Positions 1-64,000 of a DNA stretch of 64,000 bases are shown piece after piece; the first letter of the stretch is position 1, and every line of letters starts with the position of its first letter. The stretch is from the NCBI RefSeq assembly GCF_024707505.1, contig NZ_CP102604.1:3038001-3102000 (forward strand). The letters are read 5' to 3'. The notes below the pieces were generated by a model. That model was given only the letters and a program-made list of their open reading frames with translations. It did no database searches and had not been told where the DNA came from. Origin of the DNA: Pantoea sp. SOD02. Its GTDB lineage: Bacteria > Pseudomonadota > Gammaproteobacteria > Enterobacterales > Enterobacteriaceae. The position numbers were made by a program, and so were the translations under genes.

Positions 1-372
1 TGGACTAAGATCTTCCGCCGGCAGGTTAATGGTGTCGCGCACCCAATCGACAATCTTCAGACGACGCGCAAATTCAGCCTGATCGGCCTCATTGAATTCC
101 GGCCATTCGACCTGACGTTTGCCTTTCGGGCTGCGATAGCCTTGCCAGAATGCCCAGCACTTCTCTAAATCCCAGCCTTCGCCCTGCAGTGAGACGTGAC
201 GAATGCCCTGACCGTCCAGCTTGCGACCCGCGCGCTGGATGCTCATCAGCGCATCTGCGCCAGTCAGGTGAATGGTCATGCCACTTTCGTTACTGCTCAG
301 CAGCGCTTTATCACCCCAGCGCGCGTCGGCGGCCTGGGAGCTGAGCGTAATTATCATCGGTTGTGTTGTCAT
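1..372 (-). CDS. pepB: Peptidase B (aminopeptidase B), N-terminal part
   Basis: The gene reads leftward and runs off the left edge of the window, so only the first 124 codons are seen. I translated it by hand from the ATG at 372; a GGAG lies about 8 bases upstream. The residues present ([15 protein letters not shown] near the start and [20 protein letters not shown] further in) closely resemble the N-terminal domain of E. coli PepB, a leucyl-aminopeptidase-family metallopeptidase that helps degrade cytoplasmic peptides. The metal-binding catalytic domain lies outside the window. In E. coli pepB follows iscX at the end of the isc cluster; here it follows iscS directly. Confidence 0.88.
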
Positions 373-400
373 CGCGTGGCTCCGTTTGCGTTAGGTGTCA

Positions 401-424
401 CCTTGCGCCAGAACCGGCGCAAGG
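401..424. other. Strong hairpin between iscS and pepB
   Basis: A perfect nine-base-pair stem, CCTTGCGCC and GGCGCAAGG with a six-base loop, fills most of the 62-base gap between the iscS stop and the pepB start. No T-run follows on the minus strand, so it does not look like an intrinsic terminator. It may be a processing or attenuation structure, or a scar at the point where the rest of the isc operon is missing. Confidence 0.5.
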
Positions 425-434
425 GGTGCATGAA

Positions 435-1607
435 TTAGCGGGCGTTTGTTGCAGGCGAGAGCGCCCGCAAACGCGTTACCGCTTTGTTAACCAGCTCGAT
501 AGCGTACTCAATTTCCTCTGCGCTGGTGAAGCGTCCGAGCGAAAAACGCAGCGAGCTGTGTGCCAGCTCCTGCTCAACGCCCATCGCGCGCAGCACATAG
601 GAAGGTTCGAGACTGGCCGAGGTACAGGCGGAACCGGATGACAGCGCCAAATCTTTCAGCGCCATAATCAGCGATTCGCCATCGACGTGGGCAAAACTGA
701 TATTGAGGATGTTCGGAGCGCCCTGCTCCAGCGAACCGTTCAGGTTCACGTTACCCAGTTGACTAATGCCGCGCCACAGACGCTGGCGCAACTCGGCCAG
801 ACGCGCCATTTCGCTGCTCATCTCTTCGCGCGCAATGCGGTAGGCTTCGCCCATGCCGACAATCTGATGCACCGGTAAAGTGCCCGAACGCATGCCGCGC
901 TCGTGGCCGCCACCGTGCATCTGCGCATCAATTTGCAGACGCGGTTTACGACGCACCCACAGCGCGCCGATGCCTTTCGGTCCATACAGTTTATGCGCCG
1001 AGAAGGACATCAAATCCACCGGCAGTTCAGTGACATCAATCGACAGTTTGCCGACGCTTTGCGTGGCATCAACGTGGAACAGGATGTCACGCGCACGGCA
1101 CAGCGCGCCGAGTGCGGCGATATCCTGAATCACACCGGTTTCATTATTGACGTGCATCAGCGACACCAGCACCGTGTCGTCGCGCAGTGCAGATTCGAGC
1201 ATCTGCGGCGTGACGATACCGTCGCTGCCCGGCTGTAAGAAGGTGACATCAAAGCCTTCGTGCGCCAGTTGCTGGCAACTGTCGAGCACTGCTTTGTGTT
1301 CGGTTTGGCTGGTAATAATGTGCTTGCCGCGCGCCTGATGGCATTGTGCGGCACCTTTAATGGCAAGGTTGTCCGCTTCGGTAGCGCCGGAGGTAAAGAC
1401 GATTTCACGCGGATCGGCGTTGACCAACTCCGCAATCTGATTGCGAGCCACATCAACGGCTTCTTCAGCCTGCCAGCCAAAACGGTGGGAACGGGACGCG
1501 GGGTTACCGAAAGTGCCATCCATCGTGAGGAACTGCATCATTTTGGTGGCGACACGCGGATCCGCAGGCGTAGTAGCTGCGTAATCCAGGTAAATCGGTA
1601 ATTTCAT
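435..1607 (-). CDS. iscS: Cysteine desulfurase IscS, C-terminally shortened
   Basis: This is the PLP-dependent cysteine desulfurase that mobilises sulfur for Fe-S clusters, tRNA thiolation and other acceptors. The PLP lysine is K206 in SAHKLYGPK and the persulfide cysteine is C328 in [13 protein letters not shown]. Alignment by eye with the 404-residue E. coli enzyme is colinear to about residue 384. The protein then ends in SPATNAR after 390 residues and lacks the family's final WEMYKQGVDLNSIEWAHH-type tail. In E. coli that C-terminal region contacts the scaffold IscU, and no iscU gene lies downstream. It lies 89 bases after iscR and is presumably co-transcribed with it under IscR control. 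Confidence 0.95.
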
Positions 1608-1696
1608 TGCGCTAAAACTCCGTATAAAAAATCATACGTCTTTATAGCACGAATCGGCCCATCCTGAGTTAACAGGAAAGGCCGAGCCAGAATAGA

Positions 1697-2194
1697 TTAA
1701 GCGCGCAGATTAACGTTGATGGTTTCTTGCACACGATGCTGCTGGAAGCGGCGATTATCGACCGTGTTCTGACGATCGGCCACTTCGAGGATTTCCTGAT
1801 TATTCACCAGTTCCGCCAGCGTGATGTTGTTGAGGAAATCGCTAATGCGCTCACTCAGGTCACGCCACAAAACGTGGGTCAGGCAACGCTCGCCGCCCTG
1901 GCAGCCTTCTTTGCCCTGGCATTTGGTGGCATCGACAGATTCGTCAACGGCGGTAATCACCGCGCCCACAGCAATCGCGCTTGAATCTTTACCTAACAGA
2001 TAACCGCCACCTGGACCACGAACGCTGGCAACCAAGCCGTGCTTACGCAGACGTGAGAATAACTGCTCCAGATAGGACAACGAGATGCCCTGACGCTCAG
2101 AAATATCAGCTAGCGGCACAGGGCCCTCATTGGAGTGCAGTGCAACGTCCAGCATAGCGGTTACGGCATAACGTCCTTTGGATGTCAGTCTCAT
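1697..2194 (-). CDS. iscR: Fe-S cluster transcriptional regulator IscR
   Basis: This Rrf2-family regulator senses Fe-S status and represses the isc promoter when loaded with a [2Fe-2S] cluster. The winged-helix region starts [19 protein letters not shown]. The cluster ligands C92, C98, C104 and H107 are all present in [18 protein letters not shown] chose the ATG at 2194 rather than the upstream TTG at 2203 because it matches the family start and has a GAGG about 10 bases upstream. The length, 165 residues, is close to E. coli IscR (162). It heads a shortened operon with iscS. Confidence 0.95.
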
Positions 2195-2277
2195 AGCATA
2201 CAACCTCGTAAGCGTCCGTCCGGTTATCGGCGGGTTATCTGATGAATTGGATGCAGTCTGACATTCCTGAGTAAAAC

Positions 2278-2342
2278 GGTCAACTATTTAACCTAGTAAT
2301 TTGCTCAACTATTTAACCAAGTGTTTTACTCAACTATTATCC
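2278..2342 (-). promoter_or_regulatory. iscR promoter region with three phased IscR-type half sites
   Basis: Three near-identical copies of (A)AATAGTTGA, read on the minus strand, begin at intervals of exactly 25 bases (plus-strand tcaactatt at about 2280, 2305 and 2330). The copy nearest iscR, TTGACC, is followed by a stretch like the E. coli iscR promoter (ACTCAGGAATGTCAGACT), where TTGACC acts as the -35. E. coli IscR type-1 sites begin with ATAGTTGACT-like sequence. The site assignment is inferred from that resemblance. The distal copy overlaps the 3' end of trmJ. Confidence 0.65.
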
Positions 2343-3073
2343 ACATTACCTTTGCGCTTTTCGAACGATGCCATCATGCCGCGTAGGATGTTCAGTTCGT
2401 CGCGTTCCGGACGCGCACGCGTATATAAACGACGCAGCTTGCTCATCACCTGGCTTGGCGTACCTTCACGGATAAAGCCGCTGTTCAGCATCATCTGCTC
2501 GATGTGCTGATAGAAGCGCTCGAGATCGTCAACCAGCGGATACGGTGACTCGACAGCTTGTTCCGTCGGCGCGGCTTTTTCCTGCGCGTTCAGCCAGGCC
2601 ATGCGCACTTCGTAAGCGATAATCTGCACCGCCATCGCCAGATTCAGTGAGCTGTATTCCGGATTGGCCTGAATCGCGACGTGATAGTGACACTTCTGCA
2701 ACTCTTCGTTGGTCAGGCCGACTCGCTCGCGGCCAAACACTAATGCAACCGGCGCCTGCTGGCCCTCTTCCACGCTTTTAATGCCGCACTCACGTGAATC
2801 CAACATTGGCCACGGCAGTGAACGTGAACGTGCGCTGGTGCCAACCACCAAACTACAGCCGGCAATGGCTTCATCCATGGTATCGACAATGCGCGCATTA
2901 CCAATGACATCGCTGGCACCGGCGGCGAGGGAAATGGCCTGTGAATCCGGTTTCACCAGCGGATTGACCAGATAAAGGTTGGTTAAGCCCATGGTTTTCA
3001 TCGCGCGTGCGACGGAGCCCATGTTGCCAGTGTGCGAGGTTTCTACCAGTACGATTCGGATATTCTGCAGCAT
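2330..3073 (-). CDS. trmJ: tRNA (cytidine/uridine-2'-O-)-methyltransferase TrmJ
   Basis: This SPOUT-class enzyme methylates the ribose of nucleotide 32 in several tRNAs using S-adenosylmethionine. The N-terminal [21 protein letters not shown] and the [16 protein letters not shown] segments are the family signatures, and the 247-residue length matches E. coli TrmJ (246). It precedes iscR in the same orientation, as in E. coli, and its start lies about 120 bases from the divergent suhB. Its stop overlaps the distal IscR-type repeat, so transcription reading through from trmJ would enter the isc promoter region. Confidence 0.93.
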
Positions 3074-3194
3074 AATTAGAGGCGGTCAGGGAAATGATGG
3101 CGCGCATCCTAACATAAAAAGAGGACATTTGCTGAACACGCTGATATACTCCGCGCCGTTTTCCCCGTTCTTTAACATCCAGCGAGAGATACCG

Positions 3195-3998
3195 ATGCAT
3201 CCGATGCTCAACATCGCCGTGCGCGCAGCGCGCAAGGCCGGAAATTTAATTGCCAAGAATTATGAAACCCCGGACGCAGTTGAAGCTAGCCAGAAAGGCA
3301 GCAACGACTTCGTTACCAATGTTGACCGTGACGCAGAACGTCTGATTATCGAAGTAATTCGTAAATCGTACCCGAAACACACCATCATCACCGAAGAAAG
3401 CGGTGAACTGGCGGGCGAAGATCAGGATATTCAATGGGTAATCGATCCGCTGGATGGCACCACCAACTTCATTAAACGTCTTCCACACTTCTCAGTATCT
3501 ATCGCTGTGCGCATCAAAGGCCGCACCGAAGTGGCTGTGGTTTACGATCCAATGCGTAATGAACTCTTCACCGCCGTACGCGGTCAGGGCGCACAGCTGA
3601 ACGGCTATCGCCTGCGCGGCAGCACGGCTCGCGATCTGGATGGCACCATTCTGGCTACCGGCTTCCCGTTCAAGTTGAAACAGCACGCAACGCCATACAT
3701 CAACATCGTTGGCAAACTGTTTACTCAGTGTGCCGATTTCCGTCGCACCGGTTCAGCGGCGCTGGATCTGGCTTACACCGCAGCGGGTCGCGTTGATGGT
3801 TTCTTCGAGATTGGCCTGAAGCCGTGGGATTTCGCCGCGGGCGAACTGCTGGTTCGTGAAGCGGGTGGCCTGGTGACTGACTTTACCGGCAACCACGGTT
3901 ACGTGATGTCAGGTAACATCGTTGCGGGTAACCCACGCGTAGTGAAAGCGATGCTGGCATCGATGCGTGAAGAATTGAGTGAAGCGCTGAAGCGCTAA
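3195..3998 (+). CDS. suhB: Inositol-1-monophosphatase / Nus-factor SuhB
   Basis: SuhB dephosphorylates inositol monophosphate in a magnesium-dependent reaction. In enterics it also joins the NusA-NusB-NusE-NusG complex that antiterminates and matures ribosomal RNA. The metal-binding motifs ITEESGE, WVIDPLDGTTNF and the C-terminal PWDFAAGELLVREAGG are intact. The ATG at 3195 gives 267 residues, the exact E. coli length, and begins MHPMLNIAVRAARKAG as in that protein. The open frame extends further upstream but that part is the trmJ-suhB intergenic region. The gene is transcribed divergently from trmJ and ends in a strong terminator. Confidence 0.95.
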   Translation: MHPMLNIAVRAARKAGNLIAKNYETPDAVEASQKGSNDFVTNVDRDAERLIIEVIRKSYPKHTIITEESGELAGEDQDIQWVIDPLDGTTNFIKRLPHFSVSIAVRIKGRTEVAVVYDPMRNELFTAVRGQGAQLNGYRLRGSTARDLDGTILATGFPFKLKQHATPYINIVGKLFTQCADFRRTGSAALDLAYTAAGRVDGFFEIGLKPWDFAAGELLVREAGGLVTDFTGNHGYVMSGNIVAGNPRVVKAMLASMREELSEALKR

Positions 3999-4006
3999 AT
4001 GAGAGA

Positions 4007-4034
4007 AGGCGGCTGAATCAGCCGCCTTTTTTAT
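4007..4034 (+). terminator. Rho-independent terminator of suhB
   Basis: The stem AGGCGGCTG/ATCAGCCGCCT is followed on the plus strand by TTTTTTATTT. There is no matching A-run on the left, so it should act mainly on suhB transcripts. Confidence 0.85.
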
Positions 4035-5048
4035 TTACCGACGTTCGTGACTTAATACCTGACGCGGTTGCGTCTTGCGTCCTACGCGACCCATCAAGGC
4101 CGCCAGTACCGCTTCAATCACCAGCATAAAGAAGGTGAACCAGCTTGCTTTCGCCGTTGCGGCAGCGGCTTGCTCAGCCACTTCACGCGCTTTCTGCTCC
4201 GCCTGCTGTTTCAACTGCTGATATTGCTGTACGGCTTTTTTGTAGCTCTCTTCAGTCTTCGTCACAATCTGCTCAACTTCCTGATCGCTTTTACCGGTAC
4301 GCGCTTTAATAATATTTTTCAGCGCATCACGATCGGCAGCCTGCAATGTATCTGAATGACGATTCATAACGCCTTTCAACCAATTAGCCAGATCATTGTC
4401 AGCATTCTGTGGATTTTGTGCGGTTTGTTCCGCTTGATTTTGCGCATTATTGGCTTCGTTATTTACATCCTTTTGCAGATTCTCAGGTTGTAATTCTGAC
4501 TTGCCGGTTTGACGCAACGTAGTTTGCAATTCATTTTTTAAATCATCTAAATTGATATTACTTTCCTGCAGCTTCTCTTTTGCCATATTGGTGAGTGAAG
4601 GCGCCGCAGCGGAAATTCCACTGCCAACCGCATTAACCCCAGCGCCTAAAATATTAAAGGCTCCACCAATAATTCCAGTGGCTAAGGTAATCGCCAGCCA
4701 CAGCGTGAGAATGGTGCTGACGCCAAACATCAGTAAGCCGTGCATCGCCCCTTCGCGCTGCGCCAGACGTCCCGCAACGTAGCTACCCACGGCCATGGCG
4801 ATCAGCATACTCACGCCTGTCCAGATTAACGCGCCAGTTCCCAAATGCTGGAGTGGGTTTTGTTCCTGCTGCGGATCGATGGTGGTCGCACCAATTGCCG
4901 TGCCTAATATACCTAATAAAATATGGATGATTAGCGCAGCGATAACGCCTGCAAATACCGCGCTCCAGGAAATACGCTTCAACGGCAAACCGACATGATT
5001 TTCATGAACAGTTTCTACACCGCCATTATTAATCCGGGTTTCAGGCAT
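4035..5048 (-). CDS. Membrane protein with a long soluble helical loop, function unknown
   Basis: I do not recognise a characterised family. The 337-residue protein has three N-terminal hydrophobic segments at about residues 28-53, 70-95 and 101-135. A glutamine- and alanine-rich helical stretch of about 150 residues follows (many NNAQNQAEQTAQN-type repeats, probable coiled coil), then a last membrane segment at about 307-327 and a basic tail ending GRKTQPRQVLSHERR. The ATG at 5048 is preceded by GAGG. It is monocistronic and converges on suhB. Similar proteins are commonly annotated only as membrane protein in Pantoea and Erwinia. A cell-envelope role is a guess. Confidence 0.8.
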   Translation of the reverse strand: MPETRINNGGVETVHENHVGLPLKRISWSAVFAGVIAALIIHILLGILGTAIGATTIDPQQEQNPLQHLGTGALIWTGVSMLIAMAVGSYVAGRLAQREGAMHGLLMFGVSTILTLWLAITLATGIIGGAFNILGAGVNAVGSGISAAAPSLTNMAKEKLQESNINLDDLKNELQTTLRQTGKSELQPENLQKDVNNEANNAQNQAEQTAQNPQNADNDLANWLKGVMNRHSDTLQAADRDALKNIIKARTGKSDQEVEQIVTKTEESYKKAVQQYQQLKQQAEQKAREVAEQAAAATAKASWFTFFMLVIEAVLAALMGRVGRKTQPRQVLSHERR

Positions 5049-5243
5049 CGTTTTTTCCTCGCAAAATATTACGATAAATAATTATTGTTACTGAATGGAC
5101 CAGAAGCCTGACTGGTAACAATTAGCGTAGTCGGTGAACGCTATTTCCACCAGATTAGTACAGGGATGAGATTTAATTATATGAGGCGGATAACGATTTA
5201 AACGCAGACGATACTATTACCGCTGCGTTTATTATTTTTTAGA

Positions 5244-6227
5244 CTACATGAAAGGACGAATTCCGCCGCCAATGCCCGGCGAAGCACTTTGCCATAATGC
5301 AACGCCCGCAACGATTAACAACGCGCTGCCCAATAATGCGAGCAACGGCATAAACAACTTAGCCGAAGGATGGCTGCCGCCAGCCTGTCCTAAACGTTGC
5401 GCCAGCACACGGGAACGCTGCACTAACAAGCCGAGCGCCGAAACTGTCAACGCCGTGCCCACCGCCATCGCCACGGCAGAGGCAACGCCCCACGCATAAA
5501 CTCCGATCACTTTGGCAAACAGCAGCATCATGATGGCACCGGAACAGGGCCGCAGCCCCATGGAAAACACCACCAGCGCCTGCGTTTTAGCGCTAACCGC
5601 CTGATCCATCTGTGCGGCGCTGGGCAGATGCGCATGACCGCAGCCGCAGTGTTCATCATGCTGATGTGTAGGACGAATAGCGTGAATCTGCAGCTTTGGC
5701 TGACGGCGCAGTTGCTGGCGCAGCGATCGTAGTGCACGCCAACCGACCCAAACACCCAGCGCGACAACGAGCAGATAACTACCCTTCTCCAGCCAGTAAC
5801 TGCCGAGATGCATCTGGCGCGACGAGGTTTGCAGCACCACCAGCATCAGCGTCACCAAACCAATCGCCACGCCGCCTTGCAGCAAAGCCGCCAATAGCGT
5901 CAGTTTCATGCTGGTTTTCAACTTTGCCGGATGAGTGGCGAGGAAGGTGGTGATCACCACTTTGCCGTGTCCCGGACCCAGCGCATGCAATACGCCATAT
6001 GCGAGGCTAAACAGCATCAGCGTCACGCCCGCTTGCTGCGGTTGTTCAGCGACCTGTTGCAACAGCTGCGTCATCTCGCGATTCAGGACTTTTTGCCACA
6101 GCACGCTTTGCAGCAAAATCTGCGACCAGTGCTGCCACAGCAGTACGCCAGCAAGCAGTAATAATGCCGCCATCAGCCACAGCGGCCATAAACGACGTGA
6201 GCGAGAAGGCAGCGAAATCAATGACAT
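5244..6227 (-). CDS. zevB: NicO-family metal transporter, ZevB-like (zinc/nickel)
   Basis: This is a polytopic inner-membrane protein of the NicO/RcnA family. The signature HALGPGHGKVVITTFLATHP follows the first transmembrane segment and N-terminal periplasmic part. A histidine/cysteine-rich cytoplasmic loop (HQHDEHCGCGHAH) lies near mid-protein, and a second conserved motif, FSMGLRPCSGAIMMLLFA, follows. Its start lies 10 bases inside the end of the upstream DUF1007 gene, so the two are translationally coupled. This DUF1007-NicO pairing is the architecture of the zinc-acquisition pair ZevA/ZevB of Haemophilus influenzae. Nickel or cobalt as substrate cannot be excluded from sequence, but the Zur-like box upstream favours zinc. 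Confidence 0.78.
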   Translation of the reverse strand: MSLISLPSRSRRLWPLWLMAALLLLAGVLLWQHWSQILLQSVLWQKVLNREMTQLLQQVAEQPQQAGVTLMLFSLAYGVLHALGPGHGKVVITTFLATHPAKLKTSMKLTLLAALLQGGVAIGLVTLMLVVLQTSSRQMHLGSYWLEKGSYLLVVALGVWVGWRALRSLRQQLRRQPKLQIHAIRPTHQHDEHCGCGHAHLPSAAQMDQAVSAKTQALVVFSMGLRPCSGAIMMLLFAKVIGVYAWGVASAVAMAVGTALTVSALGLLVQRSRVLAQRLGQAGGSHPSAKLFMPLLALLGSALLIVAGVALWQSASPGIGGGIRPFM

Positions 6228-6844
6228 GTCAGCGTTACCGTTTGGGCGAATTGCTGGCCAAGATCCATATCCTCCGGCGGCGCATCGGCTTTATCCAGCG
6301 ATAGCGCATATTGTTTCAGCGAGTCATCCGGTTTCGGCGTGTGCAGTTCGATTTGGCAATGGGATTTAACGGTGTCGTCCATGGTTAATGCCTGTGGATT
6401 ATCGTAATACATATCAACGAAATAACTGGGATCAAAGGTCTGAATGCGATACTGCTTCGCACTTAATAACTGTGGCTCGCCAAACGGCACGATGAACTCC
6501 AGCACCGCTTTGTTGCCGTTACGCGATAAGTTGTACTCTTTCGGCAAATTGAGGAACTTGACCCGATTTTTGTCCTGCCACACTTCGGTGAAATAGTGTT
6601 GCCCAAGCACGTTGGCCATCACCTGCGCCGCCAGCTTTTTCCATACCACATCGCCAGGTTTGGCCTTACCTGCGTCGTACAGCAGATCGGCAGAGGTAAT
6701 CTCATCCATGGTCCACACCATTTTCATGCCGCTAAGATGTTGGTTGTCACTGATGAACTCGGTTTTCATATCAATAAAGCTGTGCGGATGTGACCAGGCT
6801 GCGGTGCTGAACAACAGCGTAAACGTAATGAGTGCAATTTTCAT
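6218..6844 (-). CDS. zevA: DUF1007 periplasmic metal-binding protein, ZevA-like
   Basis: The 208-residue protein has a signal peptide (MKIALITFTLLFSTAAWS). The mature N-terminus begins HPHSFIDMK, which contains histidines suited to metal binding. DUF1007 proteins are usually found beside NicO-type permeases. The one studied case, ZevA of H. influenzae, binds zinc and is needed for zinc uptake. It overlaps the permease gene by 10 bases. I see no clear Shine-Dalgarno sequence before the ATG at 6844; the operator-like palindrome lies in its place, so the mRNA leader may be very short. Periplasmic location and metal handling are well supported; the metal is inferred. Confidence 0.78.
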   Translation of the reverse strand: MKIALITFTLLFSTAAWSHPHSFIDMKTEFISDNQHLSGMKMVWTMDEITSADLLYDAGKAKPGDVVWKKLAAQVMANVLGQHYFTEVWQDKNRVKFLNLPKEYNLSRNGNKAVLEFIVPFGEPQLLSAKQYRIQTFDPSYFVDMYYDNPQALTMDDTVKSHCQIELHTPKPDDSLKQYALSLDKADAPPEDMDLGQQFAQTVTLTCH

Positions 6845-6845
6845 G

Positions 6846-6860
6846 TGTTATAAAGTAACA
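6846..6860 (-). promoter_or_regulatory. Zur-like operator before zevA
   Basis: The sequence TGTTATAAAGTAACA is a 15-base near-palindrome (TGTTA...TAACA) one base upstream of the zevA start codon. Enteric Zur sites such as that of znuA follow a TGTTATANTATAACA pattern, which this matches at most positions. The position fits zinc-dependent repression of zevAB. Confidence 0.5.
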
Positions 6861-6999
6861 ATTTTAGAGTGAAGTGTAGAGTGGTCCAGAAAAATTGTGA
6901 CCCGCCCTAAAGCTCTGAACAAAAGTCACGACAAAGTGCAAGGTTACCGCGTGGAGTTAGCTATTCTTAGCTCAAAAGTGACCTGCGGATAAACCATTG

Positions 7000-8268
7000 A
7001 TGAGTTCTGCACCTTCCTCTGCACCACTCTTCAGCCGCTCCCAGCGTCGTTGTCATCTGTTACTGCTGCTATTTCTGCCCGCTCCCGCGTTGACGCTTGA
7101 AAAGCTCTGCCAGTTAAATGGCGTGGCGCCTGTTGTCGCCCGACAGGATATCGCGGATGTGGGAGAGGAGATACAGCGTTACCATCAACTGGAGCTACAC
7201 CAGATGGTCGATGGCAGCTTCCGCATTCATGGGACGGAACTGGACAGGCGGCTGTGCCTGATCCACTGGCTGCGACGCGCGCTGCGTTTGTCGCAGGATT
7301 TTGTCTGCGAGCATTTTGCCCCAGTGCTGCGTCAGCGCTTGAAAGTACTGAAAATCGAGAAAGCGCTGTGGGATGAAACCAACCTGCAGGCGCTGATCCA
7401 GCACTGCAGCCTGCGCCTGGCGCGCGACTTCAGTGCACGCGACCGCCTGTTTCTGCAAATCTTCATGAAGTATTCGCTGTGTCAGCGACAAAACGCCCTG
7501 TTCAATGACGGGCAACGCGCATGGCTGGCGGAAAAAGCCGAGCGAGCTGCCGCCGACGACGTGATTCATCACTGGCAGAAACGCTGCCACATAGCGCCGG
7601 ATGTGAGCGAAACCGACTTCTGGACGCTGTTGTTTAGCTTGATTCACGCGCCAACCGCTACGCAACTGGAGCATCCACAAGCGGTAAAGCTGATGCAGTC
7701 AGTGGAAGCGCTGATTACGCGCTTTGAGCAGCTGGCACAAACCACCTTCAGGAATCGATCCGAACTCAGTCAGCAACTCTTTACGCATCTGGCGCAGGCG
7801 CTGGATCGCAGTCATTTCGCCATCGGCATTGATAACAGCGTGGCGTTGGATGTCGCACGACTCTACCCGCGCCTGCTGCGCACCACGGAGCGCGCGCTTG
7901 AGCATTTCAGCCGTAATTTTGCCACGCGTTTTAGTGCTGAAGAGGTGAGTTTGGTGGCGGTATTGTTTGGTGCCTGGCTGATGCAGGAGAGTGCATTGCA
8001 GGAAAAGCAGGTGCTGCTGCTGACAGGCGCGGATGCCGCGCTGGAGCAGTTGCTGGAGCAGCAGTTACGTGAAATGACATTGTTACCGATTAACATCAGC
8101 TATCAGGACGTCGTGCATTTTCAGCGTGAAGGCGCGCCGCGCGATATCGCGCTGGTGATCACGCCGTACGCCATTTCGTTGCCGCTGTTTTCACCGCCGC
8201 TGATCCAGGCTGAGCTGCCGCTGAGTAGCCATCAGCAGCAGCGCATTCGCCAGTTGCTGGAGAGTTAA
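7000..8268 (+). CDS. csiE: Stationary-phase-inducible protein CsiE
   Basis: CsiE was named for sigma-S/cAMP-dependent induction in E. coli. It resembles PRD-containing antiterminators in architecture, but its molecular role is not established. The 422-residue protein aligns by eye with E. coli CsiE throughout (QRRCHLLLLLF near the start; THLAQALDRSHFAIGIDNSV, FGAWLMQESALQEKQVLLLTG and LPLFSPPLIQAEL later). I chose the ATG at 7000, three bases after a TTG in the same frame. It ends in a 4-base convergent overlap with hcaT, the same neighbour as in E. coli. Confidence 0.88.
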   Translation: MSSAPSSAPLFSRSQRRCHLLLLLFLPAPALTLEKLCQLNGVAPVVARQDIADVGEEIQRYHQLELHQMVDGSFRIHGTELDRRLCLIHWLRRALRLSQDFVCEHFAPVLRQRLKVLKIEKALWDETNLQALIQHCSLRLARDFSARDRLFLQIFMKYSLCQRQNALFNDGQRAWLAEKAERAAADDVIHHWQKRCHIAPDVSETDFWTLLFSLIHAPTATQLEHPQAVKLMQSVEALITRFEQLAQTTFRNRSELSQQLFTHLAQALDRSHFAIGIDNSVALDVARLYPRLLRTTERALEHFSRNFATRFSAEEVSLVAVLFGAWLMQESALQEKQVLLLTGADAALEQLLEQQLREMTLLPINISYQDVVHFQREGAPRDIALVITPYAISLPLFSPPLIQAELPLSSHQQQRIRQLLES

Positions 8269-9404
8269 GCGGCGCGCGGACGCAGGAACAGCGCCGGCAG
8301 CGCCACTAACGCCATCACCCAGAACAGATGTCCTTGCAGATGAGCAAACAGCACACCGCAAATCATGGTCATCACCGCAATACCGCCGCCCATGGCCTGC
8401 GCCGAGTAGAGCGATTGCAGACGAATCACTTCCGCACCTTTGCGCGCGGCAATAAATCGCATCGCCGCTAAATGGCAGACGGTAAAGCTGCCGCAGTGCA
8501 AAATCTGCGCCACGATCAGTAGCGGCAAGGCGGTGCTGGAGCCGAGCATCGTCCAGCGGATAATGGCGCACACGCCCGATAACAGCAGCAAATCGCGCGC
8601 GCTCCAGCGGCGGAACAGCCGGCTGCTAAGAGCAAAAATGATGATTTCAGCCACCACGCCCAGCGACCACAAATAGCCGATAATCGACGCGGAATAACCG
8701 CTCTCCTGCCACCAAATCGCGCTAAAGCTGTAGTAAGCCGCATGTGCGCCCTGCAACAATGTCACGCATAACATAAAGCGCCACACCGCATTTTCACGCA
8801 GCAAATCACGCCATGCCTGCCAGCCACCGTCGGTGGACGTCTGACGTTCACTGCCCTGCGGCTTAGTCGCAGGCGTTAACATCATCCCACCCAACATGCT
8901 GATCGCGCCCAGTGACAGCAGCACCAGAATCGCCTGAGACGAGAACGCAGTGACCAGCATGCCGGTTAACGCAGAACTGATGACAAACGCCAGCGAACCC
9001 CAGAGACGAACCGGGCCATAAGTCAGGCCGATTTGCTGCGTCCAGGTGGCGGCCAGCGCATCACTTAACGGCACCAGCGGTGAGAAAAACAGGTTGAAGC
9101 CGATCATCACGAACAGCAGCCACATCCATTGTTGCCCCAGCCAATAACCGATGGCGAACAGGCAGGTCATCAGCGCCAGCAGGCGCAGCGCGGTGATCAG
9201 CTGGGAGGGATTTTTTACCTGCGAAGCAATCAGCAAGCTGCCGATAAAACGCGCCACCATGCCGCAACCCAGCAGCAGGCCGATTTTTTCCGCATCGAGT
9301 CCGGTGCCTTTTAGCCACACGCTCCAGAAAGGTAGGTAAATGCCGTAACAGAAGAAGTAAGTGAAGTAGCCCAAACCGAGCCATTTGGCGGAGCCGATTG
9401 CCAT
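8265..9404 (-). CDS. hcaT: MFS transporter HcaT (phenylpropionate-type)
   Basis: This is a 12-helix major facilitator of the nucleoside/oligosaccharide:H+ symporter-like group. It begins MAIGSAKWLGLGYFTYFF and contains GIYLPFWSVWLKG and RLWGSLAFVISS, as in E. coli HcaT. HcaT is the putative 3-phenylpropionate importer in E. coli, but the hca degradation genes are not next to it here, so the substrate is uncertain. The ATG at 9404 has a near-ideal GGAGGGAAT just before it. It is therefore preferred to the ATG 33 bases upstream. Length is 379 residues against 379 in E. coli. Confidence 0.85.
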   Translation of the reverse strand: MAIGSAKWLGLGYFTYFFCYGIYLPFWSVWLKGTGLDAEKIGLLLGCGMVARFIGSLLIASQVKNPSQLITALRLLALMTCLFAIGYWLGQQWMWLLFVMIGFNLFFSPLVPLSDALAATWTQQIGLTYGPVRLWGSLAFVISSALTGMLVTAFSSQAILVLLSLGAISMLGGMMLTPATKPQGSERQTSTDGGWQAWRDLLRENAVWRFMLCVTLLQGAHAAYYSFSAIWWQESGYSASIIGYLWSLGVVAEIIIFALSSRLFRRWSARDLLLLSGVCAIIRWTMLGSSTALPLLIVAQILHCGSFTVCHLAAMRFIAARKGAEVIRLQSLYSAQAMGGGIAVMTMICGVLFAHLQGHLFWVMALVALPALFLRPRAA

Positions 9405-9478
9405 ATTCCCTCCAGCAAAAATGCTGCTGAGCAGCACGAGTGGCCGCTACTTTGTCAGAGCGCTGCCGCGACGGCAAT

Positions 9479-9509
9479 AAAAAAAGGATGGCTTGCGCCA
9501 TCCTTTTTT
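9479..9509. terminator. Bidirectional terminator between glyA and hcaT
   Basis: The stem GGATGGC/GCCATCC with loop TTGC is flanked by an A-run on the left and a T-run on the right. It can terminate in either direction; its most likely job is ending glyA, which reads leftward. Confidence 0.85.
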
Positions 9510-9533
9510 GAACTGCATCGACTAGCGTAAAAC

Positions 9534-10787
9534 TTACGCGTACACCGGGAGACGGCTGCAGATTTCCAGCACTTTCTGTTTGGTACGTTCGATGGTCGCT
9601 TCGTCGTTAATGTTGTCCAGCACGTCAGCGATCCAGCCAGCCAGCTCGCGAACGTCAGCTTCCTGGAAGCCACGACGCGTCACCGCTGGGGTACCAATAC
9701 GCACGCCTGAAGTCACGAACGGGCTCTTCGGATCGTTTGGTACGCTGTTTTTATTCACGGTAATGTTGGCGCGGCCCAGAGCGGCATCAGCTTCTTTACC
9801 GGTCAGGTTTTTGCTGACCAGATCGATCAGGAACAAGTGGTTGTAAGTGCCACCGGAAACGATGTTGTAACCGCGCTCCAGCAGAACTTCCACCATTGCT
9901 TTCGCGTTCTTAGCAACTTGCTGCTGATAGGTTTTGAACTCTGGCTCCATCGCTTCTTTGAACGCCACCGCTTTACCAGCGATCACGTGCATCAGAGGAC
10001 CGCCCTGACCGCCCGGGAACACCGCGGAGTTCAGTTTTTTATACAGATCTTCGTCACCGTTTTTCGCCAGGATCAGGCCGCCGCGCGGACCCGCCAGAGT
10101 TTTATGGGTGGTTGAGGTCACGATATGTGCATGAGGAACCGGGTTCGGGTAAACGTCTGCGGCGATCAGGCCCGCAACGTGTGCCATATCAACGAACAGG
10201 TACGCGCCAACGCTGTCTGCGATTTCACGCATTTTGGCCCAGTCGCACACGCCAGAGTAAGCAGAGAAGCCGCCGACGATCATTTTTGGCTTGTGGGTTT
10301 GCGCCAGTTCAGCCAGCTCTTCGTAGTTGATTTTGCCGGTTTCATCGATGCCGTAAGGGATAACGTTGTACAGCTTACCGGACAGGTTTACTGGAGAACC
10401 GTGCGTCAGGTGACCACCGTGCGCCAGGTTCATACCCAGAATGGTGTCGCCCGGCTGCAGCAGCGCGGTGTAAACCGCGAAGTTGGCCTGAGAACCCGAG
10501 TGCGGCTGCACGTTAGCGAAATCTGCGCCGAACAGCTCTTTAGCGCGATCGATCGCCAGCTGCTCAACGATATCGACGTATTCACATCCGCCGTAATAAC
10601 GTTTGCCCGGATAGCCTTCGGCATATTTGTTGGTGAGCTGTGAACCTTGGGCCTGCATTACGCGTGGGCTGGTGTAGTTTTCAGAAGCAATCAGTTCAAT
10701 GTGCTCTTCCTGACGCACTTTCTCTTGCTCCATAGCCTGCCACAACGCGGCATCATAATCGGCAATGTTCATATCAAGCTTTAACAT
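9534..10787 (-). CDS. glyA: Serine hydroxymethyltransferase
   Basis: GlyA interconverts serine plus tetrahydrofolate and glycine plus 5,10-methylene-tetrahydrofolate, the main source of one-carbon units. The 417-residue length equals E. coli GlyA and the sequence is near-identical by eye, including the PLP lysine in [15 protein letters not shown] (about residue 229). It diverges from hmp across a 339-base gap. A PurR-type operator lies upstream, in keeping with purine repression of glyA in E. coli. It ends at the shared terminator with hcaT. Confidence 0.97.
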
Positions 10788-10903
10788 CCGGACTCTCCTG
10801 ACTCAGCTAACTTTTTAACGGCAGTTTAGGCCCCGGCTAGGGGGCGAAGGCGAACAGTGTAAACGGTTTTGACAGGTGACGGTAGCGTCAATCCCCTCTT
10901 TTT

Positions 10904-10919
10904 GCGCAAACGATTGGCA
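10904..10919 (-). promoter_or_regulatory. PurR operator upstream of glyA
   Basis: The 16-base sequence GCGCAAACGATTGGCA fits the PurR consensus ACGCAAACGTTTGCGT, with the CGCAAACG half intact. PurR repression of glyA is established in E. coli; the site here is assigned by sequence similarity and position. Confidence 0.6.
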
Positions 10920-11079
10920 TGGCGCTGGAACGGGTTTTTTACGCTTTTTTGCAAGCCGGAAAATCACGAAATTTGCTCACTTTCATCGCGAAAGAATTTC
11001 AGCTTTGCGGGCCAGCCCGCACCTTTTTTGCTTAATCCTTAATCAAAAAGAGGGATTTACAGGCGCTTCGATTACTCAT

Positions 11080-11102
11080 AAGATGCATTTAAAATACATG
11101 TT
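11080..11102 (+). promoter_or_regulatory. NsrR operator before hmp
   Basis: AAGATGCATTTAAAATACAT followed by GTT is almost the textbook NsrR site (AAGATGCATTTNAAATACATCTT). NsrR is a nitric-oxide-sensing [4Fe-4S] repressor. This palindrome lies 25 bases upstream of the hmp start and predicts NO-inducible hmp. The rest of the 339-base glyA-hmp gap holds the two promoters and the PurR box; I see no gene in it. Confidence 0.75.
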
Positions 11103-11126
11103 TAAATTCACCCTGAGGATTTCACC

Positions 11127-12311
11127 ATGCTCGACGCGCAAACCATCGCTACCATCAAATCGACCTTGCCCGCCATTGCCCAGATCGGTCCGCAACTTAC
11201 CGGCCATTTCTACCAGCGTTTACTGACGCAACATCCTGAACTGAAAAATGTGTTCAACATGAACAATCAGCGCAGCGGCAATCAGCGGGAAGCGTTGTTC
11301 AACGCCATTGTGGCGTATGGCAGCAACCTGGAAAATTTGACCGTGCTGTTGCCGGCGGTGGAGAAGATTGCGCAGAAGCATGCCAGCCTGAACATTCAGC
11401 CTGAGCAGTACGCGATTGTCGGTGAAAATCTGCTGGCGACGATTGATGAGCTGCTACATCCGGGTGAAGAAGTGCTGACCGCGTGGGGCAAAGCGTATGG
11501 CGTGCTGGCCGATGTGTTTATCCAGCGTGAAGAAGCCATCTATTCGGCCTCCGAAGAGAAAACCGGCGGCTGGCGCGGTGCGCGTGATTTCCGTATTCGC
11601 GCCATCAATCAGGAAAGTGCGGTGATCAAGAGTTTTGAACTGGTGCCAAACGACGGTCAGCCGGTGGCAACCTTCCTGCCCGGTCAGTATCTGGCGATCA
11701 GCTTACAACCGTCAGGCTTTGAAAATATCCAACATCGCCAGTATTCGCTGACGCACCTGCCAAATGGGCAGTTTTATCGCATCGCGGTTAAACGTGAAGC
11801 GCTGGGCAGCGTGTCGGGCTGGCTGCACGATAACGCGCAGGTGGGCGATATCGTGCAGTGCGCGGCACCAGCCGGTGATTTCTTCCTGCAGGCTGAAGCT
11901 GACACGCCGATTACGCTGATCTCGGCTGGCGTCGGCCAAACCCCCATGCTGGCGATGCTGGCTAACCTGGCGCAGCAGCAACATGCGGCGGCGGTTAACT
12001 GGCTGCACGCAGCAGAAGCCGGTTCGCAGCATGCATTTGCTGAAGAGGTCAAATCCCTTGGCGCACGCCTGCAAAACTTCACCAGCCACGTTTGGTATCG
12101 TCAGCCAGAAAGTGCAGATGCCGGACGTTACGACGCGCAGGGTTTAATGGATTTGGCGAGCGTATCCGCCGCGCTAAACCAGGCCGATCGTCAGTTCTGG
12201 ATCTGTGGTCCGCTGCCGTTTATGCAGTTTGTCGCGCGTCAATTGGTTGATGCCGGCATCAATGCCGATCGCATCCACTACGAAGTGTTTGGTCCGCACA
12301 AGGTGCTGTAA
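11127..12311 (+). CDS. hmp: Flavohemoglobin, nitric oxide dioxygenase
   Basis: Hmp oxidises nitric oxide to nitrate with O2 and NAD(P)H in the cytoplasm. The globin domain (about 1-136) has the proximal heme ligand H85 in QKHASLNI and the distal pocket Y29 and Q53. An FAD-binding domain (RQYSLTHL) and an NAD domain ([13 protein letters not shown]) follow. The length, 394 residues, compares with 396 in E. coli. GAGG stands about 9 bases before the ATG. It is monocistronic with its own terminator, and the NsrR box indicates NO control. Confidence 0.95.
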
Positions 12312-12314
12312 AAC

Positions 12315-12341
12315 AAAAAAGCCTGCACAAGGCAGGCTTTT
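12315..12341. terminator. Bidirectional terminator between hmp and glnB
   Basis: The stem GCCTGC/GCAGGC with loop ACAAG is bracketed by AAAAAA on the left and TTTT on the right, so it can serve both hmp (plus) and glnB (minus). Confidence 0.8.
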
Positions 12342-12361
12342 CAGGCAATGCGCGAAGGGGC

Positions 12362-12775
<414 letters not shown>

Positions 12776-14107
12776 CTACTCTTTAAATTCGCTGGCGTCC
12801 AATTCATGGCGCGACAGCAGCTTATAGAATTCAGTGCGGTTACGTCCAGCCAGACGCGCAGCGTTGGTGACATTTCCTTTGGTCATCTGCAGCAATTTAC
12901 GCAGATAGTTGAGCTCAAACTGATTACGCGCTTCGACGAAAGTGGGCAACGCGGTATTTTCGCCCGCCAGCGCCTGTTCTACTAAAGCATCACTGATCAC
13001 CGGCGCGGTACTCAAGGCGACGCACTGCTCAATCACGTTGACCAACTGGCGCACATTGCCCGGCCATGCCGCGCTGACCAGCCGCTTCATCGCATCCACC
13101 GAGAAACTGCGCACAAAAGGTTTATGGCGATCGGCCGACTGGCGCAGCAGATGATTCGCCAGCAGCGGAATATCTTCAGCGCGCTCGTGTAGTGCGGGAA
13201 TTTTCAGGTTCACCACGTTTAGGCGATAGTAGAGATCTTCGCGGAAACTCTTCTTCTCCATCGCTTTGGGCAAGTCGCGGTGCGTCGCGGAAATAATCCG
13301 CACGTTGATATCCAAATCGCGGTTGCTGCCTAACGGACGCACTTTGCGCTCCTGCAGCACACGCAGCAGTTTCACCTGCAGCGCCTGCGGCATGTCGCCA
13401 ATCTCATCGAGAAACAGCGTGCCGCCTTCGGCCGCCTGGAACAGACCTTCACGTGCGCTGACCGCGCCGGTAAAGGCGCCTTTAGCGTGGCCAAACAGTT
13501 CGGACTCCAAAAGTTGTTCCGGCAGCGCACCGCAGTTGATGGCGATAAACGGCTTAGTGGCGCGCGGGCTGGCGGCGTGAATCGCCTGCGCCAGCACCTC
13601 TTTACCGGTACCGCTTTGACCATTGATCAACACGCTGACGTCAGATTGCGCCACCATGTGCGACTGCTCCAGCAAGCGCAGCATCTGCGGATTGCGGGTC
13701 ACAATCGCTTCGCGCCAGCCGTCATCGCTGATCGGCGCGCGCTGGGCCAATGCTTCATCTATCGCTTTATACAAGGCATCACGATCGACCGGTTTGGTCA
13801 GAAAGCTGAACACACCTTGTTGCGTGGCTGACACGGCTTCGGGAATCGAACCGTGCGCGGTGAGGATAATCACCGGCAAGCCCGCATGACGTTTCTGCAC
13901 TTCACCGAACAGCGCCAGACCATCCATTTCGTCCATGCGCAGATCGCTGATCACCAGGTCTACTTTCTCTTTCTGCAGATGGCGCAGCGCTTCCGGCCCG
14001 CTGGCGGCTGTCGCAACCTGATAGCCTTCACTGCTCAGGCGCATGCCGAGCAGTTTCAATAAGCCCGGATCGTCATCCACCAGCAATAAACGTGCGGCTT
14101 GTTTCAT
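12776..14107 (-). CDS. glrR: Sigma-54-dependent response regulator GlrR (QseF)
   Basis: GlrR activates sigma-54 transcription of glmY, and in E. coli of rpoE and others, when phosphorylated by GlrK. The receiver domain (1-120) has the phosphoacceptor D55 in LVISDLRMDEMDG. The AAA+ domain has the Walker A INGQSGTGKEVLA and the sigma-54-contacting GAFTGA. The C-terminal Fis-type helix-turn-helix reads GNVTNAARLAGRNRTEFYKLL. Length is 443 residues against 444 in E. coli. It lies 2 bases after qseG. Two TGTC-N10-GACA sites for it are readable upstream of glmY. Confidence 0.94.
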   Translation of the reverse strand: MKQAARLLLVDDDPGLLKLLGMRLSSEGYQVATAASGPEALRHLQKEKVDLVISDLRMDEMDGLALFGEVQKRHAGLPVIILTAHGSIPEAVSATQQGVFSFLTKPVDRDALYKAIDEALAQRAPISDDGWREAIVTRNPQMLRLLEQSHMVAQSDVSVLINGQSGTGKEVLAQAIHAASPRATKPFIAINCGALPEQLLESELFGHAKGAFTGAVSAREGLFQAAEGGTLFLDEIGDMPQALQVKLLRVLQERKVRPLGSNRDLDINVRIISATHRDLPKAMEKKSFREDLYYRLNVVNLKIPALHERAEDIPLLANHLLRQSADRHKPFVRSFSVDAMKRLVSAAWPGNVRQLVNVIEQCVALSTAPVISDALVEQALAGENTALPTFVEARNQFELNYLRKLLQMTKGNVTNAARLAGRNRTEFYKLLSRHELDASEFKE

Positions 14108-14109
14108 GG

Positions 14110-14781
14110 TTACTGATCCTCACTTTGCACATCGCTGCCGCCGTGCGATGTGTCGCTGCTGTCGGGCGCTTTGCGCGACGACAGCTGGCGTTCAATATCG
14201 GTTAAACGCTCTAACTTGCGTTGGGTATCGGCCAGCGACTGACGCATTTTGGTTTGCTGCTGGCGCAGGTTATCCATCTCGGCGTCATTACTCTGCTGCA
14301 AAGCAGCATAGCGTCCGCGTGCTTCACTCAGCTCCAGTTGCGCCGCCTGATTGCTGCGCCACAGCTGGAGCAGAGGACGCACCGCCGCCGGATAAGCCGC
14401 GCTGTAACCGTCTAAGGTGGTGACAAAATCACGGCGCTCAACCGGCGTGACGTTACCATTAGCGAGTAAGATGCCCTGCTTGAAGGCGCGCGCCCAGCCT
14501 TGCACCGGCCAACGACGTGCTTCAGCCCGCGCTTCGGCTGGCGATAAGCGCTCGGCGCAATCAATGGCGCGCTGCCAATAAAGCGGATTGCCTGCAGCGG
14601 CTGGTGTTTCGATTTGCCACACGTTTTGGCAATCGGTCGCCAGATAATCCGGCAGGCGCACGTCCGGTTCTGGCACACTGACGCCATTATGCTGCGTACG
14701 ATCTTGTGACGGTGCCTGGCAGGCGCTGAGGCCCAAAACCAGCGCTGCACTGGTCACAAGTTTGAATAGGGTTAATTTCAT
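14110..14781 (-). CDS. qseG: Lipoprotein QseG, partner of GlrK
   Basis: The 223-residue protein starts with a lipoprotein signal ending LGLSAC, so C21 is the lipidated residue. The C-terminal half is coiled-coil-like (LQQSNDAEMDNLRQQQTKMRQ). In E. coli QseG is an outer-membrane lipoprotein that binds the sensor GlrK (QseE) in the periplasm and stimulates its kinase activity. It sits between glrK and glrR with gaps of 3 and 2 bases, so the three are co-translated. It is slightly shorter than E. coli QseG (237). Confidence 0.88.
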   Translation of the reverse strand: MKLTLFKLVTSAALVLGLSACQAPSQDRTQHNGVSVPEPDVRLPDYLATDCQNVWQIETPAAAGNPLYWQRAIDCAERLSPAEARAEARRWPVQGWARAFKQGILLANGNVTPVERRDFVTTLDGYSAAYPAAVRPLLQLWRSNQAAQLELSEARGRYAALQQSNDAEMDNLRQQQTKMRQSLADTQRKLERLTDIERQLSSRKAPDSSDTSHGGSDVQSEDQ

Positions 14782-14784
14782 TAA

Positions 14785-16212
14785 TCAGGCATTCCCGGCG
14801 CTGGTCGTCAGAATGATACGAAAACAGACATCCGCATCCTTGCGCGTTACCAACTGCAGATCGCCGTGCATCCTGCGCAGACAATCTTTGGCGATGCTTA
14901 AGCCCAGCCCGCTGCCTTTAACCGGCCCTTTGCGCTGTTGGCTGCCCTGATAAAAGGGCTCAAAAATCATCGCCTGCTCTTCAGCCGGAATCGGTGTGCC
15001 GGTGTTTGCCACCTCAATCCACACCTGGTTGCCCTTCTGCTGGCTCTGCAGCCAGATGTTACCGGATTCGCTGCCGTAGTTCACGGCGTTCGAATAGAGG
15101 TTATCAATCACCCGCTGCAGCAGCGTCGCTTCCGCCAAACAATGATTCACTTGCAGATCAACATGAGTCGTCATTTCACGCGCATTGGCGGGCAACGAGT
15201 GCACTTTTACCACCGAATCAATGATTTCGTTAAGCGCCACGGGCTTAAGCGCCATAGGGCCATCGGCCAGCTTGCGGTTGTAATCGAGTAATTGCTCGAT
15301 CAGCCGCTGTAAATGGCGGCTGCTGGTATCGAGGATTGCCACCACTTCCTGCTGCTCGGCATTCAGGGGACCAGCGACCTGATCGGCCAGCAGTTCAGTG
15401 CCTTCACGCAGGCTGGCGAGCGGCGTTTTCAGCTCGTGCGACAGGTGACGCAAAAATTCGTGGCGCTGCTCTTCCAGCCAGCTTAAACGCTCACTCAGCC
15501 AGACGATGCGCTGTCCCAGCGAACGGATCTCACGCGGACCCCGGAAGCTGCCGCTATCGCCCAGTGCTTTACCTTCGCCCAGGCGATTGATCATACGTTC
15601 AACCCGTTTCACCGGACCGATGATCATCCCCGTAAACAGCAAAACCAGCACCAGGCTGATCAGGAACAGAATCAGCGCCTGCCAGCCAAAAAACTGGCCG
15701 CGATCGGCAATTTCACGCTGCAGCTGTAAGCCGCGCGAAAACACCACTTCACGCGTTGCCTGCACCATTTGTGTGTTGGTATCGGAAAAGCGCTCCAGCG
15801 CGCTGGCAGCTTGCGCCGCGGGATTGCCGTTATCGCACTGCAACTGCTGCAGCTGCGGCAAGGTGGTTTGCAGCACTTTAAAGGAGGGCAGATCGGGCAA
15901 ACTGGCGGCGTGACTGCTGAGCATTTGGCCGTAGCGCGTCCATTGCGTTTGATACAGCTTCGCCAGCGACACATCGCCGAGCACGCAATATTGACGATAG
16001 CTGCGCTCCAGCTCCAGCGCGGTTCGCGCCATCGCTTCGCTGCGACGCACATCGGTAAAGGTGTTGCGGTTGGTATCCGCTGCCTGGTTGCTTAACGCCG
16101 AAAGACTTTCCCACGCTTGCCACGCCAGAACCAGCAACGGCAGCAGTACCAGCAGGAAAGCCATTAACACTAACTGCCGCAGGGATCGGGGAAACAGACG
16201 CCATTTCATCAC
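14785..16212 (-). CDS. glrK: Sensor histidine kinase GlrK (QseE)
   Basis: This is a membrane-bound sensor kinase that phosphorylates GlrR. A transmembrane helix at about 13-32 and another at about 177-200 flank a periplasmic sensor domain that includes two cysteines. A HAMP linker follows, then the dimerisation helix with the phosphoacceptor H259 in LRHLSHELKTPLAS. The HATPase domain has IDNLYSNAVNYG and GSGLGLSIAKDCL. Length is 475 residues, as in E. coli. The small RNA gene glmY lies upstream on the same strand. Confidence 0.94.
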   Translation of the reverse strand: MMKWRLFPRSLRQLVLMAFLLVLLPLLVLAWQAWESLSALSNQAADTNRNTFTDVRRSEAMARTALELERSYRQYCVLGDVSLAKLYQTQWTRYGQMLSSHAASLPDLPSFKVLQTTLPQLQQLQCDNGNPAAQAASALERFSDTNTQMVQATREVVFSRGLQLQREIADRGQFFGWQALILFLISLVLVLLFTGMIIGPVKRVERMINRLGEGKALGDSGSFRGPREIRSLGQRIVWLSERLSWLEEQRHEFLRHLSHELKTPLASLREGTELLADQVAGPLNAEQQEVVAILDTSSRHLQRLIEQLLDYNRKLADGPMALKPVALNEIIDSVVKVHSLPANAREMTTHVDLQVNHCLAEATLLQRVIDNLYSNAVNYGSESGNIWLQSQQKGNQVWIEVANTGTPIPAEEQAMIFEPFYQGSQQRKGPVKGSGLGLSIAKDCLRRMHGDLQLVTRKDADVCFRIILTTSAGNA

Positions 16213-16282
16213 AACCGCGCTTCCTTAAATGTGAGCTGCAGGCATGCTAACGAAGTATCAAAACGGAAGAAAGGTCAGAAAT

Positions 16283-16498
16283 GAAAACGGCAGGCCTTTT
16301 GGCCTGCCGTGAGAGCGACGCCGCAGCATCGCTTGCAAATTAGGTGGAGCCTAACTCAACGTTGCGTCCGATGTTTGATAACGTTGCAAAGCAAACGATT
16401 ATCGGTGAGGTGGACGACAGGCTCCGTTTGGTGCGTCATTCGGTTTTTATGAGCTCAGCCGCTAAAGCGGGGCAATCATAAACAGGTGAATGAGCCAC
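16283..16498 (-). ncRNA. glmY: Small regulatory RNA GlmY
   Basis: GlmY is a decoy RNA that binds RapZ, spares its sister GlmZ from cleavage and so raises glmS translation. The transcript start is placed about 12 bases after the -12 element. The 5' end reads GTGGCTCATTCACC, matching my recollection of the start of E. coli GlmY, followed by a GC-rich hairpin (GCCCCGCTTTAGCGGC). A stem GGCAGGCC/GGCCTGCC with a TTTTCATTT tail at 16283-16305 gives the 3' end. The predicted length of about 216 nt is longer than the E. coli primary transcript (184). Position between glrK and purL is conserved. Confidence 0.8.
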
Positions 16499-16510
16499 GC
16501 AAAGAGTATA

Positions 16511-16525
16511 GCAAGTATCGTGCCA
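16511..16525 (-). promoter_or_regulatory. Sigma-54 promoter of glmY with overlapping sigma-70 -10
   Basis: On the minus strand TGGCACGATACTTGC fits the sigma-54 -24/-12 consensus TGGCAC-N5-TTGC exactly. TATACT follows immediately and could serve as a sigma-70 -10. Overlapping sigma-54 and sigma-70 promoters at glmY are known in E. coli. Confidence 0.85.
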
Positions 16526-16673
16526 ATAAATAAATAGCGTTTATTATCAGAGGAATGCCAGACAAGAAGCGGGATCCGGTAGAAAAGCGGACCGGACGGT
16601 CAGTGAAAAGTGTCGCTGATTAGCAACGAGTTTGGCGTGTTAATTTCCCATTCATATAAATCAATGAGTTAAA

Positions 16674-16724
16674 TGTCACCTTTTGGCGACAGTGTAATGG
16701 CGGGATTGTCGTTGTTTTCCGACA
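16674..16724 (-). promoter_or_regulatory. Two GlrR activator binding sites
   Basis: Two sequences fit TGTC-N10-GACA, the GlrR consensus: 16674-16691 and 16707-16724. They lie about 150-200 bases upstream of the sigma-54 promoter, the usual distance for an enhancer-binding protein. The rest of 16213-16282 and 16526-16673 shows no gene. Confidence 0.8.
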
Positions 16725-16750
16725 GGTTGAAACTTATGCGGATTTAGCAA

Positions 16751-16770
16751 GGTCGCCATGAATGGCGACC
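16751..16770. repeat. REP-like palindrome
   Basis: GGTCGCCATGAATGGCGACC is a palindrome with a seven-base stem and lacks a T-run. It resembles short extragenic palindromes found in many copies in Pantoea and Erwinia genomes. I see only this copy in the window, so the family assignment rests on recollection. Confidence 0.45.
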
Positions 16771-16791
16771 CTACAAAACACGCAGAAGAAT

Positions 16792-16822
16792 AAAAAAGGC
16801 CGCTATTTAGCGGCCTTTGTTT
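16792..16822. terminator. Terminator of purL
   Basis: The stem GGCCGCTA/TAGCGGCC has a left A-run and a right TTTGTTTT. On the minus strand the AAAAAA becomes the T-run that ends purL. Confidence 0.85.
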
Positions 16823-16825
16823 TGC

Positions 16826-19800
16826 TTATCCCAACTGCTTGCGCGCGTTGCGGAAGATGCGCATCCACGGGCTGTCCTCGCCCCACTCTGCCGGATGCCA
16901 GGAGTTGCTCACGGTACGGAACACACGCTCTGGGTGCGGCATCATAATGGTGACGCGACCGCTTTCGTTGGTTACCGCAGTGATGCCGTTTGGTGAGCCA
17001 TTCGGGTTGGCCGGATAGCTTTCTGTCACTTTGCCGAAGTTATCGACGAAGCGCAGCGCCACTAAACCTTTGCTCTCCAGCTGTGCCAGATGCGTGCCGT
17101 CACGCACTTCGACAAAACCTTCACCGTGCGATACCGCGATTGGCATATGCGATCCAACCATGCCATCCAGCAGCAGCGATGGACTCGCCGCCACTTCAAC
17201 CAGGCTGAAACGCGCTTCAAAACGCTCGGACTGGTTGCGCACAAAGCGTGGCCACAGTTCGCTGCCTGGAATCAGTTCACGCAGGTTCGACATCATCTGG
17301 CAACCGTTACACACGCCAAGTGCCAGCGTTTGTGGGCGATGGAAGAAGTTCTCGAACTCATCACGCACGCGGCCGTTGAACAGGATGGATTTCGCCCAGC
17401 CTTCGCCCGCACCCAGCACGTCACCGTACGAGAAGCCGCCGCAGGCGACCAGCGCCTGGAACTCTTCCAGACCGCGACGGCCAGCCAGCAGATCGCTCAT
17501 GTGCACGTCAACCGCAGTAAAGCCCGCACGATGGAAGGCGGCAGCCATTTCCACGTGTGAGTTGACGCCCTGCTCACGCAGCACTGCCACACGCGGACGT
17601 GCGCCCGTCGCAATCATCGGCGCCGCAACATCTTCTTCTGGCTTGAAGGTCAGATGGACGTTCAGACCTGGGTCGTTATCGTCTTTCTTCGCTTCATGCT
17701 CCTGATCGGCACAAGCTGGGTTATCACGCAGACGCTGCATCTGCCAGGTGGTTTCTGCCCACCAGGTACGCAACGTGGTACGGCTTTCGCTGTACACCGC
17801 GCTGTCGCCAGAACGGATCACAAAGCGATCGCCCGGCAACGCTTTACCAATCACATGCAGGTTAGCGCTCAGGCCGTGGTCAGCAAACACCTTCTCGACT
17901 GCTGCACGATCCGCTGCGTTGATCTGCAGCACCGCACCCAGCTCTTCGGTGAACAGTGCGGCTAACGCATCGCTGCCCAGCGCGGCGATATCCGCTTCGA
18001 TACCGCAGTGACCGGTGAAGGCCATCTCCGCCAGCGTGACCAACAGGCCGCCGTCAGAACGGTCGTGGTAAGCCAGCAGTTTTTGCTCGGCCACCAGCGC
18101 CTGAATGGCGTTGAAGAAGCCCGCCAGCTGCGTGGCGTCACGCACGTCGGCAGGTTTGTCACCCAGCTGACGATAAACCTGCGACAGCGCGGTCGCGCCA
18201 AGCGTATTCGCGCCGTTGCCGAGATCCACCAGCAGCAGCAGGTTGTCTTGATCCGCTTGCAGCTGCGGCGTCACGGTGCGACGCACATCTTCAACCCGGG
18301 CAAAAGCGGTGATCACCAGCGACAGCGGTGAGGTCATTTCGCGCTGCTCGGTGCCATTCTGCCAGCGGGTTTTCATCGACATCGAGTCTTTGCCCACCGG
18401 AATGGTGATGCCCAGCGCGGGACACAGCTCTTCGCCGACCGCTTTCACCGCAGCGTACAAACCGGCGTCTTCGCCCGGGTGACCAGCAGCGGCCATCCAG
18501 TTTGCGGACAGCTTAACGCGTTGCAGCGAACCAATTGAGGTTGCAGCGATGTTGGTCAGCGCTTCACCGACGGCCAGTCGACCTGAAGCGGCGAAGTCGA
18601 GCAACGCCACTGGCGCGCGTTCACCGAGGGAGAAGGCTTCACCGTGATAGCTATCGAGGCTAGCGGTGGTGACAGCGCAGTTCGCAACCGGAATCTGCCA
18701 CGGACCTACCATCTGATCGCGCGCGACCATGCCAGTTACGCTGCGGTCACCGATGGTGATCAGGAAGGTTTTTTCTGCCACGGTCGGCAAGTGCAGCACG
18801 CGATTTACCGCATCCGCCACGCTAATGCCGTCACGCTGCAGCGCATCACCTTTAGCCTGCTGGCTGGCAACATCACGCGTCATCTTCGGCGTTTTGCCCA
18901 GCAGCACGTCAAGCGGCATGTCGATTGGCTTGTTGTCGAAATGGCTGTCGGCGAGGTTCAAATGCAGCTCTTCGGTGGCTTCACCGATAACGGCATAAGG
19001 CGCGCGTTCACGCTTACACAGCTCGTCAAACAGCGCCAGTTGTGCAGGGGCAACCGCAAGTACATAACGTTCCTGCGACTCGTTACACCACACTTCCAGC
19101 GGGCTCATGCCTGGCTCATCGCTGAGGATGTCGCGCAGGTTGAAGTTACCGCCACGATTACCGTCGCTCACCAGTTCAGGCATGGCGTTCGACAAACCGC
19201 CCGCGCCGACGTCGTGGATAAACAGAATCGGGTTGGCTTCGCCCAGCTGCCAGCAGCGGTCGATCACTTCCTGGCAACGACGTTCCATTTCTGGGTTATC
19301 GCGCTGTACTGACGCAAAGTCGAGATCGGCATCCGATTGGCCAGACGCCATTGACGAGGCTGCGCCGCCGCCCAAACCGATGTTCATCGCCGGTCCACCC
19401 AGCACGATCAGTTTAGCGCCCACCACGATTTCGCCTTTCTGCACGTGATCGGCACGGATGTTACCGATGCCGCCCGCCAGCATGATTGGCTTGTGATAGC
19501 CGCGCAGCTCAACGCCATTGTGGCTGTTGACGCGCTCTTCGTAGGTACGGAAGTAGCCGTTCAGGGCTGGACGACCAAATTCGTTGTTGAACGCCGCGCC
19601 GCCCAATGGGCCTTCGGTCATGATATCCAGCGCGGTAACGATGCGATCCGGCTTACCGAAATCCTCTTCCCACGGCTGTTCAAAACCTGGAATACGCAGG
19701 TTCGATACTGAGAAACCGACCAGACCGGCTTTTGGCTTCGCGCCACGTCCGGTTGCGCCTTCATCACGGATTTCGCCACCAGAACCGGTCGCGGCACCCG

Positions 19801-20716
19801 GCCACGGCGAAATGGCGGTTGGGTGGTTATGGGTTTCGACCTTCATCAGGATATGCGCTTCTTCCTGATGGAATTCGTATTCGCCCTTCTGCGCATCGGC
19901 GTAGAAGCGGCCAACCTCAGAACCTTCCATTACCGCAGCGTTGTCTTTATAAGCAGACAGCACATGCTCAGGATTATGTTCAAAGGTGTTTTTGATCATT
20001 TTAAACAGCGACTTCGGCTGCTTTTCGCCGTCGATAATCCAGTCGGCGTTGAAGATCTTGTGACGACAGTGCTCGGAGTTTGCCTGCGCAAACATGTAGA
20101 GCTCAATGTCGTTTGGATTGCGGCCCAGCTTAGTAAAGGCATCAAGCAGGTAATCGATCTCATCATCGGCCAGCGCCAGGCCCAGCGTGGTGTTGGCCTG
20201 CTCCAGCGCACTGCGACCGGCGCCCAGCACGTCAACGCTTTTCAGCGGCTGCGGCTGATGGTGAGCAAATAGCTGCTGCGCATCGTTGAGGTCAGCGAAC
20301 ACCGTTTCCATCATGCGGTCATGCAGCAGGCTCGCCAGCTGCTGCCACTGTGCTTCTGTCAGCTCAGGTGCCTGCACATAGAAGGCCATACCGCGCTCAA
20401 GACGCAATACCTGTGGCAGGTCGCAGTTGTGGGCGATGTCGGTGGCTTTCGATGACCACGGAGAGATGGTGCCGGGACGCGGCGTTACCAGCAACAGACG
20501 CCCTTGTGGCGCGTGTTCGGCGAGAGAAGGACCGTATTTCAGCAGGCGTTGCAGGCGGGCTTGCTCATCCGCGCTGAGCGGTGCACTAACATCGGCAAAA
20601 TGGACGTACTCGGCGTAAATATCACTCACCGGAAGGTGAGCGTCCTGAAAGCGGGTCAGCAGTTTGTTTACACGAAATGCCGACAGAGCGGGCGAACCAC
20701 GCAGAATTTCCATCAT
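16826..20716 (-). CDS. purL: Phosphoribosylformylglycinamidine synthase
   Basis: PurL makes FGAM from FGAR, ATP and glutamine, the fourth step of purine synthesis. The single 1296-residue chain (E. coli 1295) contains the N-terminal PurS-like part, two AIR-synthase-type halves ([45 protein letters not shown]) and a C-terminal glutamine amidotransferase. The amidotransferase nucleophile is the cysteine in [14 protein letters not shown], with the His/Glu pair in [10 protein letters not shown]. No truncation is seen. A PurR operator overlaps the promoter. Confidence 0.98.
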
Positions 20717-20783
20717 TAAAGATCTCTCGTCTTTGAAGTGCCGGGCGACGCTTCATTGGGCGCAACAGGGGAAAACGGGCGGT

Positions 20784-20822
20784 ATTATAGAGAAACAGCA
20801 CGGGTTACGAAACCGTTTGCGC
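20784..20822 (-). promoter_or_regulatory. purL promoter with PurR operator
   Basis: A perfect -10, TATAAT, reads leftward at 20789-20784. The PurR-type box ACGAAACCGTTTGCGC lies at 20807-20822 and overlaps the expected -35, so repressor binding would block the polymerase. Purine repression of purL by PurR is known in E. coli. Confidence 0.75.
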
Positions 20823-20986
20823 ATAAATTCTGGCACCTGGCGTTTGGCTGAATTTTGCACAATTCTTGCTATAAAAGTTGCCCTGCCCCTTTTTGTTGCG
20901 CAAAATGCCCCTCGCTCTGGGAGTTAAAACAACATAAATACTGCCTTTAAAAGACAGAGGCCTGTGAGCCATTACGAGACAACTAT

Positions 20987-22968
<1,982 letters not shown>

Positions 22969-22999
22969 TTATAGCGATGCTGCTGCTGGAATCGAAGCG

Positions 23000-23638
23000 T
23001 TATTCCAGCTGTTGCAGCTCACCGCTTGGCGTGACGCGCCAGCGATGCTGACAAAAGAACAGCAGCGGGTTGTCCTGTTTGCTGTCGCTGTAGCCGCTAT
23101 ACAGTTGCAGCGGTGTGCCGATTTTCTCCTCCAGCTGCGCCACCTTTTCATGGCCGAGACAGCGCATCGACAGCAAACGCCCGCCACGGCCCGGTTTCAT
23201 CTGGCTAGCGATCAGCTGCACGCGCGGTAAAAATGCCGAATCGAAATAGACTTGCTCCACCAGCGACTGCGGCGAACCGGTAATCAGCCAGACATCGGCA
23301 TCATTACTGCTGAGATAGTCGGTAAGCCGCTGCTGCACCACCGGAAAGGCGGTAACACGCTGGCGGAACCACTCGGCGAATTCAGCCTCACGCTGGCGCA
23401 GACGTGTTTCGCTATGGCCGAAGGTGATCGCCCACAGTAATAAACTCATCGGCCAGCGTGCGGCGCGGCCTTTGAACAGCATCCCAAGACCGATCACCGG
23501 CAACAGCGGCACCACCAGCAGCAGATTGATCGGCTGACGTCGCAGCAGATAGCGCATAAAGGTGCCAAACATGTCTTGCTGATGTAGCGTGCCATCAAGA
23601 TCGAAAAACACCACGCGTCGTTGTGTACCCTTTGTCAA
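23000..23638 (-). CDS. pgpC: Phosphatidylglycerophosphatase C (HAD family)
   Basis: PgpC dephosphorylates phosphatidylglycerol phosphate at the inner membrane. The HAD nucleophile motif VVFFDLDGTLH, a hydrophobic segment (INLLLVVPLLPVIGLGMLF), LITGSPQ and GYSDSKQDNPLL match E. coli PgpC (YfhB). I place the start at a TTG (23638) that follows GGAG with 6-base spacing. This gives 212 residues (E. coli 211), whereas the longer open frame to 23728 adds 30 residues without family support. Confidence 0.88.
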   Translation of the reverse strand: MTKGTQRRVVFFDLDGTLHQQDMFGTFMRYLLRRQPINLLLVVPLLPVIGLGMLFKGRAARWPMSLLLWAITFGHSETRLRQREAEFAEWFRQRVTAFPVVQQRLTDYLSSNDADVWLITGSPQSLVEQVYFDSAFLPRVQLIASQMKPGRGGRLLSMRCLGHEKVAQLEEKIGTPLQLYSGYSDSKQDNPLLFFCQHRWRVTPSGELQQLE

Positions 23639-23805
23639 ACAGCACTCCTTCTCTATCCTTCGCGGTTTCTGCACTACAGTGTAGCCAGCTTCGGCGTTCG
23701 AGGCGAAAGCTGCTATTTTTAATTCCAATGACTACAATGCCATTTGAATAGTTTATTCTTCGCGTTTACGCGCTGTTTGCGGATAAAGGAATTAAGGATC
23801 GAACC

Positions 23806-24645
23806 ATGAGTTCATTGCTGCGCATTCGTCAGCTCTACCCTCGACTGGCGCTAAATGAGCGTCGGCTGGCGGATTTTTTGCTGTCGCAGCCGGATCGTGC
23901 ACGGCATCTCAGTTCACAAAAACTCGCCGAGGAATCGGGCGTTAGCCAGTCCAGCGTGGTGAAGTTCGCCCAGAAGCTCGGCTACAAAGGGTTTCCGGCG
24001 CTAAAACTGGCACTGAGCGAGTCGATGGCCGATCGCGATGCGATCACCGTGCATAACCATATTCTCAGCGACGATCCGCTGAAAGTGGTCGGTGAAAAGC
24101 TGCTGACCGAGAAGATCTCAGCGATCCGCGCCACGCTGGATATCAACAGCGAAGAGAAGCTGCTGCAAACCTTACAGCTGCTAAAAAACGCCAATCGTAT
24201 TTTGCTGGTTGGCATCGGTGCGTCCGGTTTAGTGGCGAAAGATTTTTCATGGAAGCTGATGAAGATTGGCATCAATGCGGTGGCGGAACAGGATATGCAC
24301 GCCTTGCTCGCCAGCGTGCAAGCGATGGCACCGGGCGATGTGCTGCTGGCGATCTCCTATACGGGCGAACGCCGCGAAATCAATCTGGCGGCACAGGAAG
24401 CAGCGCAGGTCGGTGCCGATGTGCTGGCCTTTACCGGCTTTACGCCGAATGCTCTGCAGCAGTGCGCCACGGTTTGCCTCTACACCGTGGCGGAGGAGCA
24501 GAGCACACGCAGCGCAGCGATCTCGTCGACCAGCGCGCAGCTGGCGCTGACCGATCTGCTGTTTATGGCGCTGGTACAAAACGATCCGGAACGCGCTTCC
24601 AGCCACATTCGCCACAGCGAAGAGTTGGTGAAAAAGCTGGTCTGA
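23806..24645 (+). CDS. yfhH: RpiR/MurR-family transcriptional regulator (YfhH)
   Basis: The 279-residue protein has the RpiR N-terminal helix-turn-helix (LAEESGVSQSSVVKFAQKLGY). A C-terminal SIS sugar-phosphate-binding domain follows (NRILLVGIGASGLVAKDFSWKL ... LLAISYTGERREI). Regulators of this family sense phosphosugars. The regulon of YfhH is not established. It lies between pgpC and yfhL, as in E. coli. Confidence 0.85.
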   Translation: MSSLLRIRQLYPRLALNERRLADFLLSQPDRARHLSSQKLAEESGVSQSSVVKFAQKLGYKGFPALKLALSESMADRDAITVHNHILSDDPLKVVGEKLLTEKISAIRATLDINSEEKLLQTLQLLKNANRILLVGIGASGLVAKDFSWKLMKIGINAVAEQDMHALLASVQAMAPGDVLLAISYTGERREINLAAQEAAQVGADVLAFTGFTPNALQQCATVCLYTVAEEQSTRSAAISSTSAQLALTDLLFMALVQNDPERASSHIRHSEELVKKLV

Positions 24646-24700
24646 TGAGATGAGGCGCGTATAATACCCGCGCCTTTTCTGCTGTTATTGGACTTCCGCT

Positions 24701-24949
24701 ATGGCCCTGCTCATCACCACTAAATGCATCAATTGCGATATGTGCGAACCTGAATGCCCAAACCAGGCAATCAGCTTAGGCGATGCGATCTATGAGATTG
24801 ATGTCGACCGCTGCACCGAGTGCGTGGGCCATTATGATGTGCCGACCTGCCAAAGCGTCTGCCCAATTGATAACACCATTATTCTCGATCCACAGCACCC
24901 GGAAAGCCGCGAGGCGCTGTGGGAGAAGTTCGTGGTGTTGCACCCTTAG
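24701..24949 (+). CDS. yfhL: Ferredoxin-like 2[4Fe-4S] protein YfhL
   Basis: The 82-residue protein has two cluster-binding motifs. The first is C9-x2-C12-x2-C15-x3-C19 in KCINCDMCEPECP; the second begins CTECVGHYDVPTCQSVC and carries the longer insert typical of Alvin-type ferredoxins. YfhL supports iron-sulfur enzymes, and in E. coli it has been linked to tRNA hydroxylation. It is 4 residues shorter than E. coli YfhL. The stop codon lies inside a 15-base tandem duplication shared with the end of acpS. Confidence 0.92.
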   Translation: MALLITTKCINCDMCEPECPNQAISLGDAIYEIDVDRCTECVGHYDVPTCQSVCPIDNTIILDPQHPESREALWEKFVVLHP

Positions 24950-24976
24950 TTCTCGATAATCTAGTTCTCGATAATC
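24947..24976. repeat. 15-base tandem duplication across the yfhL and acpS stops
   Basis: The sequence TAGTTCTCGATAATC occurs twice in immediate succession, 24947-24961 and 24962-24976. The first copy supplies the yfhL stop (TAG). On the other strand the second copy encodes the last AcpS codons and its stop, and the first copy repeats that ending. It looks like a recent slippage duplication. Confidence 0.9.
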
Positions 24977-25341
24977 ACCGTTGCGCAAGCGTAATGGCGT
25001 TCATCCGCTAACGTCACGTGCACGTGCTTCACGCCGAGCTGGCTGGCAATCACTTTGGCCTGCTCAAAGAAACGTAATCCCGGCTTGCCCAGCGCATCGT
25101 TGTACACTTCGAACTGATTGAACGCCAGACCACCGCGAATGCCGGTGCCGAAGGCTTTTGCTGCCGCCTCTTTCACCGCAAAACGTTTGGCAAGAAAGCG
25201 CACCGGTTGCTGGTGCGCCTGATATTGCTGCCACTCGGCTTCACTTAATACACGGCGCGCCAGACGGTCACCGGAGCGCTCAATGACGCCAGCAATGCGC
25301 TCGATCTCTACGATATCGCTGCCGAGTCCGAGAATTGCCAT
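24961..25341 (-). CDS. acpS: Holo-[acyl-carrier-protein] synthase
   Basis: AcpS transfers 4'-phosphopantetheine from CoA to a serine of apo-ACP. The family motif [12 protein letters not shown] with its metal aspartate, and [14 protein letters not shown], are present in the 126-residue protein (E. coli 126). It overlaps the pdxJ stop by one base and is translationally coupled to it, as in E. coli. Confidence 0.96.
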
Positions 25342-26072
25342 TAGCGACGCGCTTCCCGCATCAGTTGCTTCATTTCGCTGACCGCATCGGCCAGACCGCT
25401 GAACAGCGCGCGACCAATAATCGCATGACCGATATTCAGCTCGTGCATTTCCGGCAGTTCAGCAATCGGCTGCACGTTGTGGTAGGTCAAACCGTGGCCG
25501 GCATTCACTTTCAGACCAAGGCTGGCGGCGAAAGTCGCGGCTTTACGGATGCGCGACAGCTCCGCCTGACGCTCGAGACCTTCGGGCGCTTCGGCATAAG
25601 CGCCGGTGTGAATTTCGATGTAAGGCGCGCCGCTGGTAACCGCTGCTTCAATCTGGCGGTGATCGGCATCGATAAACAGTGAAACCAGAATGCCGGCGTC
25701 GCTTAACAGGCGCACCGCCGCATTGATTTTATCCTGCTGGCCCGCCACATCCAGCCCGCCTTCGGTGGTCACTTCCTGACGCTTTTCCGGCACCAGACAA
25801 ACGAAGTGCGGCTTGATTTCGCAGGCAATGTCGATCATCTCGTCAGTGACAGCCATCTCCAGATTCATGCGCGTCTGGATGGTGTCACGCAGAATGCGCA
25901 CATCGCGATCGGTGATGTGGCGGCGATCTTCACGCAGATGCACGGTAATACCGTCGGCGCCGGCCTGCTCAGCAACAAACGCGGCCTGCACCGGATCGGG
26001 ATAGTTTGTGCCACGAGCGTTACGAACGGTGGCAATGTGGTCAATGTTGACGCCTAACAGCAACTCAGCCAT
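25341..26072 (-). CDS. pdxJ: Pyridoxine 5'-phosphate synthase
   Basis: PdxJ condenses 3-amino-1-hydroxyacetone phosphate and deoxyxylulose 5-phosphate to pyridoxine 5'-phosphate. The 243-residue TIM-barrel protein (E. coli 243) has the conserved [18 protein letters not shown] at the start and [10 protein letters not shown] near the C-terminus. It is followed at once by acpS and preceded by recO in the conserved rnc-era-recO-pdxJ-acpS order, with a 70-base gap before it. Confidence 0.97.
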
Positions 26073-26142
26073 GACAATCCTTAAATGTGTTCAGTGTGTT
26101 TGCAGTGTACCGCGCTGAATATATCAGGCGGTACGACCAGCG

Positions 26143-26874
26143 CTAGTCGTTTGCCACATCTGGTTTCTTTTTTGGCACAAACTGGCGAAACAGTTCCTGA
26201 CTCTTCAGCGGTTTGCCGCCAAGATAGGGCTTCAGCGCCATACGCGTAAAACGTTTAGCGGCGCGCAATGTATCGGCATCGGGGAATTCGCGTTCCCACA
26301 ACGCCCGCAGCTGGCGGCCGGTAAAGCTACGCTGATTGACCACCAAACTGGCGATAAAGCCCTTCTCTTCCCGGTAGCTGTAGGTCATGCCATCGGCGAC
26401 CTCTTCCCCGCTGCCAGCACAATGCAGAAAATCCACGCCGTAGCCGAGATGCCCGAGTAGCGCCAGCTCAAAGCGGCGCAGCGCCGGTTCAGGCGAGCCG
26501 TTGCCTGCCGCCAGCGTTTGGATGCAATTCAGGTAATCAAAGAACATGTCAGAGAAGGGAATTTGCTGCTCCAGCACGCGCGACAGCAGTTCATTGACGT
26601 AGAGTCCGCAATAAAGCGTGATGCCGCTGAGCGGCAATGCCAGTGAAACGGCTTCGGCATTGCGCAGCGTTTTGACGTCACCGCGTCCGCCCCAGCGCAC
26701 CAGCAGTGGCGTGAAGGGTTGCAGTGCACCTTTCAGTTGGGAGCGGCGCGATCGGGCGCCTTTGGCAAGGACGCGGACGCGCCCTTCACTTTCGCTGAAC
26801 AGATCGAGGAGTAGGCTGGTTTCGCTGTAAGGGCGACTGTGCAGCACAAAGGCGCGTTGCCAGCCTTCCATCAA
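26143..26874 (-). CDS. recO: DNA repair protein RecO
   Basis: RecO works with RecR to load RecA on SSB-coated gaps and to anneal complementary strands. The N-terminal OB fold begins [24 protein letters not shown]. The helical C-terminal domain includes [17 protein letters not shown]. Length is 243 residues (E. coli 242). It starts directly after the era stop with no gap, so the two are coupled. Confidence 0.95.
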
Positions 26875-27780
26875 TTAACCTTCGTCAGAGTAACCTAAGC
26901 TGCGCAGCGCACGTTCATCGTCCGCCCAGCCAGATTTCACTTTAACCCACAGTTCGAGATGCACTTTCGCTTCAAACATCTCTTCCATGTCTTTACGCGA
27001 TTCAATGCCGATGGTTTTGATCTTGGCGCCTTTATTGCCGATGACCATCTTTTTCTGGCCTTCGCGCTCAACGAGGATCAAGCCATTGATGTCGTAACCG
27101 CCGCGGTCGTTAGACACAAACTGCTCAATTTCTACGGTAACGGAGTAAGGCAGCTCAGCGCCAAGGAAGCGCATCAATTTTTCACGGATGATCTCAGACG
27201 CCATAAAGCGCTGTGAGCGGTCAGTGACATAATCTTCCGGGAAATGATGCTCAGATTTTGGCAGGCATTTGCGCGCAATCGCCGCAATAGCGTCAACATT
27301 TTTGCCGCTTTCCGCTGAGATCGGAACGATTTCGAGGAAGTTCATCTGCTGGCTAAGGAACTGCAGATGCGGCAACAGAATGCTCTTGTCCTGGATGTTG
27401 TCGACTTTATTGATCGCCAATACCACAGGCACTTTGTTATCACGCAGCTTGTTGAGCACCATCTCATCGTCTGGCGTCCAGCGCGTGCCTTCAACCACAA
27501 AGATCACCAGCTCAACGTCACCGATGGAGCTGCTGGCGGCACGGTTCATCAGGCGGTTGATCGCCCGCTTCTCTTCCATGTGCAGCCCTGGTGTATCCAC
27601 GTAGATCGCCTGATAAGCGCCTTCGGTGTGGATGCCCATGATGCGATGGCGCGTGGTTTGCGGCTTGCGTGAAGTGATCGACACTTTCTGCCCCAGCAAC
27701 TGGTTCAGCAAAGTGGATTTACCGACGTTTGGTCGGCCTACAATCGCGACAAAGCCGCTATATGTTTCGAGTTCGCTCAT
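26875..27780 (-). CDS. era: GTPase Era
   Basis: Era binds the 3' end of 16S rRNA and is needed for 30S maturation. G1 ([13 protein letters not shown]), G3 (VDTPGLH) and G4 (NKVD) motifs form the GTPase domain. The KH domain (about 200-300) has [13 protein letters not shown]. Length is 301 residues, as in E. coli. It follows rnc by 49 bases. Confidence 0.97.
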
Positions 27781-27829
27781 TCGAGTCCTGACTTGGGCAG
27801 CGTCGCTTTCGACGCTGCGATATGACTAT

Positions 27830-28624
<795 letters not shown>

Positions 28625-28628
28625 CTAA

Positions 28629-29600
28629 TTAGTGAATCCCACCAATGCGGCTAAAGCGCACGCCGGTCGGCCACTGTCCTTCTTGTTTCTCGAAGCTCAT
28701 CCAGATAGCCACCGCTTTGCCGACCAGATTCTTCTCGGGCACAAAGCCCCAGTAGCGGCTGTCGGCGCTGTTATCGCGGTTATCGCCCATCATGAAATAC
28801 TGCCCTTGCGGCACAATCCAGGTCGATTGCGGCTGGCCCGGCTGCTGATAATACATGCTTGCCTGACTTTGCGCTTCGTTTACCAGCAAGATATCGTGCG
28901 TTACGCTGCCCAATGTCTCTTTACGGGTGCCGAGACGCAGGCCGCCCTTCATGGTTTCGCCCTGCGGCGCCTGGAAGAAGCCGTTGCCGGTTTCATTGCC
29001 ATCAAAGCCGCTGAAGGTCTGAATAAAGTTGCTTGGCTCAACGTTAGTGTAAGTCACCGGCAGCGCCGTGTCGCAATTGCCGCTGCTGCAACCCGGATTG
29101 ATGGTCAGGGTTTTGCTGTAAGGATCAAACACCACTTTGTCGCCCGGCAAACCAATCACGCGCTTGATGTAGTCCACGCTCGGATCTTTCGGGTATTTGA
29201 ATACCGCGACATCACCGCGCTGCGGATGGCCGGTTGGGATCAGCGTGGTTTGAGTAATCGGATCTTTAATGCCGTAAGCAAACTTCTCCACCAGGATAAA
29301 GTCGCCAATCAGCAGCGTTGGCATCATTGAGCCCGATGGAATCTGGAACGGCTCAAAAATAAACGAACGCACGATCAATACCACCGCCAGCACCGGGAAC
29401 ACCGATGCTGTGGTTTCAACCCAACCCGGCTGCGCGGCTACTTTCGCCAGCGTTTTGCTGTCGAGTGCGTTGCCAGCCTGCGCTTGCGCAGCAGCCTGCT
29501 TAGCACGACGCGCCGGTGCCCATTTAAAGCGATCGATACACCAGATAACGCCAGTGATCAGTGTTGCGATCACTAAAACCAGGGCAAACATGTTAGCCAT
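28629..29600 (-). CDS. lepB: Signal peptidase I
   Basis: LepB removes signal peptides at the outer face of the inner membrane. Two N-terminal transmembrane segments flank a short cytoplasmic loop. The catalytic serine is S91 in QIPSGSMMPTLL and the general base is K146 in DYIKRVIGLPGDKV. The 323-residue length matches E. coli (324). It follows lepA by 9 bases. Confidence 0.97.
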   Translation of the reverse strand: MANMFALVLVIATLITGVIWCIDRFKWAPARRAKQAAAQAQAGNALDSKTLAKVAAQPGWVETTASVFPVLAVVLIVRSFIFEPFQIPSGSMMPTLLIGDFILVEKFAYGIKDPITQTTLIPTGHPQRGDVAVFKYPKDPSVDYIKRVIGLPGDKVVFDPYSKTLTINPGCSSGNCDTALPVTYTNVEPSNFIQTFSGFDGNETGNGFFQAPQGETMKGGLRLGTRKETLGSVTHDILLVNEAQSQASMYYQQPGQPQSTWIVPQGQYFMMGDNRDNSADSRYWGFVPEKNLVGKAVAIWMSFEKQEGQWPTGVRFSRIGGIH

Positions 29601-29609
29601 TAAAAATCC

Positions 29610-31409
29610 TTATTTGCTGTCTTTACCGACATGCAGAATGGCAAGGAATGCTTCCTGCGGCAGCTCTACGTTGCCGACCTGCTTCATTCGCTTCTTACCG
29701 TCTTTCTGCTTCTGCAACAGTTTCTTCTTACGGCTAACGTCACCGCCATAGCATTTCGCCAGGACGTTTTTACGCAGCTGTTTTACCGTTGAGCGAGCGA
29801 TAATGTGGTTGCCGATTGCCGCCTGAATCGCAATATCAAACTGCTGACGTGGGATCAGATCTTTCATCTTCTCCACCAGATCGCGGCCACGATATTGTGA
29901 GTTATCACGGTGAGTAATCAGCGCCAGCGCATCAACACGTTCTGAGTTAATCATCACGTCGACACGCACCATGTCAGAGGTCTGGAAACGTTTGAAGTTA
30001 TAATCCAGCGAGGCATAACCGCGCGAGGTTGATTTCAGACGGTCGAAGAAGTCGAGAACTACTTCCGCCATCGGAATCTCATACGTCAGCGCAACCTGCT
30101 TGCCGTGGTAAACCATGTTGGTCTGCACGCCACGTTTTTCGATACACAGCGTAATGACGTTGCCGAGGAACTCCTGCGGCAGCAGCATGTGACACTCCGC
30201 AATCGGCTCACGCAGCTCGGCAATATTGTTCAATGGTGGCAGCTTCGACGGGCTATCAACGTAGATAGTTTCGCCGTCGGTGGTTTCCACTTCATAAACT
30301 ACGGTTGGCGCTGTGGTGATCAGATCCAGATCGTATTCACGCTCCAGACGCTCCTGAATGATCTCCATGTGCAGCAGACCGAGGAAGCCGATGCGGAAAC
30401 CGAAGCCCAGCGCCGTTGAGCTCTCTGGCTCGTAGAACAGTGACGCATCGTTGAGGCTCAATTTGCCCAGCGCATCACGGAACGCTTCATAGTCGTCAGA
30501 GCTGATCGGGAACAGACCGGCGTAAACCTGTGGCTTCACTTTCTTGAAGCCAGGCAACACTTTCTCCGCCGGATTGCGCTGCAAGGTCAAGGTATCGCCC
30601 ACTGGCGCGCCGAGGATGTCTTTAATCGCACACACCAGCCAGCCTACTTCACCGCAGTTCAGTTCGTTGCGATCAACACGCTTCGGCGTGAAGATGCCGA
30701 GGCGGTCAGCGTTGTAGCTTTGACCGGAGCTCATGACTTTAACTTTGTCGCCTTTGCGCAGCGTGCCGTTCTTAATACGAATCAGCGATACCACACCAAG
30801 GTAGTTATCGAACCAGGAATCGATGATCAGCGCCTGCAGCGGACCTTCCGGATCGCCTTCTGGCGGCGGGATGTCACGCACCAGACGTTCCAGCACGTCG
30901 GGCACGCCGACGCCGGTTTTCGCCGAGCAACGCACCGCATCGGTCGCGTCAATGCCGACGATATCTTCAATCTCTTCTGCAACACGCTCTGGATCGGCGG
31001 CAGGCAGGTCGATTTTGTTCAGTACCGGTACCACTTCCAGATCCATTTCCATTGCGGTGTAGCAGTTTGCCAGCGTCTGCGCTTCAACGCCCTGCCCTGC
31101 ATCGACCACCAGCAATGCTCCTTCACACGCCGCCAGCGAGCGGGAAACTTCATAGGAGAAGTCAACGTGACCGGGAGTATCGATAAAATTGAGCTGGTAA
31201 GTTTCACCGTTCAGCGCTTTGTAATCGAGCGTCACGCTCTGCGCTTTAATGGTAATGCCGCGCTCACGTTCCAGATCCATGGAGTCCAGAACCTGCGCCG
31301 CCATCTCACGATCGCTCAGGCCACCACAAATTTGAATCAAACGGTCAGAGAGCGTTGATTTGCCGTGGTCAATGTGAGCGATGATGGAGAAATTTCGTAT
31401 GTGCTTCAT
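29610..31409 (-). CDS. lepA: Elongation factor 4 (LepA)
   Basis: LepA is a ribosome-associated translational GTPase implicated in initiation/30S assembly and back-translocation. The GTPase motifs [22 protein letters not shown] and NKID are present. The EF4-specific C-terminal domain ends with [20 protein letters not shown]. Length is 599 residues, as in E. coli. It heads the lepA-lepB pair; the 218-base gap to rseC holds its promoter and no gene. Confidence 0.97.
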
Positions 31410-31597
31410 TTATATGAATATCTTCACGTAGAAAATCAGTGGGAAACTTGAGCACGGACACATTCAGGAAAGTGAGCTTTACCCGGAACCCTGTCGGCCT
31501 CATTAATGACGACGCATATTACACTGTTAACGCCGCGCGTTAAAGAATGGAACTGTGGGGAATCGCAACAGATTTCAGCGGTTAAGCCGATTGAGAA

Positions 31598-31618
31598 AGG
31601 CCGCATCAAATGCGGCCT
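31598..31618 (-). terminator. Hairpin after rseC, weak terminator
   Basis: AGGCCGCAT and ATGCGGCCT form a nine-base stem with a three-base loop just past the rseC stop. Read on the minus strand it is followed by TTCTCAATC, a poor T-run, so termination may be partial. Confidence 0.55.
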
Positions 31619-31627
31619 GGACGGGGA

Positions 31628-32092
31628 TCACGCTTCGCTTTCCACGCGCAACGCATCAGGCGGTAACGCAACGCTAAGAATCACCGGCTGGAAAGCCTCG
31701 CGATCGCCGAAGAGTTTGGATACACCTTTCGCGACGATAAAGCCGCCAATGCCGCCCAACAGCGCGCCACAGGCCGCAGCCAGATCGCTGGCGAACAGCA
31801 TCTGGAAGATGCCCGCCACTAAAAACAGGCCAAACAGCGGCGTCATGTAAACCAGCAAAGCGGAACCCAACAAGCTGCTTTCGCGGATGCCTAACTCAAT
31901 GCGCTGACCGGGTTGCAACGGCTCCGCGCTGGCGATAGTCATCACGTGGGCATTTTTCGGCCCCAGCTGATTAAGCGCGTGGCTGCCGCAGCCTTTACGC
32001 GCTGAGCAGCTGTTACAAGACGTTTTCGCTTCCGTGTGCAGTGTGGCAATGCCTTCTTTCCACGCCACCACGGTGGCCCATTCTCTCATCAT
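31628..32092 (-). CDS. rseC: SoxR-reducing / sigma-E modulator protein RseC
   Basis: RseC is an inner-membrane protein that helps reduce SoxR and mildly modulates sigma-E. The cysteine cluster in TSCNSCSARKGCGSHAL and two adjacent membrane helices (about 70-90 and 95-118) fit the family. Length is 154 residues (E. coli 159). It overlaps the rseB end by 4 bases. Confidence 0.93.
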   Translation of the reverse strand: MMREWATVVAWKEGIATLHTEAKTSCNSCSARKGCGSHALNQLGPKNAHVMTIASAEPLQPGQRIELGIRESSLLGSALLVYMTPLFGLFLVAGIFQMLFASDLAAACGALLGGIGGFIVAKGVSKLFGDREAFQPVILSVALPPDALRVESEA

Positions 32093-33045
32093 TTTGGTGA
32101 ACCCGAATCTATGCTGTCCGCAATACGTTTAGCGGTGGCTGGCGGTAACTCGCCCACCACCGTAATTTCGTTATTATTGCGTACTTCTGTCTGCACCGTA
32201 CGACGCCCTGTGCGCAATGCCTGCATGCTGCTGCTTTTATCGGCTGGCGTAATGTTGATGGCGAAGCTAAACAAGCCATCGCTGTACAGGCGCGATTCGA
32301 CCGTTTTGTTCATCGATGGGATATCACGGCGACTTTGTGAGATCAGTTTCATGCCCGCCGGAAGCCAGCCTGGCTGCCAGCTGAGTTCAACTTTGTCACC
32401 CGCCGGTAAAGACAGCGATGGCGGCAAGTTGGCTTTCTCCAGCCCTTGCATCAGATTGCGCACGCCTTCATCGACGGCAAAGCTGATGACGCGGAACTGC
32501 TCCAGCGTTTCACCGTCCCGATCGAGCAAATCGATGCGCAGCGGCAATTTGGTATCCACATCCAGCCACACCACATAGCTGTAGCGCGTGCCATCACGTG
32601 ACACGATGCGCACCACTTCGCACATTTGATCGGCCATGCGCGAGCGGCCAACCGGAATGAAATCGTAGGCTTCACCCAAACGGGAGAAGTCGGCGAACAT
32701 CAAACCAGGTAACGCATCGATGATGTGATTGCCCGGCAGCGAAAAGGGATCTAATCCCGGCTCGAAATAGCTGATGTCATTTCCGCGCTGGATCACTTCA
32801 CGGCGCGGCCCGTCCATCTGCAACAGTTGGGCGAAGATACGATTGTCGATAACCGCGTGACGATAACGCAGAGATTCAATGCCGAGACGCGAGACATTGA
32901 TGTAGGCAAATTCGTAGTTGAGGTTCTGGCTTGCCTGCTCCATCTGTTGTAACAACGCCCCGGACGCAGAAGTCTGCGCCGAGGCGATAGATGAACAAAA
33001 CAGGCTGCCTGCCAGCAGGCTAACGGCACACCAAAGCTGCTTCAT
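32089..33045 (-). CDS. rseB: Sigma-E regulatory protein RseB
   Basis: RseB binds the periplasmic part of RseA and shields it from DegS. It senses mislocalised lipopolysaccharide or lipoproteins through a LolA-like fold. A signal peptide (LWCAVSLLAGSLFCSSIASA) precedes the MucB/RseB domains. Length is 318 residues, the E. coli value. It is coupled to rseA by a one-base overlap. Confidence 0.95.
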   Translation of the reverse strand: MKQLWCAVSLLAGSLFCSSIASAQTSASGALLQQMEQASQNLNYEFAYINVSRLGIESLRYRHAVIDNRIFAQLLQMDGPRREVIQRGNDISYFEPGLDPFSLPGNHIIDALPGLMFADFSRLGEAYDFIPVGRSRMADQMCEVVRIVSRDGTRYSYVVWLDVDTKLPLRIDLLDRDGETLEQFRVISFAVDEGVRNLMQGLEKANLPPSLSLPAGDKVELSWQPGWLPAGMKLISQSRRDIPSMNKTVESRLYSDGLFSFAINITPADKSSSMQALRTGRRTVQTEVRNNNEITVVGELPPATAKRIADSIDSGSPK

Positions 33046-33701
33046 TACTGCTGCTGAGTTCCTAACGACTGATTTCCGGGAACATTAGCCTGAGCCTGTT
33101 GCGGATCGTTTTTCTCAAACTGAACCTGATCGGCATGCAGACGACGTTGCAGTTCATAATCCTGCAGCATGGCATTGACGCGACGACGCTGTTCCTGCAC
33201 CTGCTGATTAGAGCTGTTGGTGTCAAAGGCTTCAGAAGGCACGCCTAAACTGACCGGTGACGCTTTACCCATCATCGGCAAAGTGTTGAATGCCGGTGAA
33301 TCGGACGCTTCAGTCGCGCTGCCGGTTGGTGAACTGTTGTAGTGCTGAACACCGACAATGACCGCCAGTGAAACACAAGCAGCAACACCGACTTGCGTCA
33401 GCTGTGCCGCCCAACTGCCACCGCGACGCCAGAACGGCATCTTCTCGTAACGTGACGGCTCAGGCTGCGCTTCAGGGATCAGCGTAGTGACTTTGCGTGC
33501 CGGCTCGTTTTCGATGGCCGCAGCCACACGTGCGGAGATATCAAAATGCAGCACTTCTCCGATATCACCTCGTAAGGTGTCGCGGATGAGATGGTAGCTT
33601 TCCCAGCTTTGCTGAAGATCCGCATCCTTAGATAACGACGCCAACAGCTCGTTATCTAAAGTTTCACCATCCATTAAAGCGGAAAGTTTTTCTTTCTGCA
33701 T
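33045..33701 (-). CDS. rseA: Anti-sigma-E factor RseA
   Basis: RseA holds sigma-E at the inner membrane until DegS and RseP cleave it. The cytoplasmic sigma-binding region (MQKEKLSALMDGE...) is followed by a membrane helix at about 105-122 (VGVAACVSLAVIVGV) and a glutamine-rich periplasmic tail. Length is 218 residues (E. coli 216). It follows rpoE by 27 bases. Confidence 0.95.
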   Translation of the reverse strand: MQKEKLSALMDGETLDNELLASLSKDADLQQSWESYHLIRDTLRGDIGEVLHFDISARVAAAIENEPARKVTTLIPEAQPEPSRYEKMPFWRRGGSWAAQLTQVGVAACVSLAVIVGVQHYNSSPTGSATEASDSPAFNTLPMMGKASPVSLGVPSEAFDTNSSNQQVQEQRRRVNAMLQDYELQRRLHADQVQFEKNDPQQAQANVPGNQSLGTQQQ

Positions 33702-33728
33702 GCCTTGGTACCCTTCCAGTAGCCGTTA

Positions 33729-34307
33729 TCACTGACGTTGGATAAGCGGTTGAACTTTATTATCAATAGCCTCTCGTGCACGGAAGATACGCGAACGTAC
33801 GGTACCGACCGGACAATCCATGATGACGGCAATCTCTTCGTAACTCAGGCCATCCAATTCCCTGAGGGTAATGGCCATACGAAGATCTTCGGGAAGCGCC
33901 TCAATGGTACGAAAGACGATTTGTTTCAGTTCCTCAGACAACATTAAGTTCTCAGGGTTCGAAATTTCTTTCAGTGCACCTGCACTTTCGAAATTTTCCG
34001 CATCAATCGCATCCACATCACTGGATGGCGGACGTCGCCCCTGAGCAACCAGATAATTTTTCGCTGTGTTTACCGCAATGCGGTACAGCCATGTATAAAA
34101 GGCGCTGTCGCCACGGAAAGATTCCAGTGCACGATACGCTTTAATAAAAGATTCCTGAACCACATCAGGCACATCGCCTGACGGAACATAGCGTGAAACC
34201 AGGCTCGCCACTTTATGCTGGTATCGAATCACCAGTAAATTAAAGGACTTTTGATCTCCCTTCTGAACCCGCTCAACGAGAACCTGATCCGTTAACTGCT
34301 CGCTCAT
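33729..34307 (-). CDS. rpoE: RNA polymerase sigma-E factor
   Basis: This ECF sigma factor drives the envelope stress response. Region 2 (YQHKVASLVSRYV ... DVVQESFIKAYRAL) and region 4 (RELDGLSYEEIAVIMDCPVGTVRSRIFRARE) are complete. Length is 192 residues against 191 in E. coli. It begins the rpoE-rseA-rseB-rseC operon and is preceded by a sequence that fits its own promoter consensus. Confidence 0.97.
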   Translation of the reverse strand: MSEQLTDQVLVERVQKGDQKSFNLLVIRYQHKVASLVSRYVPSGDVPDVVQESFIKAYRALESFRGDSAFYTWLYRIAVNTAKNYLVAQGRRPPSSDVDAIDAENFESAGALKEISNPENLMLSEELKQIVFRTIEALPEDLRMAITLRELDGLSYEEIAVIMDCPVGTVRSRIFRAREAIDNKVQPLIQRQ

Positions 34308-34386
34308 CCGAGGTAATATCTCCCCAAAACTTTTTTATGCGTAAGTGAACTGCCAGCACATCTCATTGTTCTGAGCAAGCATGCGC

Positions 34387-34414
34387 TTAGAGTGACCTAA
34401 TGGTCTGAAGTTCA
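34387..34414 (-). promoter_or_regulatory. Sigma-E autoregulatory promoter of rpoE
   Basis: On the minus strand TGAACTT and TCTAA are separated by exactly 16 bases, as in sigma-E promoters (GGAACTT-N16-TCTRA). It lies about 80 bases upstream of the rpoE start. E. coli rpoE is likewise transcribed from a sigma-E promoter. The remaining stretch to nadB holds the nadB promoter region. Confidence 0.75.
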
Positions 34415-34728
34415 CTACGACCAGAATTTTTCCGTATCGGAACCACGACATCATTGTTGTTGATTGTCTTTCAGTGTAGCGACTTGCCACGCTGGTGGTG
34501 TCTTTTGCGGCACCGATAATCGCTGGCAGAGTACCTTATGACGCCGTCATTTTCACCTTTATTACCTGAATTTTCAGAGTGTTTGATATAAAAAACACAT
34601 TGTGCTTAATTTCAGAGTTAACTTACTGAATTCACGTTATTATCTCCCTCTTCTGAATAATTTTTCCGCGCAATTTGTTCAAAATACTTCACAGCATCCC
34701 CATCCCGGCTTATGCTCAAGCCACCTTT

Positions 34729-34746
34729 TGTTTAGTAAATTAAACA
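34729..34746 (+). promoter_or_regulatory. NadR operator before nadB
   Basis: TGTTTAGTAAATTAAACA is an exact match to the NadR box TGTTTA-N6-TAAACA and ends 2 bases before the nadB start codon. NadR represses nadB and nadA in response to NAD in enterics. Confidence 0.88.
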
Positions 34747-34748
34747 CC

Positions 34749-36386
34749 ATGACTTCTCTCCCGGAATATCAGTGTGATGTCCTCATCGTCGGCAGCGGTG
34801 CGGCAGGTTTATCGTTAGCGCTGCGCTTAGCGCCGCATTATCAGGTTACCGTGCTGAGTAAAGCGCAGGTGAATGAGGGCTCAACGCTGTATGCGCAGGG
34901 CGGGATTGCGGCGGTGTTTGACGAAACAGACAGCATCGAATCACACGTTGAAGACACGCTGGTTGCGGGCGCAGGCTTGTGCGATCGCGATACGGTGAGC
35001 TTTATCGCCAGCAACGCGCGTCACTGCGTACAGTGGCTGATTGATAACGGCGTCGCCTTCGATAAAGAGCCGCAGGCTGATGGCGAAGCGCGTTATCACC
35101 TCACGCGCGAAGGCGGACATAGTCATCGCCGTATTCTGCACAGCGCCGATGCCACCGGCCGCGCGGTGGAAACCACGCTGGTAAGCCAGGCGTTGAGCCA
35201 TCCCAACATCCGCATTATAGAGCGCACCAATGCGGTGGATTTGATTCTCTCCGATAAGCTTGGCCTGCCCGGCAAGCGTCGCGTGGTTGGCGCATGGATC
35301 TGGAACCGCAAGCGTGAACAGGTGGAAACCTGTCGCGCGCGCGCCGTGGTGTTAGCCACTGGGGGCGCAGCAAAAGTCTATCAGTACACCACCAATCCGG
35401 ACGTGGCGTCTGGCGATGGTATTGCGATGGCATGGCGCGCCGGTTGCCGCGTGGCGAACCTCGAATTCAATCAATTCCATCCCACCTGTTTATTCCATCC
35501 GCAGGCGCAAAACTTCCTGCTGACTGAAGCGCTGCGCGGTGAAGGCGCCTGGCTGTTGCGTCCTGACGGTACGCGCTTTATGCCTGACTTTGATCAGCGT
35601 GCCGAGCTGGCGCCGCGCGATATTGTGGCGCGCGCCATTGACCATGAGATGAAACGGCTGGGCGTCGATTGTATGTATCTCGACATTAGCCACCAGCCGG
35701 AAAGCTTTGTGCGCGCGCACTTCCCGATGATTTACGAAAAGTTGCTGACCTTTGGCCTCGATCTCACCAAACAGCCAATTCCGATTGTGCCAGCAGCGCA
35801 TTATACCTGCGGCGGCGTGATGGTCGATCAGCAAGGCCGCACTGACGTAGATGGGCTGTATGCGATAGGCGAAGTGAGCTACACCGGCTTACATGGCGCA
35901 AACCGTATGGCATCCAACTCTTTGCTCGAGTGCCTGGTTTATGGTTGGTCAGCGGCTGAAGATATGATCGCCCGCTTGCCGGACGTCGCGGCGGTAGAAC
36001 ATCTGCCCGCGTGGGATGAAAGCCGCGTTGATGATGCAGATGAACGCGTAGTGATCCAGCATAACTGGCATGAACTGCGGCTATTCATGTGGGATTACGT
36101 GGGCATTGTGCGCACCACTAAGCGTCTGGAGCGCGCACTGCGCCGCATTAATTTGCTGCAACAGGAGATCGACGAGTACTACGCGCACTTCCGCCTCTCT
36201 AACAATTTGCTCGAGCTGCGCAATCTGGTGCAGGTCGCTGAACTGATGGTGCGCTGTGCGCTGGAGAGAAAGGAGAGTCGAGGGCTGCACTTTACCCTCG
36301 ACAATCCCGATTTGCTGGATGAGGCGTTACCGACCATCCTGCAGCCCGAAGTTAGCGAAACAGGTAAAAGTCTTTCACCAGGCTGA
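34749..36386 (+). CDS. nadB: L-aspartate oxidase
   Basis: NadB oxidises L-aspartate to iminoaspartate, the first step of de novo NAD synthesis, using FAD. The FAD-binding start is [19 protein letters not shown]. The substrate region includes [15 protein letters not shown] and [22 protein letters not shown] use the ATG at 34749 (545 residues, E. coli 540) instead of the longer frame from 34602, whose extra 49 residues run through the promoter. The 3' end overlaps the convergent trmN6 by 35 bases. Confidence 0.95.
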
Positions 36387-37101
36387 GCCAGTCGGCTGAA
36401 TAGCTTTTATCTTCATCACGAATGGCGAGACGTTCCAGCAACGTTTCGCCGGCGGAGGGAGAAAAGCCCAACACCACGCGATTCGGCGGACGCTGCGCAT
36501 AGGCGGCGACATCGTAGCGATAACGCAGATGCCAGCCATCCGCCAGCGCCAGTGAAATCAATGCTTCGCCTGCTTCAGCCGGCAGCACCACGCAAAATAG
36601 CCCTTCTTCTTCAATCAACTGGGCGGCACAGCGCAGCAGCGTAAGATGGTCGAGCGTGGCGGTGCTGCGTGCGGTATCACGCGCGACACAGCCTGTTGCC
36701 ATGCCGGGCGCAAAAAACGGCGGGTTGCTGACGATGAGTGAAAAGCGTTTTTCACACTGTTCGCTCCAGCTGACAATATCCTGATGATGCACATGAATGC
36801 GATCTGCCCACGGCGAGGCCTGCATATTTTCCTGCGCCTGCTGCGCCGCGCTGGCTTCCAGTTCGACCGCATCAATCTCTACCGAATCGGGCGTGCGTTG
36901 CGCCAGCATCAGCGCTATCAACCCGCTGCCGCAGCCAATATCGAGGATGCGACGCGCGCCTGCTACTGGCGCCCAGGCCCCGATTAACACGCCATCGGTG
37001 CCGACTTTCATCGCACAGCGATCGTGCGCCACGAAAAATTGCTTAAAGGTAAAACCATCTTTTCTTAACGTCGGCCGCACCTGCGGCTGGTCCTGAGACA
37101 T
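36352..37101 (-). CDS. trmN6: tRNA1(Val) (adenine(37)-N6)-methyltransferase
   Basis: TrmN6 (YfiC) methylates A37 of tRNA-Val. The SAM-binding motif [18 protein letters not shown] and the N6-adenine motif SNPPFF are present. The N-terminal [21 protein letters not shown] is typical of the family. Length is 249 residues (E. coli 245). The last ten or so codons overlap the end of nadB on the opposite strand. Confidence 0.93.
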
Positions 37102-37242
37102 ACTTCACTACCATTGAATTTTTTACTGCCGGAAGTGTAACGTGGTGGCGATGGGAATTCACCTGCGCCTGTAATACCAACACAAACAGATGAAGATTAT
37201 ATTCGTTCTGTCTATAATCAGCGCCCCAAACTGAGGTAGACC

Positions 37243-38571
37243 ATGACCGTAACCACATTCTCCGAACTCGAACTCGACGAAAGCCTGCTACAAGCTTTGC
37301 AGGAAAAAGGCTTTACTCGCCCTACTGTTATTCAGGCCGAGACCATTCCTGCCGCGCTGGAAGGCCGTGACGTTCTGGGTTCGGCTCCAACCGGGACGGG
37401 GAAAACTGCAGCGTTTTTGCTGCCCGCTTTACAGCATTTGCTCGATTTCCCGCGCAAGAAATCAGGCCCACCACGCATTCTGATCATCACCCCAACGCGC
37501 GAACTGGCGATGCAGGTTGCCGATCACGCGCGCGAACTGGCTAAACACACGCATCTGGATATCGCCACCATCACCGGTGGTGTGGCGTATATGAACCATG
37601 CCGAAGTGTTCAGCGAAAACCAGGACATTGTTGTCGCGACTACTGGCCGTTTGCTACAGTACATCAAAGAAGAGAACTTTGACTGCCGCGCAGTAGAAAC
37701 GCTGATTCTTGATGAAGCTGACCGCATGCTCGATATGGGCTTTGCGCAGGACATCGAAACCATCGCCGCAGAAACCCGCTGGCGCAAACAGACGCTGCTG
37801 TTCTCAGCGACGCTGGAAGGCGATCACATTAAAGACTTCGCCGAGCGCTTGCTCAACGAGCCAGTGTTTATTGAAGCCGACCCAAGCAAAAGCGAACGTA
37901 AAAAGATTCAGCAATGGTATTACCGCGCCGACGATCTGCAGCATAAAAACAAGCTGCTGATTCACCTGTTGAAACAGCCAGACGCCACGCGCGTCATCGT
38001 GTTTGTGCGTAAACGTGAGCGTCTGCATGAGCTGGTCACCTGGCTTCATGAAGCCGGCATTCGCACCAGCTATCTCGAAGGCGAAATGGTGCAGGTTAAC
38101 CGTAACGAAGCGATCAAACGTATGAATGATGGCCGCGTTACGGTGATGATTGCCACCGACGTTGCTGCGCGCGGTATCGACATTGACGATATCTCGCACG
38201 TCATTAACTACGATTTGCCGCGCACCGCCGATACCTATCTGCACCGCATCGGCCGTACCGCGCGTGCAGGCCGTAAAGGTACCGCAATCTCGCTGGTCGA
38301 AGCGCATGACCACGTGCTGCTGGGCAAAATCACCCGTTACATCAACGAGCCGTTGAAAGCGCGTGTGATTGATGAGCTGCGTCCAGAAAGCCGTGCGCCA
38401 AGTGCCAAAGTGACGGGAAAACCGTCGAAAAAAGCCCTTGCGAAGCGTCAAGAGCGTAAAGAGAAAGAACAAGAGAAACCGCGCGTCAAACAACGCCATC
38501 GCGATACCAAAAATGTGGGTAAACGCCGCAAGCCAAGCGGTAGCGATGCACCAGAGTCTGGTGCGGAATAA
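37243..38571 (+). CDS. srmB: ATP-dependent RNA helicase SrmB
   Basis: SrmB is a DEAD-box helicase that acts early in 50S ribosome assembly. Motifs seen are Q (TRPTVIQAETIPA), I (APTGTGKT), Ia (TPTRELA), II (DEAD), III (SAT), V (ATDVAARGIDID) and VI (HRIGRTARAG). The C-terminal tail is lysine/arginine-rich, as in E. coli SrmB. Length is 442 residues (E. coli 444). It is divergent from trmN6. Confidence 0.95.
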   Translation: MTVTTFSELELDESLLQALQEKGFTRPTVIQAETIPAALEGRDVLGSAPTGTGKTAAFLLPALQHLLDFPRKKSGPPRILIITPTRELAMQVADHARELAKHTHLDIATITGGVAYMNHAEVFSENQDIVVATTGRLLQYIKEENFDCRAVETLILDEADRMLDMGFAQDIETIAAETRWRKQTLLFSATLEGDHIKDFAERLLNEPVFIEADPSKSERKKIQQWYYRADDLQHKNKLLIHLLKQPDATRVIVFVRKRERLHELVTWLHEAGIRTSYLEGEMVQVNRNEAIKRMNDGRVTVMIATDVAARGIDIDDISHVINYDLPRTADTYLHRIGRTARAGRKGTAISLVEAHDHVLLGKITRYINEPLKARVIDELRPESRAPSAKVTGKPSKKALAKRQERKEKEQEKPRVKQRHRDTKNVGKRRKPSGSDAPESGAE

Positions 38572-38590
38572 AGCAGCACTCGCTGTAATT

Positions 38591-38617
38591 AATCGCCTCT
38601 TTTGAGGCGATTTTTTT
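38591..38617 (+). terminator. Terminator of srmB
   Basis: AATCGCCTC and GAGGCGATT form the stem, followed by TTTTTTT. Confidence 0.88.
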
Positions 38618-38691
38618 GTTTTAAGCGTAGCGAAAAAGCGCTTTCGCTATCAAACGGCCTCAAGAAGCCTTTCTTTGTCATCAAGCCATAT

Positions 38692-38725
38692 AAAAAAAGC
38701 CGCGCCAATCAACATTGGCGCGGCT
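38692..38725 (-). terminator. Terminator of grcA
   Basis: The eleven-base stem GCCGCGCCAAT/ATTGGCGCGGC with a CAAC loop has AAAAAAA on its left. On the minus strand this is a strong terminator for grcA. Confidence 0.88.
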
Positions 38726-38759
38726 TGTATTGCTGTGTGTCTTTTCGTCAGCGCTGCAA

Positions 38760-39143
38760 TTACAGGCTTTCGGTGAATGTACGTGTAATCACGTCACGCT
38801 GCTGCTCTGGCGTCAGCGCGTTAAAGCGCACGGCATAGCCCGATACGCGAATGGTCAACTGCGGATATTTTTCCGGATGATTGACGGCATCTTCCAGCGT
38901 TTCGCGACGCAGCACGTTAACATTCAGATGCTGACCACCTTCGATACGCACTTGCGGCTTCTGCTCAAGTGGAATTTCACGGTAAGCGATTTCGCCGAGG
39001 TCGCTGATAGCAACAACCTGATCTTCCGCGAAATCCCCTTTGGCGCACAGGCAGCGCGCTTCGGCTTTATCATCGTCCAGCAGCCAGAATGAGTTCAACA
39101 GCTGTGGATTATTTGCCTGAGTAATTTGAATACCGGTAATCAT
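38760..39143 (-). CDS. grcA: Autonomous glycyl radical cofactor GrcA
   Basis: GrcA (YfiD) replaces the damaged glycyl-radical domain of pyruvate formate-lyase. The radical glycine is G102 in RVSGYAVRF. Length is 127 residues, as in E. coli. Two FNR-type boxes upstream predict anaerobic/microaerobic control. It has its own terminator. Confidence 0.95.
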
Positions 39144-39238
39144 AGTAGGTCTCCAGGGCTTTACGCTGTCGCAACCGGACAGCGAGGTTCATAAGGTTTT
39201 GGAATGCTGTGGTATATCACTGCAAGAAAAGCGCCGTT

Positions 39239-39252
39239 TTGACCTGTATCAA
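39239..39252 (-). promoter_or_regulatory. FNR box I of grcA
   Basis: TTGACCTGTATCAA fits TTGAT-N4-ATCAA with one mismatch. Its centre is 53 bases from the second box, exactly the spacing of the two FNR sites (-40.5 and -93.5) described for E. coli yfiD. Confidence 0.72.
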
Positions 39253-39291
39253 TTTCGTCCAAACGCGATTGAGCGCAGTAATACTAACAAC

Positions 39292-39305
39292 TTGATTCAT
39301 AACAA
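39292..39305 (-). promoter_or_regulatory. FNR box II of grcA
   Basis: TTGATTCATAACAA has the intact TTGAT half and one mismatch in the other. In E. coli the distal FNR site limits expression under full anaerobiosis. It could also influence the divergent ung. Confidence 0.6.
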
Positions 39306-39408
39306 CTTCACTCGCTAACTTTTTACGTAAATATTCAAATTATTTTTACCCTTCTGCTGTTGAGTTCGACACGTTAAGCTAGGCGCACTATTTTGCAGGG
39401 AGTCAAAG

Positions 39409-40086
39409 ATGGCTGAGAAGCTGACCTGGCACGACGTGCTGGCTGAAGAGAAAGAAAAACCTTACTTCGTGGAAACGCTGAAAGCGGTGGCCAATGAACG
39501 CGCTGCCGGCGTAACGGTGTATCCGCCGCAGAAGGATGTGTTTAATGCCTTTCGGCTGACCGAACTGGGCGATATCAAAGTGGTGATTTTGGGTCAGGAT
39601 CCTTATCACGGCCCGAATCAGGCGCATGGTCTGGCCTTTTCTGTGCTGCCCGGCGTGGCGATCCCGCCGTCATTACTGAATATGTACAAAGAGCTGGAGC
39701 AGGATATGCCCGGCTTTGTGCGCCCTACGCACGGTTTTCTTGAAAGCTGGGCAACGCAAGGCGTGATGCTGTTGAACACCGTGTTAACGGTGGAAGCCAG
39801 TAAGGCGCATTCGCACGCGCGCTTTGGCTGGGAAACTTTCACTGATAACGTCATCAGCGCCATCAATCAGCATCGGGAAGGGGTGATTTTCTTGCTGTGG
39901 GGATCGCACGCGCAGAAGAAAGGCAGCATCATTGATACGCAACGTCATCATGTGCTGAAAGCGCCGCATCCTTCCCCGCTCTCCGCGCATCGCGGCTTTT
40001 TTGGCAGCAAACACTTCTCACAGGCGAATGCGCTGCTGAGCCAATCAGGCCAGTCACCGATTGACTGGATGCCGGTGCTGCCTTGA
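39409..40086 (+). CDS. ung: Uracil-DNA glycosylase
   Basis: Ung removes uracil from DNA to start base excision repair. The catalytic D64 is in [18 protein letters not shown], and the histidine motif [11 protein letters not shown] is present. Length is 225 residues (E. coli 229). It is divergent from grcA and ends in a terminator shared with grpE. Confidence 0.97.
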
Positions 40087-40119
40087 AAAAACAAACGGCC
40101 GCATTAAGCGGCCGTTGTT
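40086..40119. terminator. Bidirectional terminator between ung and grpE
   Basis: The stem AACGGCCGC/GCGGCCGTT with loop ATTAA is flanked by A-rich and T-rich stretches. It separates two convergent genes. Confidence 0.78.
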
Positions 40120-40133
40120 ATTACAGCGACAGA

Positions 40134-40712
40134 TTAGCCTTTGGCTTTGGTCACTGCCACCATCGCCGGACGCAACAGGCGACCGTTGAGGGTGTAACCG
40201 CGCTGCATCACCATCAGCACGTGATTTGGCGCCATCTCTTCTGATTCCATCATCGACATCGCCTGATGGATCTCCGGATTGAATGGCACATTGGTTTCGC
40301 CAACCACTTCCACGCCAAACTTACGCACCGCGCCCAGCAGCGACTTCAGCGTCAGCTCGATACCTTCAATCATCGAAGCCAGTTCAGCGTTATCTTTGTT
40401 TGCTACTTCCAGCGCGCGCTCCAGGCTATCGATCACTGGCAGCAGCTCGTTGGCAAATTTTTCCAGCGCAAATTTATGCGCCTTTTCCACATCCATTTCA
40501 GTACGACGACGGATATTCTCGATTTCCGCCTGCGCACGCAGCTGTGCATCACGCACGCCGGTTTGCGACACGGCTAACTCGGCTTCCAGTTGCGCGATAC
40601 GCTCATCACGCGGATCCACCTCAGCGGTTGTCTCTGCGTCCACGCGCTGCTGATCCTGTTGAATTTCGTCTGAGACTTGCTCGTTTGGGGTGTTCTGTTC
40701 TTTACTACTCAT
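40134..40712 (-). CDS. grpE: Nucleotide exchange factor GrpE
   Basis: GrpE releases ADP from DnaK. The N-terminal acidic and long coiled-coil region is followed by the beta domain ([21 protein letters not shown]). I place the start at the ATG at 40712 ([12 protein letters not shown]), matching E. coli MSSKEQ; this gives 192 residues (E. coli 197). A sigma-32 promoter lies upstream, in keeping with heat induction. Confidence 0.95.
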
Positions 40713-40757
40713 GAATTTCTCCGCGTTTTGCACATTCATCTCGCTGGTTGGCTTATT

Positions 40758-40783
40758 ATGGGGATCAGTTTGACGGTTTCAAG
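40758..40783 (-). promoter_or_regulatory. Heat-shock (sigma-32) promoter of grpE
   Basis: On the minus strand CTTGAAA and CCCCATAAT are separated by 13 bases, an excellent fit to the sigma-32 consensus CTTGAAA-N13-CCCCATNT. Confidence 0.85.
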
Positions 40784-40834
40784 TAGACCCATCACATTGC
40801 CTGGCCGTTTTGGCTTATAAGGAACTCGCGCTAA

Positions 40835-41713
40835 ATGAACAAACACTTTAACTGCATCGGGATTGTCGGCCATCCGCGCCATCCTACTGCGTTAACCACC
40901 CATGAAATGCTCTGGCGCTGGCTAACGGCAAAGGGTTATGAGGTGATTGTCGAGCAGCAGATTGCGCGCGAACTGGATTTGAAAAATGCCGAAACCGGCA
41001 GCCTTGCGGATATTGGTCAACGCGCTGATTTAGCGGTTGTAGTGGGTGGCGATGGCAACATGCTCGGCGCCGCCCGCGTGTTGGCACGCTATGACATCAA
41101 AGTCATTGGCATTAACCGGGGCAACCTCGGTTTTCTTACCGATCTCGATCCGGACAACGCTCAGCAGCAGCTGGACGATGTGCTGCAGGGCGATTACTTC
41201 GTCGAAAGCCGCTTCTTGCTGGAGGCGCAGGTGTGCAAAGAAGATTGCTCGCCGCGTATTGGTAGCGCCATCAATGAAGTGGTGCTGCATCCCGGCAAAG
41301 TCGCGCACATGATTGAATTCGAAGTCTATATTGATGAGGTGTTTGCCTTTTCACAGCGCTCCGATGGCTTGATCATCTCTACGCCAACCGGCTCCACCGC
41401 CTATTCGCTCTCGGCTGGCGGCCCCATTCTGACGCCCTCACTGGATGCAATTACGCTGGTGCCGATGTTCCCGCATACGCTCTCAGCGCGTCCGCTGGTG
41501 ATCAACAGCAGCAGCACCATCCGCCTGCGTTTTTCTTCTCTGCGAAGCGATCTGGAGATCAGCTGTGACAGCCAGATTGCCTTGCCAATTCAGGAAGGTG
41601 AAGATGTCCTGATTCGCCGCAGCGCTAATCATCTCAATCTCATCCATCCTAAAAATTACAACTATTTTAATACCTTAAGTTCAAAGTTGGGTTGGTCTAA
41701 AAAATTGTTCTGA
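40835..41713 (+). CDS. nadK: NAD kinase
   Basis: NadK phosphorylates NAD+ to NADP+. The conserved VVGGDGNML (phosphate binding) and [17 protein letters not shown] motifs are present. Length is 292 residues, as in E. coli. It lies between grpE (divergent) and recN, the usual enteric order. Confidence 0.97.
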
Positions 41714-41732
41714 AAATCAGCACTGACCACTT

Positions 41733-41792
41733 TACTGTATAAAATACCAGGATATACTGTATGTAAAACCATATCTGTTTTTACATACAGGT
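41733..41792 (+). promoter_or_regulatory. SOS (LexA) boxes of recN
   Basis: A perfect box CTGTTTTTACATACAG (CTGT-N8-ACAG) lies at 41775-41790, just before recN. Two more near-boxes, CTGTATAAAATACCAG at about 41735 and CTGTATGTAAAACCAT at about 41757, lie upstream and overlap the likely promoter. E. coli recN also has multiple LexA sites and is strongly SOS-induced. Confidence 0.82.
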
Positions 41793-41798
41793 GATTCT

Positions 41799-43460
41799 AT
41801 GCTGGCACAACTGACCATCAGTAACTTTGCTATCGTTCGTGAACTGGAGATCGACTTTCATCGTGGTATGACGGCGATCACGGGTGAAACCGGCGCAGGT
41901 AAATCTATCGCCATCGATGCGCTGGGCCTGTGTTTAGGCGGACGCGCTGAAGCAGATATGGTGCGTCAGGGTGCCAGCCGCGCGGATATCTGCGCCCGCT
42001 TCCAACTCAAAGCTTCGCCTTCCGCACAGCGCTGGCTGGTGGAGAATCAGCTGGATGAAGGCAATGAGTGTCTGCTGCGCCGTGTGATTAGCGCGGATGG
42101 TCGTTCGCGTGGCTTCATCAACGGCACGTCGGTGCCGCTGTCGCAGCTGCGTGAATTGGGTCAATTGTTGATTCAGATTCACGGCCAGCATGCTCATCAG
42201 CTGTTGCTCAAATCCGATCACCAAAAACATCTACTGGATGCTTATGCAGCCCACGATGATTTGCTGTCTGAAATGCGCCAGCACTATCAGCGCTGGCATC
42301 AGAGTTGCCGCGCACTGGCGCAGCATCAGCAGCTCTCGCAAGAGCGTGAGTCCCGTCGCGAGCTGCTGCAATATCAGTTGAAAGAACTCAATGAATTCGC
42401 CCCGCAGTTGGGCGAATTTGAACAGATTGATGAAGAGTACAAACGTCTGGCGAATAGCGGCCAGTTGCTCTCTACCAGCCAGCAAGCGCTGCAAATTCTC
42501 GCCGATGGTGATGACACCAACCTGCAGAGCCTGCTGTATAGCGCCCGTCACATGCTGGGTGAACTGGTGACGCTGGATAATAAAGTCAGCGGCGTGTTCA
42601 ATCTGTTGGAGGAAGCCGCAATCCAGCTCAGTGAAGCCAGCGACGAACTGCGTCACTATTGTGAACGTCTGGATCTCGATCCCAATCGCCTGCATGAGCT
42701 GGAGCAACGTCTGTCACGGCAGATCGCACTGGCGCGCAAGCATCATGTCTCACCTGAAACCTTGCCGGTGCTTTATCAGCAGTTGCTGGATGAAGCGGAA
42801 CTGCTTTCGCAGCAAGAGAGCGATCAGGAAACCTTGCAATCTGAAGTTGTCGCGCACCATAAAGCTGCGTTAGTCAGTGCTGAAAATCTGCATCAACTGC
42901 GTGAACACTCCGCTCAAGAGTTGAGCCAGCTGATTACCCAAAGCATGCGCACGCTGGCGATGCCGCACGGCCAGTTCGCTATCGTGCTGGAGTTCAATGC
43001 GGATCAACTCACTGCAGATGGCGCAACGCGCATTGATTTCCGCGTCACGACTAACCCAGGTCAACCGCTCCAGCCGCTGGGTAAAGTGGCGTCCGGCGGT
43101 GAGCTGTCGCGTATTGCTCTGGCAATTCAGGTGATCACCGCACAGAAAATGGAAACGCCAGCGATGATCTTCGATGAAGTGGATGTCGGTATCAGCGGCC
43201 CAACCGCCGCAGTCGTAGGCCAAATGCTGCGTCAACTGGGCGAATCAACCCAGGTGATGTGTGTTACACACCTGCCGCAGGTTGCTGGCTGCGGTCATCA
43301 GCACTTCTACGTCAGCAAAGAGACCGATGGTGCGATGACAGAAACCCATATGCAGCCGCTGGATAAACGCGCGCGTCTGCAAGAGTTGGCGCGTTTACTG
43401 GGCGGCAGCGAGGTAACGCGCAACACGCTGGCCAACGCTAAAGAACTTTTAGCCGCCTGA
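41799..43460 (+). CDS. recN: DNA repair protein RecN
   Basis: RecN is an SMC-like ATPase that holds broken DNA ends and sister chromosomes together during double-strand break repair. The Walker A is [20 protein letters not shown], a long coiled coil spans about residues 150-370, and the signature/Walker B part reads [15 protein letters not shown] ... [12 protein letters not shown]. Length is 553 residues, as in E. coli. Confidence 0.96.
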
Positions 43461-43647
43461 TACCGCACTTTTTTCCCGGCTGGTGGTCATATGCTTGCTC
43501 TGTAGAGGTTTCAAATAGCGAAAAGGTTTATTATCATCGGCAGCTATGTCGTCTGAATAATAAAGCCTGCCGCAGGCAGAGTTCAGAATTTGATGGCAAA
43601 AAAATAGCCTGCTGAAAGGCGTTTGGCCCCAGAAAAGGAATGTATAG

Positions 43648-43995
43648 ATGCGCTGTAAAACGCTGACTGCCGCGGCAGTAGTAATGTTGATGATGACCGC
43701 TGGATGTTCCACCCTTGAGCGCGTTGTGTATCGTCCGGATATCAATCAGGGGAATTACCTGGTCGCCAACGATGTGTCGAAGATTCATAACGGCATGACG
43801 CAGCAGCAGGTTGCCTACACGCTCGGTACGCCGATGATGCGCGATCCATTTGGCAGCAACGTTTGGTATTACGTGTTCCGTCAGGAACCAGGCCATGAAG
43901 GTGTGAAACAGCAAACGCTGACGCTGACCTTTGATAGCAACGGAACGCTGACCAACATCGACAATAAGCCGAAGCTCACTGGCAAAGAAGGCTAA
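43648..43995 (+). CDS. bamE: Outer membrane assembly factor BamE
   Basis: BamE (SmpA) is a lipoprotein of the BAM complex that folds outer-membrane beta-barrels. The signal peptide ends MTAGC with lipidated C20, followed by [18 protein letters not shown]. Length is 115 residues (E. coli 113). It follows recN by 187 bases with no other gene between. Confidence 0.96.
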
Positions 43996-44005
43996 GTGAA
44001 CGGCA

Positions 44006-44040
44006 ATAAAAAAGGCGCTTAAGCGCCTTTTTTAGTTTTT
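44006..44040. terminator. Bidirectional terminator between bamE and rnfH
   Basis: The palindrome AAGGCGCTTAAGCGCCTT is bracketed by AAAA and TTTTTTAGTTTTT, so it can end both convergent units. Confidence 0.85.
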
Positions 44041-44049
44041 ACTATCCGA

Positions 44050-44340
44050 CTATTTCTTCTCAGCTGAACGCTCTGCGCGTTGACGCCGCAACTCTTTCGG
44101 ATCGGCAATCAGCGGACGATAAATTTCAATGCGATCACCATCCTGCACGACATCAGCCAATTTTACCGGGCGGCTATAAATACCGACCTTGTTCGAGTTC
44201 AAGTCAATATCTTTACGCAGTGACAGCAAACCCGACGCCTTGATCGCCTGCTCAACGGTTGCACCTTCCTCAAGCGTGACGGCACGCAAATACTGCTTAT
44301 CCGGCAGTGCGTAAACCACTTCCACGCTGATATCAGGCAC
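44050..44340 (-). CDS. rnfH: RnfH-family (UPF0125) ubiquitin-fold protein
   Basis: The 96-residue protein (E. coli 96) has the beta-grasp fold implied by [23 protein letters not shown] and [26 protein letters not shown]. The cellular role is not established; in some operons it accompanies rnf electron-transport genes. It overlaps ratA by 8 bases and is co-translated with it, as in E. coli. Confidence 0.92.
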
Positions 44341-44767
44341 GATAAACCTCTTTCGCGCGCTGACTGAACGCCTGCACCATGCTGTTCGCCAGCTCTTTAA
44401 AGATGCGGCCGAACGCCATTTCTACCAGCATATTGGTAAACTCAAAATCGAGGTTCAACTCAACTTTGCAGGCATCATCACCCAATGAGGTGAAATGCCA
44501 GCCGCCGGTCAATTTTCGAAACGGGCCATCAACCAACTGCATCAATATGCTTTGGTTGCTGATCAGCGTATTGCGTGTGGTGAAAGTTTTACTGATGCCG
44601 GCTTTCGAGACATCAACGGCCGCGGTCATTTGATCTCCGCTGTTATCCAGCACCCGGCTGCCGGTGCAGCCCGGCAGAAACTGAGGATAAGCATCCACGT
44701 CATTCACAAGACGGTACATCTGCTCAGCGCTATAAGGGACCAGCGCTGAACGACTAATCTGGGCCAT
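44333..44767 (-). CDS. ratA: START-domain protein RatA
   Basis: RatA (PasT) is a small START/polyketide-cyclase-fold protein. In E. coli it was reported to bind 50S subunits and block 70S formation, and as a homologue of the ubiquinone-binding Coq10 it also affects respiration. The segment [22 protein letters not shown] fits the family. Length is 144 residues. The pair ratA-rnfH is divergent from smpB. Confidence 0.9.
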
Positions 44768-44926
44768 AATGGTTCCTGTTCATCACAAAACCATTGAATA
44801 ATACCATTTTCGGTCACCAAACAAAAATTCACGGCTTTGCTTGCTGTGCTAAAATGGAGTGTTTTTTACCGCCCTGCAGGACAGGGGATGCGCCCATAAA
44901 CTGAGTGATGTAGACTACGCCGCACT

Positions 44927-45409
44927 ATGACAAAGAAAAAAGTTAACAAACCCGGTTCAGCCACTATTGCCCTCAATAAACGCGCACGTCATGAATACTT
45001 CATTGAAGAAGAGTTCGAGGCGGGTATGTCGTTACAAGGATGGGAAGTCAAATCACTGCGTGCCGGTAAGGCAAACATCAGCGATAGCTACATTCTGCTG
45101 CGCGATGGTGAAGCTTACCTGTTCGGCTCTACTTTCCAGCCGCTAGCGGTGGCTTCAACGCATGTGGTGTGTGATCCCACGCGAAGCCGCAAGCTGCTGC
45201 TAAAACAACGCGAACTCGATTCGCTGTATGGTCGCGTTAACCGTGAAGGCTTTACCGTGGTTGCACTGTCGATGTACTGGAAAAATGCCTGGGCCAAACT
45301 GAAAATTGGTGTGGCGCGCGGTAAGAAAGAGCACGACAAGCGTGACGACGTTAAAGAGCGCGAATGGAAGATGGATAAAGCACGTATTATGAAGAATTCA
45401 AAGCGTTAA
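44927..45409 (+). CDS. smpB: SsrA-binding protein SmpB
   Basis: SmpB carries tmRNA to stalled ribosomes for trans-translation. The core [20 protein letters not shown] and the basic tail ([25 protein letters not shown]) are intact. Length is 160 residues, as in E. coli. It lies 44 bases upstream of its RNA partner ssrA. Confidence 0.97.
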
Positions 45410-45453
45410 GCGCTGGATCTTGACGCCACTTGTCTGTAGTATTGAAATTTCTT

Positions 45454-45816
45454 GGGGCTGATTCTGGACTCGACGGGATTGTGAAGCCTTAGGAGCATGC
45501 CGAGGGGCGGTTTGCCTCGTAAAAAGCCGCAAAAAAATAGTCGCAAACGACGAAAACTACGCTTTAGCAGCTTAATAACCTGCTTTGAAGCCCTCTCTCC
45601 CTAGCTTCCGCTCTTAAGACGGGGATCAAGAGAGGTCAAACCCAAAAGAGATCGTGTGGATGCCTTGCCTGGGGTTGAAGCACTAAATCTAATCAGGCTA
45701 GTTTGTCAGTGGCGTGTCTGTCCGCAGCTGGCCGGCGAATGTAAAGACTGACTAAGCATGTAGTGCCGACGGTGTAGTAATTTCGGACGCGGGTTCAACT
45801 CCCGCCAGCTCCACCA
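45454..45816 (+). ncRNA. ssrA: Transfer-messenger RNA (tmRNA)
   Basis: The gene begins GGGGCTGATTCTGGACTCGA and ends with the acceptor end GCTCCACCA, 363 nt as in E. coli. The tag frame at 45543-45575 reads ANDENYALAA followed by stop codons. The 3' end (GGGTTCAACTCCCGCCAGCT then CCACCA) forms the tRNA-like T-arm and acceptor. It is a frequent integration target, and an integrase gene lies just downstream. Confidence 0.98.
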
Positions 45817-45820
45817 AAAT
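45790..45820 (+). other. Presumed attL at the 3' end of ssrA
   Basis: P4-type tyrosine integrases often use the T-arm/acceptor end of ssrA. The int gene starts 193 bases downstream, and base composition changes here. The right copy (attR) was not found in the window, so the exact core is not defined. Confidence 0.55.
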
Positions 45821-45860
45821 CCTTCGAAGATGATTCCAGAGTCATCCGTAGAAGTCCTGA

Positions 45861-45894
45861 AAGCCCGCACGGCACAAGCCCTGCGGGCTTTTTT
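45861..45894 (+). terminator. Terminator downstream of ssrA
   Basis: AAGCCCGCA and TGCGGGCTT pair across a 12-base loop and are followed by TTTT. It would end ssrA transcription before int. Confidence 0.8.
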
Positions 45895-45936
45895 GTGTCT
45901 GTAACCATCCGAGACGATCCGCCTGAATCCGGTGAT

Positions 45937-45991
45937 AATTGGTATACGAATTGGTATACGCTAGAATGTATGCCAATTACGTATACCAATT
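45937..45991. repeat. 12-base direct and inverted repeats before the integrase
   Basis: AATTGGTATACG occurs twice in tandem (45937-45948, 45949-45960) and once inverted as CGTATACCAATT (45980-45991). A fourth, degenerate inverted copy (TGTATGCCAATT) lies at 45967-45978. Paired sites of this sort before a tyrosine integrase gene suggest arm-type integrase or excisionase sites, or an operator that represses int. Confidence 0.75.
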
Positions 45992-46009
45992 CATGCTGGA
46001 AATCTAGAT

Positions 46010-47200
46010 ATGGCAAGGACTACGCGCCCATTAACCAACACTGAAGTGCTGCGTGCCAAAGCAGTTGATAAAGATATGACCTTACATGATGGCGAAGGGC
46101 TTTTTTTGGTCATAAAAACCAGCGGCAAAAAGCTTTGGCGTTTTCGCTATCAACGTCCAGCTACGAAACAAAGGACGATGATTGGCCTTGGATCCTTCCC
46201 CGCCCTTTCACTTGCTAATGCCCGCAACTTGAGAGCAGATTATCTTGCCCTACTAGCAAATGGGATTGATCCGCAGGTTCAAACGAAGGTTGCAGAGGAA
46301 CAGCAACAGATCGCACTGGATAGTATTTTCTCAACAGTGGCTGCTAACTGGTTTCAGCTTAAAAGCAAAAGCGTCACGCCTGATTACGCTAAAGACATTT
46401 GGCGCTCATTAGAAAAAGATGTGTTCCCTGCTATCAGTGAAATCCCTGTTCAGCAAATAAAAGCACGAACGCTTGTTGAAGCATTAGAGCCAATAAAAGC
46501 ACGTGGGGCACTTGAAACAGTTCGTCGTTTAGTTCAACGAATTAATGAGATTATGATTTATTCTGTTAACACAGGGTTGATCGACGCCAATCCAGCGTCA
46601 GGCATAGGAATGGCTTTTGAAAGACCAAAAAAGCAGAACATGCCAACACTTCGTCCGGAGGAGTTGCCTCAACTAATTCGCACGCTAAACATGTCCAACA
46701 TTTCCATTCCGACTAGATGTCTGATTCAGTGGCAATTACTGACACTTGTTCGGCCTTCAGAAGCATCAGGTACCCGTTGGGAAGAGATAGATTTTCGTTC
46801 AAAACTATGGAATATTCCTGCTGAGCGAATGAAAGCTAAACGGCAACATATAGTGCCTCTGTCAATGCAAGCTCTTAGCCTGCTTGATATAATGAAACCT
46901 ATTAGCGGGAATCGTGAGTTTGTCTTCCCAAGTCGCAATGATCCCAAGCAGCCGATGAACAGCCAAACAGCAAATGCTGCTTTAAAGAGGATTGGTTATG
47001 GAGGTAAACTGGTCGCTCATGGTATGCGTTCCATTGCTAGTACCGCAATGAATGAGCATGGTTTTAATGCTGATGTAATTGAAGCTGCTTTGGCGCATAG
47101 TGATAAAAATGAAGTCAGGCGCGCATACAATCGAACGACCTATTTGGTTCAGCGTCAAGAATTGATGCACTGGTGGGGTGAGTGGGCATCCAATCAGTGA
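46010..47200 (+). CDS. int: P4-family tyrosine integrase
   Basis: The 396-residue enzyme catalyses site-specific integration and excision. The N-terminal arm-binding domain starts LTNTEVLRAKAVDKDMTLHDGEGLFL (family DUF4102), followed by the core-binding and catalytic domains. Catalytic residues are in LVRPSEASGTRW (Arg, about 248), HGMRSIAST (His-x2-Arg, about 338) and the C-terminal VRRAYNRTTY (Tyr, about 378). It is complete and adjacent to ssrA. Its AT content is higher than that of the backbone. Repeats upstream suggest autoregulation. Confidence 0.93.
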   Translation: MARTTRPLTNTEVLRAKAVDKDMTLHDGEGLFLVIKTSGKKLWRFRYQRPATKQRTMIGLGSFPALSLANARNLRADYLALLANGIDPQVQTKVAEEQQQIALDSIFSTVAANWFQLKSKSVTPDYAKDIWRSLEKDVFPAISEIPVQQIKARTLVEALEPIKARGALETVRRLVQRINEIMIYSVNTGLIDANPASGIGMAFERPKKQNMPTLRPEELPQLIRTLNMSNISIPTRCLIQWQLLTLVRPSEASGTRWEEIDFRSKLWNIPAERMKAKRQHIVPLSMQALSLLDIMKPISGNREFVFPSRNDPKQPMNSQTANAALKRIGYGGKLVAHGMRSIASTAMNEHGFNADVIEAALAHSDKNEVRRAYNRTTYLVQRQELMHWWGEWASNQ

Positions 47201-47279
47201 TTAACTCTAATTTTCCAAGCATACGTCTACTTAAAAGAAAATTTATAGTCGATTTAACTTATTCACTCAAGGATTGACA

Positions 47280-48377
47280 ATGTATATACAAGACATCTCT
47301 AAAACCTCAAAATTCTGGGTTGTTCGCTCAGGAGATGGTGGAATGTTTTATGACCACTTCATACATAATTCAATCATTGCCATCGGCCATATAGATAGCA
47401 TGGATTATGATAACAATACATTGAAAAGCTCCGACTCTGTCGAAACTCTTGTATATAAATATAAAAACACCCTATTAGAAAAAAAAGAAACTCTAGCATC
47501 GGCATCAAACAAAGCTGGGCAAGTTAATAGATTTATTACTGATATGGCAATAGGTGATGTGGTTATCACTTTAGATGCTAAACGAATCATAGTGGGCGTA
47601 ATTAAGTCTGAAACATATAAAAAAAATGATAGCGTCACGCTTAAGAATGTTGATGGTTCGACAAGTGAATTAATGCTTAAATTTACTTTAAGAAGAGATG
47701 TTGACTGGGGTAAAACTCAGATGCGAAACAAGCTATCTTTAGCAATAAATAATAGCTTCCGAGCTAATCAAACCGTTTTTTCCGCCAATGAACACTGGAA
47801 AGAATTAAACCACTGGCTATCTGTTGCTTTCATTTCAGATGGTGAAGCATATATTTCATCTCGCATAGAACAAAAGGATGGAATTAACAATCTTGATATT
47901 GCCCAATACTCTATAATAATAAATAAAATCGAAGCAATCGCAGAGACTTTAGCTTATAATGACACTGATGAATTTTCCGATGATGATTTACTGGCTCTTT
48001 TTGAAGAAAACTATAAAGAACTACGAAAAAACCGTTCCTTTACGGTTACAACTCAGCAAGTATTTCTTTCACCGGGTGACCTGTGGGCTAAAACATCTGG
48101 TGATCGACTCAAAAGCTTGCTTGTTATTTCAACATTCCTCTTAATGTTTAATATTGAACCATCGTTTGCTAATGAAAATGACAAACAGTTCATCGATTCA
48201 AACAGAGATTCAATTTCACTGTTGCTTGAGAAAGTAAAGAGTGATGAAAGTTTTACCGAAGTACAACAGGGATTAGATTTACACGTTCCTCATCAGAAAA
48301 TAAGTAAAAACACTGAACGTGAGGCCTCAACAAATAATGGAAGTGACGTTGAACCAGACGATTTTGAAGGAATGTAA
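47280..48377 (+). CDS. Unknown protein with PUA/EVE-like N-terminal module
   Basis: I do not recognise a characterised family. The start is the ATG at 47280, preceded by AAGGA at 6 bases; a TTG six bases earlier is less likely. The first 150 residues have the pattern FWVVRSGDGGMFYDHFIHNSIIAIG and, later, FITDMAIGDVVITLDAKRIIVGVI then RRDVDW. It resembles the PUA/EVE-like modules at the N-terminus of some modification-dependent restriction proteins, which read modified bases. The middle is helical and the C-terminus acidic (DVEPDDFEGM). No nuclease motif is visible. It is AT-rich and sits next to int, with the membrane-protein gene 9 bases behind. Confidence 0.75.
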   Translation: MYIQDISKTSKFWVVRSGDGGMFYDHFIHNSIIAIGHIDSMDYDNNTLKSSDSVETLVYKYKNTLLEKKETLASASNKAGQVNRFITDMAIGDVVITLDAKRIIVGVIKSETYKKNDSVTLKNVDGSTSELMLKFTLRRDVDWGKTQMRNKLSLAINNSFRANQTVFSANEHWKELNHWLSVAFISDGEAYISSRIEQKDGINNLDIAQYSIIINKIEAIAETLAYNDTDEFSDDDLLALFEENYKELRKNRSFTVTTQQVFLSPGDLWAKTSGDRLKSLLVISTFLLMFNIEPSFANENDKQFIDSNRDSISLLLEKVKSDESFTEVQQGLDLHVPHQKISKNTEREASTNNGSDVEPDDFEGM

Positions 48378-48386
48378 GGAGACTGC

Positions 48387-49052
48387 ATGAACTTCCTTAG
48401 GAAGTGGTGGGATAACCATGATAAGTCAAATAACTTCTTATCTGGCATCCATTACATTGTTATATCGTTCGCCATCATTATTGGTGGCGGATGGGCTTTA
48501 TATACCTTTAAAGCTTTGGATATGGCAAGCAATGCAGAAATACAGTTATCAAAAGCTAACGAGGAACTCAAACAGATCAAAGAACAAATTAAAGGGACTG
48601 ACTCAAGTAGCATTACTATTAATGCATCCCCCTTAAAAACACAGCTGGGGATAATTATAAATGTAACGATCAAAAATAATGGTAAGCGCCCATTATCATT
48701 TAATACATCTAAAGGTTCTGTAACTGTCTATAAGATTAAAGCAGATGGTGATTCAATTGAGCAATCTCAGAAGTTAACACCTAACCTTTATACATCCATT
48801 CGAGACAAAGAAATTGATCCTGACACTAAAAGCAGATCGCTATCTAAAACTCACGTTTTAATTGGAGCTGAAAAAACCTTAAGCTACATCGTTGGATTAA
48901 AAGAACCGGGAATTTACTATATCGTTTTCAGATCAACACCGGACTCAAACTTTGAAGGTGAAGATTTAAAAAATGCTAAACCTGTTGAATGGTTTGCGTC
49001 AAGTTACATTGAAGTGACAAAATTGCAGCAAAACCCGGCTCACCAAAATTAA
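48387..49052 (+). CDS. Unknown single-pass membrane protein, partner of the preceding gene
   Basis: The 221-residue protein has a cytoplasmic N-terminus of about 20 residues (FLRKWWDNHDKSNN) and one membrane helix at about 22-44 (IHYIVISFAIIIGGGWALYTF). A short coiled coil follows (IQLSKANEELKQIKEQIKG), then a beta-rich domain with alternating hydrophobics (KTQLGIIINVTIKNNGKRPLS). No catalytic motif is seen. The start follows AAGGAG at good spacing, 9 bases after the upstream stop, so the two genes form an operon. A membrane-anchored effector or sensor is a guess from this layout. Confidence 0.75.
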   Translation: MNFLRKWWDNHDKSNNFLSGIHYIVISFAIIIGGGWALYTFKALDMASNAEIQLSKANEELKQIKEQIKGTDSSSITINASPLKTQLGIIINVTIKNNGKRPLSFNTSKGSVTVYKIKADGDSIEQSQKLTPNLYTSIRDKEIDPDTKSRSLSKTHVLIGAEKTLSYIVGLKEPGIYYIVFRSTPDSNFEGEDLKNAKPVEWFASSYIEVTKLQQNPAHQN

Positions 49053-49443
49053 ACTTTGATCCTTCCCCCAGTACTCCAACGCTCATTACTTAGAGAATGA
49101 AAAAATTTAAATCTACCGCCGCTCAAAATTGAATTTTCATCAATTTTATCAAGGTATGCTCGCCTCGCTAGCATTAAGTTTTATTTTTTAGTTGAGTATG
49201 CTCCCAGCATCGTTGCGCGCGCTCGTACCCCCGCCACGCCTGCCCGCTTTATGTAGCAGTTATCATGCGGTTGCATGAGTCCCTTCAGGCCGCGCCACTG
49301 CTGGCCTGAATTGCATTAAGTCAGCTGCATTTATTCATGCGTTTTCATGCAGCATAGGCATGCACTCATGCGCTTCAGGCTGGCCAGAGAAAAGGGATGT
49401 AAAAAACCGGCACGATGACCGGTAAAGTGTGGCTGATAAAAAC
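49053..49443. other. Gene-free stretch with GCATGA/TCATGC repeats
   Basis: I see no gene. The stretch includes several short TCATGC/GCATGA words between about 49,264 and 49,372, and a small hairpin CCGGCACGATGACCGG at about 49,411. Their function is unknown; they could be protein-binding sites of the satellite. Confidence 0.4.
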
Positions 49444-49713
49444 TCAGCTGAGGGCGTTCTGGCGGTTCGATAGTCTGCTGGCTGATCCATAACGGTTTAG
49501 CGTCTGCCGTTGTGGCGGTAATTCTTTCTCGGGGACATCTTCAGTTACCTTCTGCGGTTTCATGATAATGGTGTCCAGACTCTCCAGAGTAGTGAACGTG
49601 CAGGAGCAGTCGATATTACGACACTGATACCACGTCTTTTTTAACGTACCTGTCTGATATTCGCTGGTACGCGTGTGTGCGGTCATGCTGCATTCAGGGC
49701 ATTTCATTGCCAT
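49444..49713 (-). CDS. Ogr/Delta-type zinc-finger transcription activator
   Basis: The 89-residue protein begins MAMKCPECSMTAHTRTSEYQ and continues YQCRNIDCSCTFTTLES. It has the CxxC...CxxxxC zinc site and AHTRTS motif of the P2 Ogr / P4 Delta family (PF04606). These proteins activate late promoters of P2-like helpers and P4-like satellites. The ATG at 49713 is preferred to an adjacent GTG. Its neighbours in P4, sid and psu, are absent, so its target promoters may lie in a helper phage. Confidence 0.88.
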   Translation of the reverse strand: MAMKCPECSMTAHTRTSEYQTGTLKKTWYQCRNIDCSCTFTTLESLDTIIMKPQKVTEDVPEKELPPQRQTLNRYGSASRLSNRQNALS

Positions 49714-49960
49714 CACGTTTTTTTCCTTCTGTTTAACGCCAGTCCCCGTCCAGGCTGGAGTTACGGTTTATAAAGCCGTTATCGTTAGCTTTCTTTGTAG
49801 GGGGAGAGCCAATGGCGGCTCCGGTGAATGCATTGTGCCGTTGCTGGCACAGTCGAGCTATCGGATGACGTTGTGTGATGGCCCAGACAAAATGACCTTC
49901 TTCTGGCTGGCGGCAAGGTGACATATTGGCTCCCTGCTCAACTTTTAAATTTATATATAT

Positions 49961-50063
49961 CCTTCACCATTCTTCACCTTAATAAAAAAGAGAGTAAATA
50001 CAGTATATTAAAGGGTGAACAATTAATGGTTATCCCTTCACCCAGTGTTCACCATGCTTCACC
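49961..50063. other. Iteron cluster, probable replication origin/crr of the satellite
   Basis: Six TTCACC/GGTGAA words lie within about 100 bases: at 49963, 49973, 50014 (as GGTGAACA), 50037, 50046 (as TGTTCACC) and 50058. Phage P4 alpha protein binds GGTGAACA-type iterons in its ori and crr. An AT-rich stretch lies between the two groups. The rest of 49,714-50,341 shows no gene. Confidence 0.65.
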
Positions 50064-50341
50064 TGGCTTTTTATGCAGATAAACTTTATCGAGTGTTTAT
50101 TTCGATTGGTTTAAACATAATTAATCATTGAAAACGATTTGCATAATTCATCTCAGCACTATTGGTCTATATTGCCCTATATTTACCTGAGCAAAAAACA
50201 GGCGGTTAATTTTTGCGCGCCTGTGCCAGCCGCAGCACCATCTCGCCTTGTTGCTTTGGCAGTAAATATGCTGAAAATAAAGAGCTACCCGACTCCGGAC
50301 GTATCTGTCCGTATCACCACGGACTCAATAAGAGGTAGCTC

Positions 50342-50608
50342 ATGCACACCGTATTATCCGCAAACTCCTCCGCTCCTGCGGCCCCGGCTTTACCCGTAAA
50401 CCCGGTGCTAAATGACCGCTTCCTGCGGCTGCCGGAAGTCATGCACGTCTGCGGCCTGTCCCGCTCCACCATTTACGACCTTATCAGCCGCAACGCCTTC
50501 CCGGCGCAGGTGTCGCTTGGCGGCAAGAACGTGGCATGGCTCGCCAGTGAAATCAGCGTCTGGATGAGCGATCGCATTGCAGCACGCGGTCAGGAGCGCA
50601 CCGCATGA
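50342..50608 (+). CDS. alpA: AlpA-family transcriptional regulator
   Basis: The 88-residue protein has the AlpA/MerR-like helix-turn-helix (FLRLPEVMHVCGLSRSTIYDLISRNAFP) and a short wing (VSLGGKNVAWLASEI). Relatives include P4 Vis and CP4-57 AlpA, which regulate int/excision and late genes. GAGG precedes the ATG. Its stop overlaps the next small frame as ATGA. Confidence 0.9.
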   Translation: MHTVLSANSSAPAAPALPVNPVLNDRFLRLPEVMHVCGLSRSTIYDLISRNAFPAQVSLGGKNVAWLASEISVWMSDRIAARGQERTA

Positions 50609-50817
50609 GGTTTTTAAACCGTGCAGGTAAATCACGCGAACCCTCTGTCGCGCATACAGTGCCGCCTGTGCATGTGACTGGCGCCGGGATGGGTAAACCG
50701 CTACAGCCGCAGCGCTTTCGCGCAACGAAGCCAGCCTTAAGCCTGCAATGTGCAGGCGTCCCGCCCTCCGGTATCCGGACTGTTTCCCGTGGCGACATTT
50801 CTCCCGCCAGCTGCTGA
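50605..50817 (+). CDS. Small putative protein coupled to alpA
   Basis: A 70-codon frame starts in an ATGA overlap with alpA. The product (MRFLNRAGKSREPSVAHTV..) is basic with no recognisable domain. Frames of this kind recur after alpA in P4-like prophages, but the region also carries RNA-level regulation, so it may not be translated. Confidence 0.35.
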   Translation: MRFLNRAGKSREPSVAHTVPPVHVTGAGMGKPLQPQRFRATKPALSLQCAGVPPSGIRTVSRGDISPASC

Positions 50818-50914
50818 GGTTGCCTGATGTCACTTTTAACTGCTGCCTCCGGCTTGCGCGCCGGGGCCATTCCCTGGTACAGTAAATCCGCTGTCGCAAA
50901 ATCGGCAGCCGGGC

Positions 50915-51141
50915 GTAGGAACCCGAGTTACTCAATGGCGACACCAGACGCGCCATGCGTCTTTTTTTGTGTCCAAGCCTCAGTGCACCCATTTTTCGGG
51001 CAACGGTTCTGTATCCGTTGCGCCGTCTGCGTAATGGTGGCCCGGGCGGGGCAGCCTTCGGGCTGGCCGGTATCCATTGAGGCCGGTATTCCTACCCCCG
51101 TTCGGGCTACCACCCATGAGTGTAGGAACTCCGGTGGTAGC
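50915..51141 (+). ncRNA. P4 CI-RNA-like immunity leader
   Basis: Two GTAGGAAC words (50915 and 51122) flank a complementary TTCCTAC (51089-51095). GCTACCACC (51106) is complementary to GGTGGTAGC (51133). In phage P4 the short CI RNA pairs with such flanking sequences (seqA and seqC) to end transcription of the replication operon early, giving immunity. Position just before the kil-like gene fits. The RNA ends are not determined; the coordinates are those of the pairing words. Confidence 0.6.
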
Positions 51142-51171
51142 GATAACCGCTACTCTCTGGAGACTGCCATC

Positions 51172-51366
51172 ATGGCTACGGTCCTTAATTCCCCATACCC
51201 TCAGTTTGTTTTCATCTTTGCCGCCGTGCGCCGCTGCGAGCGCCAGCAGCATATTCATATGCTCCGCACCGTTGCCGCCGATGAGCGCGCCGCCCGCCTT
51301 TTGCTGGCCCGCGACTACGTGCTGTCCTTTGCCGCCCGCCTGCCGGTCCGGGAGGTGCGCGCATGA
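51172..51366 (+). CDS. Kil/Icd-like host cell division inhibitor
   Basis: The 64-residue protein starts at the ATG at 51172 after TGGAGA. It resembles the Icd-like small proteins of P4-type elements (ending [21 protein letters not shown]). P4 Kil blocks host division. The open frame extends to 50827, but that part runs through the immunity leader and is not credible as protein. Its stop overlaps the next start (ATGA). Confidence 0.7.
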
Positions 51367-51587
51367 CTCACGCCACGATTTCTCACGCCGACCTGGTACG
51401 CCTTGAGCACCTGCGTAACGCCGGGCGCTTCGTCAGCGACATGACCGCCTTTCAGGAGTGCCACGAACTGCCGCAGCCCGCTCAGCGCGCGCAGCTGGCT
51501 TCGCTGGTCTTTCTCATCACCGAGCAGCTGGATGACGTGGTGACGCGCTGCCAGAACAACTGGATGAACGCGGAGGATGAATCATGA
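51363..51587 (+). CDS. Small satellite protein, unknown
   Basis: The 74-residue product ([21 protein letters not shown]..) is helical and has no recognised domain. It overlaps both neighbours as ATGA and is part of one polycistronic unit leading to the primase gene. Confidence 0.7.
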
Positions 51588-51907
51588 AAGACCGCACCCT
51601 TTCGCCTGAACTGCGCGCCGCGCTTTCTCGCCGCGCCGTCGCCTGCGCGTGGCTGACCGTCTGCCGCGAGCAGCAGCGCTACCCCGGCCTGACGCTGGCG
51701 CGCCTTGAGCACATTATCGAAACCGAGCTGGAGGGCTTTTACCTGCGCCAGCACGGACGCCTGCGCGGTCAGGAAATTGCCTGCGCGCTGCTGGACGACC
51801 TGCTGTCCACCGGGCCGCTGAAGTCGGCCCCGCGCTTGAGCTTTCTCGGCCAGGTAATGATGGATGAACTCTGCGGGCGCATGACAGACGCCCCGGTGCT
51901 GCACTGA
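51584..51907 (+). CDS. DUF5375-like small protein upstream of primase
   Basis: The 107-residue product ([21 protein letters not shown] .. FYLRQHG .. [11 protein letters not shown]) resembles DUF5375 proteins of P4-like elements. Its place just before the primase is that of P4 Cnr, the copy-number regulator of 106 residues, but I cannot show homology to Cnr. Confidence 0.72.
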
Positions 51908-51921
51908 GGGAGAACAGAACG

Positions 51922-54246
51922 ATGAAAATGACCGTATCAGAGGCGGCCACCGCTGCGCGGGGCCACTGGCCCCGCATTCTGCCCGCGCTGGGCGTGAAGG
52001 TAATCAAAAACCGCCACATGCCGTGCCCGGTCTGTCAGGGAACGGACCGCTTTCGCTTCGACGATAAGGACGGGCGCGGCACGTGGATTTGTAATCAGTG
52101 CGGAGCCGGTGACGGCATGGACCTGGTGAAAAAGGCGCTCAGCATTACGTTCAGAGAGGCCGCCGCGCGCGTAAACGACCTGACCGGCAACCTGCCGCCG
52201 GTAGCGGCCGATATTATTACGGGTGCCGGTCCCGAAACGGACGACACATCTCGCGCCGCAGCATCTGAACTGGCGCAGCAGCTGGTCAGCACGGCAAAGG
52301 AAACGGCGGGCAACGCTTATCTTTCCCAGAAGGGGCTGCCAGAGCAGGCGTGCCTTACGCTTTCGAAGGCGCATAAGGTGGCGTTAACGACCTACCGCAC
52401 CGGCGATTTAGTTGTGCCCCTGCACGACATGAGCGGTCAGCTGGTTAACGTGCAGCTCATCAATGCCAGCGGAGAGAAGCGCACGCTCAAAGGCGGCCAG
52501 GTGAAAGGCGCCTGCCACGTCCTCAGCAGCGCTAAGCCGGCAAAGCGCATCTGGCTTGCAGAGGGCTACGCGACCGGCCTGACGGTGCACAACCTGACCG
52601 GTGATGAGGTGTGGGTTGCGCTCTCATCGGGCAACCTCCTTTCTCTGGCTGGCCTTGCCCGTGAAAAGCACGCCACGCTGCCGCTGATGATTGCCGCCGA
52701 CCGCGACCTTAACGGCAACGGTCAGGACAAGGCGAAGAAGGCCGCTGATGTCAGTAACGCCGTCGTCGCGCTACCGCCCGTGTTCGGCGACTGGAACGAC
52801 GCCTTTTTGCAGCACGGCGACGTCCCGACAAAGCAGGCGCTTACTGAGGCTGCTGCGCCCGCCACCGCCAGCCCGTTTGACGTGATGAGTGAGGCGGAGT
52901 TTTCGGCGATGAGCGCCAGCGAAAAAGCGGAGCGCGTTGCTGAGCATTACCGCAACGCGCTGGCGGTGGATGCCAGCGGTGAAATCCTGTCACGCTACAA
53001 GGCGGGCGCGTGGAAGGTCATTTCAGGTAAGCAGTTTGAGCGCGACGTGGCGAAGCTGTTCCAGCGGCTGCGCGCGCCGTTCTCGGCGGGCAAAATTTCA
53101 GGCGTGGTGGATACGCTGAAGCTGATGCTGCCGCAGCAGTCCGACCCGGCGCGCCGCCTGATAGGCTTTCGTAACGGCGTGCTGGACACGCGCACCGGCA
53201 GTTTCAGCCCGCACAGCAAACGCTTCTGGCTGCGCACGGTCAGCGAGGTGGACTTTACCCCACCGGTTAAGGGCGAGACGCTGGCGACCCATGCGCCGCA
53301 CTTCTGGCAGTGGCTGGACCGCGCCGCGGGATGCGACGCGGCAAAGCGCGATATTATTCTCGCCGCGTTGTTTATGGTGCTGGCGAACCGCTACGACTGG
53401 CAGCTGTTTCTGGAGGTCACGGGCCCCGGCGGCAGCGGCAAAAGCATCATGGCCGAAATCGCGACCATGCTGGCCGGATCGGACAACACCACCTCCGCGA
53501 CCATAGAGACGCTGGAGTCATCGCGCGAGCGCGCGGCGGTAATTGGCTACTCGCTGATAATTCTGCCCGACCAGGAGAAGTGGAGCGGCGACGGCGCGGG
53601 CATCAAGGCGATTACCGGCGGCGACGCGGTATCCGTGGACCCAAAATACCGCGATGCCTACTCAACGCACATTCCGGCGGTGATACTGGCGGTAAACAAC
53701 AATCCGATGCGCTTCACCGACCGCAGCGGCGGCGTGTCGCGCCGCCGGGTCATCCTGCACTTCCCGGAAATCATCCCGGCAAACGAGCGCGACCCGCAGC
53801 TGAAGGAAAAAATCAGCGGCGAGCTGGCCGTTATCGTCCGCCAGCTGATGCAGCAGTTCAGCCAGCCGCAGGACGCAAGGGCGTTGCTTCAGTCGCAGCA
53901 AAACTCCGATGAGGCGATGCGCATCAAGCGCGACGCGGATCCGATGGTGGACTTCTGCGGTTATCTGCTCACCACGCCGGAACCTACTTCGCTTTATATG
54001 GGAAACGCCAGCATCAGGCCGCTTCAGCCGAGGCGTTATCTTTACCATGCTTATCTGGCTTACATGGAGGCGAACGGCTACAGGAATCCACTCAGCATGA
54101 AGATGTTCAGTCTGTCGCTGGAGAGCATTATGCGCGAATACGGGCATCATTATCTGAAGCGGCGCACGAAGCTGGGGATGCAGACCAATCTTGATCTGAC
54201 TGAGGAAAGCAGTTCTGACTGGCTGCCCAAGTGTGATGCCACCTGA
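51922..54246 (+). CDS. P4 alpha-type primase-helicase
   Basis: This 774-residue replication protein (P4 alpha 777) has three parts. A zinc ribbon (C35, C38, C57, C60) is followed by a TOPRIM-like primase core (WLAEGYATGLTVHNLTG .. IAADRDLNGNGQDKA). A superfamily 3 helicase domain has Walker A GPGGSGKS with K507, and downstream VILAVNNNPMRF. The P4 protein primes, unwinds and binds the iterons. AGGGAG precedes the ATG. The gene is intact and its codon use is more GC-rich than the int-side genes. Confidence 0.93.
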   Translation: MKMTVSEAATAARGHWPRILPALGVKVIKNRHMPCPVCQGTDRFRFDDKDGRGTWICNQCGAGDGMDLVKKALSITFREAAARVNDLTGNLPPVAADIITGAGPETDDTSRAAASELAQQLVSTAKETAGNAYLSQKGLPEQACLTLSKAHKVALTTYRTGDLVVPLHDMSGQLVNVQLINASGEKRTLKGGQVKGACHVLSSAKPAKRIWLAEGYATGLTVHNLTGDEVWVALSSGNLLSLAGLAREKHATLPLMIAADRDLNGNGQDKAKKAADVSNAVVALPPVFGDWNDAFLQHGDVPTKQALTEAAAPATASPFDVMSEAEFSAMSASEKAERVAEHYRNALAVDASGEILSRYKAGAWKVISGKQFERDVAKLFQRLRAPFSAGKISGVVDTLKLMLPQQSDPARRLIGFRNGVLDTRTGSFSPHSKRFWLRTVSEVDFTPPVKGETLATHAPHFWQWLDRAAGCDAAKRDIILAALFMVLANRYDWQLFLEVTGPGGSGKSIMAEIATMLAGSDNTTSATIETLESSRERAAVIGYSLIILPDQEKWSGDGAGIKAITGGDAVSVDPKYRDAYSTHIPAVILAVNNNPMRFTDRSGGVSRRRVILHFPEIIPANERDPQLKEKISGELAVIVRQLMQQFSQPQDARALLQSQQNSDEAMRIKRDADPMVDFCGYLLTTPEPTSLYMGNASIRPLQPRRYLYHAYLAYMEANGYRNPLSMKMFSLSLESIMREYGHHYLKRRTKLGMQTNLDLTEESSSDWLPKCDAT

Positions 54247-54260
54247 AACTCATAATATTT

Positions 54261-54285
54261 AGAACCGGCGAAAGCCGGTTTTTTT
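54261..54285 (+). terminator. Terminator of the primase operon
   Basis: AACCGGC and GCCGGTT with a GAAA tetraloop are followed by TTTTT. It closes the satellite replication operon. Confidence 0.88.
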
Positions 54286-54382
54286 GCGCTCGTTATAGGC
54301 GTTAAATTCATCCAGATGCATATAAAAAACACATTCTCTGTTATGCAAGAAAATTTCGCTTGCCACATCTTAAATTAATCGA

Positions 54383-54396
54383 GTCTGCTATGAGCG
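54383..54396 (+). repeat. GTCYGCTATGAGCG repeat, copy 1
   Basis: GTCTGCTATGAGCG occurs here, 112 bases before the OLD nuclease gene. Further copies are at 58735 and 62544. The remainder of 54,286-54,508 shows no gene and should hold the promoter of the nuclease-helicase pair. Confidence 0.7.
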
Positions 54397-54508
54397 GGGT
54401 GCGTACATTTAGAGCAGTGCCTCCATTTTAATCTCTTTTGATTGCTATAGGCGACAAGATATATTACTGATGGCAAATTGATATTACTTAGGCTTTCAAG
54501 GACGGCCC

Positions 54509-56803
54509 ATGTACATCCAGCACATAGAGATATCTAATTTCCGAAAGCTACTTTCTGTGCGAATTGATTTCGCTAACGAGACCACGCTGCTTGTAGGTGC
54601 AAACAACAGCGGCAAATCCTCTGCCATGCTGGCACTACGGAGATTTTTGGTTTCTAAGGCTTCAGCTTTTCGGCTCCAGGATCTGACTCTTTGTCATCTC
54701 GCCAAGCTGGATGAGATTGGTAAAGTGTGGGAGAACGCGCCGGAAAACTATGAAATCCCTACAGCCAAGGACTGGGCTGACTGGCTCCCTAGTCTGGATA
54801 TCTGGGTGTCGGCAGATCAAGGGGAGTTTCATTACATCCGGGATCTCATACCCAACTTTGCGTGGCGCGGGGGGCTAGTGGGAATGCGTTTTCTGCTTGA
54901 ACCTGATGATATGAATACGCTGTACACTGACTATCGTAAGGAGCGCACGAGGGTTGTAGAGCTTGAGGATGCTCTAGAGATGGAAGAAACACCCGGTAGG
55001 CCGCTGAAGCTATGGCCGCAGAGCCTACATGATTACCTGACCCGTCGGCTGGGAGATAAATTCAAAATACGTTGGTACCGCCTAGATCCGCAACAACTTA
55101 AAAAGCCTAACAAGTCGACTAGAATGGCGCAAATGCAGCAATTGAGCCCTACTGCCCATCCCTTGGAAAGCAATCCTCTCAGTGGATTAATTCGAGTACA
55201 TGAAATCAATGCACAGCGGGGATTCGGCGACCATTCTGACGACAAACAGGGAGATTACATTAGACCCAGCGGCGCTCAAAAACTCTCGGAACAACTCAGA
55301 TCTTATTACTCCCGACACCTTGACCCAGGTGACAGCCCAGATGTCTCAGACCTCGAAGCGTTGCGGGCGATAGAAGCAGCTCAATCGGCATTCGATACGA
55401 GGCTTAGTAGCAGCTTCGAACCTGCTATTAGAGAGGTTGAGGGATTGGGCTACCCAGGCCGTAATGACCCACGCATTAAAGTCGCAAGTCGCCTAGCAAC
55501 AACCGACGGCATGAACCATGAAGCGGCCGTCCTTTTTGAGTTGGATTCAATCCAGGGTGCCCCTGGATCCCCTCCTCTTCATTTACCAGAGACCGCTAAC
55601 GGGTTAGGATATCAAAACCTGATATCTATGATTTTCCGGCTGATGGGCTTCAGGGACGAGTGGCTGAGAAAAACCAGAGCAGCCAGCACGGAAGTAATAG
55701 ACCGCGTCGAGCCCATCCACCTAGTGCTCATTGAAGAACCTGAAGCCCACCTTCATGTTCAAGTGCAGCAAGTGTTCGTGCGGCACGCTTACCAAGTTCT
55801 ATGTCGAGACGCTTTGCTTGAACGCTACCCAAATCTGAAGACTCAGCTTTTGGTGAGCACTCACTCCAGCCATGTAACACATGAAGTGGAGTACCAGAAT
55901 CTTAGGTATTTCAGGCGACTTCCAGCCGGGATGTATGATATCGGTGTACCGGTGTCGACGGTCTCTAATCTCTCTAACGTGTTCGGTGAAGGAACAAAGA
56001 CGAAGGAGTTCGTTACCAGGTATCTGCGGGCACAGCATGCAGATATATTCTTCGCCGATGCCGTCATATTGGTAGAGGGTTCAGCAGAGCGAATGATGCT
56101 GCCGCATTTTTTGCGAAATAAGTTTCCATTCCTTGACCGCTGCTACATCACAACCCTCGATATCGGTGGCAGTCACGCACACCGATTAAGGCCTTTAATT
56201 GACGCCCTTGGCATCCTCACCCTGGTTATTACAGACCTTGATGCAGGGCTTAATAAAGCTGCAAAACCGGTGCAAAGAAACTCAGATCAGATTACGAACA
56301 ATCCGACATTGCGGAGCTGGATGAAACTGATGCATCTGGGCAGCACAGTGAATGAACTGCTTGAGTTACCAGCGAACCAAAAAGAGCACAAAATCGACGA
56401 CCTGTACTCTGTACGCATAGCCTATCAAACTCCTATTTCAACCCATCTGCCCGCTACTGGTGAAGAAATACAAGCTCTTCCAAATACCTTTGAAGACAGC
56501 TTTGTGCTTAGCAACGCTTGTTACTTTGCGGAAAAGACAAATGGTACTGGTCTGATGAAGGCTTTCGTAAAAGTTTTGAATGAGGCGCAAACATCAGAAG
56601 CCGTCGGAGAAGGTTTTTTCAAAGAATTACGCGAAGGAAAGAAAGCAGAGTTTGTGTTGCTTGTTTTGGGCGACAAAGATTTTCCCAGCCTCAAAATCCC
56701 TGAATACATCATCGAAGGCCTCAACTGGCTTGAGTCCAAATTGCGAAGCAAGCAAAAAGAGCTTCTGGTAATTCCGCCCGAGGGCGCGGAGGTGACGTCA
56801 TGA
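54509..56803 (+). CDS. OLD-family ATP-dependent nuclease (GajA-like)
   Basis: The 764-residue protein has an ABC-type ATPase followed by a TOPRIM nuclease domain. Walker A is VGANNSGKSS (K36) and Walker B is LVLIEEPEAHLH (E409/E410). The TOPRIM acidic residues are E523 in ILVEGSAER and D576/D578 in ITDLDAGL. Class 2 OLD nucleases stand beside a UvrD-like helicase, and the Gabija anti-phage system has this two-gene form. It is about 190 residues longer than Bacillus cereus GajA (578), mostly between the ATPase motifs. AAGGA precedes the ATG. The overlap with the next gene is ATGA. Confidence 0.85.
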   Translation: MYIQHIEISNFRKLLSVRIDFANETTLLVGANNSGKSSAMLALRRFLVSKASAFRLQDLTLCHLAKLDEIGKVWENAPENYEIPTAKDWADWLPSLDIWVSADQGEFHYIRDLIPNFAWRGGLVGMRFLLEPDDMNTLYTDYRKERTRVVELEDALEMEETPGRPLKLWPQSLHDYLTRRLGDKFKIRWYRLDPQQLKKPNKSTRMAQMQQLSPTAHPLESNPLSGLIRVHEINAQRGFGDHSDDKQGDYIRPSGAQKLSEQLRSYYSRHLDPGDSPDVSDLEALRAIEAAQSAFDTRLSSSFEPAIREVEGLGYPGRNDPRIKVASRLATTDGMNHEAAVLFELDSIQGAPGSPPLHLPETANGLGYQNLISMIFRLMGFRDEWLRKTRAASTEVIDRVEPIHLVLIEEPEAHLHVQVQQVFVRHAYQVLCRDALLERYPNLKTQLLVSTHSSHVTHEVEYQNLRYFRRLPAGMYDIGVPVSTVSNLSNVFGEGTKTKEFVTRYLRAQHADIFFADAVILVEGSAERMMLPHFLRNKFPFLDRCYITTLDIGGSHAHRLRPLIDALGILTLVITDLDAGLNKAAKPVQRNSDQITNNPTLRSWMKLMHLGSTVNELLELPANQKEHKIDDLYSVRIAYQTPISTHLPATGEEIQALPNTFEDSFVLSNACYFAEKTNGTGLMKAFVKVLNEAQTSEAVGEGFFKELREGKKAEFVLLVLGDKDFPSLKIPEYIIEGLNWLESKLRSKQKELLVIPPEGAEVTS

Positions 56804-58647
56804 GCGAAGCAGTTGTCGCAGATGCCGACACAATTATGCAGGCTTGTCTGAATCTGGCAGATCCGAAGAGTTTTTTTCTTTACGCAGGAGCGGGCTCAGG
56901 AAAAACCCACTCACTCGTCGAGGCTATCCGCGAACTCAAAAGCCGCGAGCGAGAACGCCTGACATTCGAGGGGAGGCGCATTGCGGTGATTACCTATACA
57001 AACGCAGCATGCGAGGAGATTCTTCGAAGGCTAGAGTTTGATCCACTCGTGGAAGTCTCAACCATTCACGCGTTCGCATGGCGCCTAATCCAAGGATTCG
57101 ACAACGAGATCAGAGAGTGGCTAAGGATCAAACTTGCCCAGGACATTGAGAAGATCGAGGGCGAGCTAGCACGCTCGAGAGGCGACAATAAAACATCTCG
57201 AGCAAACCGACGGAAGCTACGAAGCAAAATACGCAGACTTGAGACTCTCGACGAGATTACTAAGTTCATCTATAGCCCTACAAGTAACAACAAAGAACGA
57301 CAAGCACTTAATCACGATGAGGTCATCAAGTTGACCGCAGCATTCGCTCCTAAGCGCCCTTTGTTGGATGTTCTAGTAGACCTCTACCCAGTTGTATTGA
57401 TTGACGAAAGCCAAGACACCCACGCGCCATTAATGGAGGCTTTTCTGAAAGTCCAGCAATTGGCGCAGACACGCTTCTGCCTTGGGCTACTAGGCGACAC
57501 CATGCAACAAATTTACAGCCACGGGGTAACGCATCTTGATAAAGCGATACCGGGTGACTGGCGGAAACCTGAAAAGGTCGTTAATCGCCGCTGTCCTCGT
57601 AGAGTGGTAGACCTTATCAACGTGATTCGAAGCACCGTAGACAATCATCAGCAGACCCCAAAGCCTGATGCCATTCAAGGTGTAGTGCGCATGTACTGCA
57701 TTAGTCAAAACCAAGAACAGGCACCAAATCTTGAAGAAGGCATCGCTCATTCAATGGCTGCAATCACCGACGACGGAGAATGGGCTACCGGCCCTAAAGG
57801 CCGAAAGACATTGATTCTCGAACATAAGATGGCTGGACGGCGGATGGGGTTCGAAAAGCTGTTTACGCCCCTCTACGCAGTTGAGCACCTTCAAACAGGC
57901 TTGTTGGATGGAACCCTGACCGCACTTCGCGTTTTCAGCGAAGGCGTTCTTCCTATCCTTACCGCAAAGGACGATCACTTCCTTCTGCTTGAAGCAGTAC
58001 GATCTCGTTCCTCCTTGCTCAGCAAGGACGCTATGCAGTCAACAGTGGATCAATCGGCCCACATGCAGCGTATAGAGGACGCGACGCACGCCCTGCTCTC
58101 TCTTTTCGAAAGAAACGATCCAACACTGAGCGAAGTTGCAACGCTTCTGTTGCAAACTCAACTGCTTGATGTACCAGAAAATTTGGTTGAGGCAATGGTG
58201 TTTGAATCTTCTGGAGAAGCGCCCGATCCTGAAGATACGAACGCGATAACCAATTATGCCTATCAGCTATTTCTTGAGCGCCCATTTTCGGAGCTGGCAG
58301 CTTTTACAACTTATACAGATGGCCTTTCACCCTATGGTACGCACCAAGGCGTAAAGGGACTCGAGTTCCCTCGAGTTATGGTTGTCATCAACGATGATGA
58401 GGCAGACGGCTTTTTGTTCAGCTACGACAAATTGCTGGGTGTGAAAGAACCAACAAAAACTGATCAAAACAATGAGCGTGATGGCAAGGACCACGCACTG
58501 GCTCGTACTCGCAGGCTTCTCTACGTAACGTGTAGTCGTGCTGAAAATAGCTTAGCGATTGTCGTATACACACCTCAGCCGGCACTGGTCAAGCGAAACG
58601 TTGTTGCTGCTGGCTGGCTCCAAGAGAGCGAGATCGAAATCCTATGA
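56800..58647 (+). CDS. UvrD/Rep-like superfamily 1 helicase (GajB-like)
   Basis: The 615-residue helicase has motif I YAGAGSGKTHS (K35), Ia TYTNAACEEI, II LIDESQD (D202-D206), III LLGDTMQQIY, V THQGVKGLEFPRVMVV and VI LLYVTCSRAENS. The start overlaps the nuclease stop by 4 bases, so the two are translationally coupled in fixed ratio. In Gabija GajB senses DNA ends and activates the GajA nuclease. It is longer than B. cereus GajB (494) and carries a charged coiled segment at about 115-150. Confidence 0.87.
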   Translation: MSEAVVADADTIMQACLNLADPKSFFLYAGAGSGKTHSLVEAIRELKSRERERLTFEGRRIAVITYTNAACEEILRRLEFDPLVEVSTIHAFAWRLIQGFDNEIREWLRIKLAQDIEKIEGELARSRGDNKTSRANRRKLRSKIRRLETLDEITKFIYSPTSNNKERQALNHDEVIKLTAAFAPKRPLLDVLVDLYPVVLIDESQDTHAPLMEAFLKVQQLAQTRFCLGLLGDTMQQIYSHGVTHLDKAIPGDWRKPEKVVNRRCPRRVVDLINVIRSTVDNHQQTPKPDAIQGVVRMYCISQNQEQAPNLEEGIAHSMAAITDDGEWATGPKGRKTLILEHKMAGRRMGFEKLFTPLYAVEHLQTGLLDGTLTALRVFSEGVLPILTAKDDHFLLLEAVRSRSSLLSKDAMQSTVDQSAHMQRIEDATHALLSLFERNDPTLSEVATLLLQTQLLDVPENLVEAMVFESSGEAPDPEDTNAITNYAYQLFLERPFSELAAFTTYTDGLSPYGTHQGVKGLEFPRVMVVINDDEADGFLFSYDKLLGVKEPTKTDQNNERDGKDHALARTRRLLYVTCSRAENSLAIVVYTPQPALVKRNVVAAGWLQESEIEIL

Positions 58648-59088
58648 AGTTTATTCTTGGTCTGATTAGCTCCTGACTTTGAAGATGTTGCAAACGTACG
58701 CTTCTGGCATAGAGCGACATGCGCGCTTGGCAAGGTCTGCTATGAGCGAATAACGGACATATCATGTACAGATACTGGTGGTTTTAAAATTACGCAATCA
58801 TGCAAGATGATTAATTCCGATCTGACTGACTTTGTCACTAGACATTCTTTCCGAATATGCTCTTTCGTCCATATAGAAAAGCACGATTTATACGATGCGA
58901 AAGCTATCAACACTGTAGAGACCGGCACAGGGGGGGCCAAGTGTGTTTTTTCACAGAAGTGGGAGGATAAAGGCGGGATTACTGGACAGAATGACTGTAG
59001 TGTCCAGTGCAAAGGAGCGAGAGCTGATTATGGTATGATTTCGCTTATCCCCTGCGTTTATGGCAGACACAACAGCCCGGATGGCAAC
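58648..59088. other. Spacer with repeat copies between the helicase and nuclease genes
   Basis: I see no gene; the open frame that runs through 58807-59088 is an upstream extension of the next gene. The spacer holds copy 2 of GTCYGCTATGAGCG (58735-58748). At 58981-59008 is a hairpin element that starts ACTGGACAGAATGAC and ends TGTCCAGT. A TATGAT at 59034 could be the -10 of the next gene. Confidence 0.6.
58981..59008 (+). repeat. TGGACAGAAT hairpin element, copy 0
   Basis: ACTGGACA and TGTCCAGT form an eight-base stem around a 12-base loop. It shares ACTGGACAGAAT with the three longer elements that follow the next genes, but lacks their TGCCAGCA part. Confidence 0.7.
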
Positions 59089-59877
59089 ATGACAACAACG
59101 AGTTTAGTTGAGAGATTTAAAGCACTGGATGAAGATTATCACGCAGTCGTTTCAACAAAAAAAAGAATTATAGATGCTTCAGGAGGAGACGATGAATATG
59201 TCGATTCGGCCAAAAGTAATAAGTGGATTGCAAGAGTTAAAAAATTGCTTGAGGACAGCTATGGAAAGGAATCTGATTATTATATAGATTTCAATAATAC
59301 TGCAAAGGTGAAATGGTTTACTAATTATGGAAAATTAGTAAACCATTACAAACCTCTCTTTGATGCAGCCAAAGATGATTTAGAAAATTTACCTGCGACC
59401 AGTATTAATAAAGCGGAAAATACATCGCTGGAATGGGTTATCGGGATTCTTGAGCGATTCCCTGCGTTCTGCCGTCAGTTAAAAAAACGGCACAACGACA
59501 GGGCAGCGTTTGAAATTAACGACGAGTATGACGTACAGGATCTGGTTCATGCCCTTCTGATGCTGCATTTTGATGATATCAGGGATGAAGAGCCTTCACC
59601 CAGCCATGCCGGTGCGTCGTCCAGGCAGGACTTTCTTCTGAAGGCGGAGAAAATAGTCATAGAGGTGAAAAAAACCCGAAAGAATCTGGGCGCGCGTCAA
59701 ATCGGCGAGGAGCTGATTACAGATATGGCACGCTACCGTGCACATCCTGAATGCGAGACGCTTATCTGTTTCGTGTATGATCCTGAAGAGTGGGTTAAAA
59801 ACCCGAAAGGCGTCATAAGCGATCTGGAGGGGGATGATAAAGAAGGAAAGACCAGAGTCGTGATAGCCCAGTTCTGA
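59089..59877 (+). CDS. PD-(D/E)XK-superfamily nuclease-domain protein
   Basis: I place the start at the ATG at 59089 (MTTTSLVERFKALDED), giving 262 residues. The C-terminal third carries SRQDFLLKAEKIVIEVKKTR, with D181 and E192-x-K194 in the D...(D/E)xK arrangement. ELITDMARYRAHPECETLICFVYDP, usual in this nuclease group, follows. The N-terminal half is helical and unrecognised, and may sense a trigger or bind a partner. It stands alone between repeat elements. Members of this group are common in defence islands but most lack an assigned function. Confidence 0.8.
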   Translation: MTTTSLVERFKALDEDYHAVVSTKKRIIDASGGDDEYVDSAKSNKWIARVKKLLEDSYGKESDYYIDFNNTAKVKWFTNYGKLVNHYKPLFDAAKDDLENLPATSINKAENTSLEWVIGILERFPAFCRQLKKRHNDRAAFEINDEYDVQDLVHALLMLHFDDIRDEEPSPSHAGASSRQDFLLKAEKIVIEVKKTRKNLGARQIGEELITDMARYRAHPECETLICFVYDPEEWVKNPKGVISDLEGDDKEGKTRVVIAQF

Positions 59878-59892
59878 GGCTCACTATTGCAT

Positions 59893-60030
59893 CTGGACAG
59901 AATTACCTGAACGTCCAGAGTAGCGCGGGGATTACGTCACAGAGAAGAGTTTGCCAGCAGTAATGCGACCGCACTGGTGCAGCAAAGTCGGAATTTGCCA
60001 GCAGTTTTTAACTGATTGTGCAGCTGCAGC
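59893..60030 (+). repeat. Intergenic repeat element, copy A
   Basis: It starts CTGGACAGAATTACCTGAAC and ends its first part with GTCCAG (six-base stem). It then carries TGCCAGCA (59952), TGCGACCG, TGCCAGCA (59996) and CAGCTGCAG. It begins 15 bases after the nuclease stop codon. The 59,878-60,169 spacer has no other gene. Confidence 0.75.
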
Positions 60031-60169
60031 CAGATGAATGACAGCAAAGGAAAGGATAGCTGTTCTATCCAGTGTGCAAAGATGACACATCCGGGAAATT
60101 TATGTCGAGATCGTGACAGGCCTCCTGCATTATACTGGCTTCATATTCCCGGCAGAGGCTTACGCGAAA

Positions 60170-60979
60170 ATGAAGGTTTATCATTACACTGACCTAAATG
60201 GACTTAAAGGCATTATTGAAAGTAATTCTCTGTGGGCAACCAATATTAATTTTCTCAACGATGAAGATGAAATGCATCATGGTATTTCCGCTTTTGAAAA
60301 TACGCTTATTCACCTGAAGGATGATCTTAGCGATAAGAGCATAGGGATATTGCGTATAGCAATAGAAGGCCATCGCTTACATCAGGCAAGACATAATTAT
60401 AATATTTCATTCTGCCAGAACCCTGATCTCCTCAGCCAGTGGCGCGGGTATGGCTCATCGCAGGGCGTGTGTCTTGAGTTTGACAGCGATGAGTTAATTG
60501 AAGCTTTGGATTTCGGAACATCCAGATTTTTTTCTGGCGATGTATTTTATACAAAGCCGGATTCGACATTAAAAGCAAAAGAGGAAATTCTCAAATTCCT
60601 GAACGATGCCGATTTCCTTGAACAAAAAAATAACTCAGCTATCCATGAATTTGTTGGTACATCCGAGCTGGTTAATAGCCTGACACCTTTTTTCAAGCAT
60701 GAAAGTTTTCAGGAAGAATGCGAATACCGGATTGTCATACAGCCAGAAACGAAGTCAGACCAAGTATGTTTTCGTGTTAATGGACTCGGTCTTATACCGT
60801 ATATCCAGATCAAGGCTAAACAAATCACGCCTCATACAGGGTTATTGCCACTGAGAAGCGTAAGGATTGGGCCATGCAAAAACCGGGATTTTTTGCTTGA
60901 AGGGATAGGTTTTTTACTTAACTGCAATGGATACTCAGATGTCGAATATTCATTCACTGAAACGCCTTTTCGGGCTTAG
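60170..60979 (+). CDS. DUF2971 family protein
   Basis: The 269-residue protein begins MKVYHYTDLNGLKGIIESNSL and continues LWATNINFLNDEDEMHHG, the DUF2971 signature. The conserved SFCQNPDLLSQWRGYGSSQGVCLEF follows. The biochemical activity of DUF2971 is unknown; members are scattered in mobile and defence loci. I use the ATG at 60170, since the GTG at 60113 would add 19 residues without family support. It is a single-gene unit followed at 10 bases by repeat copy B. Confidence 0.82.
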   Translation: MKVYHYTDLNGLKGIIESNSLWATNINFLNDEDEMHHGISAFENTLIHLKDDLSDKSIGILRIAIEGHRLHQARHNYNISFCQNPDLLSQWRGYGSSQGVCLEFDSDELIEALDFGTSRFFSGDVFYTKPDSTLKAKEEILKFLNDADFLEQKNNSAIHEFVGTSELVNSLTPFFKHESFQEECEYRIVIQPETKSDQVCFRVNGLGLIPYIQIKAKQITPHTGLLPLRSVRIGPCKNRDFLLEGIGFLLNCNGYSDVEYSFTETPFRA

Positions 60980-60988
60980 CCAGCAGCG

Positions 60989-61165
60989 CTAGACAGAATA
61001 ACCTGAGCGTCCAAGTGCGGTGTAAAAAAACGTTAAACTTGGCGTCAGCCAGCATTTCTGCGACCGGCGGCAGCTGGCACCGGTCCGATCTGCCAGCAAT
61101 TCAGGTGCTGGCCTCACAGCTGCAGGTATACGAATGCCAGCATTGGACACTAAACCTGTATGACC
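60989..61165 (+). repeat. Intergenic repeat element, copy B
   Basis: It starts CTAGACAGAATAACCTGAGC followed by GTCCA. It then has GCCAGCA (61048), TGCGACCG, TGCCAGCA (61091), CAGCTGCAG and a further TGCCAGCA at 61135 followed by TTGGACA. It starts 10 bases after the DUF2971 stop and is the most complete copy. The rest of the spacer to 61,271 probably holds a promoter. Confidence 0.75.
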
Positions 61166-61271
61166 AGATTGGATTAATGAAAAGGCTTGTATTCACACAC
61201 AATTTACATAGCCTCATACTATCACTGGTGTTAGAGTTTATTCGATGATCATATGCTGAGACGTTCCATTA

Positions 61272-62330
61272 ATGACTCTTTCAACTGAAAACACATTCAG
61301 GGCAGTGTACCGGAATTTTAAAAATAGAAATCCATCATGCGATAATATAGATATATTGATAACTGTTTTGAATGCTGAATTAGGTATAGGTGGATATTCT
61401 GTTACTCCATCGGTCATAACCGGCATTAGAGATTTAAATGGATTCTGTGTTTGCTATAACAATCACAAAGCATTTATGCCGCAACGATCAGTATTCAACC
61501 ACCCAAAGACAGTATTCGAATATATTGGTAATATCCTCAACGAAGCTGAAATTATCACGCCCAATTATATTGGCTATGGCGTTCTTGGGACGCTGGCTGA
61601 TGGCATAAAAAATGCTTCCAACAAGGAGGATAAGCTGATGCTTGGGGAACGCGCCCTTACTGCCATGTTTCCGCCAGAAATCCTGTCACTTCTGGTAACA
61701 GAGCACTACCCTAAATTTTCGGCTTTAGAGCAGTGCATAGTACAGATCAGGGAAACAACCGAGGCTTACTGTCTCGGATTATATCGTTCTGCAATCACAA
61801 CCTTACTACCCTGCATAGAAAATGCTATACGTGCATTAGGTGTTCAATTGAATATTAATCAGCCAGAAAACGTGGGGACGCAATTCTTCCTTAGTATTTA
61901 TGATGCATGGCTAAAATATTATATTTACGATTATATGTATCGTGATTATGACTGGATGCCGCAATCAATCCGTGAGCGTAAGTTTTTTGGAGGGTTTGAT
62001 GAGCGTTTTCAGATAGGCTTAAATGGTAGGAATTATTTTGAGAAGCATCTTTATCAGAGTTCTAAAAAAGATATTGGCTTAAGTAAGCTGAACAGACACA
62101 GTATTCTGCATGGGTTCATGGATGAATATCATACTAAAGGAAACTACTTAAGGCTGATAAATCTTCTGAATAACATCTGTTTTATGATGACGATTGCAGG
62201 TGAGTCTGTATCACTATTTCTTCCTGAGAAAACAGAAAAATATCAGGCTTTCTACGCGAACCTTACAGTGCAGGAGCGCGTTGGTTTAAATCGCGCAATG
62301 TTTCTAGACGCTAACAGCATTGCGCGTTAA
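61272..62330 (+). CDS. Unknown protein with HEPN-type RxxxxH motif
   Basis: The 352-residue protein is not in a family I can name. The C-terminal part reads LNRHSILHGFMDEY, giving R275-x4-H280, the catalytic signature of HEPN ribonucleases. Helical segments flank it (LGLYRSAITTLLPCIENAIRAL before; YLRLINLLNNICFMMTIAGE after), as expected of an HEPN bundle. The N-terminal third (about 1-120) is unrecognised. It is a single-gene unit; repeat copy C begins at the base after its stop codon. An RNase toxin used in abortive defence is a plausible but unproven role. Confidence 0.72.
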   Translation: MTLSTENTFRAVYRNFKNRNPSCDNIDILITVLNAELGIGGYSVTPSVITGIRDLNGFCVCYNNHKAFMPQRSVFNHPKTVFEYIGNILNEAEIITPNYIGYGVLGTLADGIKNASNKEDKLMLGERALTAMFPPEILSLLVTEHYPKFSALEQCIVQIRETTEAYCLGLYRSAITTLLPCIENAIRALGVQLNINQPENVGTQFFLSIYDAWLKYYIYDYMYRDYDWMPQSIRERKFFGGFDERFQIGLNGRNYFEKHLYQSSKKDIGLSKLNRHSILHGFMDEYHTKGNYLRLINLLNNICFMMTIAGESVSLFLPEKTEKYQAFYANLTVQERVGLNRAMFLDANSIAR

Positions 62331-62508
62331 CTGGACAGAATAACCTGAGCGTCCAATATGGCGTGGTAAGAACGTTGCAGAGCATATTTACCATCGGTTC
62401 AGCTACTGACTGCGCGCCCGGCCGAAAGTTATGCCAGCATTTTTCAGTCTGTCCGTGTAGTTGGTGCAACCAGAATGCCAGCACTGGACAGAATAACTTG
62501 AACGTCTG
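62331..62508 (+). repeat. Intergenic repeat element, copy C with partial second copy
   Basis: It starts CTGGACAGAATAACCTGAGC followed by GTCCA directly after the preceding stop codon. TGCCAGCA lies at 62432 and 62476. The latter runs straight into a second CTGGACAGAATAACTTGAAC at 62484. So the element ends where another begins, as if a following gene had been lost or had never been inserted. Confidence 0.75.
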
Positions 62509-62543
62509 CTATTGGCACAAAGCGGACTAACACGCGAGCCAAT

Positions 62544-62567
62544 GTCCGCTATGAGCGATCAGCGGAC
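62544..62567. repeat. GTCYGCTATGAGCG repeat, copy 3, palindromic
   Basis: GTCCGCT and AGCGGAC form a perfect seven-base stem around ATGAGCGATC. The first 14 bases match the copies at 54383 and 58735. It lies about 70 bases before the end of panB and may mark the end of the accessory cluster. The rest of the 62,331-62,635 spacer has no gene. Confidence 0.7.
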
Positions 62568-62635
62568 GTCGGTGATTAGTCTCTTTAGCTAGATTACAGG
62601 TTTAAGCCGCTAATTTAAGAGGTCACATCTGTTAC

Positions 62636-63436
62636 TTATTCTGAGTAGCAGTGCTCCGCAGACGGGAAGCTGCCGTCTTTGACGGCAGCAATGTAACTTT
62701 TTAATGCGCCCTGAATGTCATCCTGACCTTTCATAAAGTTTTTGACGAATTTCGGGGACCTGCCGGTGATGCTAAGGCCGAGCATGTCGTGCAGCACTAA
62801 AACCTGTCCATCTGTATCCGGGCCAGCGCCGATGCCGATGACGGGGACGGACACCGCCCCGCTAAGCGTTCTGCCCAGCGAAGCGGGGACGGCTTCAACC
62901 AGCACCATTGCCGCGCCAGCTTCTTCAAGCTTTTTCGCAGTGTCGACCAGTGCGGCCGCCTGATGGCTGTCACGTCCCTGCACTTTAAAACCGCCAAAAA
63001 CGTTAACCGACTGAGGGGTGAGTCCAATATGGGCGCAAACCGGTATACCGTTACGCGTCAGCTGACGCACTGTGTCGCACAGCCACTCTCCACCTTCAAT
63101 CTTGACCATCTGCGCACCGGCCTGCATTAACTGCGCGGAGCTATGCAGTGCCTGCTCAGGCGAGCAGCAGGTCATGAATGAAAGGTCGGCTATGATGAAG
63201 CCGCCGTTGTTTCCCCGCTTAACGCAGGCCGTGTGATAAACCATATCTTCCAGCCTGACCGGCAGGGTGCTGTCATGACCCTGTAGAATCATTCCCAGCG
63301 TATCGCCGATGAGAAGCATCTCAACGCCAGCCGTGCTCAGCTCGTGTGCAAACGTGGCGTCGTAGCATGTGAGCATGGTGATTTTCTCGCCGCGCTGCTT
63401 GAGGTTTTTCAGATGTGTCAGTGTGACTGATGACAT
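62636..63436 (-). CDS. panB: 3-methyl-2-oxobutanoate hydroxymethyltransferase (PanB-like)
   Basis: PanB makes ketopantoate from 2-oxoisovalerate and methylene-tetrahydrofolate for pantothenate/CoA synthesis. The protein has [38 protein letters not shown] and PVIGIGAG, all conserved around the active site. Length is 266 residues (E. coli 264). It differs clearly from the E. coli enzyme by eye, and panC/panD are not nearby. It may therefore be a second, acquired paralogue; the usual panBCD locus would lie outside the window. Confidence 0.9.
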
Positions 63437-63626
63437 GGTGTTCTCTGCTAATTCGTTACGTTGATGAGGGATGTTGCGGGGGCGATAATATCCGCTTTCG
63501 CAATGCTAACTGTATTGCTCGGTCTGCAAGACGCGATAAATCCCGGGCTGACGTTTCCATGACGTTGAATGTATTCATAGAGTTCCTGCAGCATGATGCG
63601 TTGTTACAAGCCTTTATGGCCAGGCG
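63437..63626. other. Spacer between panB and the LysE-family gene
   Basis: No gene is credible here. An open frame on the plus strand (from 63430) is antisense to the end of the exporter gene and lacks any recognisable domain. The stretch should hold the panB promoter. Confidence 0.4.
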
Positions 63627-64000
63627 TCAGAGAAACTGCTCTGTCAGCAGTAGGGCCGCAATAATGATCATCAGGCTGCCCGAAATCCGGCTGACGTTCA
63701 GTGCGGCGCGCGGTCGCGTTTTAAGCACCGTGCCGGAGCCATACCCCACAAGCAGGTAGATCGCGCCGCAGCTGATTACATGCACCAGCCCCAACGCGAT
63801 CATCTGCATTGGAAGCGGCCAGGTAGCGTGGACGTCAGTGAACTGGGGCAGCAGGGCTAGAAACAACAGAAAAACCTTCGGATTAAGTCCACTTATGCAA
63901 AAGCCCTTAAGCGCCCATTTCAGTGGCGAACCTGCATCATCATTCTGCCCCGCCGCTGGCGCTGTTGGATGGCGCAGCATGCCGAGGCCGAGCCAGAGCA
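63627..64000 (-). CDS. LysE/RhtB-family exporter, C-terminal part
   Basis: The gene reads leftward and its start lies beyond the right edge; the frame stays open to base 64000 (LWLGLGMLRHP just before the first in-window ATG). The visible part has FCISGLNPKVFLLFLALLPQF, the conserved LysE-family motif, and two later membrane segments. Such proteins export amino acids or homoserine-like compounds. The substrate cannot be told. Confidence 0.8.
   Translation of the reverse strand, partial: LWLGLGMLRHPTAPAAGQNDDAGSPLKWALKGFCISGLNPKVFLLFLALLPQFTDVHATWPLPMQMIALGLVHVISCGAIYLLVGYGSGTVLKTRPRAALNVSRISGSLMIIIAALLLTEQFL

What the first reader, a model, noticed from the sequence alone, without database searches (positions are those of the whole stretch)
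54509..58647. Enlarged Gabija-like nuclease-helicase pair
The OLD nuclease (764 residues) and UvrD-like helicase (615) overlap by ATGA and keep all catalytic motifs. Both are far longer than the founding Gabija proteins (578 and 494). The extra parts lie between the ATPase motifs of the nuclease and in a charged coil of the helicase. It could be a distinct subtype with a different trigger or assembly.
Basis: partly seen in the sequence, partly recalled or inferred. Interest (0 to 1): 0.65.

Follow-up and report, generated by a model that had tools for sequence, protein, structure and literature searches.

The report
Long-form Gabija anti-phage gene pair
This is an intact two-gene Gabija-type phage defence system of a long form that is common across bacteria and already held in defence databases; its size is normal for its branch, although that branch lies far from the one studied in the laboratory structures.

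Summary
In detail: gajA (54509-56803, 764 aa) and gajB (56800-58647, 615 aa) overlap by ATGA and keep the catalytic motifs. "Enlarged" is true only against the B. cereus founders. PADLOC already has GajA models of 736-752 and GajB models of 625-632 positions that match end to end (E 4e-303 and 4e-236). In 72 pairs from 80 GTDB loci, the closest found, the median is 766/635 aa.
The pair does not cluster closely with the founders. It lies in a deep clade (SH-aLRT 100; 93/90 for the same group) spanning at least six phyla; 53 of 55 GajBs there carry DESQD in motif II, against 2 of 55 outside. The predicted GajA fold still matches B. cereus GajA best over its full length (Z 19.5, 501 residues).
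Extra GajA length: +120 aa between Walker A and B, +23 linker, +43 C-terminus. In GajB most (79 of 106 aa) lies between motifs II and VI, not in the charged coil.
In three Pseudomonas species DNA similarity (89-91%) covers just the two genes plus about 90 bp upstream, with dN/dS about 0.1: a self-contained, selected cassette, here in a P4-like element beside ssrA. A different trigger or assembly is possible but untested.

The parts
54418..54508 (+). upstream region that moves with the pair; probable promoter (TTGATT-16-TATATT at 54438-54465) and ribosome-binding site (AAGGA)
   Evidence: DNA similarity to three Pseudomonas loci starts at 54418 and the stretch aligns upstream of gajA. The promoter-like match is no better than shuffles (1 found, 1.2 expected), so it is inference; the ribosome-binding site is read by eye.
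54509..56803 (+). gajA: long-form GajA / class 2 OLD nuclease (ABC ATPase + Toprim), 764 aa
54596..54619 (+). GajA Walker A (GANNSGKS, residues 30-37)
   Evidence: window sequence; G30, N32, N33, G35, K36 invariant in 54; motif name recalled
54620..55732 (+). interval Walker A to Walker B: 373 residues from K36 to E409 against 253 in B. cereus GajA; holds most of the extra length; residues 239-254 have pLDDT under 50
55733..55756 (+). GajA Walker B (EEPEAHLH, residues 409-416)
   Evidence: motif name recalled
56075..56242 (+). GajA Toprim core, E523 to D578 (E..E and DxD metal ligands)
   Evidence: ligands as in PMC6755086
56486..56644 (+). GajA T660-x-E662 (second metal site of class 2 OLD) to K712, in the C-terminal helical region
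   Evidence: E662 and K712 invariant in 54; T506/E508 of BpOLD in PMC6755086; mapping is inference
56800..58647 (+). gajB: UvrD/PcrA/Rep-like SF1A helicase, 615 aa, start overlaps gajA stop by ATGA
56884..56907 (+). GajB motif I (AGAGSGKT, residues 29-36)
57100..57255 (+). GajB charged helical hairpin (helices 101-125 and 131-152), taken as the 1B region; the interval it lies in is 26 residues longer than in the L011 GajB
   Evidence: the 1B region holds the GajA contact in B. cereus (PMC10781630 passages); the equation with 1B is inference
57403..57417 (+). GajB motif II DESQD, typical of the long clade (53 of 55 against 2 of 55 outside)
58522..58542 (+). GajB motif VI (YVTCSRA)

Best explanation
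A complete, selectively maintained two-gene Gabija anti-phage system of the long form, carried as a cassette in a P4-like satellite or island beside ssrA. GajA is an ATP-gated Toprim DNA nuclease and GajB a UvrD-type helicase. By analogy with studied Gabija, GajA oligomerises through its ATPase domain, GajB docks on it, and the complex acts on incoming phage DNA (probably ends or unwound DNA not protected by RecBCD, as reported for PA14, or on nucleotide depletion, as reported for B. cereus), cutting or blocking it so that the phage cannot replicate. Shown here: gene structure, motifs, predicted folds, conserved pairing, purifying selection, movement as a two-gene unit. Inferred: complex, trigger, outcome.
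For: PADLOC GajA PDLC00095 (E 4.2e-303, residues 1-759 on profile 1-747 of 752) and GajB PDLC00143 (E 3.5e-236). Best full-length solved fold for the GajA model is GajA: Foldseek rank 1 (8x5i_B), VIA Z 20.4 (8x5i_D, 472 aligned) and 19.5 (B. cereus 8sm3_A, 501 aligned). Class 2 metal ligands kept across 54 homologues apart from T660. GajB helicase directly downstream in 72 of 73 GTDB and 68 of 69 viral-contig loci with a complete gajA and room (four of the 68 are fragments). Two-gene similarity block 54418 to 58647/58652 in three Pseudomonas species. dN/dS 0.10-0.12 for both genes.
Against: No activity can be shown. Identity to solved GajA is only about 15%, and the N-terminal half does not align by profile comparison (one search aligns 364-583 only). 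By profile the class 1 OLD of Thermus scores slightly above B. cereus GajA (87 against 81 bits). The GajB model is closer to UvrD, Rep and PcrA than to B. cereus GajB (rank 49). NCBIfam gives no Gabija name.
Confidence: 0.87

Rival explanations
1. The long form is a true Gabija subtype: its larger ATPase insert and its fuller helicase give an assembly, or a trigger, different from the B. cereus 4:4 complex.
For: Deep clade in both proteins. Long plus intermediate forms: 100/99 (40 rows), 99 (67 rows), 99, GajB 100. Long forms alone: 93/90 (33 rows), 100 (55 rows), 99, GajB 99. Group-specific motif II DESQD. Extra residues lie in the Walker A-B interval, which in B. cereus GajA holds the dimerisation insert, and partly in the GajB 1B hairpin, which in B. 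cereus holds the GajA contact (PMC10781630 passages).
Against: Length is graded, not stepped (Walker A-B interval 242 to 396 over the 137 of 212 proteins that could be measured). Overall fold is that of GajA. No interface or trigger was tested.
Confidence: 0.35
2. The long pair arose independently: an OLD nuclease and a UvrD helicase came together a second time, so it works like Gabija but is not the same system by descent.
For: In the GajA tree the helicase-less YbjD proteins fall with the B. cereus-type side (SH-aLRT 92, 81, 99). In the GajB tree E. coli Rep and UvrD fall inside a 22-row group holding the B. cereus-type GajBs (97) and not with the long clade. GajB model nearest to UvrD/Rep.
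Against: With RecB and helicase IV added, holding all 38 GajBs together against 4 cellular helicases is not rejected (p-AU 0.806; the held tree is 14.8 log units better). Quick trees with long branches. The GajA fold favours solved GajA.
Confidence: 0.08
3. A larger operon: the restriction-like gene at 58807-59877 and the genes after it belong to the system.
For: Same strand, ORF starts 159 bp downstream, defence-like DpnII-MboI domain.
Against: No homologue of these three genes (phmmer E 1e-5) in the 54 other loci of the first set or the 157 of the second, whose flanks differ in length. Similarity to Pseudomonas stops at or 5 bases after the gajB stop codon.
Confidence: 0.03
4. A DNA-repair or other housekeeping pair, not defence.
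For: OLD-family proteins can do other work (archaeal Cran1, PMC12796447 passages); GajB resembles UvrD and Rep.
Against: Patchy: in the 30-genome genus sample only the window's own genome gave a real match, the other hit being 39 bases at E 9e-4. Carried on a satellite-like element and, in relatives, on plasmids, some with other defence-like genes near.
Confidence: 0.04

Closest known systems
PADLOC long GajA/GajB models PDLC00095, PDLC00093 / PDLC00143, PDLC00111
   Same: End-to-end matches in both genes; lengths 752, 736 and 632, 625.
   Different: Nothing important; the window is a member.
Long-form pairs in Pseudomonas gingeri, P. fluorescens C8 and P. siliginis (L112-L114)
   Same: 92-94% protein identity for GajA, 89-91% DNA identity over the two genes.
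   Different: No DNA similarity to the window outside the block (L112 ends about 125 bases after gajB).
Gabija of Bacillus cereus VD045 (structure 8sm3 and the like)
   Same: OLD nuclease followed by UvrD-type helicase; same GajA fold order; same Toprim ligands.
   Different: About 15% identity; 186 aa shorter GajA and about 120 aa shorter GajB; DEYQD in its Paenibacillus and Lactococcus relatives (L011, L010) instead of DESQD.
Gabija of Pseudomonas aeruginosa PA14 (PAPI-1)
   Same: The preprint gives DESQ as the GajB motif (PMC12407980 passages), which in my set marks the long clade.
   Different: Sequence not held here, so its placement is a guess from one motif.
PARIS AriA, retron Eco8 effector, class 1 OLD (P2 Old, TsOLD, YbjD)
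   Same: ABC ATPase and/or Toprim parts.
   Different: No AriB or reverse transcriptase among the neighbours scanned; here the Toprim domain is fused and a helicase follows.

Membership tests
Gabija / class 2 OLD | ABC-type ATPase with Walker A and B in GajA | tested here: met
   GANNSGK 30-36, EEPEAHLH 409-416; core residues invariant in 54 homologues
Gabija / class 2 OLD | Toprim with E..E, DxD and the second metal site T-x-E | tested here: met
   E523, E527, D576, D578, E662 invariant in 54; T660 present in the window and invariant in the 13 nearest; ligands from PMC6755086 passages; mapping of T660/E662 by pattern
Gabija / class 2 OLD | helical domain after the Toprim core | tested here: met
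   helices between 661 and 752 in the model
Gabija / class 2 OLD | UvrD/PcrA/Rep-like helicase directly downstream | tested here: met
   gajB, ATGA overlap; PF00580 E 1.5e-18; fold UvrD Z 27.8, rmsd 4.5, 389 aligned
Gabija / class 2 OLD | full-length fold of GajA | tested here: met
   top Foldseek hit 8x5i_B; VIA Z 19.5, rmsd 5.2, 501 aligned to 8sm3_A
Gabija / class 2 OLD | curated family models | tested here: met
   PADLOC GajA and GajB. NCBIfam showed no Gabija match; best were retron Eco8 and PtuA models far below cut-off
Gabija / class 2 OLD | 4:4 GajA-GajB assembly | not testable with these tools
   pair is 1379 aa, above the folding limit of 1200
Gabija / class 2 OLD | phage restriction needing both genes | not testable with these tools
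   bench test needed
B. cereus-type (founding) Gabija clade | clusters with the founders' relatives in GajA and GajB trees | tested here: not met
   separate deep clades (B. cereus GajA itself not in the trees; L011, 64% identical to it over 163 Toprim-region residues, and L010 stand for it)
PARIS (AriA/AriB) | separate AriB Toprim gene | tested here: not met
   Toprim is fused in GajA; no AriB among the neighbours scanned
Retron type I-B (Eco8) | reverse transcriptase gene next to the OLD gene | tested here: not met
   no reverse transcriptase among the neighbours scanned
Class 1 OLD | stand-alone gene | tested here: not met
   helicase partner in tandem

The most novel reading that the evidence does not exclude
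The DESQD/long clade is an unnamed second type of Gabija with its own assembly (larger ATPase dimerisation insert, fuller UvrD-like helicase) and perhaps its own trigger, such as DNA ends that RecBCD has not loaded; conclusions drawn from the short B. cereus complex would then not carry over to the many bacteria that hold the long form.
Probability: 0.33. Interest if true: 0.5.

Novelty: new member of a known kind. Interest (0 to 1): 0.22.

Why it matters
As far as the search outputs show, the solved GajA chains are one B. cereus-type sequence (same match positions apart from tag offsets). If the common long form differs in assembly or trigger, the two conflicting models in print (nucleotide sensing and abortive, B. 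cereus; DNA-end targeting licensed by absence of RecBCD and non-abortive, PA14) might simply describe two types. This pair, with close intact copies in three Pseudomonas species, would be a convenient test object. As a finding in itself it is ordinary.

Tried and rejected
Third component: the three downstream genes have no homologue beside any other pair examined and fall outside the block shared with Pseudomonas.

Independent origin of the helicase partner: suggested, not upheld by the AU test. Root and deep branches stay unresolved.

Island right end: no second copy of the ssrA 3' end in the window (3 mismatches allowed, 18 bases) or in the genome (2 allowed, 20 bases), so no attR is claimed.

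Single-protein search of IMG/VR found no relative; the 13-sequence alignment found 77 loci. Near-identity search in 5,426 E. coli genomes: no match. phmmer of GajB against PDB sequences: nothing at E 0.01. The sequence profile search gave T. scotoductus OLD a little above B. cereus GajA, the reverse of the fold ranking; B. cereus GajB is not in the shown rows of the VIA second look, which proves nothing.

Limits and dropped rows: the genome-contig scan keeps the best 80 of 418 relatives and was made with a long-form query, so its lengths describe the long form, not all Gabija. L098 (contig end, no room for gajB) was left out of the 54-row tree. In one search only 137 of 212 GajA sequences matched my motif patterns; the 75 others, including the short references L010-L013, were not measured, and the B. 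cereus numbers come from counting on the alignment. Some loci are one place seen in two collections (L084/L167, L077/L173, L080/L182); the 110-row tree was thinned at 60% identity (110 of 196). The trees use hand-picked rows (69, 63 and 42). Of the 68 viral-contig loci with gajB, four have only a 102-127 aa helicase fragment (L197, L238-L240). The single misses are L160 (interrupted gajA) and L268. gajB spacings were measured on 160 of 201.

PA14: I could not place its GajA because I did not have its sequence; only the printed motif DESQ was used.
Full report
Observation. The catalytic motifs are present. The founders are shorter: B. cereus GajA 578 aa and a 493-residue GajB chain in 8sm3.

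Where the extra length lies. Measured between motifs, GajA has 373 residues from Walker A to Walker B against 253 in B. cereus GajA, 114 against 91 from Walker B to the Toprim glutamate, 53 in both to DxD, and 189 against 146 to the end: +120, +23, 0, +43 (window; B. cereus counted by hand on the alignment printed).

Is the size unusual? No. PADLOC models of 736-752 (GajA) and 625-632 positions (GajB) match end to end. Eight plasmid relatives from Agrobacterium, Rhizobium, Sphingomonas, Roseovarius, Pseudomonas, Burkholderia and Polaromonas are annotated with GajA of 744-784 and GajB of 631-653 aa. Of 80 loci kept from GTDB genomes (the best 80 of 418 relatives), 73 have a complete gajA and room downstream; 72 of them have gajB directly next to it, with median lengths of 766 and 635 aa and the 4-base overlap in 36 by first-start-codon ORFs. 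In 77 IMG/VR loci, which reach far into other groups, it is 68 of 69, four of them with only a helicase fragment. In sampled genomes a match at E 0.001 or better occurs in 50 of 398 of the phylum and 44 of 295 of the family, the window's own genome counted and many of the matches distant.

Phylogeny. In a 54-row careful GajA tree the long and intermediate proteins (40 rows) split from the rest by a branch of 2.39 changes per column with support 100/99; the long ones alone (33 rows) have 93/90. In a 110-row quick tree the window lies in a 67-row clade (SH-aLRT 99) and inside it in a 55-row clade (100). There, 53 of 55 partner helicases have DESQD in motif II; outside, 2 of 55 (L105, L242; recounted). 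Members come from Pseudomonadota, Bacteroidota, Bacillota, Actinomycetota, Planctomycetota, Ignavibacteriota and Bdellovibrionota by the labels. A 69-row tree with eight helicase-less OLDs keeps the long group whole (99) and puts three YbjD-like proteins near B. cereus-type GajA with moderate support; that Class 2 is nested within Class 1 has been published (PMC12796447 section 7). The 63-row GajB tree gives the same long group (99). That all GajBs share one origin apart from Rep, UvrD, RecB and helicase IV is not rejected (p-AU 0.806). Deep nodes rest on long branches and must be read with care. B. cereus GajA itself is not in the trees; its nearest relatives at hand (L011, L010) stand for it.

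Structure. The GajA model (54-sequence alignment, pLDDT 86.9, pTM 0.85) finds solved GajA first by Foldseek (8x5i_B, E 3.6e-18) and by VIA (8x5i_D Z 20.4, rmsd 4.5, 472 aligned; B. cereus 8sm3_A Z 19.5, rmsd 5.2, 501 aligned). SMC heads (best Z 17.7, ATPase part only), the retron Eco8 OLD protein (Z 17.1) and T. scotoductus OLD (Z 16.6) follow. The GajB model (pLDDT 92.1, pTM 0.87) is nearest to UvrD, Rep and PcrA (E 7e-20; D. radiodurans UvrD Z 27.8); B. cereus GajB comes at rank 49 (E 1.6e-10). The window's helicase thus looks like a fuller UvrD than the B. cereus partner, so the founders may be the reduced ones (inference).

The unit. DNA similarity to the Pseudomonas gingeri, P. fluorescens C8 and P. 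siliginis loci runs from 54418 to 58647 or 58652 at 88.9-91.1%, and those loci match nowhere else in the window (blastn, E 1e-5; the P. gingeri contig ends about 125 bases after gajB). Both genes show dN/dS of 0.10-0.12 in these pairs. The pair is therefore a self-contained, selected cassette with about 90 bp of upstream DNA. The three downstream genes have no homologue in the 54 and 157 other loci scanned.

Surroundings. The pair lies between a P4-type primase gene (51922-54246, TIGR01613 E 6.7e-34) and other accessory genes, in an element that begins with an integrase (46010-47200) next to ssrA (45454-45816). P4-type primase homologues also lie near other Gabija pairs: L263, L264, L215, L218 and L241 (GajA 566-710 aa) and the long-form L091. 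That P4-like satellites carry defence hotspots is published (PMC9122126 passages).

How it works. By established knowledge of the family: GajA is an ATP-gated Toprim nuclease, GajB an SF1A helicase; B. cereus forms a 4:4 complex (PMC10781630 passages). For PA14 the preprint reports non-abortive defence against DNA ends that RecBCD has not loaded on, and gives DESQ as the GajB motif (PMC12407980 passages). Because DESQ marks the long clade here, PA14 Gabija may be of this form, and the window pair may act alike; this is inference from one motif.

Literature. I saw search listings, passages of PMC12407980, PMC10568477, PMC11878078, PMC10781630, PMC12796447, PMC6755086 and PMC9122126, and one section of PMC12796447. 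The listings show no paper that names a long-form Gabija subtype in its title or in the start of its abstract; 'Gabija-like' occurs in no held paper. The library holds open-licence papers only.

Verdict. An ordinary, intact member of a common long form of Gabija; a fair candidate for a named subtype, but nothing here shows a new trigger or assembly.

Noticed in passing
45454-54246: P4-like element beside ssrA: integrase 46010-47200, repressor-like 50827-51366 (phrog_6928), small gene 51584-51907 (phrog_5991), alpha-type primase 51922-54246. No attR found.
   Followed up: partly
58807-59877: DpnII-MboI restriction-like domain in residues 213-355 (PF18742, E 1.9e-49); the first ~94 codons overlap an intergenic-type repeat, so the true start is probably near 59089 (inference).
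   Followed up: partly
58981-59004, 59892-59915, 60988-61011, 62330-62353, 62483-62506: 24-nt repeat (CTGGACAGAATAACCTGAGCGTC-like) lying between the cargo genes downstream of gajB. In the genome a 25-base version matches three of these copies with up to 3 mismatches and nothing else: a possible cassette boundary or exchange site.
   Followed up: partly
54383-54396, 58735-58748, 62544-62557: 14-nt repeat GTCTGCTATGAGCG close outside both ends of the gajAB cassette and again near the end of the cargo; a 17-base version with up to 3 mismatches is about as frequent in the genome as its control (10 and 4 against 7 and 7).
   Followed up: partly
47274-48377: 367-aa gene with a partial match to candidate defence family PDC-S02 (E 1.9e-20 over residues 13-175), next to the integrase, in a low-GC stretch (36-40%).
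   Followed up: no
60113-60979 and 61272-62330: DUF2971 protein and a 352-aa protein without a family match in the four libraries searched; possible further defence cargo.
   Followed up: no
L009 (Pseudomonas filamentous phage PfAC02b): a Gabija pair annotated as 647 and 660 aa in a 13.7-kb filamentous phage, on an intermediate branch between long and short forms.
   Followed up: partly
L291, L293, L296, L297: OLD proteins grouping with helicase-less YbjD (99) whose helicases group with Rep/UvrD (96): a possible separate OLD-helicase pairing.
   Followed up: partly
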